64,000 nucleotides of DNA, taken from the NCBI GenBank assembly GCA_027563935.2, contig CM050446.2:27903501-27967500 (forward strand). Direction: 5' to 3'. The notes beneath the pieces were generated by a model that did no database searches, was not told the origin of the DNA, and saw only the letters and a list, made by a program, of their open reading frames with translations. The DNA comes from Costus lasius. Its lineage: Eukaryota; Streptophyta; Magnoliopsida; Zingiberales; Costaceae. Positions 1 through 64,000 of this stretch are shown in pieces. Positions within the stretch are counted from its first letter, which is position 1. Each line of letters starts with the position of its first letter. The position numbers were made by a program, and so were the translations under genes.

Positions 1-1143
1 GACTTTCTCATGGAAAATAAATTTCTAACATACAATCACCAATGAAAATTCTTCATTAATTGCATCATAAAATTTTAAAACAGATATATCGTCTTCTAAA
101 TCTAATTCTCAAGATTCACAACTTAGTAAAATAAAACTTCGCAACTTGCATAAAAGAAAGAATTTCAATATCAAGACTTTATCCAATTTTCAGTTTAGGT
201 TTATCATACTTTTGCTTACAGGAATAGGATATCCAAAATCTTTTTCCACTCATATTTTTCTTTTTCTTTTTGTTTTTGGATGGTATGTACCTACATAGAT
301 ACATACTTTTTGTTTCTTTTTGCATCAATCACATTCTCTAATTCGATTACCACCTTTTTTCTCGTGACGAAATCGGAGTACACTGACCACATAGTCAGTG
401 TAATAGAACTCATGTCTTTTTAGTATTGGGAATCTTTACCAAAGACAGCGGAGTTAATGTGAATAGATTCCTCTCATTTCTTTTTAGACTTCAACCCATG
501 TCGTTCGGTACCACTGTCAATTTTACACAGTGCCAAGCAGGGGAGTCTCTCACTATTTTTGTGGATTTTGGATTCTTTTTCCCAACAAATAGTAAAATAA
601 ACAAAACCTCAATTAGACTAGTCAATCAATATCAATTCAAGTATTCATACTCATATGCTGATTTTATTCAAGAAGTAGTTTCACTTTTAAATCAAATTTT
701 CAAACAACATATCTCCCTAAAATCTTACTCCTCAACCAATGAAGAATTTCAAAAGTAGATATGTATAAGAGAAATAAATTTGACATGATAGGCCTTATTC
801 TAGTCTCAATTTTGGATTCACTCATTAACATCAAACATCAATCAAGCCATATACAATAATCCCAAAGGTAGATCAAGGCCATTCATATCAAAATTTGCTC
901 ATCATCATCATGTAATGTCATCAAAATATTATCAAGTGAATACAACCATATTAAAAAGAATATCATCATAATCATTATACAACCCCATCAAAGATCGAAA
1001 AGATAAACATGAAAAATAGAGTAGTAGTGCTGGCGAACACAAAGGTGTAGAAGAAGCATCCTTCCCTTCAACACATGAAATATCAATAAGATACTTAAAG
1101 TGAAAGACAAAAGATAAAAGGGAAATGTGATACTCACAAGACT
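1..1143 (-). other. 3' UTR of element A
   Basis: Non-coding, AT-rich sequence between the env-like stop and the missing 3' LTR. It holds the conserved 62-63-nt two-stem structure at 486-548. The 110-aa frame on the other strand (426-758) crosses that structure and has no recognisable domain, so I do not call it a gene. Confidence 0.7.
486..548 (-). other. Conserved two-stem 3' UTR structure, copy 1
   Basis: On the sense (minus) strand an outer stem AGACT/AGTCT encloses an inner stem CACTGT-N9-ACAGTG (512-532). The same layout, with compensatory arm changes, occurs at 27332-27394, 27400-27462, 39360-39421 and 39453-39514. All copies lie in Athila-like 3' UTRs in sense orientation. Function unknown. 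Confidence 0.7.
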
Positions 1144-2583
1144 CTACCAATCTTCACCGCCATCAGATCCTATCTCTTCGGTGCTCTGTGCTGCGGCGTC
1201 TATAGGATCAGTAGGTGGTGCTCTCTAATGCCCTCCATACTCTCCACTCCTCCAGGGATCCTGAAAATCAAAGCGTTCATATAAGAAATTTCCCATCTCC
1301 TCCATGTAGGTACTCAGATTTTTAATGTCTTTATGCATGTGATGCATAGAATCAGTCATCTAGCCTACGAAACCTCTCATGTCACTCATTGTGTTCATCA
1401 CTCTCTCCATCCTCTGCTCCAGTCGGTACAGCTGAGTGGAGAGATATCTAAATCCGGGATCGAAGGCACTGGAGAATCTGCTGCCTGAGTCTGGGTGTGT
1501 GGAAGAATCTGCAGCTCCAGATGGCTGCTCCATGCCCATCCCAAAAGGATCATCATTACCACCCCAGGGTGGTGGTGGTATGGTACTGAGAGGGAGTGGC
1601 ATAGCAATGTCGGCGTCTTCTGGAACCAACCTCCAGTTCTCTTGGTTTCTAACTATGGTCTTCTCGGTGCATGGAAGTGGTAACTTATGTCCTTTAGGTC
1701 CAAGAATCAGTGAAAAACCTTCTCTTATCACCATTTTCATTGCAACACAAGACTCTAAGTCAAGTCTTGGACTCCCTCTTGCAATCTCTGTCCCATAGGC
1801 CTCAACTCTCAAGTACAGGGCTATAGGTGTAATGAAACCACCTATCACAATAGCTCCTTTCTTTGCCCTAGAAACTTTTTCCAAGTGTTTCATGAAGAAA
1901 AAGGCAACATCTAAGGGATATCCAAATAGCATACTTCATAAAAAGAACAACTCAGCTTGCCTCACCATCCCATCACTGTCACCTCTACCAAAGACAGTGT
2001 GGGTCAAAACTCTGTGAACATACTTGATGCAAGGATTGGAAATCTTTGAAGCTCTAGAAGTAAGTGCTGAAAAGTGGGTCTCTTCAGTGATTTGGTTCCA
2101 AAACACATCCTCAGCATACCCCACTGAAACTGATGTGCGGCCTCCTGTACCAAATTGGAAGATGGTTCTCAAGTCTTGCATGGACAGCTGCCTCTCTACA
2201 TTAGCTATGCGGAAGGTGATATAATCATCTGCATGTCTTTCACTATACTCATACAACTGTGTATCAAAACTACTCAGAAATTCAAGCACCAACGGTAGAT
2301 ATGTTTGTGGTGTCATTTGGAAGAATCTTTGGGCTTTGATTTGCTCAAACATCCACATGACATCTTCATGCAAACCCAATGTCTCCAATGTCTTCTTATC
2401 AGCATACTTGGTGGCAATTACTCTTCTCTCAACTAGCTGATTATATCTTGCAGCTTGAATTTCATTTCTGAACAAAATTCCATGTGGGTTGGGTGGAAAG
2501 GAAGGTTCAGCTGGTGCCTTTCCTTTTCTCTTGGCTACAAGTCCTTTGGTTCTTGGTGGCATTGTTACAATCACAAGCAGCAA
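1144..2583 (-). pseudogene. Athila-type env-like ORF of element A, broken by three stops
   Basis: One frame of about 480 codons with in-frame stops at 1936-1938 (TGA), 1360-1362 (TAG) and 1225-1227 (TAG), ending at TAG 1144-1146. It begins with a basic, proline-rich stretch after MPPRTKGLVAKRK. The body has the pattern of the plant 'putative transposon protein' family encoded downstream of pol in Athila elements (LGLHEDVMWMFEQI, KYVHRVLTHTVFGRG, SDGMVRQAELFFL). The second half is proline-rich, then helical (YRLEQRMERVMNTMSDMRG), and the tail is acidic. Its position after the pol-end hairpins and a T-rich acceptor-like site suits expression from a spliced transcript. The homologue in element B is split between 43272-44253 and 28209-28689. 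No signal peptide or convincing membrane span is visible, so 'env' describes position only. Confidence 0.8.
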
Positions 2584-3072
2584 CTAAGATTCAACATAGA
2601 TATAGCAAGTATATGGCAACAAATAAGGATAACACATCCAATTGTCATCAGCAACATTAATCAAGTAAAATGTTAACTCAAAATCATGCTTGGACTAAGA
2701 AACCAATGAAAAATCAAAAAGGGCGACGGTGAACAGTAAAACCTAAACTTGTTCATCATGTTTTAGCACAGATCTCCCTAGAAATTTGTCCGAATTTCTT
2801 GAAACAAGAAAGAATCGAAAGCCTACCCTATCACGAGCAGATAGAAACAAAAAGCCCCAAAATTGGTTGAGAAACGAAAGCACACGAGTGAAAGGGGCGA
2901 AAGTTAGGTTAAAACTCGCCAAAACAGTGAAATCGGATGAAAGGTTACCAAATCGGCGGTGATAACCAGAGGAAAAGGGTCGCCTAAGTCTTCCTAAGGT
3001 AGGGGAAGGTCAGAACTCCCAGATTGGTGCACGAGCGAGTCAGAAGACACGAAAACGGCAGCGGAAGAAATG

Positions 3073-3479
3073 GTGTTACGACACCTTTATCGCGTTTGCC
3101 AAATACATTTACGACTGTAAAGAATGTTACGACGGTGCCATAATGGTAAAAACTTTCGGGTTGAAAAGCAGCAGCGGTTACGGTACCGTAAAGAATGTTA
3201 CGGCGGTGACGTAAAATCAATCAGAAATTTATTATTATTATTATTATTATTATTTTCAAAATTCAAAAAAATTCAAAAATTAAAAATTAAAAATTCAAAA
3301 ATTACGGCACCGTAAACATGTTTACGGTACTGCCGTAAAACAAAAAACTCTCGGGAAGATTTTGTCACAAAATACGGTACCGTAAAGGCATTTACGGCGG
3401 TACCGTAATGGGTTAAAACTCTCTGCTTAAAATTGACCGGGATTACGGTACCGTAAAGAATGTTACGGTAGTGCCATAA
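3073..3479 (-). repeat. TTACGG palindrome array in the pol-env spacer of element A
   Basis: Units of about 36 nt, each an inverted repeat built on TTACGG(T/C)ACCGTAA...TTACGG...CCGTAA, begin at 3178, 3302, 3372 and 3443, with decayed copies from 3073. The last three are 70-71 bp apart. The same motif fills the LTRs of A and D. An (ATT)n tract at 3229-3254 widens one interval. Confidence 0.85.
3229..3254. repeat. (ATT)n microsatellite
   Basis: About eight uninterrupted ATT trinucleotides between two palindrome units. Confidence 0.9.
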
Positions 3480-3583
3480 TTTTGCGCCAATTCTTGATTC
3501 CTACAAAAAAAATTTGCAAAAATTAGTCCTAAAAGAAAATTAAAATAAAGTAAATGAAAGAGAGCAAAACTAAAGTTAGAAAG

Positions 3584-3632
3584 CTTGGGTTGCCTCCCAA
3601 GAAGTGCTAATTTAAAGGTCATTAGCTTGACC
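3584..3632 (-). other. Pol-end twin hairpins (GGTC..GACC and CTTGGG..CCCAAG)
   Basis: On the sense strand GGTCA-N6-TGACC (3617-3632) overlaps the end of the protease frame and is followed by CTTGGG-AGGCAA-CCCAAG (3584-3601). The same pair is at 38092-38140 in element D; decayed forms are at 45176-45216 (B) and 16524-16539. The GGGAGGCAACCC core is familiar downstream of pol in plant Athila-like elements. About 80 nt further on in the sense direction lies a T-rich TTTGTAG/G (near 3502) that resembles a 3' splice site. Confidence 0.7.
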
Positions 3633-6294
3633 CTTTAACACTCGGGTGTGATCGTGAATTCCTCTGTTGCCTTTCTGATTTTTCTTTTGTTTGGGCATCA
3701 CATTGAGCCACATAAGGCTCAGCCTTGAAACACTCTCCAATTTTATTCCAAATCTTTTTTCCTTTGTCAATTAATCTAGATCTTCTTCTCCTTCTTCTCC
3801 TTCTTCTAGAATTTTTGTTCTTCTTCTCCTGCATCCCTTTATCAACATCCTCAGAAGAATTGTTAATTTCAGAATTTGAGGGTTCATCAAATAAGCTTGA
3901 AACATCATAAGTATCATCATTAAATATTTCAACACTACAATAAGATCCTGAGTATGAAAGTTTGTTCAATGAATCATTAAGATTAAATTCAATCTTGTTG
4001 TCACAAATATCAAAAGTAATATTTCCCTCTTTCATATCTATGTTTGCCTTAGCAGTGGCCAATAGTGGTCTCCCAAGAATTATAGGATTTCTAGAATTTT
4101 CCTCCATGTCTAACACTACAAAATCAGCGGGTATGAAAAACTCACCTATCTTTATTGGCACATTTTCCAAAATACCTACAGGATACTTTACCGATGAGTC
4201 TGCGAGCTGCAAGGATATAGATGTAGGCTTTAGCTCTCCAAGATTCAGTTTCCTGTAAGTGGAAAGAGGCATTAGACTAACACTTGCACCTAAGTCACAT
4301 AAGGCTCGGTCAAAAGCCATAGTGCCTATAGAACATGGTATAGAAAAACTACCTGGATCCTTCAGTTTAGGTGGCAGTTTATTTTGAATGACTGCACTAC
4401 AATCTTCAGTTAGAGTAACCATGCAAGTACCATAATTATCTAATTTCCTTTTGTTAGACAAAATCTCCTTTAAAAATTTTGCATAAGATGGCATTTTAGT
4501 AATAGCTTCAGTAAATGGAATGTTAACATAAAGCTTTTTCAGGATTTCAAGGAATTTGCCAAACTTCTTGTCTAATTTGTTTTGGACTAACCTCTAAGGA
4601 AAAGGTATTGGTGGTCTATAGGGTGGAGGTGAGTTAGGGTTAGGATTGTCCTTCTCACATAATTCATCTCCTTTTGGTTCATCACCCTTTTGGGGTGGTA
4701 AACAAGTTTGGGATTTCTCATGTGAAGATGATTCTCCTAACTCTAATTCCTCTTGATTATCATCAAGCCCTTTTTCAGTGTTTTCAAACCTCCCTCTAGG
4801 TTCTCCTAGTTGTTTTCCACTTCTAGTCATGATGGCATTATAGTGCTCTCTAGGGTTTATCTCAGGTTTTGCAGGCAATTTTCCAGGGAGCCTGTAAGGT
4901 ACACTAGCATGTTGTGCAATTTGGTTTTCTAAAATCTTATTATGTGCTTCCACTCTTTCCAGTCTGGAGTTGATTTGATCAAGACTTTCTCTAAATCCTT
5001 CAATTTGTCTATCTTGCTTTGACATGTGTTGGTCTTGCTTAGCCATAAACTAATTTTGACTGGCTATCATCTGTTCAAGCATGGATTTTAACTCAGAACT
5101 TTGATCCATGTTTTGGTTTTGATTTTGGATAGGATTTTCCCTTTGGAATCCTTTATTCTCAGTTTGTCCCCTCTCATAATTGTTGTTTTTCCATGAAAGG
5201 TTGGGGTGATTTCTCCATCCAGGGTTGTAAGTGCTAGAATAGGGGTCATTAGGTCTACCTTGATTATAATTCCCTATGGCATTCACATGCTCATTACCCT
5301 AGTCTACAACAATTCTACAATTTTCAGAAGTATGACCATCATTGCCACAAATTTCACAAGTGATAGCAGAAATAGAAGCAGTTTGCATAGAATTAAATTT
5401 GCTGCATAAAAAGTCTACCTTCTCTGCTAAGGATCGTCATCCATCACTTTCACCCTTACCTTGAGAAGGCTTGTATAATACTCCTCTCTCAGCACTCCAT
5501 TGATTGTGATTCAATGCCATCTCTTCTAGCAATCTGAAGGCAGCATCAACTGTTTTGCTCATAAGAGCGCCACCTTCAGCAGCATCCACAATTAATTTGG
5601 TATTATCCGATAATCCATGGTAAAAAGTTTGCAGTAAAACCCAATCTTCAATGCCATGGTGAGGACACTTCCGCTGTAAATCGTTAAATCGCTCCCATGC
5701 CTCACTGAACGACTCCCCATCTCTTTGTCGAAAATTTGTGATTTGATTTCTCAGTTGAATTGTCTTGCTTGGGGGGAAGTATTTCATTAAGAATGAATTT
5801 GACAGTTGATCCCAAGTTGTGAAGGTCCCGGCCGGTTGTGATTGAAGCCAAGTCTTTGCCCGGTCCCTAAGAGAAAAAGGGAAAAACCTTAATCTTAAAG
5901 CATCATTAGAAACACCATTTATTTTGATAGTATCACATAATTCCAAAAATAAAGACAAGTGGTGGTTGGGATCTTCTAGAGGAGATCCTCCAAACTGGTT
6001 TTGTTGAATCATTGAAATAAAAGCAGGCTTGATCTCGAAGTTATTAGCCTCTATTGCTGGTCTAGCAATGCTGGATCGAATTTCTCGAGGATTAGGGACT
6101 GCATAGTCCCTAAGTGTTCTCTGATTATCCCCCATCTCTACAATTTCTTCTGGTAATGTCTCTTGAGATATCTCTTGTAAATCTTCCCCCAGTCTTAACT
6201 TCCTGCGTACTCTCAGTGTTTTATTGATTTCTGGATCATATGGAACAAGTGGTCCTGACCTAAGACTCATGCACATGCAAAATAGATAGATCAA
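3622..6294 (-). pseudogene. Gag-protease polyprotein of element A, four in-frame stops
   Basis: A single minus-strand frame runs from 6294 to 3622, interrupted by stops at 5437-5439 (TGA), 5299-5301, 5050-5052 and 4594-4596 (all TAG). Order: gag capsid-like domain (6050-5480; LRLRFFPFSLRDRAKTWL, RNQITNFRQRDGESFSEAWE), CCHC zinc knuckle (about 5380-5320; C-x2-C-x4-H-x4-C), Asn/Gln-rich linker, coiled coil ending LENQIAQHAS, basic/acidic linker, then retropepsin (about 4330-3960) with the active site LCDLGASVSLMP and flap-side IILGRPLLATA. The tail has a run of nine arginines (around 3800) and ends next to the pol-end hairpins. RT, RNase H and integrase are absent with no visible scar. The most likely start is one of the ATGs at 6294-6270; the first residues look like leader. 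Confidence 0.85.
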
Positions 6295-6396
6295 GTGATT
6301 TCAAGAAAAACAGAAAATAAACAGTAAATAAAAATAGTAAATAAAAACCTAGTCTAGCAATAATCTCAATGTCTTCGATATCAACAAAAACTAAGG

Positions 6397-6414
6397 TCCT
6401 CGGCAACGGCGCCA
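6397..6414 (-). other. Second tRNA-Asp primer-binding-like site, element A
   Basis: The minus strand matches TGGCGCCGTTGCCGGGGA (complement of the plant tRNA-Asp 3' end) at 17 of 18 bases. It lies 63 nt inside the LTR-proximal site at 6460-6477, and the bases between look like another family's LTR end (CTTGGGATACATCA-type). Confidence 0.8.
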
Positions 6415-6459
6415 AAAACTTGATGTATCCCAAGTTGTTTGGCGTGTACGTAGGACTAA

Positions 6460-6477
6460 TCCCCGGCAACGACGCCA
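6460..6477 (-). other. LTR-proximal tRNA-Asp primer-binding site, element A
   Basis: 17 of 18 bases match the complement of the tRNA-Asp 3' end, six bases inside the LTR end at 6484. This is the normal position for minus-strand DNA priming. Confidence 0.85.
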
Positions 6478-6483
6478 AAAACT

Positions 6484-8369
6484 TGTTGTGTCCGCAAGTA
6501 TACGAATACTCGAAGTAATAAAGAAAGTATCGAATCCACAGGGACCTATGCTGTTGAGTACTGAATAATTGATTTTTCACTATCTAGGCAATCGAAAGAG
6601 TGTAAATTAGGAAACGAAGACCAAAGCGCTAAAACAAAATTATCAGAGAGAGAAGCTGGGACTAGGGTTTCATTCACTTTAATTTTTATGACTAGACATG
6701 AATAGATATTTCATCAGTTTAATTTCAACATGACAAAGATGCAATTTACTTGAATAAAAGGATTATCTCACTTTCGTGCAGACAACCATGCAGGGATAAA
6801 TCTTCGCTCTCACGTAAGAGTTGTCCCAATGCTAATGATAAGTAAATCATCAACTGAGAACTCAAGGATCACTTTCGTGCATCTGAGTTCTAAGTCGATA
6901 ATCTCTAATGGAGTCTCAAGGATCACTTTCGTGCATCCGAATCTCGACACTAGTTTTACTCAAAGTTCTCTAACGTTTCGATCTTTGCTTTCGCACAAGA
7001 TCTCCACGTTTGAAAGCTTAGACTCAATCCTAGATTTATATTATTATCATGGCAGTTAGCTTACTAGAATCAAACAAACAAGAACTAACCTAAAAAGGGT
7101 TCCTATCATGCAATTCTAGGGTTCCAAATTCTCAAGCAATTACTTTTCAGTCAATAGCAAAAATTCTAAAACACAAATAGTAATATAGATCTGAGGAGAG
7201 TCTAAGGACAAAACATCACATGAGTAAAATCATCATGCTAAGATTAAACAAGATGAAATAATAGAAAGATAGTTATCTAGTCATTAAAACTCAAGTGAAT
7301 TACTCCCCCATGTCCCAAAAGAGGTTTAAGATATCATAGAGGGAAGATTACAATGATTCATGATGAAGAAAATCAAAATAGAGGAGGAGTAAAAATTACG
7401 GTACCGCCGTAAAGATGTTTACGGCCGTAATCTGGGCGAATAGCGGTGGCGCTCGATTTTCTGGTGATTTCTCCTCCGTCTAATCTCTGATCACGTTGAA
7501 ACTTCAGGGGTGTCTTCTTTTCCTCTATGCGTAGCTTCCACTCAAATTTCACGGCCGGAGATGCTCGGAATTGGTCACGGCGGCGGAACCCTTGGCGGCG
7601 GCGTGAACTCTGATTTCTCTCTGGCCGGTGGATCAAAATTGGGGCTTTTGGTGTGCTTGGCTTCGTCTCGTCAATGGCTCCCTTTCTCCTTCTTACAGCT
7701 TCCCTTTTAAACGCCTGGATCGTTTGAAATCATCTATGGAAAAATCGGACTTCTGAGTTGACCGGGAAAGTCACGAGCAGCGATGAAATTACGGCCGTAA
7801 TGATCCTTACGGCAGGGCCGTAATCTTGACAGCGAGCTCTCGTGTGAAATTCTTCTGGGATTATGGTACCGTATTATTCTTTACAGTAGTGCCGTAATGT
7901 GAACAATCTCTCGGGTGGAAAATCGACTAGAATTACGGTGCCGTAGAGAGGATTACGGTAGTATCGTAAGCGTCTCAAAGTCTCTGTCCAAAAACACCTA
8001 TTAATTACGGCACCGTAAAGATATTTACGGCTGTGCCATAACGTTCATCGATTCTCTACCTGATTAAAGCTCCAAATTACGGTACCGTAAAGCATTTGTT
8101 GGGGGTGCCGTAATTTCCTCTGAAGCTCCAAATCTTCTGAAATTTGACGTGTAATCTTCTTTTGATGTTGTGAGTTCGATTATGTACTTGGATTGCTCGA
8201 AATCGACTGAAAAATACGCCTTTTTGCCTGAAAATCATCAAAAATAGAAAAGAGTGTAGATTCCGAAGATATTGATAAAATATAGCGTAAAAACAAGCAA
8301 AGTCTATGAATATGACACATAAATATCAATAAAATGACATAGAAATCACGATGAATTTCGGTGTCATCA
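6484..8369 (-). repeat. 5' LTR of element A
   Basis: 1886 bp, sense start TGATGACACC at 8369 and end CACAACA at 6484. It shares both termini and the internal order with the D LTRs at 34515-36366 and 39919-41817, including the stretch with recurring 'cactttcgtgcat' phrases (6770-7020) and the palindrome block. Palindrome units: one near 7395-7430 and five at 7789-8113. No clear TATA box was found. Confidence 0.88.
7789..8113 (-). repeat. 72-bp periodic palindrome array in the LTR of element A
   Basis: Five units start at 7789, 7861, 7933, 8005 and 8077, exactly 72 bp apart. Each has a palindromic core of about 36 nt of the TTACGG...CCGTAA type and a spacer of about 36 nt with a weak consensus (CTCTCG.GT..AAA....CT). 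The cores are GC-rich and rich in CG and CNG sites in an AT-rich LTR. Confidence 0.9.
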
Positions 8370-8486
8370 GGAAGATCCTGATTTATCACAACAAAACCAT
8401 GAAATGTAAATGCATTACAGATTTGCTTGTATTGTCAACTTTGTTATTTGTAAGGATTATTTGTAGAGATATTTTTGTAGTGTGTT
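8370..8486. other. Short unassigned AT-rich flank
   Basis: Flank of element A, leading into the 21-bp minisatellite. No coding signal seen. Confidence 0.5.
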
Positions 8487-8591
8487 AACATATTTTCATA
8501 GATAGTTAACATATTTTTGTAGATAGTTAATAGATTTTCATATATTATCAACATATTTTCATACAATGCTAATATATTTTTGTAGATAGTC
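8487..8591. repeat. 21-bp minisatellite, left part
   Basis: Five consecutive 21-bp units on the pattern AACATATTTTCATAGATAGTT (8487, 8508, 8529, 8550, 8571). It resumes at 11728 beyond element F, so F inserted in or beside the array. Confidence 0.88.
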
Positions 8592-8611
8592 TTCAAACTA
8601 ATCATCATAGG

Positions 8612-9804
8612 TGTCAGGCCTGGGTCAGGCCGGTTCGGCCCAACCCAAGCCCAGGCCCACAATTGGCAGAAACCCACCTACGGAGAGGAAAAGCCCGGTC
8701 AACTAAGGATGTTGACCAGAGTAAGTCACACGGAGCAACGCAAATCCAGCCGCGTGCATCTTCTTCACGCGGAGCGACAGCCGCATCTTCCTCGGCGGAA
8801 GAAGCGGACGAAGCGGCAACCGAGCCGTGCGGAAGCGAAGTGGAGGTGCGGACGACGTGGTCCACGAGAGCGACTCCGGCGGGCGCGAGCTTCGCGAGCG
8901 ACAGGCGCGCACGAGACTCGGACGCGGCTTCCTTCCCTATAAACGTCCGAGAGGCGGACGAAGCTGGTGTGCGGAGGCGCCACCACAGAGGAGCACGATG
9001 GAGTGACTCCACCGGCGACGGCGAGGGCGCCGTCATCCATCCCAGAGCAGGGCTCTGATGCCGCCAGGGGCGAGGAATCCGGCCAGAGGGCGATGGTAAA
9101 CTGAGAGTATGTAACGTCAACGGTGAGTGCGCCGGCGACGAGGGACGAGTGGGTAAGGGGGCGGGCGATGAGGGTCGTCGGTCCTGGGTGGAGTTTGTAA
9201 CTTATCTGAGCAATGATATCGAAGCTTTCTCCTACTTTCCTCCTTCCCCTGTTCTCTTAATCCAGCGGCGACGAAAGAGCGCGGTGGCGCTCGTACCAGG
9301 CGGCTACGGGGTCGGTACCGACGAGAAGGCAAAGGATGAGTGCAGGCGGCGCGTTTCCCTTCCCGGCCGACTCCTGAGCGCGGCGGCGCTCGACGAAAAC
9401 TGTGACGCAGGCGGCGTCGTGGGAACGAAGACGAGTGAGTTTCGAACGCAGGCGGCGTTCGAAACGAGGTAAGGTCAACGGTCAGCGGCGGAGCGAAATC
9501 GAATTCGGCGGAATTCGATTTGGAGCATTGACGTCACGATGACGTCAGCAAGGGTATGATTTTGACTTCGGTCAAAATTAGAGAGAAGAGGTATTTCCAA
9601 ATTAGGGTTTGCTTCCGAACTTTCCTAATTAGGGTTAGGGTTCTGAGCGACTTTGTAATTTGGGGATAAAAATTATTCGGGGAGATTAGGATTTCTAATT
9701 TCGGGTCGGAAACCCTAGCGAGCGTTGCGTTCCGGTGTTCCGCCGGACGGCCCTGAGACAACGGATAAGCGCTGTTTTCAGGCCGATCCGATCGGGGTGT
9801 GACA
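8612..9804 (+). repeat. 5' LTR of element F
   Basis: 1193 bp, GC-rich in its first 900 bp, in contrast to its surroundings. The overlapping open frames here (8614-9478, both strands) are GC-rich noise: they recur in the 3' LTR and match nothing I recognise. Confidence 0.92.
8937..8944 (+). promoter_or_regulatory. Candidate TATA box, F LTR
   Basis: CTATAAAC in GC-rich surroundings about 325 bp into the LTR. The same octamer is at 10851-10858 in the other LTR. Confidence 0.5.
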
Positions 9805-9807
9805 ACA

Positions 9808-9818
9808 GGTATCAGAGC
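9808..9818 (+). other. Initiator tRNA-Met primer-binding-like site, element F
   Basis: GGTATCAGAGC, matching the core of the plant tRNA-iMet complement, just inside the 5' LTR. Confidence 0.75.
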
Positions 9819-9913
9819 TTGGATTCAGCCATGATGGTGAATCAGAAAGATCCGAAAGGCAACACCATCACCACCGGCGGTAAGGAGTGTCGTTCTTCCA
9901 GGGCAGGGGCCCT

Positions 9914-10083
9914 GATGCCAACACCAGGGCGTGTTGATGCCAACACCAGGGCGTGTTGATGCCAATGCATAGCATTGATGCCAACACCAGGGCATGTTGA
10001 TGCCAATGCATAGCATTGATGCCAACACCAGGGGGTGTTGATGCCGGCGCCAGGGGCGTCGATGCCGGTGTCAGGGGACATCG
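9914..10083 (+). repeat. GATGCCAACACCAGGG minisatellite inside F
   Basis: About eight units of 19-22 bp starting GATGCC, alternating a CCAACACCAGGG type with a CCAATGCATAGCATT type. It makes up almost a quarter of the internal region and explains the repetitive frames on both strands. Confidence 0.85.
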
Positions 10084-10511
10084 AGGTTCAGCTGAGTTCA
10101 GCAAAGATGGTGAAGCAAGATTATTGTGGGCCCATGACCCACAGGTCCGAAATTATCCTTGACAAGTTTGTTGATGCAGGTTGCTGTAAGCATGACGATC
10201 CAGTGCGTTAGACCGTGAACTCAACGGCCACAGGTTGAGCGGAGCATTTGGGGAGATGCGCTATGGACGTGACCCTGTTTGCATTCAGTTTAGCGGGAGC
10301 ACTATGGCGAGACGGCCAGGACACAGGAGGTCAGGCAGAGCAACAGGGGGTGAATATGCGGCTTAATTGTGTCAAGCCAAGGGGGCGCCAATTCCAGGCA
10401 GCATGGTGCAGCAAACATTCATCATCAGATTAGAGATAGAAGATGGAGGACTTTGAACATTGGAGGGCCAGTGTTCAACTTGCATCGAACATCGAGGGCG
10501 ATGTTCAAATC

Positions 10512-10525
10512 AGGTGGGGGAGAAT
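10512..10525 (+). other. Polypurine tract of element F
   Basis: AGGTGGGGGAGAAT directly before the 3' LTR start TGTCA at 10526, the usual site of plus-strand priming. Confidence 0.85.
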
Positions 10526-11718
10526 TGTCAGGCCTGGGTCAGGCCGGTTCGGCCCAACCCAAGCCCAGGCCCACAATTGGCAGAAACCCACCTGCGCAGA
10601 GGAAAAGCCCGGTCAACTAAGGATGTTGACCAGAGCAAGTCACGCGGAGCAACGCAAATCCAGCCGCGTGCATCTTCTTCACGCGGAGCGACAGCCGCAT
10701 CTTCCTCGGCGGAAGAAGCGGACGAAGCGGCAACCGAGCCGTGCGGAAGCGAAGTGGAGGTGCGGACGACGTGGTCCACGGGAGCGACTCCGGCGGGCGC
10801 GAGCTTCGCGAGCGACGGGCGCGCACGAGACTCGGACGCGGCTTCCTTCCCTATAAACGTCCGAGAGGCGGACGAAGCTGGTGTGCAGAGGCGCCACCAC
10901 AGAGGAGCACGATGGAGTGACTCCACCGGTGACGGCGAGGGCGCCGTCGTCCATCCCAGAGCGGGGCTCTGATGCCGCCAGGGGCGAGGAATCCGGCCAG
11001 AGGGCGACGGTAAACTGAGAGTATGTAACGTCAACGGCGAGTGCGCCGGCGACGAGGGACGAGTGGGTAAGGGGGCGGACGACGAGGGTCATCGGTCCCG
11101 GGTGGAGTTTGTAACTTATCTGAGCAATGATATCGAAGCTTTCTCCTACTTTCCTCCTTCCCCTGTTCTCTTAATCCGGCGGCAGCGAAAGAGCGCGGTG
11201 GCGCTCGTACCAGGCGGCTGCGGGGTCGGTACCGACGAGAAGGCAAAGGATGAGTGCAGGCGGCGCGTTTCCCTTCCCGGCCGACTCCTGAGCGCGGCGG
11301 CGCTCGACGGCAACTGCGACGCAGGCGGCGTCGTGGGAACGAAGACGAGTGAGTTTCGAACGCAGGCGGCGTTCGAAACGAGGTAAGGTCAACGGTCAGC
11401 GGCGGAGCGAAATCGAATTCGGTGGAATTCGATTTGGAGCACTGACGTCACGATGACGTCAGCAAGGGTATGATTTTGACTTCGGTCAAAATCAGAGAGA
11501 AGAGGTATTTCCAAATTAGGGTTTGCTTCTGAACTTTCCTAATTAGGGTTAGGGTTCTGAGCGACTTTGTAATTTGGGGATAAAAATTATTCGGGGAGAT
11601 TAGGGTTTCTAATTTCGGGTCGGAAACCCTAGCGAGCGTTGCGTTCCGGTGTTCCGCTGGACGGCCCTGAGACAACGGATAAGCGCTGTTTTCAGGCCGA
11701 TCCGACCGGGGCGTGACA
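10526..11718 (+). repeat. 3' LTR of element F
   Basis: 1193 bp, same length and ends as the 5' LTR. Followed by the ATAGG duplication. Confidence 0.92.
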
Positions 11719-11727
11719 ATAGGTATG

Positions 11728-11874
11728 CTGTTGATTATCGTAGTTGGCCCCTAAAATTCATAGACAAATATTTGATAATCGTAGACATGCTCCTGATTAT
11801 CATAGATATGGACCTAACTATCGTAGATGATGCCTACAATTTCGTAGATATGAACTTGATTATTTTAGATTGAA
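11728..11874. repeat. 21-bp minisatellite, right part
   Basis: Seven 21-bp units on the pattern CCTGATTATCATAGATATGGA, in register and orientation with 8487-8591. A 21-bp unit keeps a frame open, giving a seven-residue repeat that is not evidence of a gene. Confidence 0.85.
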
Positions 11875-12600
11875 ATATACAAATAATTATTGAATTATAC
11901 ATTTGAAATGTACATATGAATATCTATACACTTGAACATTTACAACTGATATATACACTTAAACATTTTTTTATTCGAACATTGGATTCTAAAACTCCCC
12001 TATAGTTCTAAGAATGTTGGTATATCCTTGGGAGAAGTCAAATCTTTCTTGCTACATATACAATCAACGACGTACTTCAGTACAAATATAACATAATCTA
12101 CACTTTTATATTGTTTAGGGCAACATTGATCCCAAGTTATCGTCCATTTGCCTCTATCAATTCATTCTTGAGTCTCGATTTTAAAATGACTCTTCAATAT
12201 AGATATCTCGAAAAAACTAGAAATTGAACTTAATTAAAAGAAACTCTAACTCGCTACTTACCTCTTTAACTATAACAGATTGATCCGGCTTAGATAGTGT
12301 TAAGGAATTGTATAAAATCAAATTTTTATTCTTAATATCTATATACAACAAAAACTAGTGCTTCCAATTAAACATTGGTAAAAAAAAAATTATCTCCGTT
12401 TTTGTTAAGGGATAGCTCGATCAAATGTTCTAGCTGAGAGGCACTAGCATCGAATTTACGAGCTAAATACAAAGAGAGGTAAGTTGGATAAATATATGCA
12501 AATGGGAGATTTTTATTTTATTTTTTATTTTTACTAGCTCTATCCAAAAGCAAAGCTATAGCATTCATAACCTACAATTAAAACAATAAATATTATTATA
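11875..12600. other. Unassigned AT-rich sequence
   Basis: No long frame, LTR end, tRNA or repeat that I recognise. Probably eroded transposon sequence. Confidence 0.4.
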
Positions 12601-13440
12601 ATATTTATATCATTACTATTTTATAAATTTTAAAGAAATATTTTTAAAATTTACAATATTATTTATATTACAATATTATTTTATTTTTAAAGTGATTAGA
12701 AATAATAAAAACAATTTGAAATAAATAAAAAATACATAACAAATTTAAATTCAACATAAATCATGTTAAATCTAAAAGTTTAGTTCGATACAAAATTAGT
12801 TTTACTAATTTTCAGTTTGGTTTTTTTTAATGTTTTTATAAAATATTTTTGAGTTGATCTGAATGGTTTGGTTCAGGTTAACCAAATGGACGCCCAGAAA
12901 CATAGCTCCAGCAAGTTTTATTGTGCGCCACACCACAATGCCACTTCTCCAAAACCCTAATCTTCCATTTCTTCCTGTGTGAGCCTTGTCCGTTATTTGG
13001 GTAAAACCGAGAACCTAACTTGATGTTCAGCTTAGTTTAGTTTCAACTGGGATTTGGTTTCTAATTCAATACAAAAATTTTGATTTTAACCAATTAAACC
13101 AAATTTTAAATTTTATTTAAATTTTATAAAATTATTTATATTATAATTTTATTTTATTTTGAAAATAATAAATAATAAAAAATATTAAAAAAATTTAAAT
13201 TCAATTTAAATTGCATTTTGAAAAGTTCAATTCCAAAAAAATAGTTTTACTAATTTTAGTTTGATTTCTAGTTTAATTTTTTTTATAAAATTTTTTTTTA
13301 TTTGATCTAAATGGTTCGATACAGTTCAGTTAATAGAATGGACATCTGAAATTAAAATTCCACCAAGTTTTGTTGTGTGCCTCACCATGATGCCGCTTCT
13401 CCAAAACCCTAATATGCCAGGCCTACTTCCATTGTGCAGC
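12600..13440. repeat. Diverged tandem duplication of about 0.45 kb
   Basis: The stretch around 12650-12960 recurs at about 13130-13435 in the same order: AT-rich block, 'gttttactaatttt', 'ttgatctgaatggtt', 'aatggac', then 'ctccaaaaccctaat'. The copies differ by many substitutions and small indels, so the duplication is old. No coding signal. Confidence 0.7.
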
Positions 13441-13623
13441 TCACCGCAATGCCGTGTCTCGAATGAGTTCGGTGTATTCTAGATGCTCCCTTGCCATTAT
13501 TTATATAGTGGAGACGCAATGACTAAAATTACCTAGTGAAACACTATTAATAACTCACCCACCTACCTCTAAATAGGAAAGCTAAATGACTATAATTAAA
13601 TTGGGAAAGTAATATATAGATAA

Positions 13624-13648
13624 ACCCGCACCCGCACCCGCACCCGCG
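13624..13648. repeat. (CCCGCA)n microsatellite
   Basis: About four hexamer units. Confidence 0.85.
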
Positions 13649-13733
13649 ACTACGAGAGGAGTGGCATAGGTGAGGCAAGGTATGCCACGCCACACCTGCA
13701 CCTACGACATGGCCCAACATGGTGAGGCAAGGC

Positions 13734-13757
13734 ATACACACACGTGTGTGTGTGTTT
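13734..13757. repeat. (CA)n/(TG)n microsatellite around CACGTG
   Basis: ACACACACGTGTGTGTGTG reads as a near-perfect palindrome. Confidence 0.85.
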
Positions 13758-14655
13758 GGATCAGTTTGGATTATTTAATTGAATGCCCCTAAAAAGCCCT
13801 AATGAGCAGGGGTGGTTTATCATAATATAAACCCCAAGCTTTTCTTCCAAATCCTCCATGTGAGACTTAAGGAACTTTGAGTTTGTTCCTTTAAAAGCTC
13901 CAACAATCCCCTATAAAAATCTCAAAAGTATATTAAAATAATCAAATAAAACAAAGTGATGTTTGATGTTTATATCATGCAATCAGAAAAGAGCAATGCT
14001 TAACATACTTAGTACACATAATTTCACAGAAGAGATGTAATAAACCAAGTCTTGAACTACATCTCTTTTGGCCAAGTTTTAAATAATGCACACATGATAC
14101 AACTAATTATGACGTGGGGTTACACATTTTTTTGTCATGCGCTAGTATCTTATTTTCATGTTAGTTTGTTAGAAGTGTCACGTTTCTAGTTCGTAGCCAT
14201 ATATAAAACTATACAGGAGAAACCCTATGAAGAAGTGTATAGAGTTACTTTTTAGGATATATCTTTGAGTCTCTTTCGAAGTTATAAACTCTTCCTTACT
14301 CTACATAGGAGTACTCCATCACATTAGAAATGAGTATTGGAGCCTTTTAAATATAACTCCAATTAATAAAATGATATTTTTAAAATATTTTTATTTTGTA
14401 CTCCTTGGCTAATAAGTCAGCTTACTATTATCCGTTGTACTTCTTTCCAGTGTCTATCTATCATGAAGATTGGGTTGCCACTATGGAAGGGCCCAGTATA
14501 GACAAATTCCAATTTCTCTAGATGTCACCAACACTTTGATTTAATTCAAACTTCTTATGAGGTAGTAAAAAAGATTGCTATTAGTCTTTACAAATGATAA
14601 AAAAAACTATGTTATGAGTAGAAAACCATCTAATTGTTATCAGTCTTCACAAGTT
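13758..14655. other. Unassigned AT-rich sequence
   Basis: No supported gene or repeat. It may be eroded LTR or 3' UTR of the copia remnant to its right. Confidence 0.4.
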
Positions 14656-16300
14656 TCTCTTTACAAAATTCTATTATAGCTTTACTATTACAGTCTATGT
14701 TGGTGGATTGACATATATTGCTATTGGTATAGAAGAACAAAGATTTTTAATCCATTCTGCTTCTAAGCAAATTAGATCTATGGCTACTGACTCTACTTCC
14801 ATAGTATTTCTAGCTATTGTTATTTGTTTAGTAGATTGCTAGGAAATGGCTCTACAGCTTAAAGTGAAGATATATCTAGAAATTGATTTGATGTCATTGG
14901 AGTCAGAAATTTAATTGGTGTAACAAAACCCTTCTAATACAAAAGGATATCTAATATAGGTTAAAGTATAATTAGTTGTTTCTTTTGGGTATCTGAAAAC
15001 TCTCTTTATAGAAGTCTAGTGAAGTTCACTAGGGTTGCTACTATGCCTATTAAGCCTAAAGACTACATAGGCTATATCAGGTCTAGTTCTATTTGTAAGG
15101 AATAGAAGAGAACATATAGTCTTAGAGTATAATTCTTGTTTAATAGCATAGTCTTAATTTTTAAACAGATAACAATTAGGTTCAAAGGGAGTGGTTAAAG
15201 GAGAGGAGGAACTAAATTTAAATTTCTCTAGAATTTTATCTATACAGTGAGACTATGAAAGAGAAATTGAATTTTTATTTCTTATTATTTTCATTCCTAA
15301 GATCACATCAGATTCTCCTATGTCTTTCATATCAAATTGAAGAGATAAAAATTCTTTAGTATAATTAATTATGTTGAGATCATTAGAGAAGATTAGGATG
15401 CCATATAGACATAAACAAAAAAAGTGCAAAGCTAGAGTTTGTAGTTTTATGATGGGGACAATTGTCAGAGTTATTGATTTGAAATTCATATGATAAAATG
15501 GCCTTATCAAATTTTTTGTGTTATTGTTTAGGGCCTTGCTTAAGTCCATATAAGAATCATACTAATTTGCAAACCTTCATTTCTCAACCCTAGACTATAA
15601 AACCTTTGGGTTGTGTCATATAGATATTTTTTATCTAAATCTCCATGGAGAAAGAATGTTTTGACATCTATCTAATTAACTTTCAATCCATTGATAGAAA
15701 TAACTGATAGAAGGAACTTGATAGTGTTGATTCTAGCAATAAGTATGTAGGTGTCAAATTAGTCAATATCAGCACTCTACTGAAAATATTGAACAACGAG
15801 ACATGGCTTATGCTTTTCCACACTACCATCAATTATCAACTTCTTCTTAAAGATCCATTTACAACCCAGAGGTATATTTCTAGGAGGTAAATCGGTAAGA
15901 ATTCAGGTGCTGTTGCTAATGATAAATTGTAATTCATTATCAATAGATTCATTCAAGAAGGGAGTATCTAAAAAACTAAGAGCTTCTTGATAGATTTTTG
16001 GTGTGTCTTTAATTATATAAGTGACAAAGTCATCACCGAAATTCCTTATAACCTTAGTTCTCTTGCTTCTTCTAGGTTCTACTATTGGTTCAGTATGTTG
16101 AGGTGAAGTAGTGTGATCATCTGCATTTTCATTATTAGATTGTTTATATTAGGAGGGGACAACATTTATTGTTTTAAGATCTATGTTCTTTCTTTTGGGT
16201 TTTAATATATTTACTTAGCTAAGGACCCCCTATATTCGGAGTAATTTTAAGTTAGGTTTATACCCTTTCTATATTTCATAAGTTGCTTGCATTTTATTTT
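14656..16300 (-). pseudogene. Decayed Ty1/copia pol (RT and RNase H), minus strand
   Basis: Read on the minus strand, 15890-15580 gives a broken start of copia RT (a GCKWIFKK-like stretch near 15865). 15549-15253 is a 98-aa frame with the RT fingerprint FDMKDIGESDVILGMKI and a damaged active-site region (LYGILIFSND in place of YVDD-type residues). 14830-14690 reads as RNase H (NTMEVESVAIDLICLEAEWI). Frames change several times and stops are frequent. No gag, integrase or LTRs recognised. An old relic, unrelated in detail to copia-1/2/3. Confidence 0.65.
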
Positions 16301-16523
16301 TAGAGAGAATTCTCTTTTGAATGAAACAAGTTAAAAGGATGGTCAGATCCAGATGGTCGGGACCATTTAAAGTATGCAAGGTCTATTCTTATAGTGTCAT
16401 CAAAATTAGTCAAGCACTATTTCACAAATGAGAAAATTGAACAATGAGCCATTCTAAATCTCGTTGAACCAATAACATGAAAATGGAATAGTGGTTAAAT
16501 TAATGAGCTTAAAGAAACACTTC

Positions 16524-16539
16524 TTGGGAGGTAACCCAA
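16524..16539 (+). other. Isolated Athila pol-end hairpin relic
   Basis: TTGGGAGGTAACCCAA preceded by 'gagcttaaagaaacacttc', the context seen at the pol end of A, B and D. It marks a remnant of a further, plus-strand Athila-like copy. Confidence 0.55.
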
Positions 16540-16555
16540 ACTCTCTTTTACTCTC

Positions 16556-16558
<3 letters not shown>

Positions 16559-16591
<33 letters not shown>
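16559..16591. repeat. (TA)n microsatellite
   Basis: About 16 TA dinucleotides. Confidence 0.95.
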
Positions 16592-16593
<2 letters not shown>

Positions 16594-17433
16594 CTAATAT
16601 TTTTCTCCTTTTATGATGCTGTAGGAAAAAAATATTTTGATGGAACAACAGAATCATGGTGCGTGACCACCGTCATTGTATATGATTCTAACTTTAAATG
16701 GGGGCATGAGTAAGAAAATAGGTGTTCATGGACTATGAAAGCCCCAGTTGCCATGACTTGGGAAGTTTCTTCTCATTCTATTCGAGCTCAAATCCAGGCG
16801 TCCATGTCCAAAAGTTTCCTGACAGCTACCACCTTTTTCTATTGCTCTTGATGAGATTTTGCAAACCCTAGATTTTCACCGGACCTCGATCACCACTTAT
16901 TCTTGCCAAGTGTCACCATCTTCCTCATCATAACTCAATTTTTGGTGAGTACTTGTCACTTTAACCCTCTTCTTACTCACCAGTAGCCGAAAGCTTCGCC
17001 AACCACATTCCTTTGATGCCCCCCAAACCAAATGGTGTCATGATCAATAGGAAATCATCATCTAGATACTATAGTATATAGTGCTTAATGGGCTTACTAT
17101 CGTCAACTTGGGGATTAAATATTTTAATAAATTAGGCCACGTTACATTTGGCTTACTAAGTTAATGGATACTCATTAAGTAGGTCATAATTAATGGTATC
17201 ATAACAAAAAACTTTATCATAAGCATAGTGAGAAGCCATTAGGAAAGGGCTGTCGAAGATAGTGGAGCCGTCATTGGGATGACCTTATATGCTGCCAATT
17301 AAAGGATAGTTCTAGGACATGTGTTATGCCTTGTCCTTGATGAGGATGCCAAGTCTTAAGTGGGAGAGATTATAATATCATAGTTTAGTCCCATATTGGA
17401 TGTAGAGGAAAAGATACTATAGTATATAGAAGC
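16592..17433. other. Unassigned, probable LTR relics
   Basis: Contains 'agtcccatattgga' (17390), a phrase common near plant retroelement and TRIM ends, and a 12-13-bp phrase around ACTATAGTATATA at 17067 and 17416. No complete element. Confidence 0.35.
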
Positions 17434-17637
17434 TTTTCCAATTAGGATATCATTTTGGCAAAGGGACTATAATGCACAGGTACTTATTGCGGTTTATGGG
17501 ATGTTGATGATGACAACCATTCCGATAACTTAGGTAGTAGCAATGTATCTCTTTGAGATTTTATTTGAGAGACTAATGCTTTGAGATTGTTTTGATGTGG
17601 AAGAGATTTTATTTAAGTCATAGTTGACCACTAGTGA

Positions 17638-17893
17638 ACCATGTTTCACCTCTGTTGACCATGGTGGTTAAGTTTGAGTCAAGCAAGGGTCTAGGCACAA
17701 GTGTGAACTTGGTGCCTATATCTAATTGGGTAAATAAAATCAATTTTAGCAAGAGAAATCTAGTGGACCACGTTTCACCTCTGTTGACCAAGGTGGTTAA
17801 GTTTGAGTCTAGCAAGGGTCTAGGCACAAGTGTGAACTTGGTGCCTATGTCTAATTGGGTAAATAAAATTAATTTTAGCAAGAGAAATTTTCT
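17638..17893. repeat. 129-bp tandem duplication
   Basis: Two copies (17638-17766 and 17767-17893) with a handful of differences. It keeps frames open on both strands (about 90 aa), but neither resembles a known protein. Confidence 0.9.
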
Positions 17894-18267
17894 CTTAGCC
17901 GACTAGGCGTGGCAATATGAATAAATATATTGATATATTTACTCTTAAAATTGGGCTAGGTGCATATTGATTAAATATATTAATGCTAAAATGACGCTGA
18001 ACACATTTGAATAGATGTATTTATTCATGCTAGGGGCATTTAGCTAAATATATTTTATATTTATTTTAAAAATTAGCCTCAATGCATTCTCCATTTAATT
18101 TAATATATTTATATATATATTAAATTTATTTGAAAAAAATCACCAAGTATAGCTACATGCTCTATTATAAATAGAGGGGAGCTATCTTGGGTGCAATAAT
18201 GCTTGCTCCTATTGCCCTAGCCATTCCACTTCCTCCTTGTCACCTTCTCTCCTCTTTTTCAGTGGTA

Positions 18268-19888
18268 TGAGCATAATGACTCAAAAATTCATAGTAATTT
18301 CAAATGTTTAATTTATCTTTTTAGGTCATCTTTTACATACTTTTACTTATTTTTAAATTAAATTTGGTCAATTGGTTCAGTATCTACACCTTCTTTTATT
18401 TTTTAAATTTTCAGATAAAATGTGCTTATATACATAGATTTTTTTTGGCTAAATAGACCAAGGACTTAGAGATCAAGGGACAATTTTGGAAGAAATTTGT
18501 TGTCACACCCCTGTGACGAAATGAACTCTCGGTGTCACACCCATGTGATTCTAACAAATTGGGCGAAATCCACAGGCGAGACCCGAGTCTTCCGGCATTG
18601 TTTGAACTCAATTTTTTGAGTTTAAATCACGCAATTGATGGGCTAATCGACAAATATGAAAGCAGGGAACAAATTAAAAAGGGGAGGAGAGGATCAATTC
18701 AAGGTATTGCATGCTCACGAGCAAAGACGAGTGAGAAATTGCAGGTGGTAGTGCTAGAGTTCCATCTACCCCGAAGAAGCATAGAGGGCACCTCAGGTAA
18801 ATAGAGAAGCTGTGCATCAAGGAGGAGAACATACGTGCAAATTTTCAGAAGAAAAGGAGTTCAAAATCGGAAGGAATCGGTGAAAGATGGTGGCAACTAC
18901 AGTGCTAGGGCATACGGCTAAATCTGGAGTTCATTTTTGTAATCATAGGGCTGTGACAAATTGCACTATAGCCATCACACCACTGTGACAATAGTAAAAT
19001 GATATTTTATTTATTTTACCTTTCTAATTTTTAAATCTTTTTCTTTATGAACTTTTATTGTGTAATCATGCTTATGATAGCGCAAAACTTTCTTTGGGAG
19101 AATGGGAGTGACCCTTTGATTTTTACAATGACTTAATAGCATCTTTAGTTGTTAGTTATTCAAAGAGTATTAATTTTACCTTTGTATCGAGAGGTTTATA
19201 ATTCTGAATAATTACATGTTCTAGGGTTTATAACATGTACCGAGAGATGACTTATAAACCTGGACTCCTTTAATTAGAACTAGTAACCTAGACTACGAGA
19301 ATAGCTATGTTCTAGAAATCTAATTATTGATGCCTATTTTACATGTGATTTTTTTAATTTAATAATTATGTTATGTTAGACAAGATAATTACACTGAGAA
19401 GTGAGTTAAATTGTTAGAACCCCTTAGGTAAAACATGTAAAATTAAACTACAAGAGTATTTAATTTTACTTGAGAATATGACTTAGGGATTGAGCCACGA
19501 AAGTGATCCTTGATTTTTAGGAATTAAAATTACCCTTGGTCAAATCACTAAAACAGCAAGTCACGAGAGTGAAAGTTGAGTTAGTATAAGTTGGGTATCT
19601 GAGAGGATACAACTTTTCTTCAGGTAATGTTTCTTTAACATAATTTGAATAACTGACAAAAAAATCTATTCTATTTTGTCATAAAAATTTTCATTGTGAT
19701 GAAACCATGTCCCGAGTTCTCCAGCTAAATTTCATTTAATCATTAATCTTCATTTCTTTAGTTCTTCACTAAAATATCATTTTGATTAGCTAGTGAGAAT
19801 ATAATTATTTGATATTTAACACATATGTCTCTATGGTTTGATATCTATTTTATTACTTCGACGTATTCGTGCACTTGTAGACACATCA
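18268..19888 (+). repeat. Probable solo LTR, Athila-like family C
   Basis: Its end (cttcgacgtattcgtgcacttgtagacacatca) has the form of Athila-like LTR ends in this window, and its reverse complement matches the start of 24292-25478. The start is uncertain (TGAGCATAATGACTC at 18268, or TAATGACTC at 18274). No primer-binding site or second LTR is nearby, so a solo LTR is likeliest. It holds arm-N4-arm palindromes of the GTCACA..TGTGAC type at 18502, 18534 and 18975. Confidence 0.6.
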
Positions 19889-20316
19889 ACGTACTATAGA
19901 AGGTGACAAGAACCCTTGTGTTGGTGAGAACACAAGACACTCTCATTGGTGCAAGTGGTAGAAGATCATCTCTTCTCCTTGGCGCCTCCTCATTTCTCTT
20001 CTTGGATTGGCACATCCTTCCAGGTGATTGACGCAAGCATAGAGGAGTCCCCCTTGGTGTGGATCTTCTTCCCGAGGCTAGCATTGGGTGCAGAAGAAGG
20101 GATCTCGAGGAGTCCGTGTGTGCAAGACTGCAGAGGATGTTCCCTTGTGTGTCTCATCATCATCATCATCCTACTTCACATGCAATAAAATGCACCATAT
20201 TCGTCACATTTGTTGGCTTCCCTCACAAGTCGATTCTTCGATTGGTTTTAGGAACCTAGTTTGGGCATTGCTTTCTCATGTTTTAAAATTTTAAAATTTC
20301 TAGGGTTTTTCAATAG

Positions 20317-20330
20317 TGGTATCAGAGCCA
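20317..20330 (+). other. tRNA-iMet primer-binding site of copia-2
   Basis: TGGTATCAGAGCCA, a perfect 14-nt complement of the initiator tRNA-Met 3' end, one base after the LTR end. Confidence 0.9.
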
Positions 20331-22000
20331 ACTTGCGAGACCCAAGCAGTGTACTTTGCTTTCTTACATGTGCCCATGTCATAAAAAGGTTTTTAAATTT
20401 TTATGTCATGATTTTCCTACTTAGAAAAAAGTAGGTCTATCTGTGCCAACTTTTTTATGTTAGTTTTTATAATTTTTATTCTCTCCTTACACATCAAGGA
20501 TAAACCTTGAGTGTAAGACCTATAAAAAAAATATATGGAGTATGAACTGGGTGATTACTCTAATTTTTATATGGTATAAGGTTGATTTTAGGGGGCCACC
20601 TTTAGTGAAGCCTAAGAGATTTAAAAATCCAAGAAAAATATCGATGAATTATTGTGGTTGATGGTCAATTTTATGAAAACTAAAATTGATTAATTATTGA
20701 TTTTCATTAGCATGTAGAAAAGCATGTGTAGATGCCTTGTTTGTGCATCATGATATGGTTATAGTGAGCCCCTTAATTAGAAGTCTATGATGTGTGTTGT
20801 GAGGTATGCGTGCTACCTTTCTTCTTCAATGTATTGTAATTTAGAAAAGGGTTAAATTATTGCATTGAAGACTTGAAGAAAGAGAAACATCACTAGAGCT
20901 TGGTGCATCATTCCATGGTGGCACATCCAACATTGGCTGAACCATGGTGGAGCCTCTAGGGTTTCCTAGGTGGTGCACCTAGGGTTTGTAAGCTAAGGAG
21001 TTGGAGTTGATGAACTAGGCGGCACACCTAGGGCTTGGAGCAAAGGTCCATGGTGCACTCAGGGCTTGGCTCTCGGCATGATGGCAAGTGATGGTGGCTT
21101 GGAGCCTTGGAGCAGCATTGGCGAGTCTAGGTCTAGAGGGCTTGTTACCTATGGTCAATCATTGGTTCATTATAGGGCTTTTGATGAATCAATGTGTCAA
21201 CAGGGCTATAATCATATTGCTTTTTCTTTTATACTCATTTATCTCTTTTGAAAACATGCCTGAATTGTTTTCTCTTTTCTGTTAATCACTATAGGATTGC
21301 ATGTCTGTAATGTTAGATAAAAGATAAAACTAAGTGGTGAGGCCACAAAAACCTTCAATAAATCATATCAAGTCTGGTTAGCCTTCTGACGCGCAGCACT
21401 CATCAAACTATCGATCAATGGTGTTATGCACTATTTTCCACCCTCATGAGACACACCCATTTATCTTTAGGAGGCGTGAGGTGACAATGGTTTCCCCAAT
21501 TCACTTAAAACTATAGCGTGCCTTCGCAAGGAAACTTATTGGCCATGGGCATAATGGTCAGGTTAGACTTGACTAGTCTTTTCATATATGGAACTAGATC
21601 ACATGATGAAAATTCTAAAGGCAGCTTCAAGAGGTTAGGGCTTTATGCTATCTCTAGCCCTTGCTAGATACGAAGTGCCTGAACTATCTTGAAAAGGGGA
21701 GTTGCCCAGATGCAATCGACTAGAGTGCCCACCTTAGGAAGCATGGATCACCTTGTGTAGTATATCCCACCCTCGTGGGACACAAGACCTTGTGTGAAAT
21801 AAGGATCCCATCTCACTATGAGATCTTATGATTTCTCGGATTGACTTTTGAGGGTTGTCAATTCGAGTAAAATAGCGGGTGTATAATCATTTATACAAGT
21901 CTAGAATAAATGGTTGGAATGTAGTACTAATCTGCATATCTTATTGTTAAAGATCAATGGCTATGAATAATAGCGGATGATTACTATGATATATCCTCGA
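20331..22000 (+). other. Leader of copia-2
   Basis: Non-coding, about 1.7 kb, collinear with 30650-32320 of copia-1, for example 'ctataggattgcatg' and 'cgtgccttcgcaaggaaact'. No frame is conserved between the two copies. Confidence 0.7.
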
Positions 22001-24291
22001 AAAGGTTAAGTTGGCTAGGACCAACTTTGAGTATTGGTATTGAAACTTGAGGATTGTCCTCAATCTCAATAGGAAGTTGTATGTTCTTGGGCAACCTCTT
22101 CCTGAACCTATTTTATCTACAGCCTTAGCAGCTGAGAGAAATGTTTTTCATAAGCATCAAAAGCATGCTTAAGAGGTAGCTTGTCTGATGCTAGCTAACA
22201 TGTCACTAGAGTTGCAAAGGCAACATGGAGAGCATAATGCTTTCAATATTATTATTCGAAGCAGCTCTTCAAGGGATAGATTAGAATAGAAAGTTGTGAC
22301 ACCTCTAAAGCAGCCCCTCAGTGGAAAGGTAAGCCTAAGGGTTTGACCAAAGCATTGAAAAGGAAGATGAAAATGGCGAAGGAAGTTAGGTGCTTGAGAA
22401 AGGAATGCAAACAACTTCAGAATGAGTTAAAGAGAAGCAACCCTTCATGTTCAGGCTTAGGTATTTACGTTACCAAAGTCAAATTATCTATTTCTAATTC
22501 ATGGGTATTTAATACCATATGTTGAGACTCATATTTGTACAAATATACATGGGCTCAAGAGAAGTAAGATAATATGATATGGAGAGATTGACCTACGAGT
22601 AGAAGCATAAGTTGCTATCATTGCTATAGGGGACTTCACTCTCTCTGGAGTCAAGACTTCTGATAGAACTACATCATTGCTACTATATACTTTTAGTTTC
22701 TAAAACATTGTGTCTATGCCTGCCTTGCCGAGGAAAAGATTTATTTGTAATAAATAAGAACATTTGTTCTATTCATTTACAAACATGTTTTATGATTCTA
22801 GTACATTATGTAATAGATTTATATGTCTTAGACATGAATAGTTCTATATGTAACATAAAGACTAAGTGGATCAAAATGAATGGTTCAAATAGTACTTATC
22901 CTTGGCATTGTCGTTTAGGCCACATAAATAAGAATCGTTTCCCAACAACTCCATGTAAATGCACTCTTGGATTCAATCTCCTTAGAGGAGTTTGATACGT
23001 TTCAACCCCCCTCGAGATGTTGATATGTGCAAACCTTGTTTATTGAGAAAAATGATAAAGGCACTCTTTACCAATCAAGGTGAAAAGGCTGGAGACTTGT
23101 TGGATCTCTTATACAGTAATGTGTGAACTAATCAATAAGCTAGCCAGAGGCAAGTACATATACTTCATTACCTTACTGGTGACTTTAGTAAGACATGCAT
23201 ATGAGACATAAATCTGAATCCTCTGATAAGTTTAAGAGAGTTCAGAAATGAAGTAGAGAACTAACTTAATAGATTTATTAAGTATCTTCAATATGATCAA
23301 GGTGAAGAGTACCTAAGCCATGAGTTCAATGACTATCTAAGAGTGTGGGATTCTGTCACAGCTCACCCCTCCTGGAACACCCTGGTGGAATGGTATGTCT
23401 AAGAGAAGAAATCGAACCCTGCTCGACATGGTTCGATGTATGATGAGTCATACAACTCTACCTCCTTATTTCTAGGCTTTGCAATGGAAACAGTTTCTCT
23501 AACATTGAATAAATGTTTCATCTAAAAGTATCTCTAGGACTCCATATGTGCTATGGACTAGGAGACGACTTAACCTATTTATTAGGATCTGAAGATGTGA
23601 GGCTTTTGTCAAATATTAGGATTCTAGTAAGCTAGAGTGCAGATATGATAAGTATGTGTTTGTGGGGTATCCTAGGGAAACTAAAGGATATTGCTTCCTT
23701 AATCCCACTGAGAAAAAAAGTTTTTGTTGCTTGTAGTACTATTTTTCTTGAGAAAGAATTTCTCTTAAAAGAAGCTAGTAGGAGGAAATTTGACTTGGAT
23801 GGAGTCTAAGGTCAGCCACATGACACAAAGGTTGAGATAAAATTTGAACTACCTGCACAGGTTGTCAGCCAGCCTCAGACTAAGGACACACAGGCTCTAA
23901 TAAGTCTGAAAGGATTCATCATAAGCCTGAGTGTACAAGAAATGCAGTGGGAGCTTGGTGACATTTCCGGTTTTGTATGTTGATGACATACTACTCATTG
24001 AAAACAACATCTCGACCCTTCACATGGTGAAGACATGGTTATGAAAGTGTTTTGAGATGAAAGACTTAGGTGATACTGCCTATAAATTGGGCATGAGGAT
24101 CTTTAGGGAAAGATCCAAGTCCTAAGTCAGAGTACCTATATCGATAAGGTACTAGAGAGGTTTCGCTTGGAGAACTTCAAAAAAGGTTACCTTCTAGTAA
24201 GGCATGACTTTACTCTCTCACAGAGCTAGTGTCCCTCAACACAAGCTAAGAGAGAAGACATGAGTCGAGTTCCATATGCTTTGGCAATAGG
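22000..24291 (+). pseudogene. Decayed gag-pol of copia-2, cut at its RT
   Basis: Plus-strand fragments in changing frames: gag-like (22040-22450), protease neighbourhood (22480-22660), GAG pre-integrase and integrase (22700-23760; 'WHCRLGHINKNRF'), then RT from about 23950 with YVDDILLIENN. It is collinear with copia-1, but near 23940 it jumps from the linker after integrase to just before YVDD, so most of the RT N-terminal half is deleted. The frame stops at 24291, where a family C LTR begins. Confidence 0.75.
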
Positions 24292-25478
24292 TGATGTGTC
24301 CACAAGTACACGGATACATCGAAGTAATAAAAACATATCGAACCCACAGAGACCTACGTGTTAAATACCAAATAATTGAATTCTTACTAGCTAAGCGATC
24401 GATATATGATGGGTATGAACCAAAAACAAAATAACGAAATCTATCATCGAAAATTGGAGAGAGAAAACTAGGACTAAGGTTTCATCACTTTTTAATTCTC
24501 ATGACTAGATATAATAAAGTTTTTATTAGTTATTCAAGTCATGATAAAGAAAAGTTTACTTAAAAAAAGAAGTTGTCTCCTCTCGGACGTCCAATTTATA
24601 CTGAACAAGTCTTTACTCTCGTGACTTACTGTTCAATGTTTAATAAAAGTAAACCAAACTAAATCATTAAATCAACTTTCATAAATTTAATTTCTAAGTC
24701 AAAATCTCAAGTGAAATTAAATACTCTCGTATCTTAATTTTATAGGTTTTACCTAAGGGGCTCTAACAATCAAAATCACCTCTCGGTCCATATTATCATG
24801 TCTGAAACAATGAAATCAATACTCACATGTAAAATAAGCATCATAGATTAGGGTTCTAGGACTTAGCTACTCTTATAGTTTAGGTTTCTAGATCTAATCT
24901 AAGTGTTCCAGATTTGTAAATCACCTCTCGGTCCATATTACAAAGCCTAAAATATACAAATAATAATTTCAAAGCAAATAAGTCACAGAGGCAAAATTAT
25001 CATTCAAAGAATAACTAATAGTAAAAAAATCATTCAATCATTACAGAATTAAAAAGGGATTACTCCCTAAGTCCCAAAGAAAATTTTACGCTATCATGGA
25101 GTCAAAAACACAACAAAAATTCATCTTAAATAATCATAATTCAAAAGAGGTAAAATAAAATTTTAGTAATTTTACGGGGGTGTAAAAATTTTAGTTCAAA
25201 TTTCATAGCCCCGCGATATTTCGGCTGCTATAGTGCTGCTATAGTGATTTGCGATTTTCCCTTTCCACCCGAATTTTTTTTCATTGATTTCTCCCTCGTT
25301 TGAACTCCTTTCGATCTGAAATTTCTGGTGTCTTCTCCTCCTCTAGATGAAGCTCCCCTGAAAATTTTACCGCCAGAGATGACCTCTATGCCTCTCGGTG
25401 AGAGACCGAGCGCTAGTGGCGCCTCTCTCGATTTCTCCCTCAATTCTTGATGAAAATGGACGATCCCGGGCTTGAAAT
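24292..25478 (-). repeat. LTR of Athila-like family C, truncated by element B
   Basis: Starts TGATGTGTCCACAAGTACACGG, the reverse complement of an LTR end of the type at 19888. The phrases around 24330-24900 ('ctctcgtgacttactg', 'cctctcggtcca') are those of family C. It breaks off at 25478, where the B 3' LTR begins. The rest should lie right of B, outside the window. Confidence 0.65.
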
Positions 25479-26982
25479 TGACACGTCTCGCAAGTGCACG
25501 GTTATGTCGAAATAATATAAAAGGTTGTCAAACCCATAGGGAGCAAGGTTAAATACCAGAAAATCTAAGTCTTAATAGCTAAGCAATTCGAAACAAAGTT
25601 TTGGAAGCAATAAGCGAAAATAAGAAATCAAACGCAACGACGAGGAGGTTATCTATATGAGAGAGATTCAGGACTTCGGTATCCACTACACTGATGAATC
25701 TAACTACATTATAAGTTATCTATTACAAGAGTATGAAATATTGCATAAGGAATCCCCCAAAAGTACAGGATGCCCTCTCGGTCAGTACACCCTAGTGCTT
25801 ATCTAGAACGATCTCCTACTCTCGTGGTGGATCGTTCTAAATAAGCCCAATGAGTTTAAGGGAAGATTATGATACCCTTGAGCAAGATCCAAGCACTATC
25901 GTGTCAAGAACTCGCAAGTTTTACATAGGGAATCCGCCAGCACGATCCTCCTCCCGGTTAGGATCGTGTCCACTACCATATGATACTATGCAGCCAAAGC
26001 AATATCAAGAAATAACAACACCAAGGTAAAATATGCTCATACAAACTTCAAAGTAACATAATCAAATTAAAATTGCATGAAAGAACACATCAGTGGGCTT
26101 CAACCGAGTCCTGAAAAGGGTTTTACGCTACAGAATTCATGAAAGCTCGCATAGATCTCTCTAAAATGTTAGGAAAATTTCTATGAAATGTTTTTGAGAG
26201 GAAGGAGAAGATAAACCGAACAAGATCCCCAAAAATCGTGAAGATCTGATGCTCCAATCTCTCAAAATCGCCCTGAAATCGCCTTGTCGCCTCTTCCGTT
26301 CTCCCTAGCCGATGCGTCCACCGATTTCTTGATGATTTGGAAATAATTGAAAGGGCTTTTATATTCTTTGGATTCGCCACTCTGTTAGCTTTCCAAAACA
26401 TGTCTCCTTACCTTTTTTAGACTTCCCTATGGTTCGGAATCGAAGGAAAATCGAGCGCGGGTCGGAATGCAGAGTTACGATCATGGGTGAACCCCGTTGG
26501 GTTCACTAGGTGGTGAAGTCTACTATGCAGTTCTTTCACATAAAAATCACCGGTGAACCTCACTGGGTTCACCAGTTGGTGAAGTGTACTGTACATCTCT
26601 ACGGAAACTTCCTATAAGAGAATCACGGGTGAACCCCGCTGAGTTCACCTGGCTGTGAAGCTTTCTATGGAGTTTCAGACATCTAGTGAAAGCACCGATG
26701 AACCCTGCCGGGTTCACCTTGCCGTATTTTTCAGAGTAGCTCGGATTTGGTACAAATTTGATGTGTAGCTTCCTCTTCCAGTAAGAAATCACCCCATGAC
26801 TTTAGAATCTTTAAAAGACTTCAAAATTGGGCGAGTTTACCTAAAGTTCAATAAAAGCAAGAAAAAGTGAAGATTCCGAAGTAATTAAGTAAATAAGTCT
26901 CAGTGGAGCATGAAAACATTGAAATAAGCCTAAATTTGAGATGAAATAACACTAAAAATTACTGTTAAAATGCAAGACATCA
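25479..26982 (-). repeat. 3' LTR of element B
   Basis: 1504 bp, sense start TGATGTCTTGC at 26982 and end ...GACGTGTCA at 25479. Its left 960 bp aligns with the partial 5' LTR at 61513-62453 in the same order. Contains four GGTGAACCC-type palindromes. Confidence 0.85.
26487..26717 (-). repeat. GGTGAACC palindrome array in the LTR of element B
   Basis: Four units of arm-N4-arm form (GTGAACCC-CGTT-GGGTTCAC and variants) begin at 26487, 26552, 26628 and 26698, with 65-76 bp spacing. Five more lie in the B pol-env spacer. Confidence 0.88.
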
Positions 26983-27331
26983 AATACTTCCGAACTTAAA
27001 TCTTTGCATGTCCTTAAGCAATAAAATAAAGTGAATTACATGAAAGGTATAAAAGAAATCAATCTAGTCGAAAACATGCATCCAAATCAGAGAAACATCT
27101 ACCAGTTATCTATCATCTAATCAGAACAAATCAAGTGATCAGGTGTCATAGAATGTTCGGCAGCTTGATCCCACAATTTCTAGAAGTCGAGGAACTCAGC
27201 TAGCAGTAGACAAAAAACTCAATTAAGCATACACATTACTCATGCAAATCGAATCCATCCAAATCTACCTTTTGGGATCAACTCAAATGTATCTGTTAGG
27301 ATGTAAAATTCCAATTGCTTATTATGATATT

Positions 27332-27394
27332 AGACTTCAACTCATATCCTTAGGTACCACTGCCAATTTTTCGCAGTGCCAAGTAGAGGAGTCT
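27332..27394 (-). other. Conserved two-stem 3' UTR structure, copy 2
   Basis: Outer stem AGACT/AGTCT; inner stem CACTGC-N9-GCAGTG (27358-27378). The innermost inner pair is C-G where copy 1 has T-A. Confidence 0.7.
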
Positions 27395-27399
27395 CTCTT

Positions 27400-27462
27400 A
27401 GATTTCAACTCATGTTCTTAGGTACCACTGCCAATTTTTCGCAGTGCCAAGTAGAAGAATCT
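27400..27462 (-). other. Conserved two-stem 3' UTR structure, copy 3
   Basis: Outer stem AGATT/AATCT, a compensated change, extendable to a perfect 10-bp stem CTCTTAGATT/AATCTAAGAG (27395-27404 with 27458-27467). Inner stem CACTGC-N9-GCAGTG (27426-27446). Confidence 0.75.
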
Positions 27463-28208
27463 AAGAGTTTTTTTTTAAAAAAAGTAATAGATAAGAGTTT
27501 TCAATATATTACAAATGTAGTTTTCTACTAACAAGAGAAATGACTTCAAGGAATGAATAAGTAGATGTGTATCTTACTATGAATTTACATGCATACTACC
27601 AGCATATATTCTTTAAACATTCTCAGAAATATTTGACCCACTAATGAATAGTCTAAAGCAATCCAAATCATAAGATTTCAAAATCATAGAGTAAATGGAC
27701 ATGTTCATAGAGTATCTCTAATTAGATGTTGCATTCAACAGGTCATGATTATTCCATACCAAGCATGCATTCAATCTTAAACAATACTCAAAGCTATCAT
27801 AGGACCAAAAATAAAATCACAATATATGCAACTTATCATACTTCACTCTATAGGAATCACCATCACAGAATGATATACCAAATTATCATAAGATAGAACC
27901 AGGTGCATAATGCCATACCAACACAAGAAGATAGAAGTGTCACAATATAAGTACATCTAAGTCAGGGCCTGAAGATGAGACCAGGCCCACCATCACATCA
28001 TGACATATAGGAACAATGCCAAATGAATAGTCAGTTAGTCAAAGTAACGTATCAACTGCATCAACAAGAAGTGAGTAAGATAGTAAGCAAAGCAGCCAAT
28101 AATAGAAAATCAGAAGGGAGACAACTCACCCATTCTAAATATCGCATAGTCCTCTATGCAAAGCCATGTATGTGAGAGGAGTCGGTGGGATGCGGGGCAC
28201 TAGGGAGG

Positions 28209-28689
28209 CTACTTCTTCTTTCGCGATTTAGAGCCAGAAGCCCTAGGGCTTTTTCCCTTACTGCAAAAGGCACAATCGGGCTTGTCCTCCCCATCTGAAG
28301 AGATGGCCATATGTGCCATGTTCTCTGCGGGGAGAAAGGCTAGCCGCTCATCCATAGCAAATAGCTTCTCCCAGATGGAACCCATCATCTTATGCTGTCT
28401 CTGCATGCCTACCTCCATGATCTCCCAATGAGTGGACTGCTCCTGGCGGATATAAGAGAGAGTGGAGTCCATCTGTTCCTGCACCTCCCTCTGATGAAGC
28501 TACACCTCCCGTATCTCCTACAGAATGGCCATCATCGACCCAGTAAAGGAGGAGCTGCCGAAATGGAAGGCGTCAGGGGCCGGAGGTGCAGTGTCAATGG
28601 GGTCTGGCTAGGGGTCGGCAATAGGCTGTATGCGCCAGTTGGCTCTTACGCGCACGGTGGTGCGCTCAGGGTTCGGCAGCGGAACGGAT
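28209..28689 (-). pseudogene. 3' part of the env-like ORF of element B
   Basis: Sense strand from 28689: LPNPERTTVRVRANWRI parallels the A env-like frame (LPCTEKTIVRNQENWRL). Then a stop, a proline-rich stretch and a coiled coil (MQEQMDSTLSYIRQEQSTHW), ending in a lysine-rich tail at 28209. The 5' part is at 43272-44253 beyond copia-1; about nine codons are missing at the junction. Confidence 0.75.
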
Positions 28690-30634
28690 TATTGGTGTAT
28701 ATGCCATGAGACCTAGTATTGGTCCATATTTGTACTACTTGACTCTGATATTTATATTATTCTGGCATTGGCGTTATCATTATTTGTTTACATATGCGAT
28801 TGTGTACTTATATGATAATGTCCCTAGAGACAGATTGGATCTGTGCTAAAATGGATGTCCCCAGTCGATGTACCTGAGTGGATATGGGATAGCTCTGGTA
28901 CTTGTGAGACTAGTATATGGGTTGGTTAGGCATGAGGTGCTAACGCAGACATATAGGTATATCAGTGGTGGATATACTCGACCAACCCGCTGTGAGGCAA
29001 TGACTTGATGTCATGAATTATCCTCACAGGTGATAGGAGATGCATTGATCCCTTGACTTGAGGTCATTGATTCTTCTATATAGTTAGGAACATGCTTTGA
29101 TACAACCTAACGCCTCGCCGTAGTTGGGAGGTAATAACGGTTGTCATTGAGCATGCAACGACCCATATGAGAAGGTCAATGCATAGACAAAGGATTTGCC
29201 CCTTCCTGAGAGAAACTTGATATCCATGGAGCTCCTCTATGGTTCTATGGCTGAAAGTGTATGGCCATACCCAGGTGAGAACCTGATTTAGTTATGACCA
29301 TGTGATTGGATGAAAACAAGTGGTGACACACTTGTCCAATTGGATATCAGTTCGGCAAAGAGACTGTAATACATCTGTACCTAGTTGCGATGATGGGGAT
29401 GACGATGTCGATATCCATTCCGATGACTTAGGTAGCAGTGATGCACTGCTAGGTACCACTCACTGCTTGTGGTGACCTTAGGTCAGCACTGCTAATGTCA
29501 GAGGAACCTACAGGATCGCACACCTTGATACTCGAGTTCTCGTATTGATCGGGAAGCCTTATGATCGAGTTATTGGATAACTCGGATCTATTTGGGAGAT
29601 TTCATCAGCGCCAATGGGCCTGATGGGATGGAAGAATGTTATTGGAACCAAACTTCATTTTTGGCAGGTTGACCCGAAATTGACCATGGTTGGTCACATT
29701 TGGATTAGGGTTGCATTTGATTGGATCCAATAGCTTAATCAACTCATGTAATGAAGTTTGGGCTAGCTCATTATCCAATGAGGCCCAATAACAAGTTGTC
29801 ATGAAGAGGCAATGGGCTAAAAGGGTATAATGGGGAGAAGTCTCCACCCCATTGGCACCTAGGGGCATAATGGGATGGAGTAGGTGATTTTGCTTCTTAT
29901 GGAAGCAATTGGCGCCTTGCCCCTTTGTGCTTGGATGGAAAGCTTGCCTCTATGGCGAGGCTTGAGGCATCTAAGGCATGATAGACTTCTATGGTAAGTC
30001 TTGGGCGATTGCAAGGAGTTTATGAAAAAGTCGTGGAGACTTTCCAAAGCCATAAACCCTAATTGCCTCCCCACTTACCCTAGCCGCCCCCTTTCATTGT
30101 AGTTGCGCCCCGCCCTTGCCTTGCCACCCCTTGCTCTATATTATGTCAAATCATATGCGAGAGCAAGGGGATGAAATCAATTGGCGTGAGCAATTGAAGT
30201 GGCGAGAGCAAGGCAAGTAATTGGCGCAAGGATCCTCTTCATCTCTTCCATTGCCGCAAGACCTATTCTCTCCTCTCCTCTTGGCGGCTACCTATCTCTC
30301 CCTTCTCCATCATTGGCGCTTCATCCTTGGTGGTGGCGCAAGCATAGGAGAAGGAGCACAAGGCTTGGATCTTCTTCCCGAGGTTAGCACCGGGCGTGGA
30401 AGAAAAGAGCTCGAGGCATCTGTGTGTGTGAGACTGTAGAGGGCGCACGCTTGGGCGCCTACCTCGACATCGGCCTCATCTTGCTCCTAAGGTATTTTCT
30501 ATCTCATCGTGTCAACTCCCTCGCATGACGATCTTCACTGGGTTTTTGGGACTGGCTTGTTTCGAGGATATTGTTCCTCTATGCAAATGTAATCTCTGTG
30601 AAAAATCTTAAAATATCTTCGGGGTTTCCCAACA
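28690..30634 (+). repeat. 5' LTR of copia-1
   Basis: 1945 bp. The start TATTGGTGTATATGCC corresponds to TGTTGGTGTATATGCC at 62454, with the second base changed; the end is TTTCCCAACA. The first 570 bp align with 62454-63023. Confidence 0.85.
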
Positions 30635-32357
30635 GTGATATCAGAGCGACTTGCAAGCCTTGAACGATGTAGTTTCATGCTTTTCATGCTCACATGCCAT
30701 GTTTCAATTTTTCAAAAATTGCATATTCACATGGCGCACGATTTTTCTAATTAAGAAAAATTATAGTTTCTTGTTCCTATCATCTTGTCAATCTCTTTTG
30801 GAATTTTGGGTTATTTTTCTTGATTGATTTAAGATCAAAGGCACACGTAGTTTTGTCAAGTAGGACGGGCGTTGTGTCTTCGGACTGGCCAGGTCTCTTG
30901 ATCTGACAAAATTGCCAGCCGATAGAATCTATGAAATCATCATGAAAAATTGATCGCAAATAACCAAAAGATTTGTGATAAGAAGATGAGGAAAGGAGAT
31001 TTGTTTTATGAGAAACTAAAATTTTAGATTTTGAGTTTTTCATGAGCATGTAGAATTGCATGTGTAAATACCTTGTTTGTGCATGATGTTGTGGTCATAT
31101 GTCAAGCCCCTTAGCATGCCTGTGATGTATCCTTGTGAGTCCTGCGTGCCGCTTTTCTTTTTGCTTTTAACTAAGAAGAAGATTAGGGTGGCGCATCTAC
31201 TTGGAGCAAGGCGCATGCATGAAGCTTGCGCACCTTGCATGGTGGCGCAACAAGCTTCATCAAAGGTGGCGCATCCTTGCATGGGGGCGCAATTATGGGA
31301 ATGGCCGATCCTTGTGCTTGTGAGCTATCCCTCTTGTGGCTAGCAAGATGGCACATCTTCCTTGGAGGAGGATCCATGGCATTGGCCGAACCTATGAGTG
31401 CTTCTAGGGCTTTCCTAAAAGTACCTCTAGGGTTTGAGAGCTAAACCATGGAAAGGAGGACCCTGGAGCCAATCTTGAAGACCAAGCTAGAGGTCGGCTA
31501 GGCTAGGTCTAGTTTTAGGGGCTTGAGTCCTAGGTCAAGATTTGAACCTCCTTTTGGCATGAGTTTGTTCAATGTCTTAAATGGGCTATGATCACATCAT
31601 CCTTTCATTGCTTTCTTTACAAAAGCTAAAGCATGCCTGTGATGTTTTATTGTTATGTTATCACTATAGGATTGCATGCATGTAATGTTAGACATAAGAT
31701 AAAACTGAGATGATGAGACCTCAAAAACCCTCACTCAAAATATTAAGTCTAGTAGCCTTCTAACGCGTAGCCCTCATCAAGCTATCGATCAGTGGTGTTG
31801 TGAACTATTTCCCACCCTCATGGGACACACCCACTTATCTTTAGAAGGTGTGTGTGGTGACAATGGTTTCCCCAGTCCAGTTTTAACCTGGGCGTGCCTT
31901 CGCAAGGAAACTCGTTGGCCCTAGGCATAACGGTTAGGAATGGACTTGACTAGATTTTCATATGTGCTGGGCACATGATGAAACTCTAGAGGCATCATTG
32001 AGATGTTAGGATTTCATGCTATTTCCAGGCCTCGCTAGACATGAAATGCCTAGACTGTCTCAATAAGGGGAATTGCTTAGAGCAATTGGCCGACATGCCC
32101 ACCTTAGGAAGCATGGGTCACTTTGTGCATCTCATCCTACCCTCGTGGGACGCGAAGCCTTGTGTGGAATAAGGATCCCATCTCACTAGGAAATCTCGAA
32201 TTTCCTAATTGACTTTGTGGTTGTCAATTCGAATAAAATAGTGGGAGCCATAATCATTTAAAATAAGTCCAGTTTAAATGATTTGAAGTAGTACTAATCT
32301 GCTGTTTCTTGGTTGTTGTAGAACAATGGCAGATGGTCACTACGATCTACCCTGGAA
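30635..32357 (+). other. Leader of copia-1 with primer-binding site
   Basis: Starts gTGATATCAGAGC, a one-mismatch tRNA-iMet site (30636-30647). The remaining 1.7 kb has no conserved frame but is collinear with the copia-2 leader. A run of 'ggcgca' phrases lies at 31190-31290. Confidence 0.75.
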
Positions 32358-33077
32358 ATGGATAAGTTAGTTGGATCCAACTTACTAGATTGGTATATGA
32401 ACTTGAGAAATGTGCTCAAGCTCGAGAGGAAGCTCTATGTCCTTGAGCAGCCTATTCCTGAGCCACTTCCATACTCGGCCTCAGCGGCTGAGAAGGATGC
32501 TTATGATAAGCATCAGGCTGATACTTTGGAGGTTGCTAATTTGATGCTAACCAACATGTCGCCCGAATTACAAGGGCAATATGAATCTAAGAGTGCCTCT
32601 GATATTATTTCTAATCTAAGGCAGCTCTTTGATGAATTAGTTGAGCTCAACCCTCATAAAGTAGACATTCAATGTGTTGAGCTGAAAGGCTTAACTAATA
32701 CATTGAAGATAAAGATGAAAAGAGTCAGGAATAACAAGTGCTACTCATGTGGAGGACCACCTCACATGATAAAGGACATAGTGCGACTTCAGAATGAGAA
32801 GAAGAGAGGCAAGGCTTCGTCTTCATGCTCAGGTATTTATGTTACTGAAGTCAACCTTTCTACTTCTATGTCATGGGTATTGGATACCGCATGTGGAGCT
32901 CATATTTGTACAAATATGCAAGGGCTCAAGAAAAGTAGATCGGTGTGGCCTAGAGAGATTGACCTACAAGTTGGAAACGGGGCACAGGTTGCTGCTGTTG
33001 CTGTAGGAGTTTTGACTCTCTCCCTGCCTTCTGGACTTCAATTAGAACTATTGCTATTATGTATCTTCACTTACTAA
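32358..33077 (+). pseudogene. Gag and start of protease of copia-1
   Basis: 239-aa frame. Gag (residues 1-110) has the copia pattern MDKLVGSNLLDWYMNLRNVL and LEVANLMLTNMSPELQGQYE. A zinc knuckle CYSCGGPPHMIKDIV (about 133-147) has lost its last cysteine. The protease core WVLDTACGAHICTNMQG (about 172-188) keeps the catalytic Asp. The frame then breaks, and pol continues in another frame from 33059, with an 18-bp overlap of the open frames. In active copia elements gag and pol are one frame, so this is a frameshift. Confidence 0.8.
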
Positions 33078-34514
33078 AAAACATTGTATCCATTCCTTGC
33101 TTGGCAAAGAAAGGATTTAAGTTTGAAATAAAGGAGAACTCTTGTTCTTTTTCATTTGCAAACATGTTTTATGGGAAGGGTACTTTATGCAATGGGTTAT
33201 ATGTCTTGGACATGGATAGTTCTATTTGTAACATAAATAACAAAAGGATCAAACTGAGTGGTTCAGTTGGTGCTTTCCTATGGCATTGTCAATTAGCCCA
33301 TATAAACAAGAATCGCATCCAACAACTCCATGCAAATGAGTTGTTAGATTCAAGTTCCTTGGGGGAATTTGATACTTGTGAGCCTTGTTTATTAGGAAAG
33401 ATGACAAAAGTGCCCTTCACCAAGACTGGTGAGAGGGCGCAAGGTTTATTGGATCTTATACACAGTGATGTGTGTGGGCCATTCAGTAAACAAGCCAGAG
33501 GAGGACACAACTACTTCATCACATTTACTAATGACTTCAGTAGATATGGATATGTCTATCCAATGAGACCTAAATATGAATCCTTTGAAAAATTCAAGGA
33601 GTTCAAAAATGATGTAGAGAACCAGCTTGGGAGATCCATTAAAACTCTTCGATCAGATCGTGGTGGAGAGTACCTGAGTAGTGAGTTCTTTGACTATCTT
33701 ACGGAGTCTGGGATCCTATCTCAACTCACTCCTCCTGGAACACCACAATGGAATGGTGTGTCTGAAAGGAAAAATCAAACTTTGTTGGACATGGTTCGAT
33801 CTATGATGAGTCATGCAACTCTACCTCCCTCATTCTGGGGTTTTGCACTTGAGACAGCTTCTCTTATACTGGATAGCATTCCATCTAAGAGTGTCTCCAA
33901 GACACCATACGAGGTATGGAGTGGGAGATGCCCTAACTTCTCTTTTATCAGGATTTGGGAAAGTGATGCTTATGTCAAATGTCAGGATTCTAGCAAGCTA
34001 GAACCTAGATATGATAAATGTATGTTTGTAGGGTACCCTAAGGAAACTAAGGGTTACTACTTCTATGTTCCCACCGAGAACAAAGTTTTTGTTACTCGGG
34101 GTACTGTCTTTCTAGAGAAAGAATTTCTCATGAAAGAAGTCAGTGGGAGGAAGTTTGACTTGGACGAGGTCCAAGTGCAACCACAAGACACAGAGATAGA
34201 ACCTGAGCCACCGACAGCGGTTGCTAGGCAGCCTGAGGCTTAGACACAAGTCCCACATAGGTCTGGGAGGATTCGTCGTGCACCTGAGAGGTATGGTTCG
34301 CTACCGACCCAACACGACGGAATCTTCATCATTGAGGATGAGCTCAGGACCTATGATGAGGCGGTCAGTGGACCGGACTCTGAGAGATGGCTCAAGGCCA
34401 TGCGATCCGAGATGGATTCCATGTCAGCTAACCAAGTCTGGGATTTGGTTGAGCTGCCTGATGGGGTAAAACTCATTGGGTGTAAATGGGTCTTCAAGAG
34501 GAAGACTGACATGG
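33059..34514 (+). pseudogene. Integrase and RT start of copia-1
   Basis: Two overlapping frames (33059-34243 and 34221-34514). GAG pre-integrase with LWHCQLAHINKNRI, then the integrase core: D in LIHSDVCGPF, D in RSDRGGEY and E in GVSERKNQ are all present. After a stop at 34243 the RT N-terminus continues in another frame (SANQVWDLVELPDGVKLIGCKW, then WVFKRKTDM), where it is cut by the CATGG duplication of element D. It resumes at 41818. Confidence 0.85.
34510..34514 (+). repeat. Target-site duplication of element D, left copy
   Basis: CATGG, repeated at 41818-41822. Removing one copy and the element makes the copia-1 RT frame continuous. Confidence 0.95.
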
Positions 34515-36366
34515 TGATGACACCAAAATATATAGTATATTTTGTATCATTTTATATATCTTTTCATGCCAAATTGAAGATCTTTTGCTTATTTTTATGC
34601 TAAATTTATCAAATATTGCAAAATCTACATCTGTTTTGGTTTTTCATGATTTTCAGGTAAAAATGCACTATTTAAAGGCATTTTCAAGCAAAATTAAAGA
34701 CATGAAAGAGTTACCATCATCAAGAGGAGATCACCTGACAAATTTCACGCAAATCAGAGCAACACACCAATATACGGTAGGGTCATATTCTATATTACGG
34801 TACCGTATTTCCGTATGCTACCGTAATATCGGAGCACTGCCGTAATTTAGTGGATTTTCTGAACAGAAGATTTTGTGTAACATACGACACTACCGTAAAA
34901 CTTAACACTGCCGCATTTTGGAGCGCATTCAGAATAGAGTTAATTGCTGAAATTACGGCACTACCGTAAACCATTTTACGGGTCGTATTTGCTAGAGATT
35001 TTGGACCAGAGAACTCGACTGAAATTATGGCACAGCCGTAATATGTTTCACGGGCCATAATTTTGACTCAGGGTTCACAGAACTAAAATACGGCACTGCC
35101 GTAAAATAAAACACGGCCGTATTTTCTACCTGGACGGGCAACATTTTCGGGCCCGATTCTTGCACAAACAATATCTTTTGATCTAGAAGTCTAATTTGTG
35201 ATCCAAAAGATGCTACGGACTCATCTTAAAGAGAAGAAGACACACGAAGTGAAAGCCCTGATTTTTATCCAGAATCGGGGGGAGCAATCGACAGAGAGGC
35301 GCTTAAGGTTCGGCCTCATGCCGAGAGGCGTAGAGGGCACCTCAGGCCGTGATTTTTACACAGAAGATTCGTTTGGAGGAGGGGATGATAGCCCAGAAGT
35401 TTCTGAGCAAGAGGAGTTCGATTGGAGGAGAAATCAACGAAAGAGTGGCGCCGGCACTGTTTACACGCATAATTACGGCTGTAATTTCTATTACAGTCGT
35501 GTTGTAACGTTATTTCTCCCTTCTTTTCATTTTTTGATCGTTCTAAACAATGGATTATTGTATTTCTTCTTCCATGCAAGTTTAAACACTCTTTGGGACA
35601 TGGGGGGAGTAATCCCCTTTGGTTTCTTAATGATTAGATAACTTTTACCTTCGTCGGAATAGTTTTATGATGATAATTTTACTTATGTGAATAATTGTAC
35701 TTTGATTCTCCATAGATTGATGTTATTATTCATGTTTTAGAGTTCTTGCAATAAGGACCGAAAGGTGACTTGCTTGAGAACTTGGAACCCTAGAATTACA
35801 TGATAGGAACTTTCTTAGGTTAGTGCTTATTATTTGATTTTAGTGATATTATTGCCATGATAGATAATTTGAATCTAGGGTTGAGTTATTATAATAAACA
35901 TTGATAGGTATTGCATGAAAGTGAGTACCGGTATGTTAGAAAACCATAAGTAGAACTTGTGTTGAGTCTCGGATGTACGAAAGTGATCTTTGAATTCTTT
36001 GATTGATGATGTACTTATCTTCAGTGTTGGGATATATCTTGCGCGAAAGCGAGGATTGGTCCCTGCATGATTGTCTGCACGAAAGTGAGATGATCCCTTT
36101 ATGAAGTAAATTAAGTCTTTATCATAATAAAATTAGTCTGATGACCTTTTATTTATGTCTAATCATTGAAATTAAGGTGAATGAAACCCTAGTCCCAGTT
36201 TATCTCTCTGATTATTTTCCCGTGTGTTTATTGATTATTCACTTGCATCATATTCGATTTGCTTAGCTAGTAAGAAAATAATTATTTGATACTTAACAAT
36301 AAGGTCTCTGTGGTTCGATATCTTTCTTTATAACTTCGAGTATCCGTGCACTTGTGGAATACAACA
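34515..36366 (+). repeat. 5' LTR of element D
   Basis: 1852 bp, with palindrome units of the TACGG...CCGTA type at about 34796, 34883, 34954, 35026 and 35089 and a separate one near 35470-35510, the layout of the A LTR. It lacks a stretch of about 48 bp present in the 3' LTR near 41383-41430 that looks like a local duplication. Confidence 0.95.
34795..35120 (+). repeat. TACGG palindrome array in the LTR of element D
   Basis: Five palindromic units with intervals of 87, 71, 72 and 63 bp, orthologous in position to 7789-8113 of element A. A second copy is in the 3' LTR (40195-40510). Confidence 0.85.
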
Positions 36367-36372
36367 AATTTT

Positions 36373-36390
36373 TGGCGCCGTTGCCGGGGA
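36373..36390 (+). other. tRNA-Asp primer-binding site of element D
   Basis: TGGCGCCGTTGCCGGGGA, a perfect 18-nt complement of the plant tRNA-Asp 3' end, six bases after the LTR. Confidence 0.95.
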
Positions 36391-36642
36391 CCTTAGTTTT
36401 GTTAATATCAAAATAGTTGTTAGTATTGCTAGACTAGGTTTTATTTGTTTTAGATTTAACTTTGTTTTCTGTTTTTGCAGGTTTTGGATTTTCAGAAGTT
36501 GTGATAGAACTGAGATTTTCTAAAATTTGTGAATTTGCTTGTGTTTTATATTTTCTTTATTTTTTTTATATATTTTGAAAAAAAAAATTTATTTGATTGA
36601 TTGGTGTTGGATAATCTTTCTGTTCTTGATAGATTTGAAGAT

Positions 36643-38079
36643 ATGTCTTTTAATTTCAACTCGTGGGCAACTGAAGGAGATGAAGTATACATGTCATATA
36701 AAAATGATTCATCATACACTCTTCAAGATAAGCTAGATTTTATCTCTCGTCAAATAGACACTTTAAATATGCACCCTATTAGTACATCTATTTCTCCTGT
36801 TAGCTGTGATATTTGTGGATGTGTTGGTCATTATAGTTCTAATTGCCCAATTTTAATTTCTCCAAATTCCAATTTATCATGTTATGAAGATGATCAATAT
36901 ATTTCTAGATGGGAAAATCAAACTTCTTTTTATAATGATTGCTCTAATCATGTTTCTGAACCATACTTTGAAGATACTGAGAAATCTAGGTTAGAATCCA
37001 TGCTTGAAAAATTCATGTCCAATCAAAACCAATTCATGACAAATCAAAACAAGGAAATTGAAGATCTTAAGGAGATAATTGTTCAACTTGCTTCTAATGT
37101 AGAATCTATATCTGCTCATTCTGAATTTTTGGAAACTCAGATAGCACAACAAGCATGTTTATTTGAGTTTGAAAATGAAGAACTCGATTTAGAAAAATCC
37201 CCCTCTGATTATGATTGTTTTGAGATTGAGCCTTATGTGAACATTAATGAATTACACTATGATTTTGATGATTGTAAAATTGATGTATTTGTGGAAAAGG
37301 TTGATAAAATTGATTCTGAAAAACCCCCTCTTGATTCTAATAATAATTATGACATTGATTCTTTTGATGATATATTATTCATGGTTCATTCTGATGAGTT
37401 TGAAAATTATGATATTCATGTACCTCAATCTGATTTGGGTAAAAATTTTGAAATTGATGATGAGCTATTTATTGATAGATATGAGGAAATTGATGAATTT
37501 GACTCTAATTCTGATGATGAATTATTTATGGAAAGACATGAGGAAATTGATTTTGAAAAATCTCACTTTGAATTTAATTGTAATTTTGAAATTGATAAAT
37601 TATTTGATGATGAACATGAGGAACTTGATAAGGATTTGAATATTGTGAAAATTGATGAATCTAACTCTGATGCTTTGCCCATATCTATTGTTCACTCTTT
37701 TGATTTATTTGAAAAACTATGCTTTATTGAGGAACCTAGTTTGAGACAGAGAGATTATTTTGATGATCCAATGCTTGAATATTTTGATAAGAGTCCTATT
37801 GCAATTGAAGACATGAATTTGAAGAAGGGACTAATGATTTTGCTTTTTGATAAATATAGGAAGATTATTGAATATCCTTTGAGTGAAGTTGAAAATTTTA
37901 ATTTTGATTTCTGCATATTTGAGAGAGTCATGTCAATCTTGATTTACATGAGAGTCATGTCAATCTTGATTTACATGAAATTCTGGATATTTGGATTAGT
38001 GGCTAAACTTTTTGGACAAAGGAAATGCAGAAAATTATATGCTATTTATTTTGGTACTGATTCACCTGCTTCACCATGA
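36643..38079 (+). CDS. Acidic zinc-knuckle/coiled-coil protein of element D
   Basis: Intact frame of 478 aa from the first ATG. Residues 1-50: short Athila-like segment. 55-68: CCHC knuckle (C55, C58, H63, C68). About 120-185: coiled coil with MSNQNQFMTNQNKEIEDLKEI, ending LETQIAQQA, the form found after the knuckle in Athila gag (compare LENQIAQHAS in A). About 185-410: a strongly acidic stretch, dominated by Asp, Glu, Phe and Ile, made of loose repeats (DDELFIDRYEEIDEF, DDELFMERHEEIDFE). The C-terminus holds a 27-bp tandem duplication (37923-37977). The capsid N-terminal domain and protease are missing. The frame has stayed open although the LTRs have diverged by a few percent. It may be a trans-acting gag accessory or packaging protein, or chance; function unknown. 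Confidence 0.65.
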   Translation: MSFNFNSWATEGDEVYMSYKNDSSYTLQDKLDFISRQIDTLNMHPISTSISPVSCDICGCVGHYSSNCPILISPNSNLSCYEDDQYISRWENQTSFYNDCSNHVSEPYFEDTEKSRLESMLEKFMSNQNQFMTNQNKEIEDLKEIIVQLASNVESISAHSEFLETQIAQQACLFEFENEELDLEKSPSDYDCFEIEPYVNINELHYDFDDCKIDVFVEKVDKIDSEKPPLDSNNNYDIDSFDDILFMVHSDEFENYDIHVPQSDLGKNFEIDDELFIDRYEEIDEFDSNSDDELFMERHEEIDFEKSHFEFNCNFEIDKLFDDEHEELDKDLNIVKIDESNSDALPISIVHSFDLFEKLCFIEEPSLRQRDYFDDPMLEYFDKSPIAIEDMNLKKGLMILLFDKYRKIIEYPLSEVENFNFDFCIFERVMSILIYMRVMSILIYMKFWIFGLVAKLFGQRKCRKLYAIYFGTDSPASP

Positions 38080-38091
38080 GATTTGAGTTTT

Positions 38092-38140
38092 GGTCAAGCT
38101 AATGACCTAAAAATTAGCACTTCTTGGGAGGCAACCCAAG
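38092..38140 (+). other. Pol-end twin hairpins of element D
   Basis: GGTCA-N6-TGACC (38092-38107) and CTTGGG-AGGCAA-CCCAAG (38123-38140), as in element A. Confidence 0.75.
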
Positions 38141-38189
38141 CATTATCACTTAGCTTAGTTTCTTTTATTTTAGTTTATTTTTAGAATTA

Positions 38190-38217
38190 ATTTTTCTTTT
38201 CTTTTTGCAGGGAGAAA
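38190..38217 (+). promoter_or_regulatory. Candidate 3' splice site before the env-like position
   Basis: A pyrimidine tract followed by CTTTTTGCAG/GG (AG at 38209-38210), with an ATG at 38217. Further T-rich GCAG sites end near 36480, 38440, 38486 and 38773. Athila env-like proteins are thought to come from spliced RNA; whether D is spliced is inference. Confidence 0.4.
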
Positions 38218-39359
38218 TGAAATTTTGCGCAAAATACGGCACTACCGTAATTTCTTTACGTTGTTGATTCTTTTGCCTCCAGATCCAGAAATCTTCAAGA
38301 GCAACTATCTTCCACCTCTAGCCACCACTGCATCTGCCTCTGACATCACTGTTTCCAACCGTCGACACTGGATTATACCATCTGCAGATTCTTACTTCTT
38401 CTATTGCCTCTATTTCTATTGATTTGATTTATTTTTGCAGCAGACTCTTCATTAGTGACACTGATTTCCTAATTTTTTTTTTGCAGTGCTATCTCTCACA
38501 CCCACCGGCCAACGATCTCACCTCCAGGACTGTAGTCTCTAGCAGGCCACTAGAGATTACTCACTCTACTATCGGCACCATCATCATTGCTAGCAGCTTT
38601 TCAGCCAGCCTCTGTTCACCCTTTGCTTCTCGGTTGCATCAGCTCTTTCCACCAGCACTCTCTTGGACTACGAATAATATCTCTGATTCTTCTTTGAGAA
38701 AATCATTTTTATTATTATTATTATTTTTAGAGACTATTTTTAGATTGAGCCTTATGTATTTAAAATTATGCAGGTAAAAATTTTGAAAAGGCACATCTTT
38801 GGACCTTGCAGCATCTGCCCCGACACTATTTTTGGTCTGAGCCTTATGTATTTTTGTTTAGAGCTTGCTATATAGTCTTGTGAGTATTGTTTGCATTCTC
38901 TTGTATTCATGATTATTTCATATAGTTGTATGGATGAATTCTGAATTCTATTTACTGATATTTCTTCGATATGATTGCATGATGATATGATTGTTCATGA
39001 TCCACTTTCTACTATCTTGTGGTGTGATTCTATTTTTTTTTAAAAAAAAAAATTCTCATTGATAGATTTTTCTTTGATGATGAATAAACTTGTGTTTATG
39101 ATTAGAAAGAAATCTATCATGTTGAATTTATTTCTTTAATACATATCTGCTTTTGGAATTTTTCATTGGTTGATGTATGAAATTTTGGGTAGATGTGTTA
39201 TTTGAGGAATAAGATCTAAAGGTGAAACTACTCCTTTGAATAAAATGAGTATATGAGTATGATTTGAGAATTGAGATCAATTGATCAACCTAGTAGATGT
39301 TTAGTCTATTTTTGCTATTTGTTGGGAAATAAGAATCCAAGATCCATAAAAATAGTGAG

Positions 39360-39421
39360 AGACTCCCCTACTTGGCACTATGTAAAATTGATAGTGGTAC
39401 CTAAGACATGGGTTGAAGTCT
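39360..39421 (+). other. Conserved two-stem 3' UTR structure, copy 4
   Basis: Outer stem AGACT/AGTCT; inner stem CACTAT-N9-ATAGTG (39376-39396), a third compensated variant of the inner stem. Confidence 0.75.
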
Positions 39422-39452
39422 ATATGGAAGATAATGAGAGTGAAAAATAATA

Positions 39453-39514
39453 AGACTCCCCTACTTGGCACTGTGTAAAATTGACAGTGGTACCGAAGAC
39501 AAGGGTTGAAGTCA
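39453..39514 (+). other. Conserved two-stem 3' UTR structure, copy 5
   Basis: Outer stem GACT/AGTC; inner stem CACTGT-N9-ACAGTG (39469-39489). Confidence 0.75.
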
Positions 39515-39918
39515 AAATAAAAAAGGTGTGTATCTAAGTGGGCACATGCCATCTGTGCAAAAACATCAAAATACATGAAAAAGAAAAAAAAATGAATAAA
39601 AAAATATGTGTGGAAAAAGATCTTGGAAACATAATTCCTGTAAACAAAAGCATGATAGATTTGAACTGAAATTGGGTGAAGTCTTGAGATTGAAAGTTCT
39701 ATTTATTATACAAGTTGCAAAGTTTTATTTGATTGAGATGTAGATCTAGAGGGTTGAGTTCTAAGAATGATATGTTTATTTGAAGTTTTGTGAAACAATT
39801 GATGGAATTTTTCAATGATGATTGTATTTTAGAAATTTATCGAGCATGAAAAGATTTATCTTTTAATCAATTTTTGATTTTTGCTTGAGGACAAGCAAAG
39901 TTTGAGCCTTATGTATTT

Positions 39919-41817
39919 TGATGACACCAAAATATATAGTATATTTTGTATCATTTTATATATCTTTTCATACCAAATTGAAGATCTTTTGCTTATTTTT
40001 TTGCTAAATTTATCAAATATTGCAAAATCTACTTCTGTTTTGGTTTTTCATGATTTTCAGGTAAAAAGACACTATTTTAAGGCATTTTCAAGCAAAATCA
40101 AAGACATGGAAGAGTTACCATCATCAAGAGGAGATCACCTGACAAATTTTACGCAAATCAGAGCAACACACCAAAATACGGTAGGGTCGTATTCTATATT
40201 ACGTTACCGTATTTCCGTACGCTACCGTAATATCAGAGCACTGTCGTAATTTGGTGGATTTTCCGAACAGATCATTGTGTGTAAAATATGACACTACCGT
40301 AAAGCTTAACATTGCCGTATTTTGGAGCACATTTAGAATAGAGTTAATTGCTGAAATTACGGCACTGCCGTAAACTATTTTACGGGCCGTATTTGCCAGA
40401 GATTTTGAACCAAAGAACTCGACTGAAATTATGGCACAGCCGTAATATGTTTCACGGGCCATAATTTTGACTCAGGGTTCACAGAACTAAAATACAGCAC
40501 TGCCATAAAATAAAATAGTATTTTCTACCTAGACGCACGACATTTTCAGGCCCAATTCTTGCGCATACCATATCTTTTGATCTAGAAGTCCAAATTGAGA
40601 TCCAAAAGATGCTGCTGACTCGTCTTAAAGAGGAGAAGACACAAGAAGTGAAAGCCCCAATTTTTATCAAGAATCGGGGGAGCAATCGATAGAGAGGCGC
40701 TTACGGTTCGGCCTCACGCCGAGAGGCGTAAAGGGCACCTCAGGCTGTGATCTTTACACAGAAGCTTTGTTTGGAGGAGGGGACGACAGCCCAGAAGTTT
40801 TAGATCAAGAGGAGTTCGATTGGCGGAGAAATCAATAAAAGAGCGGCGCCGGCACTGTTCACTCGCATAATTACAGCTGTAATTTTTAGTACAGCCGTGT
40901 TGTAATGTTATTTCTCCCTTCTTTTTATTTTCTGATCATTCTAAACAATGGATTATTATATTTCTTCTTCCATGCAATTTTAAACACTCTTTGGGACATG
41001 GGGGAGTAATCTCCTTTGGTTTCTTAATGATTAGATAACTTTTACCTTCGTCAGAATAGTTTTATGATGATAATTTTACTTATGTGAATAATTGTACTTT
41101 GATTCTCCATAGATTTATGTTATTATTCATGTTTTAGAGTTCTCGCAATAAGGACTGAAAGGTGACTTGCTTGAGAACTTGGAACCCTAGAATTGCATGA
41201 TAGGAACTTTCTTAGGTTAGTTCTTATTATTTGATTTTAGTGATATTATTGCCATGATGGATAATTTGAATCTAGGGTTGAGTTATTTTAATAAACATTG
41301 ATAGGTATTGCATGAAAGTGAGTACCGGTCTATTGGAAAACCATAAGTAGAACTTGTGTTGAGTCTCGGATGCACGAAAGTGATCCTTGAGATACCACTT
41401 GAGATAATCAACTTAGAATTTGGATGCATGAAAGTGATCTTTGAATTCTTTGATTGATGATGTACTTATCTTCAGCATTGGGATAGATCTTACGCGAAAG
41501 CGAGGATTGGTCCCTACATGATTGTCTGCACGAAAGTGAGATGATCCCTTTATGAAGTAAATTAAGTCTTCATCATAATAAAATTAGTCTGATGACCTTT
41601 TATTTATGTCTAATCATTGAAATTAAGGTGGATGAAACCCTAGTCCCAGTTTATCTCTCTAATTAATTTATCGTGTGTTTATCGATTATTCACTTGCATC
41701 ATATTCGATTTGCTTAGCTAGTAAGAAAACAATTATTTGATACTTAACAATAAGGTATCTGTGGTTCGATATCTTTCTTTATTACTTCGAGTATCCGTGC
41801 ACTTGCGGAATACAACA
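39919..41817 (+). repeat. 3' LTR of element D
   Basis: 1899 bp, same termini as the 5' LTR, followed by CATGG (41818-41822). Confidence 0.95.
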
Positions 41818-43129
41818 CATGGATGACAACATAGTTACCTATAAGGGTAGACTGGCGGCTAAATGATTCAAACAAGTCCGTGGGGTGGACTATAATAAAA
41901 CCTTCTCGCCAGTTGCCATGATCAAATCCATTCGGATTCTACTTGCTATAGCTGCATATCATGACCATGAGGTATGGCAAATGGATAATAAGACAGTATT
42001 CCTTAACGGAAAGCTGACAGAGGATGTGTATATGACACAACTTGTCGGCTTCATCCATCCTACAGATGCCAATAAAGTCTGCAGGCTAAAGAAATCCATT
42101 TATGGATTAAAGCAAGCATCTCGAAGTTGGAATATTCGGTTTGATGAACCTGTGAGAGATTATGGCTTTATCAAAAGTGAAGATGACACTTGTGTATACA
42201 GAAAATTCAGTGGAAGCTTGGTGACTTTCTGGTCTTGTATGTCGATGACATACTGCTCATCGGAAATGATATCCCTTGTCTTCAAGCTGTGAAGACATGG
42301 TTATGGAAGTGTTTCGAGATGAAGGACTTAGGGGAGGCCACCTATATCCTAGGTGTGAGGATCTACCGGGATAGATCCAAGAGGCTCCTGGCCCTTAGTC
42401 AGAGTACCTACATTGATAAGGTCCCGGAGAGGTTCAACTTGGAGCAGTCCAAGAAGGGGTACCTTCCAGTGAGACATGACCTTATTCTCTCAAGGAGCCA
42501 GTGTCCTACCACACAGGCTGAGAGGGATGACATGAGTCGAGTGCCCTATGCTTCGGTAGTAGGATTGATCATTTATGCAATGTTATGTACTATACCAGAT
42601 GTGGCTTATGCTGTGAGCATAACCAGTCGATACCAATCCGATCTAGGTCTACAGCATTGGGTGGCTGTAAAGAACATCCTAAAGTATCTGAGAAGAACTA
42701 AAGATTTGTTCTTAGTCTATGGGGGACAGGAAGAACTCAGTGTTCAAGGCTACATTGATGCGTTATTCCAATCTGACCCCAATGACTTAAGATCGCAAAC
42801 AGGCTATGTGTTCAGATTAAATGGAGGTGCTATGAGCTAAGAGAGCTCTAAGCAGTCCATTATAGTTGATTCTACAACCGAGGCTGAGTATGTTGCTGTT
42901 TCTAAGGCAGCCAAAGAAACTGTTTGGATACGGAAGTTCATTTCTGAACTTCAGGTGGTTCCAACTACCATGGATCCGATCGATGTCTATTATGACAACA
43001 ATGGGGCTATTGCACAAGCTAAGGAACCATGGTCTCATCAAAAGTCCAAACACATACTCAGAAGATTTCACCTGATCAGAGAGATCATTAATCGAGGTGA
43101 TGTCAAGATTAGCAGAGTTGACACAGAGT
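41818..43129 (+). pseudogene. RT and RNase H of copia-1, after element D
   Basis: Two overlapping frames (41885-42292 and 42190-42840) plus a tail after a stop at 42838. RT motifs: [47 protein letters not shown] and an intact YVDDILLIGND (around 42240). RNase H: TTEAEYVAVSKAAKETVWI, then YYDNNGAIAQAK. An in-frame stop near 41863 and a frameshift near 42200 disable it. It ends at ISRVDTEL, where a 3' LTR fragment begins directly; the C-terminus, 3' UTR and LTR start are deleted. Confidence 0.85.
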
Positions 43130-43271
43130 TGTCCATATTTGTACTACTTGACTCTGATATTTATATAATTCTGGCATTGTCGTTATCATTGTTTATTTAC
43201 ATCTGCGATTGTGTACTTACATGATAATGTCCCTAGACAGATTGGATCTGTGCTCAAATGGATGTCCCTAG
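43130..43271 (+). repeat. Truncated 3' LTR of copia-1
   Basis: 142 bp matching 28711-28860 of the 5' LTR ('ccatatttgtactacttgactctgatattta', 'tgtccctag'). Both ends are missing. The B env-like frame resumes immediately after it. Confidence 0.8.
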
Positions 43272-44253
43272 TAGGAATCACCCCGGCATATAATAAGCTT
43301 CATTGAGACGCACGACTCGATCTCAAGCTTGTTGTTTCCATTCTCTTCCATAGTACCGTAGGGGATAACCCATAGGGAAACAGCCAGTGGGGTCATCAAA
43401 CCACCCATAACAATAGCTCCCTTGAGAGAATGTGCGACTCAACTAAATTGCTTCGCCAAGTAGTATCCCGAGTCGACCCTGAAAGAATGCAGCATACACC
43501 ATAAGTAAAATAACTTGGACTGGTGCACCATACCATCACTCTCCCCGCGGCCAAAAATAGTGTGGGCGAGGACGCGGTGGACATATCGAATAGCCGGGTT
43601 GTAGATGCTAGATGCCTGGGCAACACGCACGGAGTAGATGTGCTCGTTAGTAATCACTCCCCAGAAATCCTGCTCGGTGTACTCTGCCGGTGTCTTGCGC
43701 GTGCAAGGCTTAGGGAAGCCATAAATACCGTGCAACTGTGACAGGGATAGGGAGCTTCGATGTTTCCTATCTGGAAAGTGGGGCGCCTGGGGTCTTGGTC
43801 AAGGATGGTGTCGGCCTTCACATTGATAGAACTAAAAAACTCAAGAGTTATCCCGATGTATGTGGGAGGCGCTATATGCATGAATTGCTCCCAACCAATG
43901 TTGGAGTACATGAACTCCACATCTTCAAGAAGTCCCAGCATGTTCAATGTTCCTCTGTTATGGTAGCGAGTGTTTATGACTTTGCGATGGAGTAGCAGGT
44001 TGTATCGCTCCTCCTGCTCTGCATTGTAGAATATGATATCGAACTCGTTCGGTGGTGGAGCAGATGCTGGCAGCTGGCGAGAAGACGATGCTTGCCTTCA
44101 TGCAGGAGGAGGCATTGGTTGATCGGTTTGACGGTGTGGCTGAGGAGGATGTGAGGGCGGCGTGGGTGTGTACTCGTCGTCATCAGTGGACGAGTCAGAC
44201 ACTGGGCATGGATCGCAGCGCTGAGAAACTAATGTCTTGCATTTCGATGCCAT
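43272..44253 (-). pseudogene. 5' part of the env-like ORF of element B
   Basis: Starts at ATG 44253 with a proline- and acid-rich N-terminus. Frames then shift several times: LNMLGLLEDVEFMYSNIGWE, RTKD-like middle, and IRYVHRVLAHTIFGRGESDG, the same pattern as KYVHRVLTHTVFGRGDSDG in element A. It stops at 43272 at the copia-1 junction; the 3' part is at 28209-28689. Confidence 0.75.
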
Positions 44254-45185
44254 GAGAGAGTAAGAGAGCTCGCCAAGGATCACGGATGGAGTCACAGTGA
44301 AGCAATAGAATGGTCGGAGGAAGCTGAAGAGGTCGGCGGCGGAATGAAGGCTGGTGGTAGAAGAACCCTCGAACAAAAGGAAAACTAGAAATCTGTCGAA
44401 AATCGTCAATCTCGAGGGCGCTAACCTTGGGGGAAACGCAGATCGGGAAGGAAAAGATCGCCCAAAAGTATTGAGGAGAAGGAAGATCACCTAAAGAGGA
44501 AGAATCGTGAGGCAAGGAGCTGGCGGTGCACGGGTTTGGGCAAAACCCTACCCGTGACTTTCTATAAATACGTGAGGTTATAATCGAAAGCACGGGTGAA
44601 CCCCACCGGGTTCACCTACCTGTGAAGCTTTCTAGAAAATTTCAGCAATGTCAGAAATGCAGATGAACCTCGCTGGGTTCACCTACCCATAAAGTCCTCT
44701 AGACATTTTCAGCTTGCTCAAAATCATGGGTGAACCCCATCGGGTTCACCTACCAGTGAATATTTTTGTAGGAAAAGTACAGTGCTAGAATACAGTAGAC
44801 TTCATGTGTGAACCCCATGGGGTTCACCTGGCCGTGAAGTCTTCTGGAAGAAACCTAAGATCCCTAAGCAATATACTCCATCCTAGATCGCTAAAATTAC
44901 TTTGCTGCTACGAAAATTGCCGTGAAAACCAGATTTTTTTCATGCATAGTAGACTTCATGGGTGAACCCTATGGGGTTCACCTACCCGTGAAGTTTTCTG
45001 TGCAGCTCAAAATTTTCCTGTTCTCCAGATTAGTTCCTATGACACAAAAGGACCATTAATTAGCAAGAATTCGTAAACTATCATGTAAAACAAAGCAGAA
45101 CTAGTCAACTACGAAGTCCAACTAATAACAACGAAAAAGAACACAACATTAACTAAAGAAGCAAAAACTTATGTTACCTCCCAAG
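44254..45185 (-). other. Pol-env spacer of element B with palindrome array
   Basis: About 0.9 kb between pol end and env-like start. It holds five GGTGAACCC-N4-GGGTTCACC palindromes (44595, 44663, 44729, 44808, 44961) and no convincing frame; the 130-aa frames here are shadows. Confidence 0.75.
44595..44982 (-). repeat. GGTGAACCC palindrome array in the spacer of element B
   Basis: Five units with 9-bp or slightly decayed arms and 4-nt spacers; intervals about 67, 67, 78 and 154 (two periods). The N4 differs between copies (CACC, CGCT, CATC, CATG, TATG) while the arms are kept. The same motif is in the B LTR. Confidence 0.9.
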
Positions 45186-46500
45186 AGCGCTAGTTTAAGG
45201 TCAGAAGCTCGACCCAAAGAGTTCTCATGTCACCATGTCTGCGGGGTCCAAAAGGGAAAGAACAACCCTTTTCTCAACCCGCTCATCCTCGAAGTAATGT
45301 TTGAGTCGATGCCTGTTTACAGGGAAGCTTCCTGTGCGTTCTATCTATATAGTGATGGCGCCATAAGGTTGCACATGCTGTACCACAAAGGGGCCAGACC
45401 ACCTCGTTCGAAGCTTCCCTAGAAACAAGAGAAGTCTGGAGTTGAAAAGTAACACCTTATCCCCTTCATGAAATTCTTTCTTCATTATGTGCTTATCATG
45501 CCAATATTTGGTGCATGCCTTGTAGATCTTGGCATTTTCATATGCATAAAGGCACATCTCTTCCAACTCATCAAGTTGCAGCTTTCTCTTCTCACCAGCG
45601 CTCTTGAAGTCATAGTTGATTTGCTTGACAGCCCAAAATGCCCTGTGCTCAACTTCCATAGGTAAGTGATAGGATTTCCCATAAATGATTTGGAAGGGAG
45701 ACATACCCAAGAGCGTCTTGTAGGCGGTTCTATAGGCCCATAGAGCATCAGGTCATTTTAGTGCCCAATCCTTCCATGATCTCGATATAGTTTTCTCAAT
45801 GATCTGCTTGATTTTTCTATTAGAAACCTCTACTTGACCACTAGTCTGAGGATGATAGGGCATTGCAATTTTATGCTTTACCCCATACTTCTTCAAGAGT
45901 GCTCCAAATTGCTGCTCGATGAAGTGAGAACCTCCATCACTTATCAATATGCGTGGAACTCTGAATCGGGGGAAAATTGTTCGCTTCATAAGCTTCATAG
46001 CGACCCTGGAGTCATTAGTAGCTTCTGCGGAGGCCTCAACCCACTTAGACACGTAGTCGATGGCAACGAGAATATACCATTTACCACATGAAGATGGGAA
46101 GGGTCCCATGAAGTCAATCTCCCATACATCAAAAATCTCCACCTCCAATATATCGCTCAGTGGGAGTTCGTCCCTCTTTGAGATATTACCAGTTCTTTAG
46201 CAGCTGTCACATGTCAAAGCAAAATGTCTGGCGTCATGAAATATAGAGGGCCAAAATAAACCTGATTATAAGACTTTGAAGGCGATTTTGGTTGCCTCAG
46301 CGTGTCCTCCATATGGCGAAGAATAACAACAGGTCAGCACATTATGGATCTCTCCCTCAGGGATGCATCGTTTGTACAATCCATTAGCACATCACTGGTA
46401 TGGATAAGGTTCATCCCAGTAATAAGATTTCACATCATGCAAGAACTTTTTTTTTTCTAAAAAGAGAGATCAAGGGGAAGAATGTTAGAGAAAATATAGT
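45186..46500 (-). pseudogene. Integrase of element B
   Basis: Frames 46148-45753 and 45710-45345, plus upstream pieces. A CDSC...RTGNIS zinc-binding end (about 46200) contains a stop. The core has D in [10 protein letters not shown] in [10 protein letters not shown] and E in [11 protein letters not shown], so all three catalytic acids remain. The C-terminal part reads [20 protein letters not shown], then [18 protein letters not shown]. Typical Athila integrase, with a frame break at 45750. Confidence 0.85.
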
Positions 46501-46528
46501 TCACATAATCTGCATACCATGGTACTTA

Positions 46529-47580
46529 CTATTCCAATAGTGCATATAGATGTTCTTCAGGGAATGAATCATTAATTTCTAACTCTTCTTCATGGTTCTT
46601 TTCAGCATCTCGTTCTGGCCTAGGAAGATGGTCAGCCACAAGGTTCTCACTCCCCTTCTTATCTCTAATCTCAACATCAAATTCTTGTAAAAGAAGAATC
46701 CACCGAATAAGTCTTGGCTTGGCATCTTTCTTGTTAACCAGATATTTGATAGCTGCATGATCAGTAAAAATAATTACTTTCAAATTAACTAACTATGAGC
46801 GAAATTTATCAAAAGCAAAAAACTATTGCAAGTAGTTCTTTTTCTGTCGTGGCATATTTCATCTGAGCATCATCAAGTGTTCTGCTAGCATAGTATATAG
46901 CATGCAGCTTTTTGTCCTTTGTTTGCCCCAAAACCACCCCCATGGCTTGGTCACTAGCATCACACATGAGTTCAGAAGGCAAAGACCAATTCGGAGGTTG
47001 GATTACAGGCACAGTAATCTAAGCTTCTTTGAGTTTCATGAAAGCATCTTCACAATCTCTATCAAAACAAAAGATTGAATCCTTAGCAAGAAGATTAGTT
47101 AAAGGACGAGCTATTTTAGAAAAGTCTTTGATGAATCTTCTATAAAAACCGGCATGGCCCAGAAAACTTCGAATTCCCTTCACTGTTGTAGGTAGCTTCA
47201 AATTTTCAATGACTGCAACCTTTGCTTTATCTACCTCGATTCCACGTTCAGAGACTAAGTGCCCAAGAACTATACCTTCCCGGATTATGAAGTGACACTT
47301 CTCCCAGTTCAACACCAGGTTCACCTCTTCACATCTCTGCAAAACCTTAGATAAGTTAGACAAGCAATGGTTAAAGGAAGAACCATACACAGAGTCCATG
47401 AATATGTCCATAAAGTCTTCGTTATAATCATCAAATATTACTATCATCGCTCGTTGAAAGGTCACAGGGGCGTTGCAAAGCCCAAAGGGCATCCTCCTGT
47501 ATGCATATGTACCATAGGGACAGGTGAATGTTGTTTTCTCCTAATCATCTAGATGGATAAGAATTTGGAAGAAACCTGAA
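46529..47580 (-). pseudogene. RT and RNase H of element B, truncated and with damaged active site
   Basis: RT begins abruptly in the middle (SFIDQMLDRLDH, then FCFLDGFSGFFQI), fused to the end of the protease frame; roughly the first 200 residues of RT and its linker are deleted. The thumb part MPFGLCNAPVTFQRAM follows, then IFMDSVYGSS where gypsy RTs have FMDD, so one catalytic Asp and its neighbour are lost by a 6-nt in-frame deletion. RNase H (47012-46529) has LMCDASDQAMG, then YATTEKELLAIVF and [11 protein letters not shown], with a stop or frame break near 46800. Confidence 0.85.
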
Positions 47581-48335
47581 AAGCCATCCAAGAAACAAAA
47601 GTAAGAATTATGATCAAGTCTATCTAACATTTGATCAATGAATGACAAAGGAAAGGGATCTACCTCCCTCCTATAGGGTTCAATTTGCTGCACAAATTTC
47701 TCAACAATATCCACACTGCAGCATGTACCTGCAAGAGAAGGTTTTTTCAAAGAGTCAGACAAATCAAATTGAACAACATTGTCACCGACGTTCAAATCCA
47801 GTTTTTCGTTTTTGACATCGATGACAGCACCAGCAGTAGCAAGAAAAGGTCTCCCTAGAATAATAGGGAGTCTGCCATCCTCATCAATTTCTAAAATAAC
47901 AAAATCAGCAGGAACAAAATAATCTCCAACTTTTATTGGCACGTCCTCCAGGATACCAATAGGACGGCGAACTGATCTGTCTGCCAGCTGTAAAGAAATA
48001 TTAGTGCTCTTCAAATCTCCTAAGTCCAGCTTTTTACATAAAGATAGAGGCATAAAGCTGACACTTGCTCCCAAATCGCATAAGGCTCGCTGGAAAGTCA
48101 TCTCCCTTATCTGATAAGGTATAGAGAAGCTACCTGGATCTATGAGTTTCTAGGGAGTTTGTTATGTATGATCGCGTTGCACTCCTCAATAAGTGCAACT
48201 GTTCCTTGTTCTTCCAGCTTCCTCTTGTTAGACAAGATGTCCTTTAGAAATTTGGCATAGGTGGGCATTTGTGAAAGGGCATCAACAAAAGGTATGTTAA
48301 TATAGAGTTTCTTAAGAACTTCTAAAAACTTACTG
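47580..48335 (-). pseudogene. Retropepsin of element B
   Basis: Active site LCDLGASVSFMPLSLC, then PIILGRPFLATAGAVIDV, close to the protease of element A. The frame 48101-47541 is open into RT because of the deletion. Upstream, 48335-48102 holds the gag-protease linker with a frame break. Confidence 0.85.
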
Positions 48336-48337
48336 AA

Positions 48338-49178
48338 TTATTTGTCTAATTTGGCTTTGACAAGTCTCTGTGGGAAAGGGATTGGAGGCTTGTATGCTGG
48401 CAGTTCCATATAGGGCCATTCTTCTTCAGTTTGCTCATGTGTTACTGGCGTTTTCTCATGGTTCGAATCTCTTGTGTCTGGAGTTACATCTGCTTCTCTG
48501 TCATCAGTTGGCATCTTTGGATCTTCTAGTTGTTTGCCACTTCTAGTGGAGATTGCATTGCAATGCTCCCTCGGGTTAACTTTAGGTTGTGATGGAAGTT
48601 TCCCTAGTGCTTTGGAGGATGAGCTAGCCTGCTGAGCTAGCTGATTCTCTAACATCTTATTGTGAGTTTCTAAGGAATCCATTCTTGTCATCATCAGTTT
48701 CATCATATCAGTTAATCCTTCAATTTGCTTACTCAGTTGAGAATCCATGTTTGGCTTCGGTGGTGGATTATAATTTCTTGCTTGAAATTCGGGCAGTTGT
48801 CTGTAATTTCCCTATGGAGGCTGTCTGAAGTTTCCTTGTGGAGGTTGACCTTGTGGTGGTGCTTGCCCTAGTTGTACTGGTTATGTAGTTTGGTATGAGA
48901 AGTTTGAGTGGTTTCGCCATCCTGGATTGTAAGTGTTGGATTATGGGTTATTCATGGGATTCAAATTTCCAACTGCATTGATATGTTCAGGATGACTTTG
49001 GGTCAATTGACCATCTCCCAATTGGGATTCTGTACCGACATGGCCTGCAACTCCACACACCTCACAAGATAAAGAATTAACATCCACAGAATTTACAGAC
49101 CAAGAGTCAATCTTCCTAGTTAAAGTGTCCACCTTCGTAGCAAGAGCAGTTAAAGTATTAAGTTCGAGTTTACCTTAG
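48338..49178 (-). pseudogene. Gag C-terminal part of element B
   Basis: From 49178: NTLTALATKVDTLTRKID coiled segment, zinc knuckle CEVCGVAGHVGTESQ (last Cys replaced), linker, coiled coil (LETHNKMLENQLAQQAS), proline-rich linker ending PIPFPQRLVKAKLDK. The N-terminal capsid part is at 60527-61373, beyond block X. Confidence 0.8.
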
Positions 49179-49199
49179 TGTTGAAGGTAAAAAAAATAA

Positions 49200-49980
49200 T
49201 TGAAGGAAAAATTATTCTTGAATGCAGCAGCAAGACATGAAATTTATCGAAATTAAATCACCTTGCCATGATTATTGGGTCAAATTAGAATTTTTGACCA
49301 AGCAGAAATAAATCGCTCGGCTAGCGGGAGAATTTTTGTCGAAAATCAAATTTTGACAAAATTGAAATTTGGTCCCAATTTCTTGAATTTTGGAGAAAGG
49401 ATCGACAATGCAATTTTCAATCAAAATTATAATTTTGACACTGCAATTTTTAGAACACAAAAAAGAAAATGAAATAAAATTGTGATGAGTTTCGGTTTAA
49501 TAGAAGGTAAAATCGAAATTATGACTAAGTTGGGATTAATTCCAATTTCTATCATGAAATTTGGGTCAACATTGAGATTTCAACCGAATTAAAATTGGAT
49601 ATTAATATCCATTTTGTTGATTGAGATTTACGAACGTTGAGTCAAAGAAGGCAATTTTGACCATAAATTTTGAGAAGCGATTAATTGGCAAGCAATTAAA
49701 AATAAATTATTTTATTTTATTTTTAATTGAAAAAAATCGTGTATGCAGTTTGAAGAGAAGTTTTTGGGAGTTACGATGGTTCCAAAAACGGAAGGCATGG
49801 GGAGCAATAATAAAAGGAAGAAATGAAAAAAGTAGAATGGGAGAATCGGCTTTTGCTAATTTTGGAAAGACTTGAAGTTGAAGCGAGGAGTAATCGACTA
49901 GAGGAACATCAACGCACAGAAGGTAAGTATTCCTTTTCTCCCTCCTTGGTCTTCTTCTTCCTCCCTCTTCTCTTGACACC
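49200..49980. other. AT-rich part of block X, no gene seen
   Basis: Rich in 'aaattttg' and 'gaaattg' phrases. Short frames on both strands lack domains. Confidence 0.4.
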
Positions 49981-49983
49981 ATC

Positions 49984-50109
49984 AATGGAGAAGGACAACT
50001 CCAATAAAAAAAAAACTATTACCAGAGAAGGAAAACTCCGGTTATCAAAAACCATCCAACGGAGAAGGACAACTCCGGTAAATAAAAACTATTGACGGAG
50101 AGACAACTC
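49984..50109. repeat. ACGGAGAAGGACAACTCCGG minisatellite, left part
   Basis: About 3-4 units of 34-38 bp with the phrase ggagaaggacaactcc. It resumes at 57097 after copia-3, whose TSD AACTC is part of the repeat. Confidence 0.85.
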
Positions 50110-50870
50110 TGTTGGAACTTTACACATGCGGCATCAGAGTTCAGAGCATGCGCAGCGGAAAAAAAACAGTAAATGCATGTAAGGATTTTGTAACACCATA
50201 TTAATCAACCTATAATATACATTGGATTAAAACACGAATAACTTCGCGTACCTTTCTCCATCGCAAACAGTTTCTTCACGGAAATGGTAGGGAATGTCTT
50301 TTCACCCCTTTCCTTTGCCTTTCAATTCCTCCTCGATGATCAGGAGAAGGTAATCCAAAAGCCTTTCAGCGAAAGTACTATTAATCTCTCTTTACAATTA
50401 ATCTTTCTCGAAAACCGTGCAAGAAAATAATAGAGGAGAGAAATCGCCGTCCGCCGTTTCGATTGGAATTGCAAAACAAGAACACAAAGTAACTGCCTCG
50501 AATTGCGTGCGTTAGAGAGGAGAGGATTTCGTTAGGGTTGAGAGAAACGTGAGAGAGCCCTTATATAGAATAAAAACAATTAGTATTCTAACTCACGTTC
50601 TCGATTAATTAATTATAAAATATAATTAATTAACTCCTTTTAATCCTCATCCAAGACTAATCAATTCCAAATAATTCTTTATTCCGGTTCCCTTTAAATC
50701 AATTAAAGGAAGGGGTGAGGGTTGACTAACCCATTCGCTGACCCACTATCATACCCACTCCATCATCACGAGCTGGTCCGTCCGATCAGCGAATCGAACA
50801 TGATTGGATCAAGTTGTCCATACTAAACCGTGTACACATGTGAGCCACATTACGGAGAAAATTTCTAACA
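50110..50870 (-). repeat. 3' LTR of copia-3
   Basis: 761 bp, TGTTGGAAC...TTTCTAACA on the plus strand. Confidence 0.97.
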
Positions 50871-50884
50871 TTCTCCCACTTGGC
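50871..50884 (-). other. Polypurine tract of copia-3
   Basis: GCCAAGTGGGAGAA on the minus strand, directly before the 3' LTR. Confidence 0.85.
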
Positions 50885-51279
50885 TCATATGTCCTAAATA
50901 GGTTTAAACACAACTTAACTTTAATTGATCAATACCATACATCCAATCATCTATAAGTCCTTTCATTGAATTAACTTTATCGAATCATGGCGGGCACACA
51001 TCACTCATCATTGATGTGATTCCTTCCATGTACCACAATAGAATCAACCCAATTTAAACTTTTAGATATTGAGAATAAACAGTAATTTCTCAATAAACTT
51101 TTCTATGAAGAAACACTTCATTCCTCAAAACACTTGTATTCACATCACTTTAATATGCATAACTTTACATGTGAAACAAGTAATTAACAAAAGCAACAAT
51201 TTTATTGGAATTCCACAATAAATGTATCAAAAACTTTACATGAGCATCCTTACATATGCATATAAGATCAACAATAATG

Positions 51280-54200
51280 TTAACAAGGCTTTTCTATTAT
51301 GCCCATCTCTACAACATGTCTAGAAAATGTCTTGGGCGATAATCCTTTAGTTAACGGATCCGCTATCATAGTCCATATGTTAATTACAGCCAGATACTTC
51401 AAGTCCATATGCTTGGCACCCTTGGAGTATCTGTCATTCTTTGCGAAGAAGACTGCTGCGGTGTTGTCACAATACAATCTCAGCGGCTTGGCTATGCTGT
51501 TGACTAGTCCAAGTCCTGAGATAAAGTTCCGCAGCCACTTTCCTTGAACTGTGGCCTCAAAGCATGCCACAAATTCGGCTTCCATAGTTGAAGCAGCAAT
51601 GACTGACTGCTTGCCGCTTTTCCAGGATATAGCTCCTCCTGCAAGAAGGAAAACATACCCAAATGTGGATTTTCTGGTATCCACACATCCGGCATAATCT
51701 GAATCTGAATAGCCGATCAATTCAAGATCCTCCTGAGATCTCCTATACACGAGCATGTGGTCCTTGGTGCCTTGTAAATACCGAAGGACTTTCTTTGCAG
51801 CTTGCCAGTGGCACATTCCTGGATTACTTTGATACCGGCCGAGCATACCAACAGCAAAACTGATATCCGGCCGAGTACATGTCTGAGCATACATCAGACT
51901 CCCGACCACTGAAGCATAAGGAATGACATCCATACCTTTCCGTTCTAATTCAGCTTGGGGACATTGCTTTTCACTGAATTTGTCACCCTTTTGAATTGGA
52001 ACAATCCCTGCAGAGCATTTATCCATACGATATCTCTCTAACACCTTAGATATGTAACTTTTCTGAGACAATCCTAACAGTCCTTGTGATCTATCACGGA
52101 ATATTTCTATTCCTATCACAAAGGATGCCTCACCCATATCTTTCATTTCAAAGCTGTTAGAGAGAAAATCCTTTACATCATGTAACATACCTTTATTGTT
52201 AGTGGCTAGCAGTATATCATCAACATAAAGGACTACTATCATAAACTTACTTCCCTGCACTTTCATGTAGATACACCTATCAACAGGATTCTCTACAAAA
52301 CCATAGGCAGTAATAATATCATTAAACTTTAAATACCATTGTCTGGAAGCTTGTTTTAGTCCATATATTGACTTCTTTAATTTACACACTAATCCCTCTT
52401 TACCTGTGGTCTCAAACCCTTCAGGCTGGTTCATATACACTTCCTCCTCTAAGTCACCATTCAAGAAGGCGGTCTTTACATCCATTTGGTGAAGCTCAAG
52501 ATCATAATGAGCCACCAAAGCCATAACAATTCTCAAAGAGTCCTTTCTAGATACTGGAGAGAAAGTCTCTTTGTAATCAATGCCATCTCTCTGAGTAAAA
52601 CCTTTGGCAACAAGTCTAGCCTTGTACCTTTCGATGTTGCCCTTAGAGTCGCGCTTGGTCTTAAAGACCCACTTACAGCCGACACATTTGCAAGCATCAG
52701 GTAAATCTACAAGGTCCCAGACTTGATTATCAGCCATAGATTTAAGCTCATCTTTCATAGCATTAATCCAATTCTCTGAATTGTCACTATTCATGGCTTC
52801 ATGGACTGAAATTGGATCTTTATCAATGCTTATGTCACATTCATTCTCAACTGAATAAACCACATAGTCATCTGAAATAGCGGAGCGTCTTTGCCTTACA
52901 GACCTCCTCAATGCTATTTCCTGTGGTTCATTCAAATTGTCATTACTTGTGACCGGTTCATTGGATTCACTTTCATTCAGTGATGTTGGATCAGTAATGT
53001 GTTGTTCCTGTGTGTTGTCTGACTGTAATACAACACTTGGAACATCACTTTCATTCGGAACATTCGGAATTTCAGATGGAACAGAATCTATCTGAATTTC
53101 CTGAATATCCAACATTTGTGGTTTCCCACTCCCACTGACCTCTCCAATCTCAATGAACCTAGCATTACCAGATTCAACTATCCTCGTACTATGGTTAGGA
53201 CAATAGAACCTATACCCCTTAGATTTTTCAGGATAGCCAATGAAAAACCCACTGACTGTCCTAGAATCTAATTTCTTTTCTTGTGGGTTGTATACCCTTA
53301 CTTCTGCTGGACACCCCCAAACATGGAGATGTCTTAAACTGGGTTTCCTTCCTGTCCACAGTTCATAAGGAGTCTTAGGAACTGTCTTACTAGGAACCCT
53401 GTTTAAGAGATATACAGCAGTCCTTAATGCATACATCCACAAAGACTGGGGTAAGGAACTATTGATGAACATACTCCTAACCATGTCCATCAGAGTACGG
53501 TTCCGCCTTTCAGCTACACCATTTTGTTGTGGTGTATAAGGCATTGTGTATTGAGCACAAATGCCTCTACTCTCGAGGAACTTTGCAAATGGACCAGGAA
53601 TTTGTCCATCTGAACCAACCTTACCATAGAATTCACCACCCCTATCAGATCTCATCACTTTAACTTTTCTATCTATCTGTCTCTCCACTTCATCTATGAA
53701 TGTCTTTACAACATCCACAGACTGAGACTTTTCATGAAGTAGATAGATGTATCCATACCGTGAGAAATCATCTATAAAGGTGATGAAATATCTTTCTCCA
53801 CCCCATGACGGGATATCGAAAGGACCACATATGTCAGTGTGTATCAACTCTAGGAGTTGACTGCTCCTTGTGGCAGGACCTTTTGCTATGTGTTTTGATT
53901 GTTTACCCTTAATACAATCAATACACACTCCTAAGTCACTTAAATCCAATTGAGGTATGATATTACATTTCATCAACCTCATTAACCTTTCCTTGGATAT
54001 GTGACCTAGTCTCCTATGCCACAAATAAGCAGACCGTTCATCTGTTGCACTACGTTTTATACCATAAATGTGTTCAGCATTAAACAAGGATTCAGCATAA
54101 GTAACATCAAGATTAAACCGGTATAAATCATCAACCAAAGTACCAGATCCATAAAAGTACTTGTTTTTAAATAATGAAAATACACCATGTCCAATCTCAA

Positions 54201-55335
54201 TATTAAAACCCATTACATCCAGTTTCCCTAAAGATACAAGATTTCTAGCACATGAAGGTACATAGAGACACTTTTCTAGATCTATTTGACAACCAGTGTC
54301 CAAGATCATCCTGTAAGTCCCAACTCCTTCAATTAGTGCCTTCATCCTGTTCCCCATGAGCAAATACCGTTCAGCTCCTGGTAGGGGCTGGATTGAAAGG
54401 AATCCCTGAGAAATATGAGACACATGAGTAGATGCACCAGAATCTAACCACCAAGTATTCTTAGGGACTTCTACAATGTTGGTTTCGAAACATACAGAAA
54501 TGTAATAATTACCTTTCTTTTCGAACCAAGCCTTTCTTTTCGGACAGTCTGCCTTAAAGTGTCCTTCCTTCCTACAGAAATGACACGTCTGTCCTTTGAA
54601 GGTAGGAGCATCTGAAACTATACTGATGCCTTTTCCCTTTTTCTTGCCCTTGAATTTCTTGGTTGTTTTGTTCTTACTGCTACTGCCACTGTCAAACTGA
54701 GCATAGTGTATGGAGTGATTTTTAGTCTTCTTCAGTCTTCCTTCTTCTTGTACTAGCATGGCCTTTAATTCTTTCAAGTTCCATTTATCTTTAATGGTAT
54801 TATAATTTACCTGGAACTGGCCAAACTCAGAAGGAAGAGATATCATTATGAACTGTACTAGAAAACTCTCTGTCACCTCCATACCCAATGCCTTAAGCTT
54901 TGCAGCTATGTTTGACATCTCTGTTACATGCTCATGAATGGGCCTAGACCAATCAAACCTCTTAGAGGTCAGCTCATTCATGAGTGAACCCACAATGGAC
55001 TTATCAGCCAAGTCCGATTGTGAATGCTCTTTAATGAATGCCATAAATTCCTGTGCACTATCAGTCTTGGGCATTGAAGGTTTCACATTGTCAGCCATGG
55101 TCAACCTCATCATATTAAGGCATAACCGATTTGATCTTTCCCAGGCTTTGAAACATAGTTTCTCTGCCTCTGAACTCAAATCAGTTAATGCAGGAGGCCT
55201 AGGTTCAGTTAATGCTTGGTCTATATCCAATACACCAAGGTGAAATTGAATCTGTTCGGACCACTCAGCATAATTTAAACCATTAAACTTGACTGATGCA
55301 GACCCTAATGCAAACAAGTTTGAAGCTGCAATCAA
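51280..55335 (-). CDS. Gag-pol polyprotein of copia-3
   Basis: Intact 1351 aa. Order (residues): gag 1-215 ([18 protein letters not shown]), basic linker 220-240, CCHC knuckle 251-264 ([14 protein letters not shown]), protease with DSGA at 298-301, GAG pre-integrase 420-480 (H440 and H445, C471 and C474), integrase core with D501, D564 and E609, linker 740-840, RT 870-1110 with D952 ([12 protein letters not shown]) and YVDD at 1037-1040, RNase H about 1195-1320 ([22 protein letters not shown]). All catalytic acids I can check are present. In RNase H the segment between [10 protein letters not shown] and [10 protein letters not shown] looks about 15 residues shorter than usual, which may impair it. 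The start ATG at 55335 lies about 1 kb after the primer-binding site; the product is processed in cytoplasmic particles in this family. Confidence 0.96.
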
Positions 55336-56320
55336 TAAAACATGCTCATCAGTAATGCTTTGAGTTATTTAAGTCAGATTCAGATAACTTTAAACATGTA
55401 TTAAAATGACCTTTGGGCAACACTTTAATACATAACTGTAACTAGCAGAAAATTTTACTTTAACAGATTTTCAATTACATCACACTTAATGTGAATGTTA
55501 CCTTTGGGTATCCATCACATAAATGGACATAAAAGACAAATCCCCTTACATGTTTATAATTATAAACAATGGTTCACCTTTGGGCAACCTCCTAGTTTAT
55601 AATTACAAACTAATTGTTCAAGTCCCTTACTGTCATTACCTTAATCTTGAACAATTAAATTATTTAGATTTAATGTTTATAAACTTTCGAGCAAGGCCTC
55701 TTTGGAGACTAACATGCTCTTTTCAATAAACATTTAATCTAAATTATTCTTTAATTTCTATGTTTAAAATTAATGTTTATTAATTAAAGCAAGGCCTCTT
55801 TGGAGACTAACATGCTTTCATTAGAATAAACAATTAACTTTAAACTTAAATGTTATCCAAAAGCGGCGAAGACATGTTTCAACTAAACACATAACAATTG
55901 GAATACATTTCAATTCCAATTATAATTAATTAGTCTTATCCCAAAGCGGCGGAAGGCAAGACAATTCATTGAAATTCAAGCGGCGGAAGGCAAGACAATT
56001 GTTTAATCCAATTAAATATAATTGTTTGCATGTAAGTCCATTCAACTAATCACTTTTAGTCTAAAGCACCTGATTCTTACGTGAAGGCATGTCATGCTGC
56101 TAATGTTGGTTCCTTTCTCGGGTACGACACATAGCATTGATATAGAATGTCTAATTGAATACTAGAATCCATAAAAGCCGAAGCCGGAAGACAAAGGGAG
56201 GAGACAAAAGCTTTCTCCAGAGGCACGGCAACAAATTCACAAACGCATAAATGCATTTAAACAATTCAGAATTTAAAAATCCTAATTTCTTTCAAGGTGA
56301 TTAATAGGTGTTCATCAACC
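55336..56320 (-). other. 5' leader of copia-3
   Basis: Non-coding, 985 bp. Phrases recur: 'aagcaaggcctctttggagactaacatgct' twice (55690, 55790) and 'aagcggcg(a/g)ag' three times (55862, 55925, 55979). Function unknown. Confidence 0.75.
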
Positions 56321-56334
56321 TGGCTCTGATACCA
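56321..56334 (-). other. tRNA-iMet primer-binding site of copia-3
   Basis: Minus strand TGGTATCAGAGCCA, one base inside the 5' LTR. Confidence 0.95.
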
Positions 56335-56335
56335 C

Positions 56336-57096
56336 TGTTGGAACTTTACACATGCGGCATCAGAGTTCAGAGCATGCGCAGCGGAAAAAAAACAGTAAAT
56401 GCATGTAAGGATTTTGTAACACCATATTAATCAACCTATAATATACATTGGATTAAAACACGAATAACTTCGCGTACCTTTCTCCATCGCAAACAGTTTC
56501 TTCACGGAAATGGTAGGGAATGTCTTTTCACCCCTTTCCTTTGCCTTTCAATTCCTCCTCGATGATCAGGAGAAGGTAATCCAGAAGCCTTTCAGCGAAA
56601 GTACTATTAATCTCTCTTTACAATTAATCTTTCTCGAAAACCGTGCAAGAAAATAATAGAGGAGAGAAATCGCCGTCCGCCGTTTCGATTGGAATTGCAA
56701 AACAAGAACACAAAGTAACTGCCTCAAATTGCGTGCGTTAGAGAGGAGAGGATTTCGTTAGGGTTGAGAGAAACGTGAGAGAGCCCTTATATAGAATAAA
56801 AACAATTAATATTCTAACTCACGTTCTCGATTAATTAATTATAAAATATAATTAATTAACTCCTTTTAATCCTCATCCAAGACTAATCAATTCCAAATAA
56901 TTCTTTATTCCGGTTCCCTTTAAATCAATTAAAGGAAGGGGTGAGGGTTGACTAACCCATTCGCTGACCCACTATCATACCCACTCCATCATCACGAGCT
57001 GGTCCGTCCGATCAGCGAATCGAACATGATTGGATCAAGTTGTCCATACTAAACCGTGTACACATGTGAGCCACATTACGGAGAAAATTTCTAACA
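56336..57096 (-). repeat. 5' LTR of copia-3
   Basis: 761 bp; differs from the 3' LTR at three positions, near 56583, 56726 and 56809. Confidence 0.97.
56786..56793 (-). promoter_or_regulatory. Candidate TATA box of copia-3
   Basis: TATATAAG on the minus strand, about 300 bp into the LTR, followed by GGGCTCTCTCACG. The same sequence is in the 3' LTR near 50559. Confidence 0.7.
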
Positions 57097-57255
57097 AACT
57101 CCGGCTAACAAAAATCATCAACGGAGAAGGACAACTCCGGTAAATAAAAACTATTGACGGAGAGACAACTCCGGTTAACAAAAATCATTCAACGGAGAGA
57201 CAACTCCGGTAAATAAAATCATTGACGGAGAGAGCAACTCCGGTAAAAAAATCAG
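57097..57255. repeat. ACGGAGAAGGACAACTCCGG minisatellite, right part
   Basis: About five units; the longer form alternates 'acggagaaggacaactccggtaaata' with 'acggagagacaactccggttaaca'. Confidence 0.85.
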
Positions 57256-58660
57256 TTTTTTTTTATGTTGCCTCGGGCAACTATCACGACCTTATCGTTG
57301 AAAAATTCCCTCGTCGACGATTTTTCTTTGATCACAGAAAATCGATCTGACTATTGGTGATGCAGTGTTCCGCAAAGGAGATTCTTCTCCATTGACGAAA
57401 CAAAAAAGAAAAGAAATAGAAATGATGAAAGAAGACGAGATGTATGAAGTTAACGTGAGAAGGAAATTTAAAGGGGAATGCTGCTTCACCCCTCGCGTGA
57501 TCTCGCCAACAATTTTCATCTCCAGCACCGCTGCAATTGTGGAGTAGGGAAGGGAGGATGAAAGGTTGCCTTGACTTCCTTCGTCCTCGTCATCCCCGAC
57601 CTAAGAGGAAGTCGCCGGCCGAAAGAAAGCCTGTCCACCTCTGAGCAGCAGAGAAAGAATTGCTTCGTCATCTTGAACACGAAAAGAAGTCACTGGCTGG
57701 AGCGAAGCTTCGCACATCCGCCTCTAAGCAGGGGAGGAAGGAACCGACACTGCCGCTACAGCCGTGGAGCAAGGAAGGGAGGAAGGAAGCTTTCTCAGCT
57801 TCCTTTGTCATCGTCATTTACGGCATGATGAGAAGACGCCGCTGGCTGGAAGGGCGACGCCCACTTCCACAACCAACGCTTTTGCGTGATTCCGCCACCA
57901 GACCTCATTGCAAAACTCATTGTGATGGAGGCATGCTCACCTCGTCGATGTTTTCTGTCGTCATCATGGCCGGCTCGACTGGAAGACGTCGCCAGTTGGG
58001 AGGATAGCGTCCAGCTCTGCTCCCGCTATCCTTCTGCTCGATGAAGAGTCAGAAAAGAAGGAGACGCGTCCGCCTCTAAGCAAGGGAGGGAGGAAGCCCA
58101 TGTCACCATTTCTCCGACACGAGAAGGAAACATCGCCGGTACGAGAAGAAAGTGTTGTTGGCTAGAAAGATAGCATCCACCTTTGCTCCCTTTGCCCTTC
58201 TACCCCTTCGTTTTCGTCATCCTTGCGACGAGCAAAAGTTGCTAGTTGAAGCAAGCAGATCCGCCTCTGAGCAGGAAAGGAAGGAAGGAAGTTTTTGCTT
58301 GAAAGAAGATGGCATCCGCCGGAGGCAGCTTCCCTTTGCTGTTGTTCGTCATCTGGGTCTCACCGCTAGATCCGACTCGTCTGCTTGAAATCCCCTGAAG
58401 ATGTCAGCTTTCGATTTTATTCTTGCTGACGAAACCTCTCGGATCTTCTGCCTTCATTGGCATCGGCAAGATCATTCGATGCGTTCGCCGAAACACCGTC
58501 GTCTCCGTTCCACCGAAGACATCGGCATTGTTGACGTCAGCAAGCAGGAATTGAATCAGCCACCCTTCACCGCTAATTCACTGAATTTGAGCCAACGACA
58601 GATTTTGTTTGGGCTGCTTCATGCGCCCATCTTCGCCCAGCCCAATTGTTTAAGCTGAAT
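57256..58660. other. GC-rich low-complexity part of block X
   Basis: Loose repeats on the phrase tccgcctct(a/g)agcagg (57632, 57717, 58070, 58259) with aagaag and ggaagg runs. Open frames of 78-115 aa on the plus strand come from this composition and show no domain. It may be the U3/R part of an unidentified LTR. Confidence 0.45.
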
Positions 58661-59259
58661 TGTAATGGTCTCAACTTACCATTACTCATTAAAATCCTAA
58701 ATTCAATTGGATATGAATAAAGGATTGAAATTGATTTTGACCAAAAGTCAAAATCATGTGACTATTATATCAGGGATAAGAAATTTGAAACTTTGACTTG
58801 AAACTGAAGTCAAAATGAAACCTCCTGGAATCTTATGAAAGTTACGTGAAACTTTGACTAAATCTTAAGTCTTAGAAAACATTTTGAAATATTCAGAAAT
58901 CAAAAATTTGGCTAGGCCCAATCTAATGTCCCTGAGATTTGACTTGGATTGAATTGAACTTAATCCAAGGTGTTGATAAGACGGAATCATTCCATATTGA
59001 TATGATTTAATGAAAAAAAAAAGAAATAACTTGACGGAAGAAAGAAAGGAGAAATGATACAACCTAACTCGGGTTTGAATTTGACTCAACCTAACCTTGA
59101 TTTGATAAAAGAAAGAGGAATTGAAGATAAAGAATATTTTGTTGCTGCATGTTGTCCATAATATTGTCTGGGAGGTGCGTACGTCGATACTATGTATCGG
59201 GGCGTAGTTCCTCAATATGATTACAACAATGCTTGTAGCAATTTATGAAAGATAAAATA
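58661..59259. other. AT-rich part of block X
   Basis: No gene seen. The stretch 59150-59259 (…aggtgcgtacgtcgatacta…) recurs at 59945-60052 on the far side of the hairpins. Confidence 0.5.
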
Positions 59260-60207
59260 AAATAAATATTCACAGAAAGAATATTTATTTATGAAAGATG
59301 AAGTCAGATAAATATTCATAGAAAGAATATTTATCAAAAGATGAAAAATAAAAACAGATAAATATTCACAAAAAGAATATTTATCGAAGAAAGAGAAATC
59401 AGATAAATATTCACAGAAAGAATATTTATCAAAGAAAGATAAATCAAATAAATATTCACAGAAAGAATATTTATTTATGAATGATGAAGTGAGATAAATA
59501 TTCACAGAAAGAATATTTATCAAAAAATGAAGAAAGAGATATCGAAAGATGAAAGAAAGAACTGTGAAATGAAAGAAATCAGATAAATATTCGAAGAAAG
59601 AATATTTATCGAAGGAAGGGAAATCAGATAAATATTCATAGACAGAATATTTATCGAAAGATGGAAGAAAGAATTATGAAATGAAATTAGATAAATATTC
59701 ACAGGAAGAATATTTATCGAAGAAAGATAAATTAAATAAATATTCACAGAAAGAATATTTATTGAAAGATGAAATCAGATAAATATTCACAAAAAGAATA
59801 TTTATCGAAGAAATGAAAATTGAAAGTATGGAAGATGAAATCAGAGATAAATATTCACAGAAAGAATATTTATCAAAGGAATGAAAAATTGAAATTAGAT
59901 AAATATTCACAAAAGGAATATTTATTGAAAGGATGTCACGGCATATTGTTAATAATATTGTTTGGAAGGTGCGTACGTCGATACTAGGTATCGGGGCATA
60001 GTTCTTCAATATTATTATAATATCGTGCAGTAACTTAGGTCACTTAAAATAAAATAAATATTCACAGAAGGAATATTTATTGACTGAAGAAAGATGAAAG
60101 ATGAAAGATGGAAGATGAAAGATGAAAGAAATTGAAATGAATCATGAAATACGAAGAACATTTATCAGAAGTGGAAATAGATAAATATTCGTTGAAAGAA
60201 TATTTAT
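59260..60207. repeat. Hairpin array: about 15 copies of GATAAATATTC-N7-GAATATTTATC
   Basis: Copies start near 59260, 59307, 59357, 59402, 59446, 59493, 59582, 59627, 59690, 59735, 59778, 59846, 59898, 60053 and 60180. Each has 10-12-bp complementary arms around a 7-nt loop (ACAGAAA and variants). The spacers are irregular and rich in AAAGATGAAA. Where the arm is AAATAAATATTC, the partner is GAATATTTATTT. The intact inverted repeats also open long Phe/Tyr/Leu-rich frames on the minus strand, which I do not take as genes. Confidence 0.92.
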
Positions 60208-60526
60208 GAGAAAATGAAGAGTGAAAATGATATGAATGAATGAAAATAAAATTGTAATGAAATTGTAAGCCTTTTTATGGTAGATGTTATGAATGAATGA
60301 TATTGTTCTTCTGAATATTTTTATTATTATTATTTGATTTTGTATGTTTAGATCTCTTAATCAAAGGTGCCCTAAGCTACTGAGGGGTAATTAACAATGA
60401 ATGCTTGCGTTCATTGGAAGCCATAACCCACTTAAATAAAAAAAACCTTATATCCATAAGGTGAATTTGAAATGGTCACATGACATTTTAAAATGAAATT
60501 GAAATCAAACCATTTTTAACCCAACA
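60208..60526. other. Right end of block X
   Basis: AT-rich; no gene seen. Confidence 0.4.
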
Positions 60527-61373
60527 CTGATTGCCTGGAAGGTGTACCTCGTTCTGAAGTCCATTGATGGTGATTCATTGCCATGTCTTCTAGGAGGTTC
60601 ATAGCATCTTCAACTCCTCTATTCATTAAAGCCCCTCCAGTTGCAGCATCAACTGTGAGCCTTGTGTTGTAGTGCATCCCATTATAGAATATGTGAACCA
60701 AAACCCAAGTCTCTATTCCATGGTGTGGGCACATTCTTTGTAGCTCTTTGAATCTTTCCCAAGCCTCATATAAAGATTCTACATCCTTCTACATAAAGCT
60801 AGTGATCTGATTTCTCAGTTGAATTGTCTTGGAAGAAGGGAAGCATTTAGAAAGAAAGGCTTGTGGCAATTCTGCCCATGTCCTTATTAAAGCTGAAGGT
60901 ATTGTATGAAGCCATGCTCTCGCTCTGTCCCTCAAAGAGAAAGGGAACAATCTCAACCTGATAGCATCAGTAGAAACACCATTATTTCAATGTATCACAA
61001 TACTCTAAAAATATAGCAAGATGCATGTTAGGGTCCTCAAGAGGAGAACCACCAAATTGATGTTGTTGAACTATAGAAAGTAAAACAGGTTTAATCTCAA
61101 AATTATTTGCCTCTACAGCAGGCCTAGCAATTTTTTATTGTAATCCATGAACGTAGGGAGCAGCATAATCTCTCAGTGTTCTGTTATTATTATTCCCCAC
61201 GGGTTGAGGTGCTTGATCATTGTTCAGGTCTAGCGGTATGTGCTCCATTTGGTTTTGATCTTCCTTTTGCTGAAGTTGCTTGAGTTTTCTTCTTCTTCTA
61301 AAAGTTTTCTCTATTTCAAGATCTATTTCAAAAAATTCACCTGCCCTGGAGCTTCTTTGCATAAAAAGATGTC
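60527..61373 (-). pseudogene. Gag capsid-like part of element B
   Basis: Begins at about 61370 (MQRSSRAGEFFEIDLEIEKT). Near 61138 a stop interrupts; then EANNFEIKP, a frame break near 60985, LRLFPFSLRDRARAWL, RNQITSFM followed by a stop near 60793, and PHHGIETWVLVHIFYNGM. The order and motifs match the gag of element A. It stops at the block X junction; the rest continues at 49178. Confidence 0.8.
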
Positions 61374-61488
61374 AGACACAGTTGCAAAGCTTTAAGGCAA
61401 GTGACAGAAAGGTGAAAAGTAGTAAAGTAACAGAAGTAACTAAACTTAGTCTACTAATCCTCAGAAATATACTAATATTAACCGTTGC

Positions 61489-61506
61489 TCCCCGGCAACA
61501 GCACCA
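61489..61506 (-). other. tRNA-Asp primer-binding site of element B
   Basis: 16 of 18 bases match the complement of the tRNA-Asp 3' end, six bases inside the LTR end. Confidence 0.85.
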
Positions 61507-61512
61507 AAAACT

Positions 61513-62453
61513 TGATACATCCCGCAAGTGCACAGTTATGTCGAAGTAATATAAAAGGTTGTCGAACCCACAGGCAGCAAGGTTAAGTACCAGAAAATAT
61601 AAGTCTCAGTAGCTAAGCAATTCGATACAGAGTTTTGGAAGCAATAAGCGAAAATAAGAAATCAAACGCAACAGCGAGGAGGTTATCTATATGAGAGAGA
61701 TTCAGGACTTCGGTATCCACCACACTGATGAATCTAACTACATTAAAAGTTATCTTTTACAAGAGTTCAAAATATTGCATAAGGAATCTCCCAAAAGTAC
61801 AGGATGCCCCCTCTCGGTCGGTACACCCTGGTGCTTATCCAGAACAATCTCCTACTCTCGCGGTGGATCATTCTAAATAAACCCAATGAGTTTAAGGGAA
61901 GATTATGATACCTTCGAGTGAGATCTAAGCACTCTCGTGTCAAGAACTCACAAGTTTTACTTAGGGAATCTGCCAACATGATCCTCCTCTCGGTCAGGAT
62001 TGTGTCGATTACCACATGATACTACGCGGCCAAAGCAATATCAAGAAATAACAACACCAAGGTAAAATATGCTCATACAAACTTCAAACTAACAGAATCA
62101 AATTAAAATTGCATGAAAGAACACATCAGTGGGCTTCAACCTAATCCTAAAAAGCGTTTTACGCTATAGAATTCATGAAAGCTCACATAGATGTCTCTAA
62201 ATGTCAGGAAGATTGCTACAAAATATTTTGAGAGGAATGAGAGGATGAACCAAACAAGATCCCCAAAAATCGTGAAGATCTAATGCTCCAATCTCTCGAA
62301 ATCACCCTGAAATCACCTTATCACCTCTTCCATTTGCCCTAGCCACTTCGTCCGCCAATTTCTTGATGATTTGGAAATAATAGAAAGGGATTTTATATTC
62401 TTTGGATTCACCCCTCTGTTAGCTTTCCAAAATGTGTCTCCTTGCCATTTTTG
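61513..62453 (-). repeat. 5' LTR of element B, truncated by copia-4
   Basis: Sense end ...GGGATGTATCA at 61513. 941 bp align with 25479-26420 of the 3' LTR. It breaks at 62453, before the palindrome block. Confidence 0.85.
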
Positions 62454-63023
62454 TGTTGGTGTATATGCCCTAGGACCTAGTATTGGTCTATTATTGTACT
62501 ACTTGACTTTGATATTTATATATCATTCTGATATTATCATTATCTATGTTTGTCTACATCTGCGATTGTGTACTTACATAATAATGTCCCTGGAGACAGA
62601 TTAGATCTATGCTCAAATGATTGTCCCTAGTCGATGTACCTGGGTGGATATGGGACAACTCTGGTACTTGTGAGACTGGTATATGGGCTGGTTAGGCATG
62701 AGGTGCTAACGCAGACATATGGGTATATCAGTGATGGATATACTGGACCGACCCGCTATGAGGCAATGACTTGGTGTCATGAATTATCGTCACAAGTGAC
62801 AGGAGATATATTGATCCCTTGACTTGAGGTCATTGGTCATTCTATATGGTTAGGGACATACTTTAATACAACCTAACACCTCGCCATAGTTGGGAGGTAA
62901 TAACGGTTGTCATTGAGCATGTCACGACCCATATGAGAAGGTCAATGGACAGACAGAGGATTTGCCCCTTCCTGAGGGAAGCTTGATATCCATAGAGCTC
63001 CTCTATGGTTCTATGACTAAAAG
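62454..63023 (+). repeat. Copia-4 LTR, first 570 bp
   Basis: TGTTGGTGTATATGCC start; collinear with 28690-29265 of the copia-1 LTR with scattered differences. It supplies the unmutated LTR start. It breaks at 63023. Confidence 0.8.
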
Positions 63024-64000
63024 TGATGGAACCCTTTCAGGAGGGGAGCGCAAAACCTATTGTGAGAAGAACCCCTTTCATGAGGGGGGCGCAAGTCATA
63101 TGTTTCTTTCTCATAGCAGCGGAATTAGGGTTTCCACATAAGATCGCATTCTATACTTTCATATAATCAACTTGAATAACAAGTGAGAGATTCGTTACCA
63201 TGGCCATGGGAAGGTGCGGCTTGGAAGAAGAAAGATCGAAGGGATCTTCTCCAAAGAAATCACACACAAGGGATGAAAGCTTCCTCCTTGCGCAACTCTT
63301 GTGCTAGCAAGATTGCCAAGCTTTTCCAACCGTGTGTAGGAGATTAGATGAAAAGGGCTTCCTACTTTTCGAGAGCTCTTCTTCCTTGGCGCAAGAACGA
63401 TGCCTTCCACACGAGCAAGCCGTTCCAAAACCACGTCCGAGAAGCAAAACCGAAAAACATTAGAGAGACATCAAGCCATGAACGCATATGCGTTATGCTT
63501 TTGGAACTTTCCAAAATTGGCAACGATTAAGAGTTGGCGTTCACGTTCCCATGAACCAAACGCAACCTCTTCTCCCTCTTGAACCAAGCGCTCAACCCAT
63601 GAGCCGGTTCAATATCCTTGGTTCAATAGCGAAACCAAATCAGCCCATAAATTAAGTCTAGATCAAATTAGACCCCAAGGTCCTAGATCTGACCATTCAT
63701 CATCTGACGCTTCTGATCGCATCGATCTAGCATCATCTCTCTCGATCGAAGCTTACCGATCTAAAGCTCTAATCAATCAAACATGATCAGACCAGATCTC
63801 ACTTACAATCAGAGATTAAATCTCTTTAAACTGAACCAAAACAATTCAGTCCACACGATCTGACTTAAGGAAGCCATATCACCAAATTGTGCGACCCTGA
63901 GGGTTTCCTTTAAATGTCGGTAACGATAACTTACGTTATCACGATCAGTGAGGGGTATCTAGCAACACATCACTGTCTCCCGATATAAAGGAAAGAGTCT
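63024..64000 (-). repeat. Putative copia LTR, minus strand, right end outside window
   Basis: Starts TGATGGAACCC inside the copia-4 LTR. The opening resembles the copia-3 LTR plan (TGTTGGAAC..., then 'catagcagcgga' where copia-3 has 'gcgcagcgga'). No coding domain; frames of 60-79 aa are ignored. The class is a guess. Confidence 0.45.

Follow-up and report, generated by a model that had tools for sequence, protein, structure and literature searches.

Short two-stem units recur in the 3' UTRs of Athila-type retrotransposons within a 64,000-nt stretch of Costus lasius DNA (the window), and the question raised by this locus is whether their stems are kept as a structure of the transcript and what such a structure would do for the element. 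Athila elements are abundant in plant centromeric regions. An earlier note on the same DNA had described five copies and had read paired changes in them as evidence for a structure selected as RNA. The element proved to be real, abundant and constrained, with covarying stems. The unit pair is best explained as a cis-acting RNA structure of the retrotransposon transcript, its exact role aside, and a probability of about 0.6 is given to this reading.

Host elements in the window

The window holds nested LTR retrotransposons. Element A (minus strand) runs from LTR homology (about 8369 to 6455) through gag, protease, a spacer and an ATHILA-family ORF to its unit. Element B (plus strand) comprises an LTR, a primer binding site, a 492-aa ORF, two units, a hairpin in the region of the polypurine tract (PPT) and a 3' LTR; it is tied to A by LTR and 3' UTR homology. 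Element C (minus strand) is truncated, with only its 3' part left (two units, PPT-like hairpin, LTR), and is tied to element D by LTR homology. The features referred to below are as follows:

486..548, minus: unit in the 3' UTR of element A, 63 nt, two-stem
1360..2583, minus: ATHILA ORF-1 family (PF03078) region of element A, one stop inside, Pfam match within 1939-2583
5437..6294, minus: gag of element A
27002..27019, minus: PPT-like hairpin of element C, 2 mismatches, LTR next to it
27332..27394, minus: unit of element C, downstream slot, 63 nt
27400..27462, minus: unit of element C, upstream slot, 63 nt
34515..36369, plus: 5' LTR of element B, limits by homology
36373..36390, plus: primer binding site of element B, by motif
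36601..38079, plus: 492-aa ORF of element B, weak zinc-knuckle match under the curated cut-off
39360..39421, plus: unit of element B, upstream slot, 62 nt, inner stem CACTAT/ATAGTG
39422..39452, plus: spacer separating the element B units, an interval highly divergent across 56 loci
39453..39514, plus: unit of element B, downstream slot, 62 nt, inner stem CACTGT/ACAGTG, outermost pair broken
39883..39900, plus: PPT-region hairpin GCTTGAGGACAAGC of element B, directly 5' of the 3' LTR
39919..41820, plus: 3' LTR of element B, limits by homology
3127-3479, 7396-8113, 34808-35104, 40204-40445; 26486-26718, 44595-44982: palindromic boxes

Judged by their ATHILA ORF, primer binding site and PPT, the host elements are members of the Athila lineage of Ty3 (gypsy) LTR retrotransposons. 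PF03078 was matched in element A (2.8e-25) and element D (5.2e-10) and was not found in elements B and C; the primer binding site motif, which we take to be of the tRNA-Asp type, was found in A, B and D. Neither of the two element B ORFs scanned contained a protease, reverse transcriptase or integrase, and element B is therefore probably non-autonomous. Its 492-aa ORF carries a C-X2-C-X4-H-X4-C motif (the weak, sub-cut-off Pfam zinc knuckle) and a 47-residue stretch resembling one behind the gag of element A.

The 3' UTRs of elements A and B align along their length; that of element C aligns with them at the units (65-68 nt each) and elsewhere only in short A/T-rich stretches. The units of A and C are alike at 51-54 of 63 positions, and the gag and protease DNA of A and D is 68-71% identical, so that the unit is conserved beyond coding DNA. 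The D LTR is 90% identical to the C LTR.

Several further features of the elements were recorded. Two families of palindromic boxes, TTACGG..CCGTAA (A, B) and GGTGAACC..GGTTCACC (C, D), occupy the LTRs of A, B and C as well as, in A and D, the spacer that precedes the ATHILA ORF; double placement of repeated motifs of this kind is described as Sirevirus-specific in excerpts of PMC2829016. Rfam snoR71 (RF00097, 59 bits) was matched at 5651-5757 and 60715-60821, antisense within the gag of A and D at homologous places, and this family may therefore in part describe antisense retrotransposon gag. A copia element with a 1351-aa open frame (50109-57102) lies apparently inside element D and, its LTR pieces being 99.3% identical, would be a young insertion. 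Between the gag of element D and this insertion, a tandem array of about 45 bp (59247-59894) has a unit with the inverted repeat GATAAATATTC..GAATATTTATC.

Architecture of the unit

The five copies (three of 63 nt, two of 62 nt) are distributed over three Athila-type elements, always in the 3' UTR and in sense orientation, exactly where they had first been placed. The core pattern (≤3 mismatches) had no matches in the window beyond these five, and none in 100 shuffles. Aligned in element direction, the copies are alike at 50 to 59 of 63 positions. A covariance model made from them scores 88-94 bits on themselves, by construction, and 11.9 bits (E = 1.8) on the next-best match in the window. 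Rfam gave no match on the window units at the gathering score, and none in 39300-39560 at E up to 1.

In each unit an outer stem (columns 2-9 with 52-62, including a short bulge) encloses an inner helix with its loop, and a GUAC bulge is conserved. The longest unbroken helix in the structure used has six pairs, and conservation of the unit stops near the foot of the outer stem. The outer stem had been given as AGACT/AGTCT or AGATT/AATCT; the outermost A-T pair of this description is absent in 60 of 110 distinct rows and has to be dropped as a family feature.

A candidate for a decayed second unit in element A (about 407-453) scored 4.2 bits with the covariance model (E = 0.58), and in one of ten tests 3 of 300 shuffles equalled its best local alignment. 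At 378-408, 3' of the element A unit and roughly at the position of the second unit in element B, there is a nine-pair hairpin (TACACTGAC/GTCAGTGTA) whose kinship to the unit is not established. A tRNA-like origin was also considered, as AGTGGTA and GGGTTGAAGTC resemble tRNA boxes; it was rejected, a 7-letter match being expected about 0.3 times (rough estimate) and Rfam being without a match.

Copies in the genome

The search covered one plant genome, that of Costus lasius itself (1.28 Gb, 269 contigs). The core pattern (≤3 mismatches) gave at least 14,738 matches, the backward control none, and a C-type core (≤2 mismatches) gave 5,517 matches that overlap with these. A first set was formed from 68 loci among the matches listed and the three window elements (71 loci, 133 units), a second from 28 C-type loci (43 units; the window's own copies L194 and L195 were left out), making 99 loci and 176 units (150 distinct) in all. 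Loci were picked by exact cores among the first matches listed, all on one contig (C1), so that near-standard units are over-represented. The search cores fix columns 13-42, except 21 and 33 in the first core; 121 of the 176 units match either core, and 55 match neither bait. The locus L144, the window's element C and loci without exactly two units were omitted from the flank tree and the pairwise-difference analyses, pair 1-63 from the tests of 18 pairs, and four sequences shorter than 55 nt from folding.

The earlier note had seen a tandem pair in two elements. In the sampled loci two units per element are the rule: of the 71 loci of the first set, 58 carry two, 11 one and 2 three. From start to start, units are most often 95 nt apart (23 of 62 intervals in the first set); in L144 the two units are 2.1 kb apart. 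None of the 99 loci has units on mixed strands, and in 85 of them the PPT-region hairpin follows downstream on the same strand at 299-584 nt (59 of 71 at 312-523 nt in the first set, 26 of 28 at 299-584 nt among the C-type loci); it was found upstream in none. The reverse complement of this nearly palindromic motif also lies downstream in 8 of the 71. Two outcomes had been named in advance as speaking against the original proposal, namely uncompensated stems and matches on both strands outside 3' UTRs, and neither was seen in the sampled loci. Upstream of the units in the 68 searched loci of the first set, the coding end is of the ATHILA type in 12, a B-type end or trailer in 46 and neither in 10; the units are thus not bound to one ORF.

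Relatives were also sought outside the genome. In IMG/VR, 39 stretches matched a loose core and none matched a fuller one (pattern search only); a second loose pattern yielded 69 more stretches (675,193 bases), in which the covariance model found nothing at E up to 0.1. No match was obtained in GTDB genome contigs. IMG/VR likewise gave no confirmed relatives of the B-type ORF, the element A gag or the element D reverse transcriptase. For an antisense ORF across the units no protein was found, and for the ATHILA ORF of element A a single one, from which the protein collection seems poor in plant kin.

Sequence constraint and covariation of the stems

Across 56 two-unit loci the pairwise difference is 0.071 and 0.089 for the two units, against 0.298 for the spacer and 0.14-0.34 for flanking blocks. 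When a unit is counted only at loci where its partner had served as the bait, the values are 0.086 (37 loci) and 0.093 (39 loci); the flanks at these loci give 0.248 and 0.241. A drifting spacer between two conserved blocks is the pattern expected from paired binding sites.

The loop can change while the stem stays. In the loci L193, L197 and L204 the loop of the downstream unit has shrunk from nine bases to about four, and L110 has a different short loop. Folding predicted the family inner stem in L204 and L110; L193 and L197 carry one extra stem change each, and there the family stem was not predicted. A short-loop form with the intact stem CATTGT/ACAATG occurs at 821 places (≤2 mismatches), 29 of the first 100 listed being exact. 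Retention of the stem under a changing loop argues for a hairpin.

Among the five window copies 17 columns vary, eight of which form four fully compensated pairs (4-60, 8-53, 21-33 and 22-32); the further pair changes are one G-U and one broken pair. Three independent paired changes had been claimed from these copies, so that the compensation stands and the count is amended. In 200,000 column shuffles that kept the consensus, four doubly changed pairs arose 65 times and never together with the observed pairing. When shuffles were refolded, four full pairs were obtained in 0 of 3,000 on the sense strand and in 1-2 of 3,000 on the antisense strand.

Over the 150 distinct units and 18 pairs, 2,681 cells comprise 2,539 Watson-Crick, 59 G-U, 51 A-C and 32 other combinations. 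Six pairs (2-62, 4-60, 8-53, 19-35, 21-33 and 22-32) have a second Watson-Crick state, with at least six rows for each, and these second states are also present among the 55 bait-unlike units. Pair 8-53 is mostly C-G in the upstream slot (50 of 58) and T-A in the downstream slot (46 of 58), and part of its covariation is therefore one old difference between the slots.

Of the check that had been proposed, the test of covariation against phylogeny was carried out on units of this one plant genome by re-dealing substitutions on the unit tree (1,000 replicates). With all units, six of the 18 structure pairs fell within the top ten of 1,770 column pairs (null mean 0.1, maximum 2; 0 of 1,000), and the summed covariation score was 315 (null maximum 207). 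No single pair reached E < 0.05 under this null. The baits fix columns 22 and 32, so that the states there are partly imposed by the search. When bait-like units were removed, leaving 60 distinct rows with the five window units among them, the top ten still contained five structure pairs (0 of 1,000), with a summed score of 153 (null maximum 78; 0 of 1,000). With all units but with the columns restricted to those outside the core, three of eight pairs ranked among the ten strongest (0 of 1,000), and 1 of 1,000 replicates reached the summed score. As the signal persists without bait-like units and outside the core, it does not stem from the baits. For the structure as a whole, compensated stem change thus exceeds both chance and phylogeny.

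The trees of these larger tests were built from the units themselves (63 columns), and whole-unit exchange between slots or copies could mimic repeated compensation in such trees. A tree built from the flanks offers no more than four to six independent contrasts for columns 21 and 33 on its starred branches.

Inner branches, end branches and strand

The end branches of the unit tree record, for the most part, the decay of dead copies. With all units, 108 changes fall in the 36 paired and 75 in the 27 unpaired columns on end branches, against 38 paired and 63 unpaired changes on branches with at least two descendants (p = 0.0008). The contrast lies outside the core (17/66 against 40/39, p = 7e-5) and is absent within it (p = 0.32). 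With bait-like units removed it is not reproduced (p = 0.61 for 27/53 against 25/41, and p = 0.43 for 7/17 against 18/26 when only columns outside the core are taken) and is therefore given little weight.

Compensation was counted by parsimony on the 63-column tree, on the assumption that slot exchange is rare. Inner branches of the full set show 11 compensated events beside 20 departures from pairing; on end branches, 104 departures are accompanied by 3 returns and not one direct double change. Once bait-like units are taken out, inner branches have 10 departures with 6 direct double changes and 5 returns, and end branches have 50 departures with 2 returns and again not one direct double change.

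Folding did not single out a strand. For 146 units the mean z of the folding energy relative to shuffles was -1.0 for the sense and -1.5 for the antisense strand, so that the antisense folds as well or better and an advantage confined to the sense strand was not found. Departures to G-U were in excess on inner branches of the full set (13 of 20; end branches, 35 of 104) when the comparison was with A-C and other mismatches together (p = 0.012); with A-C as the sole comparison p was 0.12, and the excess was not reproduced without bait-like units (inner 6 of 10, end 21 of 50). The claim that the stems are kept and selected as RNA accordingly divides: their compensated change holds, also without baits, and the choice of RNA draws no support from antisense folding or from the bait-free G-U counts. 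That sense RNA is the acting strand is inferred mainly from the constancy of position and strand in the 3' UTR. The unit is a credible new structured element of plant retrotransposons, and the molecule concerned is most likely RNA.

Alternative explanations

It is improbable, in our estimate, that the units act as double-stranded DNA, that is, as imperfect dyads for a dimeric protein (an enhancer, insulator or silencer site) in which paired changes keep the half-sites alike and RNA structure is unneeded. Such dyads would account for the equal folding of both strands, the about equal overall numbers of G-U and A-C cells, the palindrome GGTACC within the core and the disappearance of the strand signal once bait-like units are removed. 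Half-sites are a poor fit, however, for the covarying pairs of the outer stem, which are about 45-60 bp apart with unequal bulges, and the variation of loop length over a constant inner stem (at least in L204, L110 and the exact short-loop matches) and the constant position before the PPT also tell against them. Less probable again is an unselected structure, in which short inverted repeats share mutation hotspots (cytosine deamination in the same context on both arms) or are matched by quasi-palindrome repair or template switching in reverse transcription. All six covarying pairs differ by transitions, and in 50,000 simulations each, four double changes in five copies arose 166 to 1,086 times when hotspots were common to both arms, against 0 in a uniform, 4 in a C/G-only and 2 in an unshared-hotspot model. 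Columns 19 and 21 form both sides of a single CHG site, and among the 55 bait-unlike units they vary to the same extent (15 T, 16 A), as deamination predicts; an earlier argument that unequal variation of these columns excluded CHG deamination was dropped, the bait having fixed column 19. Against an unselected structure speak the end branches, where departures accumulate without a direct double change in the full and in the bait-free set, and the lower diversity of units than of spacer and flanks, for which constraint is needed.

The remaining alternative concerns silencing: in Arabidopsis Athila, 21-22 nt siRNAs come from the non-coding region that follows gag-pol, and the units could be sources or triggers of such siRNAs, or act as decoys against this silencing. 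We regard this as very improbable. With six pairs, the longest unbroken helix of the unit is rather short for a Dicer substrate, and there is no evident reason for an element to conserve the trigger of its own silencing. On the other side, Athila siRNAs do arise from this kind of region, and a fold-back is one of three triggers proposed in excerpts of PMC3276544. The same excerpts discuss siRNA854 / miR854 of Athila6, a stem-loop proposed in an Athila element and in this respect like the unit, although the small-RNA sequence quoted there has, by eye, no likeness to it; by the account of that paper, its data refute a specific microRNA from that region.

Proposed role and known systems

A cis-acting RNA structure thus remains the preferred reading. 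Each unit would be a structured element of the retrotransposon's own full-length transcript. Units normally occur as a tandem pair in the 3' UTR, some 300-580 nt ahead of the polypurine tract. As loop and bulge letters are conserved too, a protein may read both stems together with these letters, with two units bound side by side, and the role would lie in the fate of the full-length RNA. Nuclear export, in analogy to a retroviral constitutive transport element, is tentatively placed first, at rather poor odds; packaging is possible and somewhat less favoured, and stability or translation take up the rest. Element B seems to be without pol and yet keeps the pair, which fits any cis-acting role, packaging included. 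Two roles suggested earlier fared badly. Dimerisation via the GGTACC palindrome has no energetic support, since an equal or larger gain was obtained for 178-195 of 200 shuffles and the ends of GGTACC lie in a helix (kissing loops are outside the model); with the PPT and a whole LTR still to follow downstream, 3' end formation is unlikely.

Retroviral export elements sit in the 3' UTR before PPT and LTR and have repeated binding sites. The units resemble the constitutive transport element of Mason-Pfizer monkey virus and the direct repeats of Rous sarcoma virus in all three respects (3' UTR before PPT and LTR, repeated site, sense strand), and the sense-strand 3' UTR location of such elements agrees with the 99 loci, none of mixed strand and 85 with the hairpin downstream. 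The window units match no Rfam family at the gathering score, and the likeness to export elements is one of analogy. The RNA of Mason-Pfizer monkey virus is exported via a structure that binds NXF1/NXT1, according to excerpts of PMC10309623.

Plant retrotransposons offer further comparisons. BARE retrotransposons belong to a superfamily different from that of Athila, and their likeness to the units is by description only. For this plant LTR retrotransposon, cis-acting RNA signals (dimerisation, packaging) are named in parts of PMC3735527. The related Tat/Ogre lineage has tandem repeats in the 3' UTR which, according to PMC7004042, vary in sequence and length and seed satellites, whereas the Athila units are conserved and mostly present in two copies in the sampled loci, with a varying spacer. 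In Sireviruses, too, the stretch from the last ORF to the 3' LTR contains repeated signals that are conserved (multiple PPTs and an inverted repeat at the PPT, in excerpts of PMC2829016), but they are Ty1/copia elements with different motifs, and the Athila units are not PPT copies. No structured cis-acting RNA of this kind was found described for Athila in the open literature, as judged by titles or the start of abstracts, with most subscription papers outside this scope.

In its most specific form, which we put forward as speculative and rather doubtful, the pair would be a bipartite RNA element, the plant counterpart of retroviral 3' UTR transport elements, which marks full-length RNA for export or assembly through a plant protein at two adjacent hairpins and has spread through several Athila families, whether or not they have the ATHILA ORF. 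Since the module is a defined one of 62 nt, its pairs are mapped, and natural variants with swapped stems exist beside copies in the thousands, the handling of full-length retrotransposon RNA by plant retrotransposons becomes directly testable in reporters.
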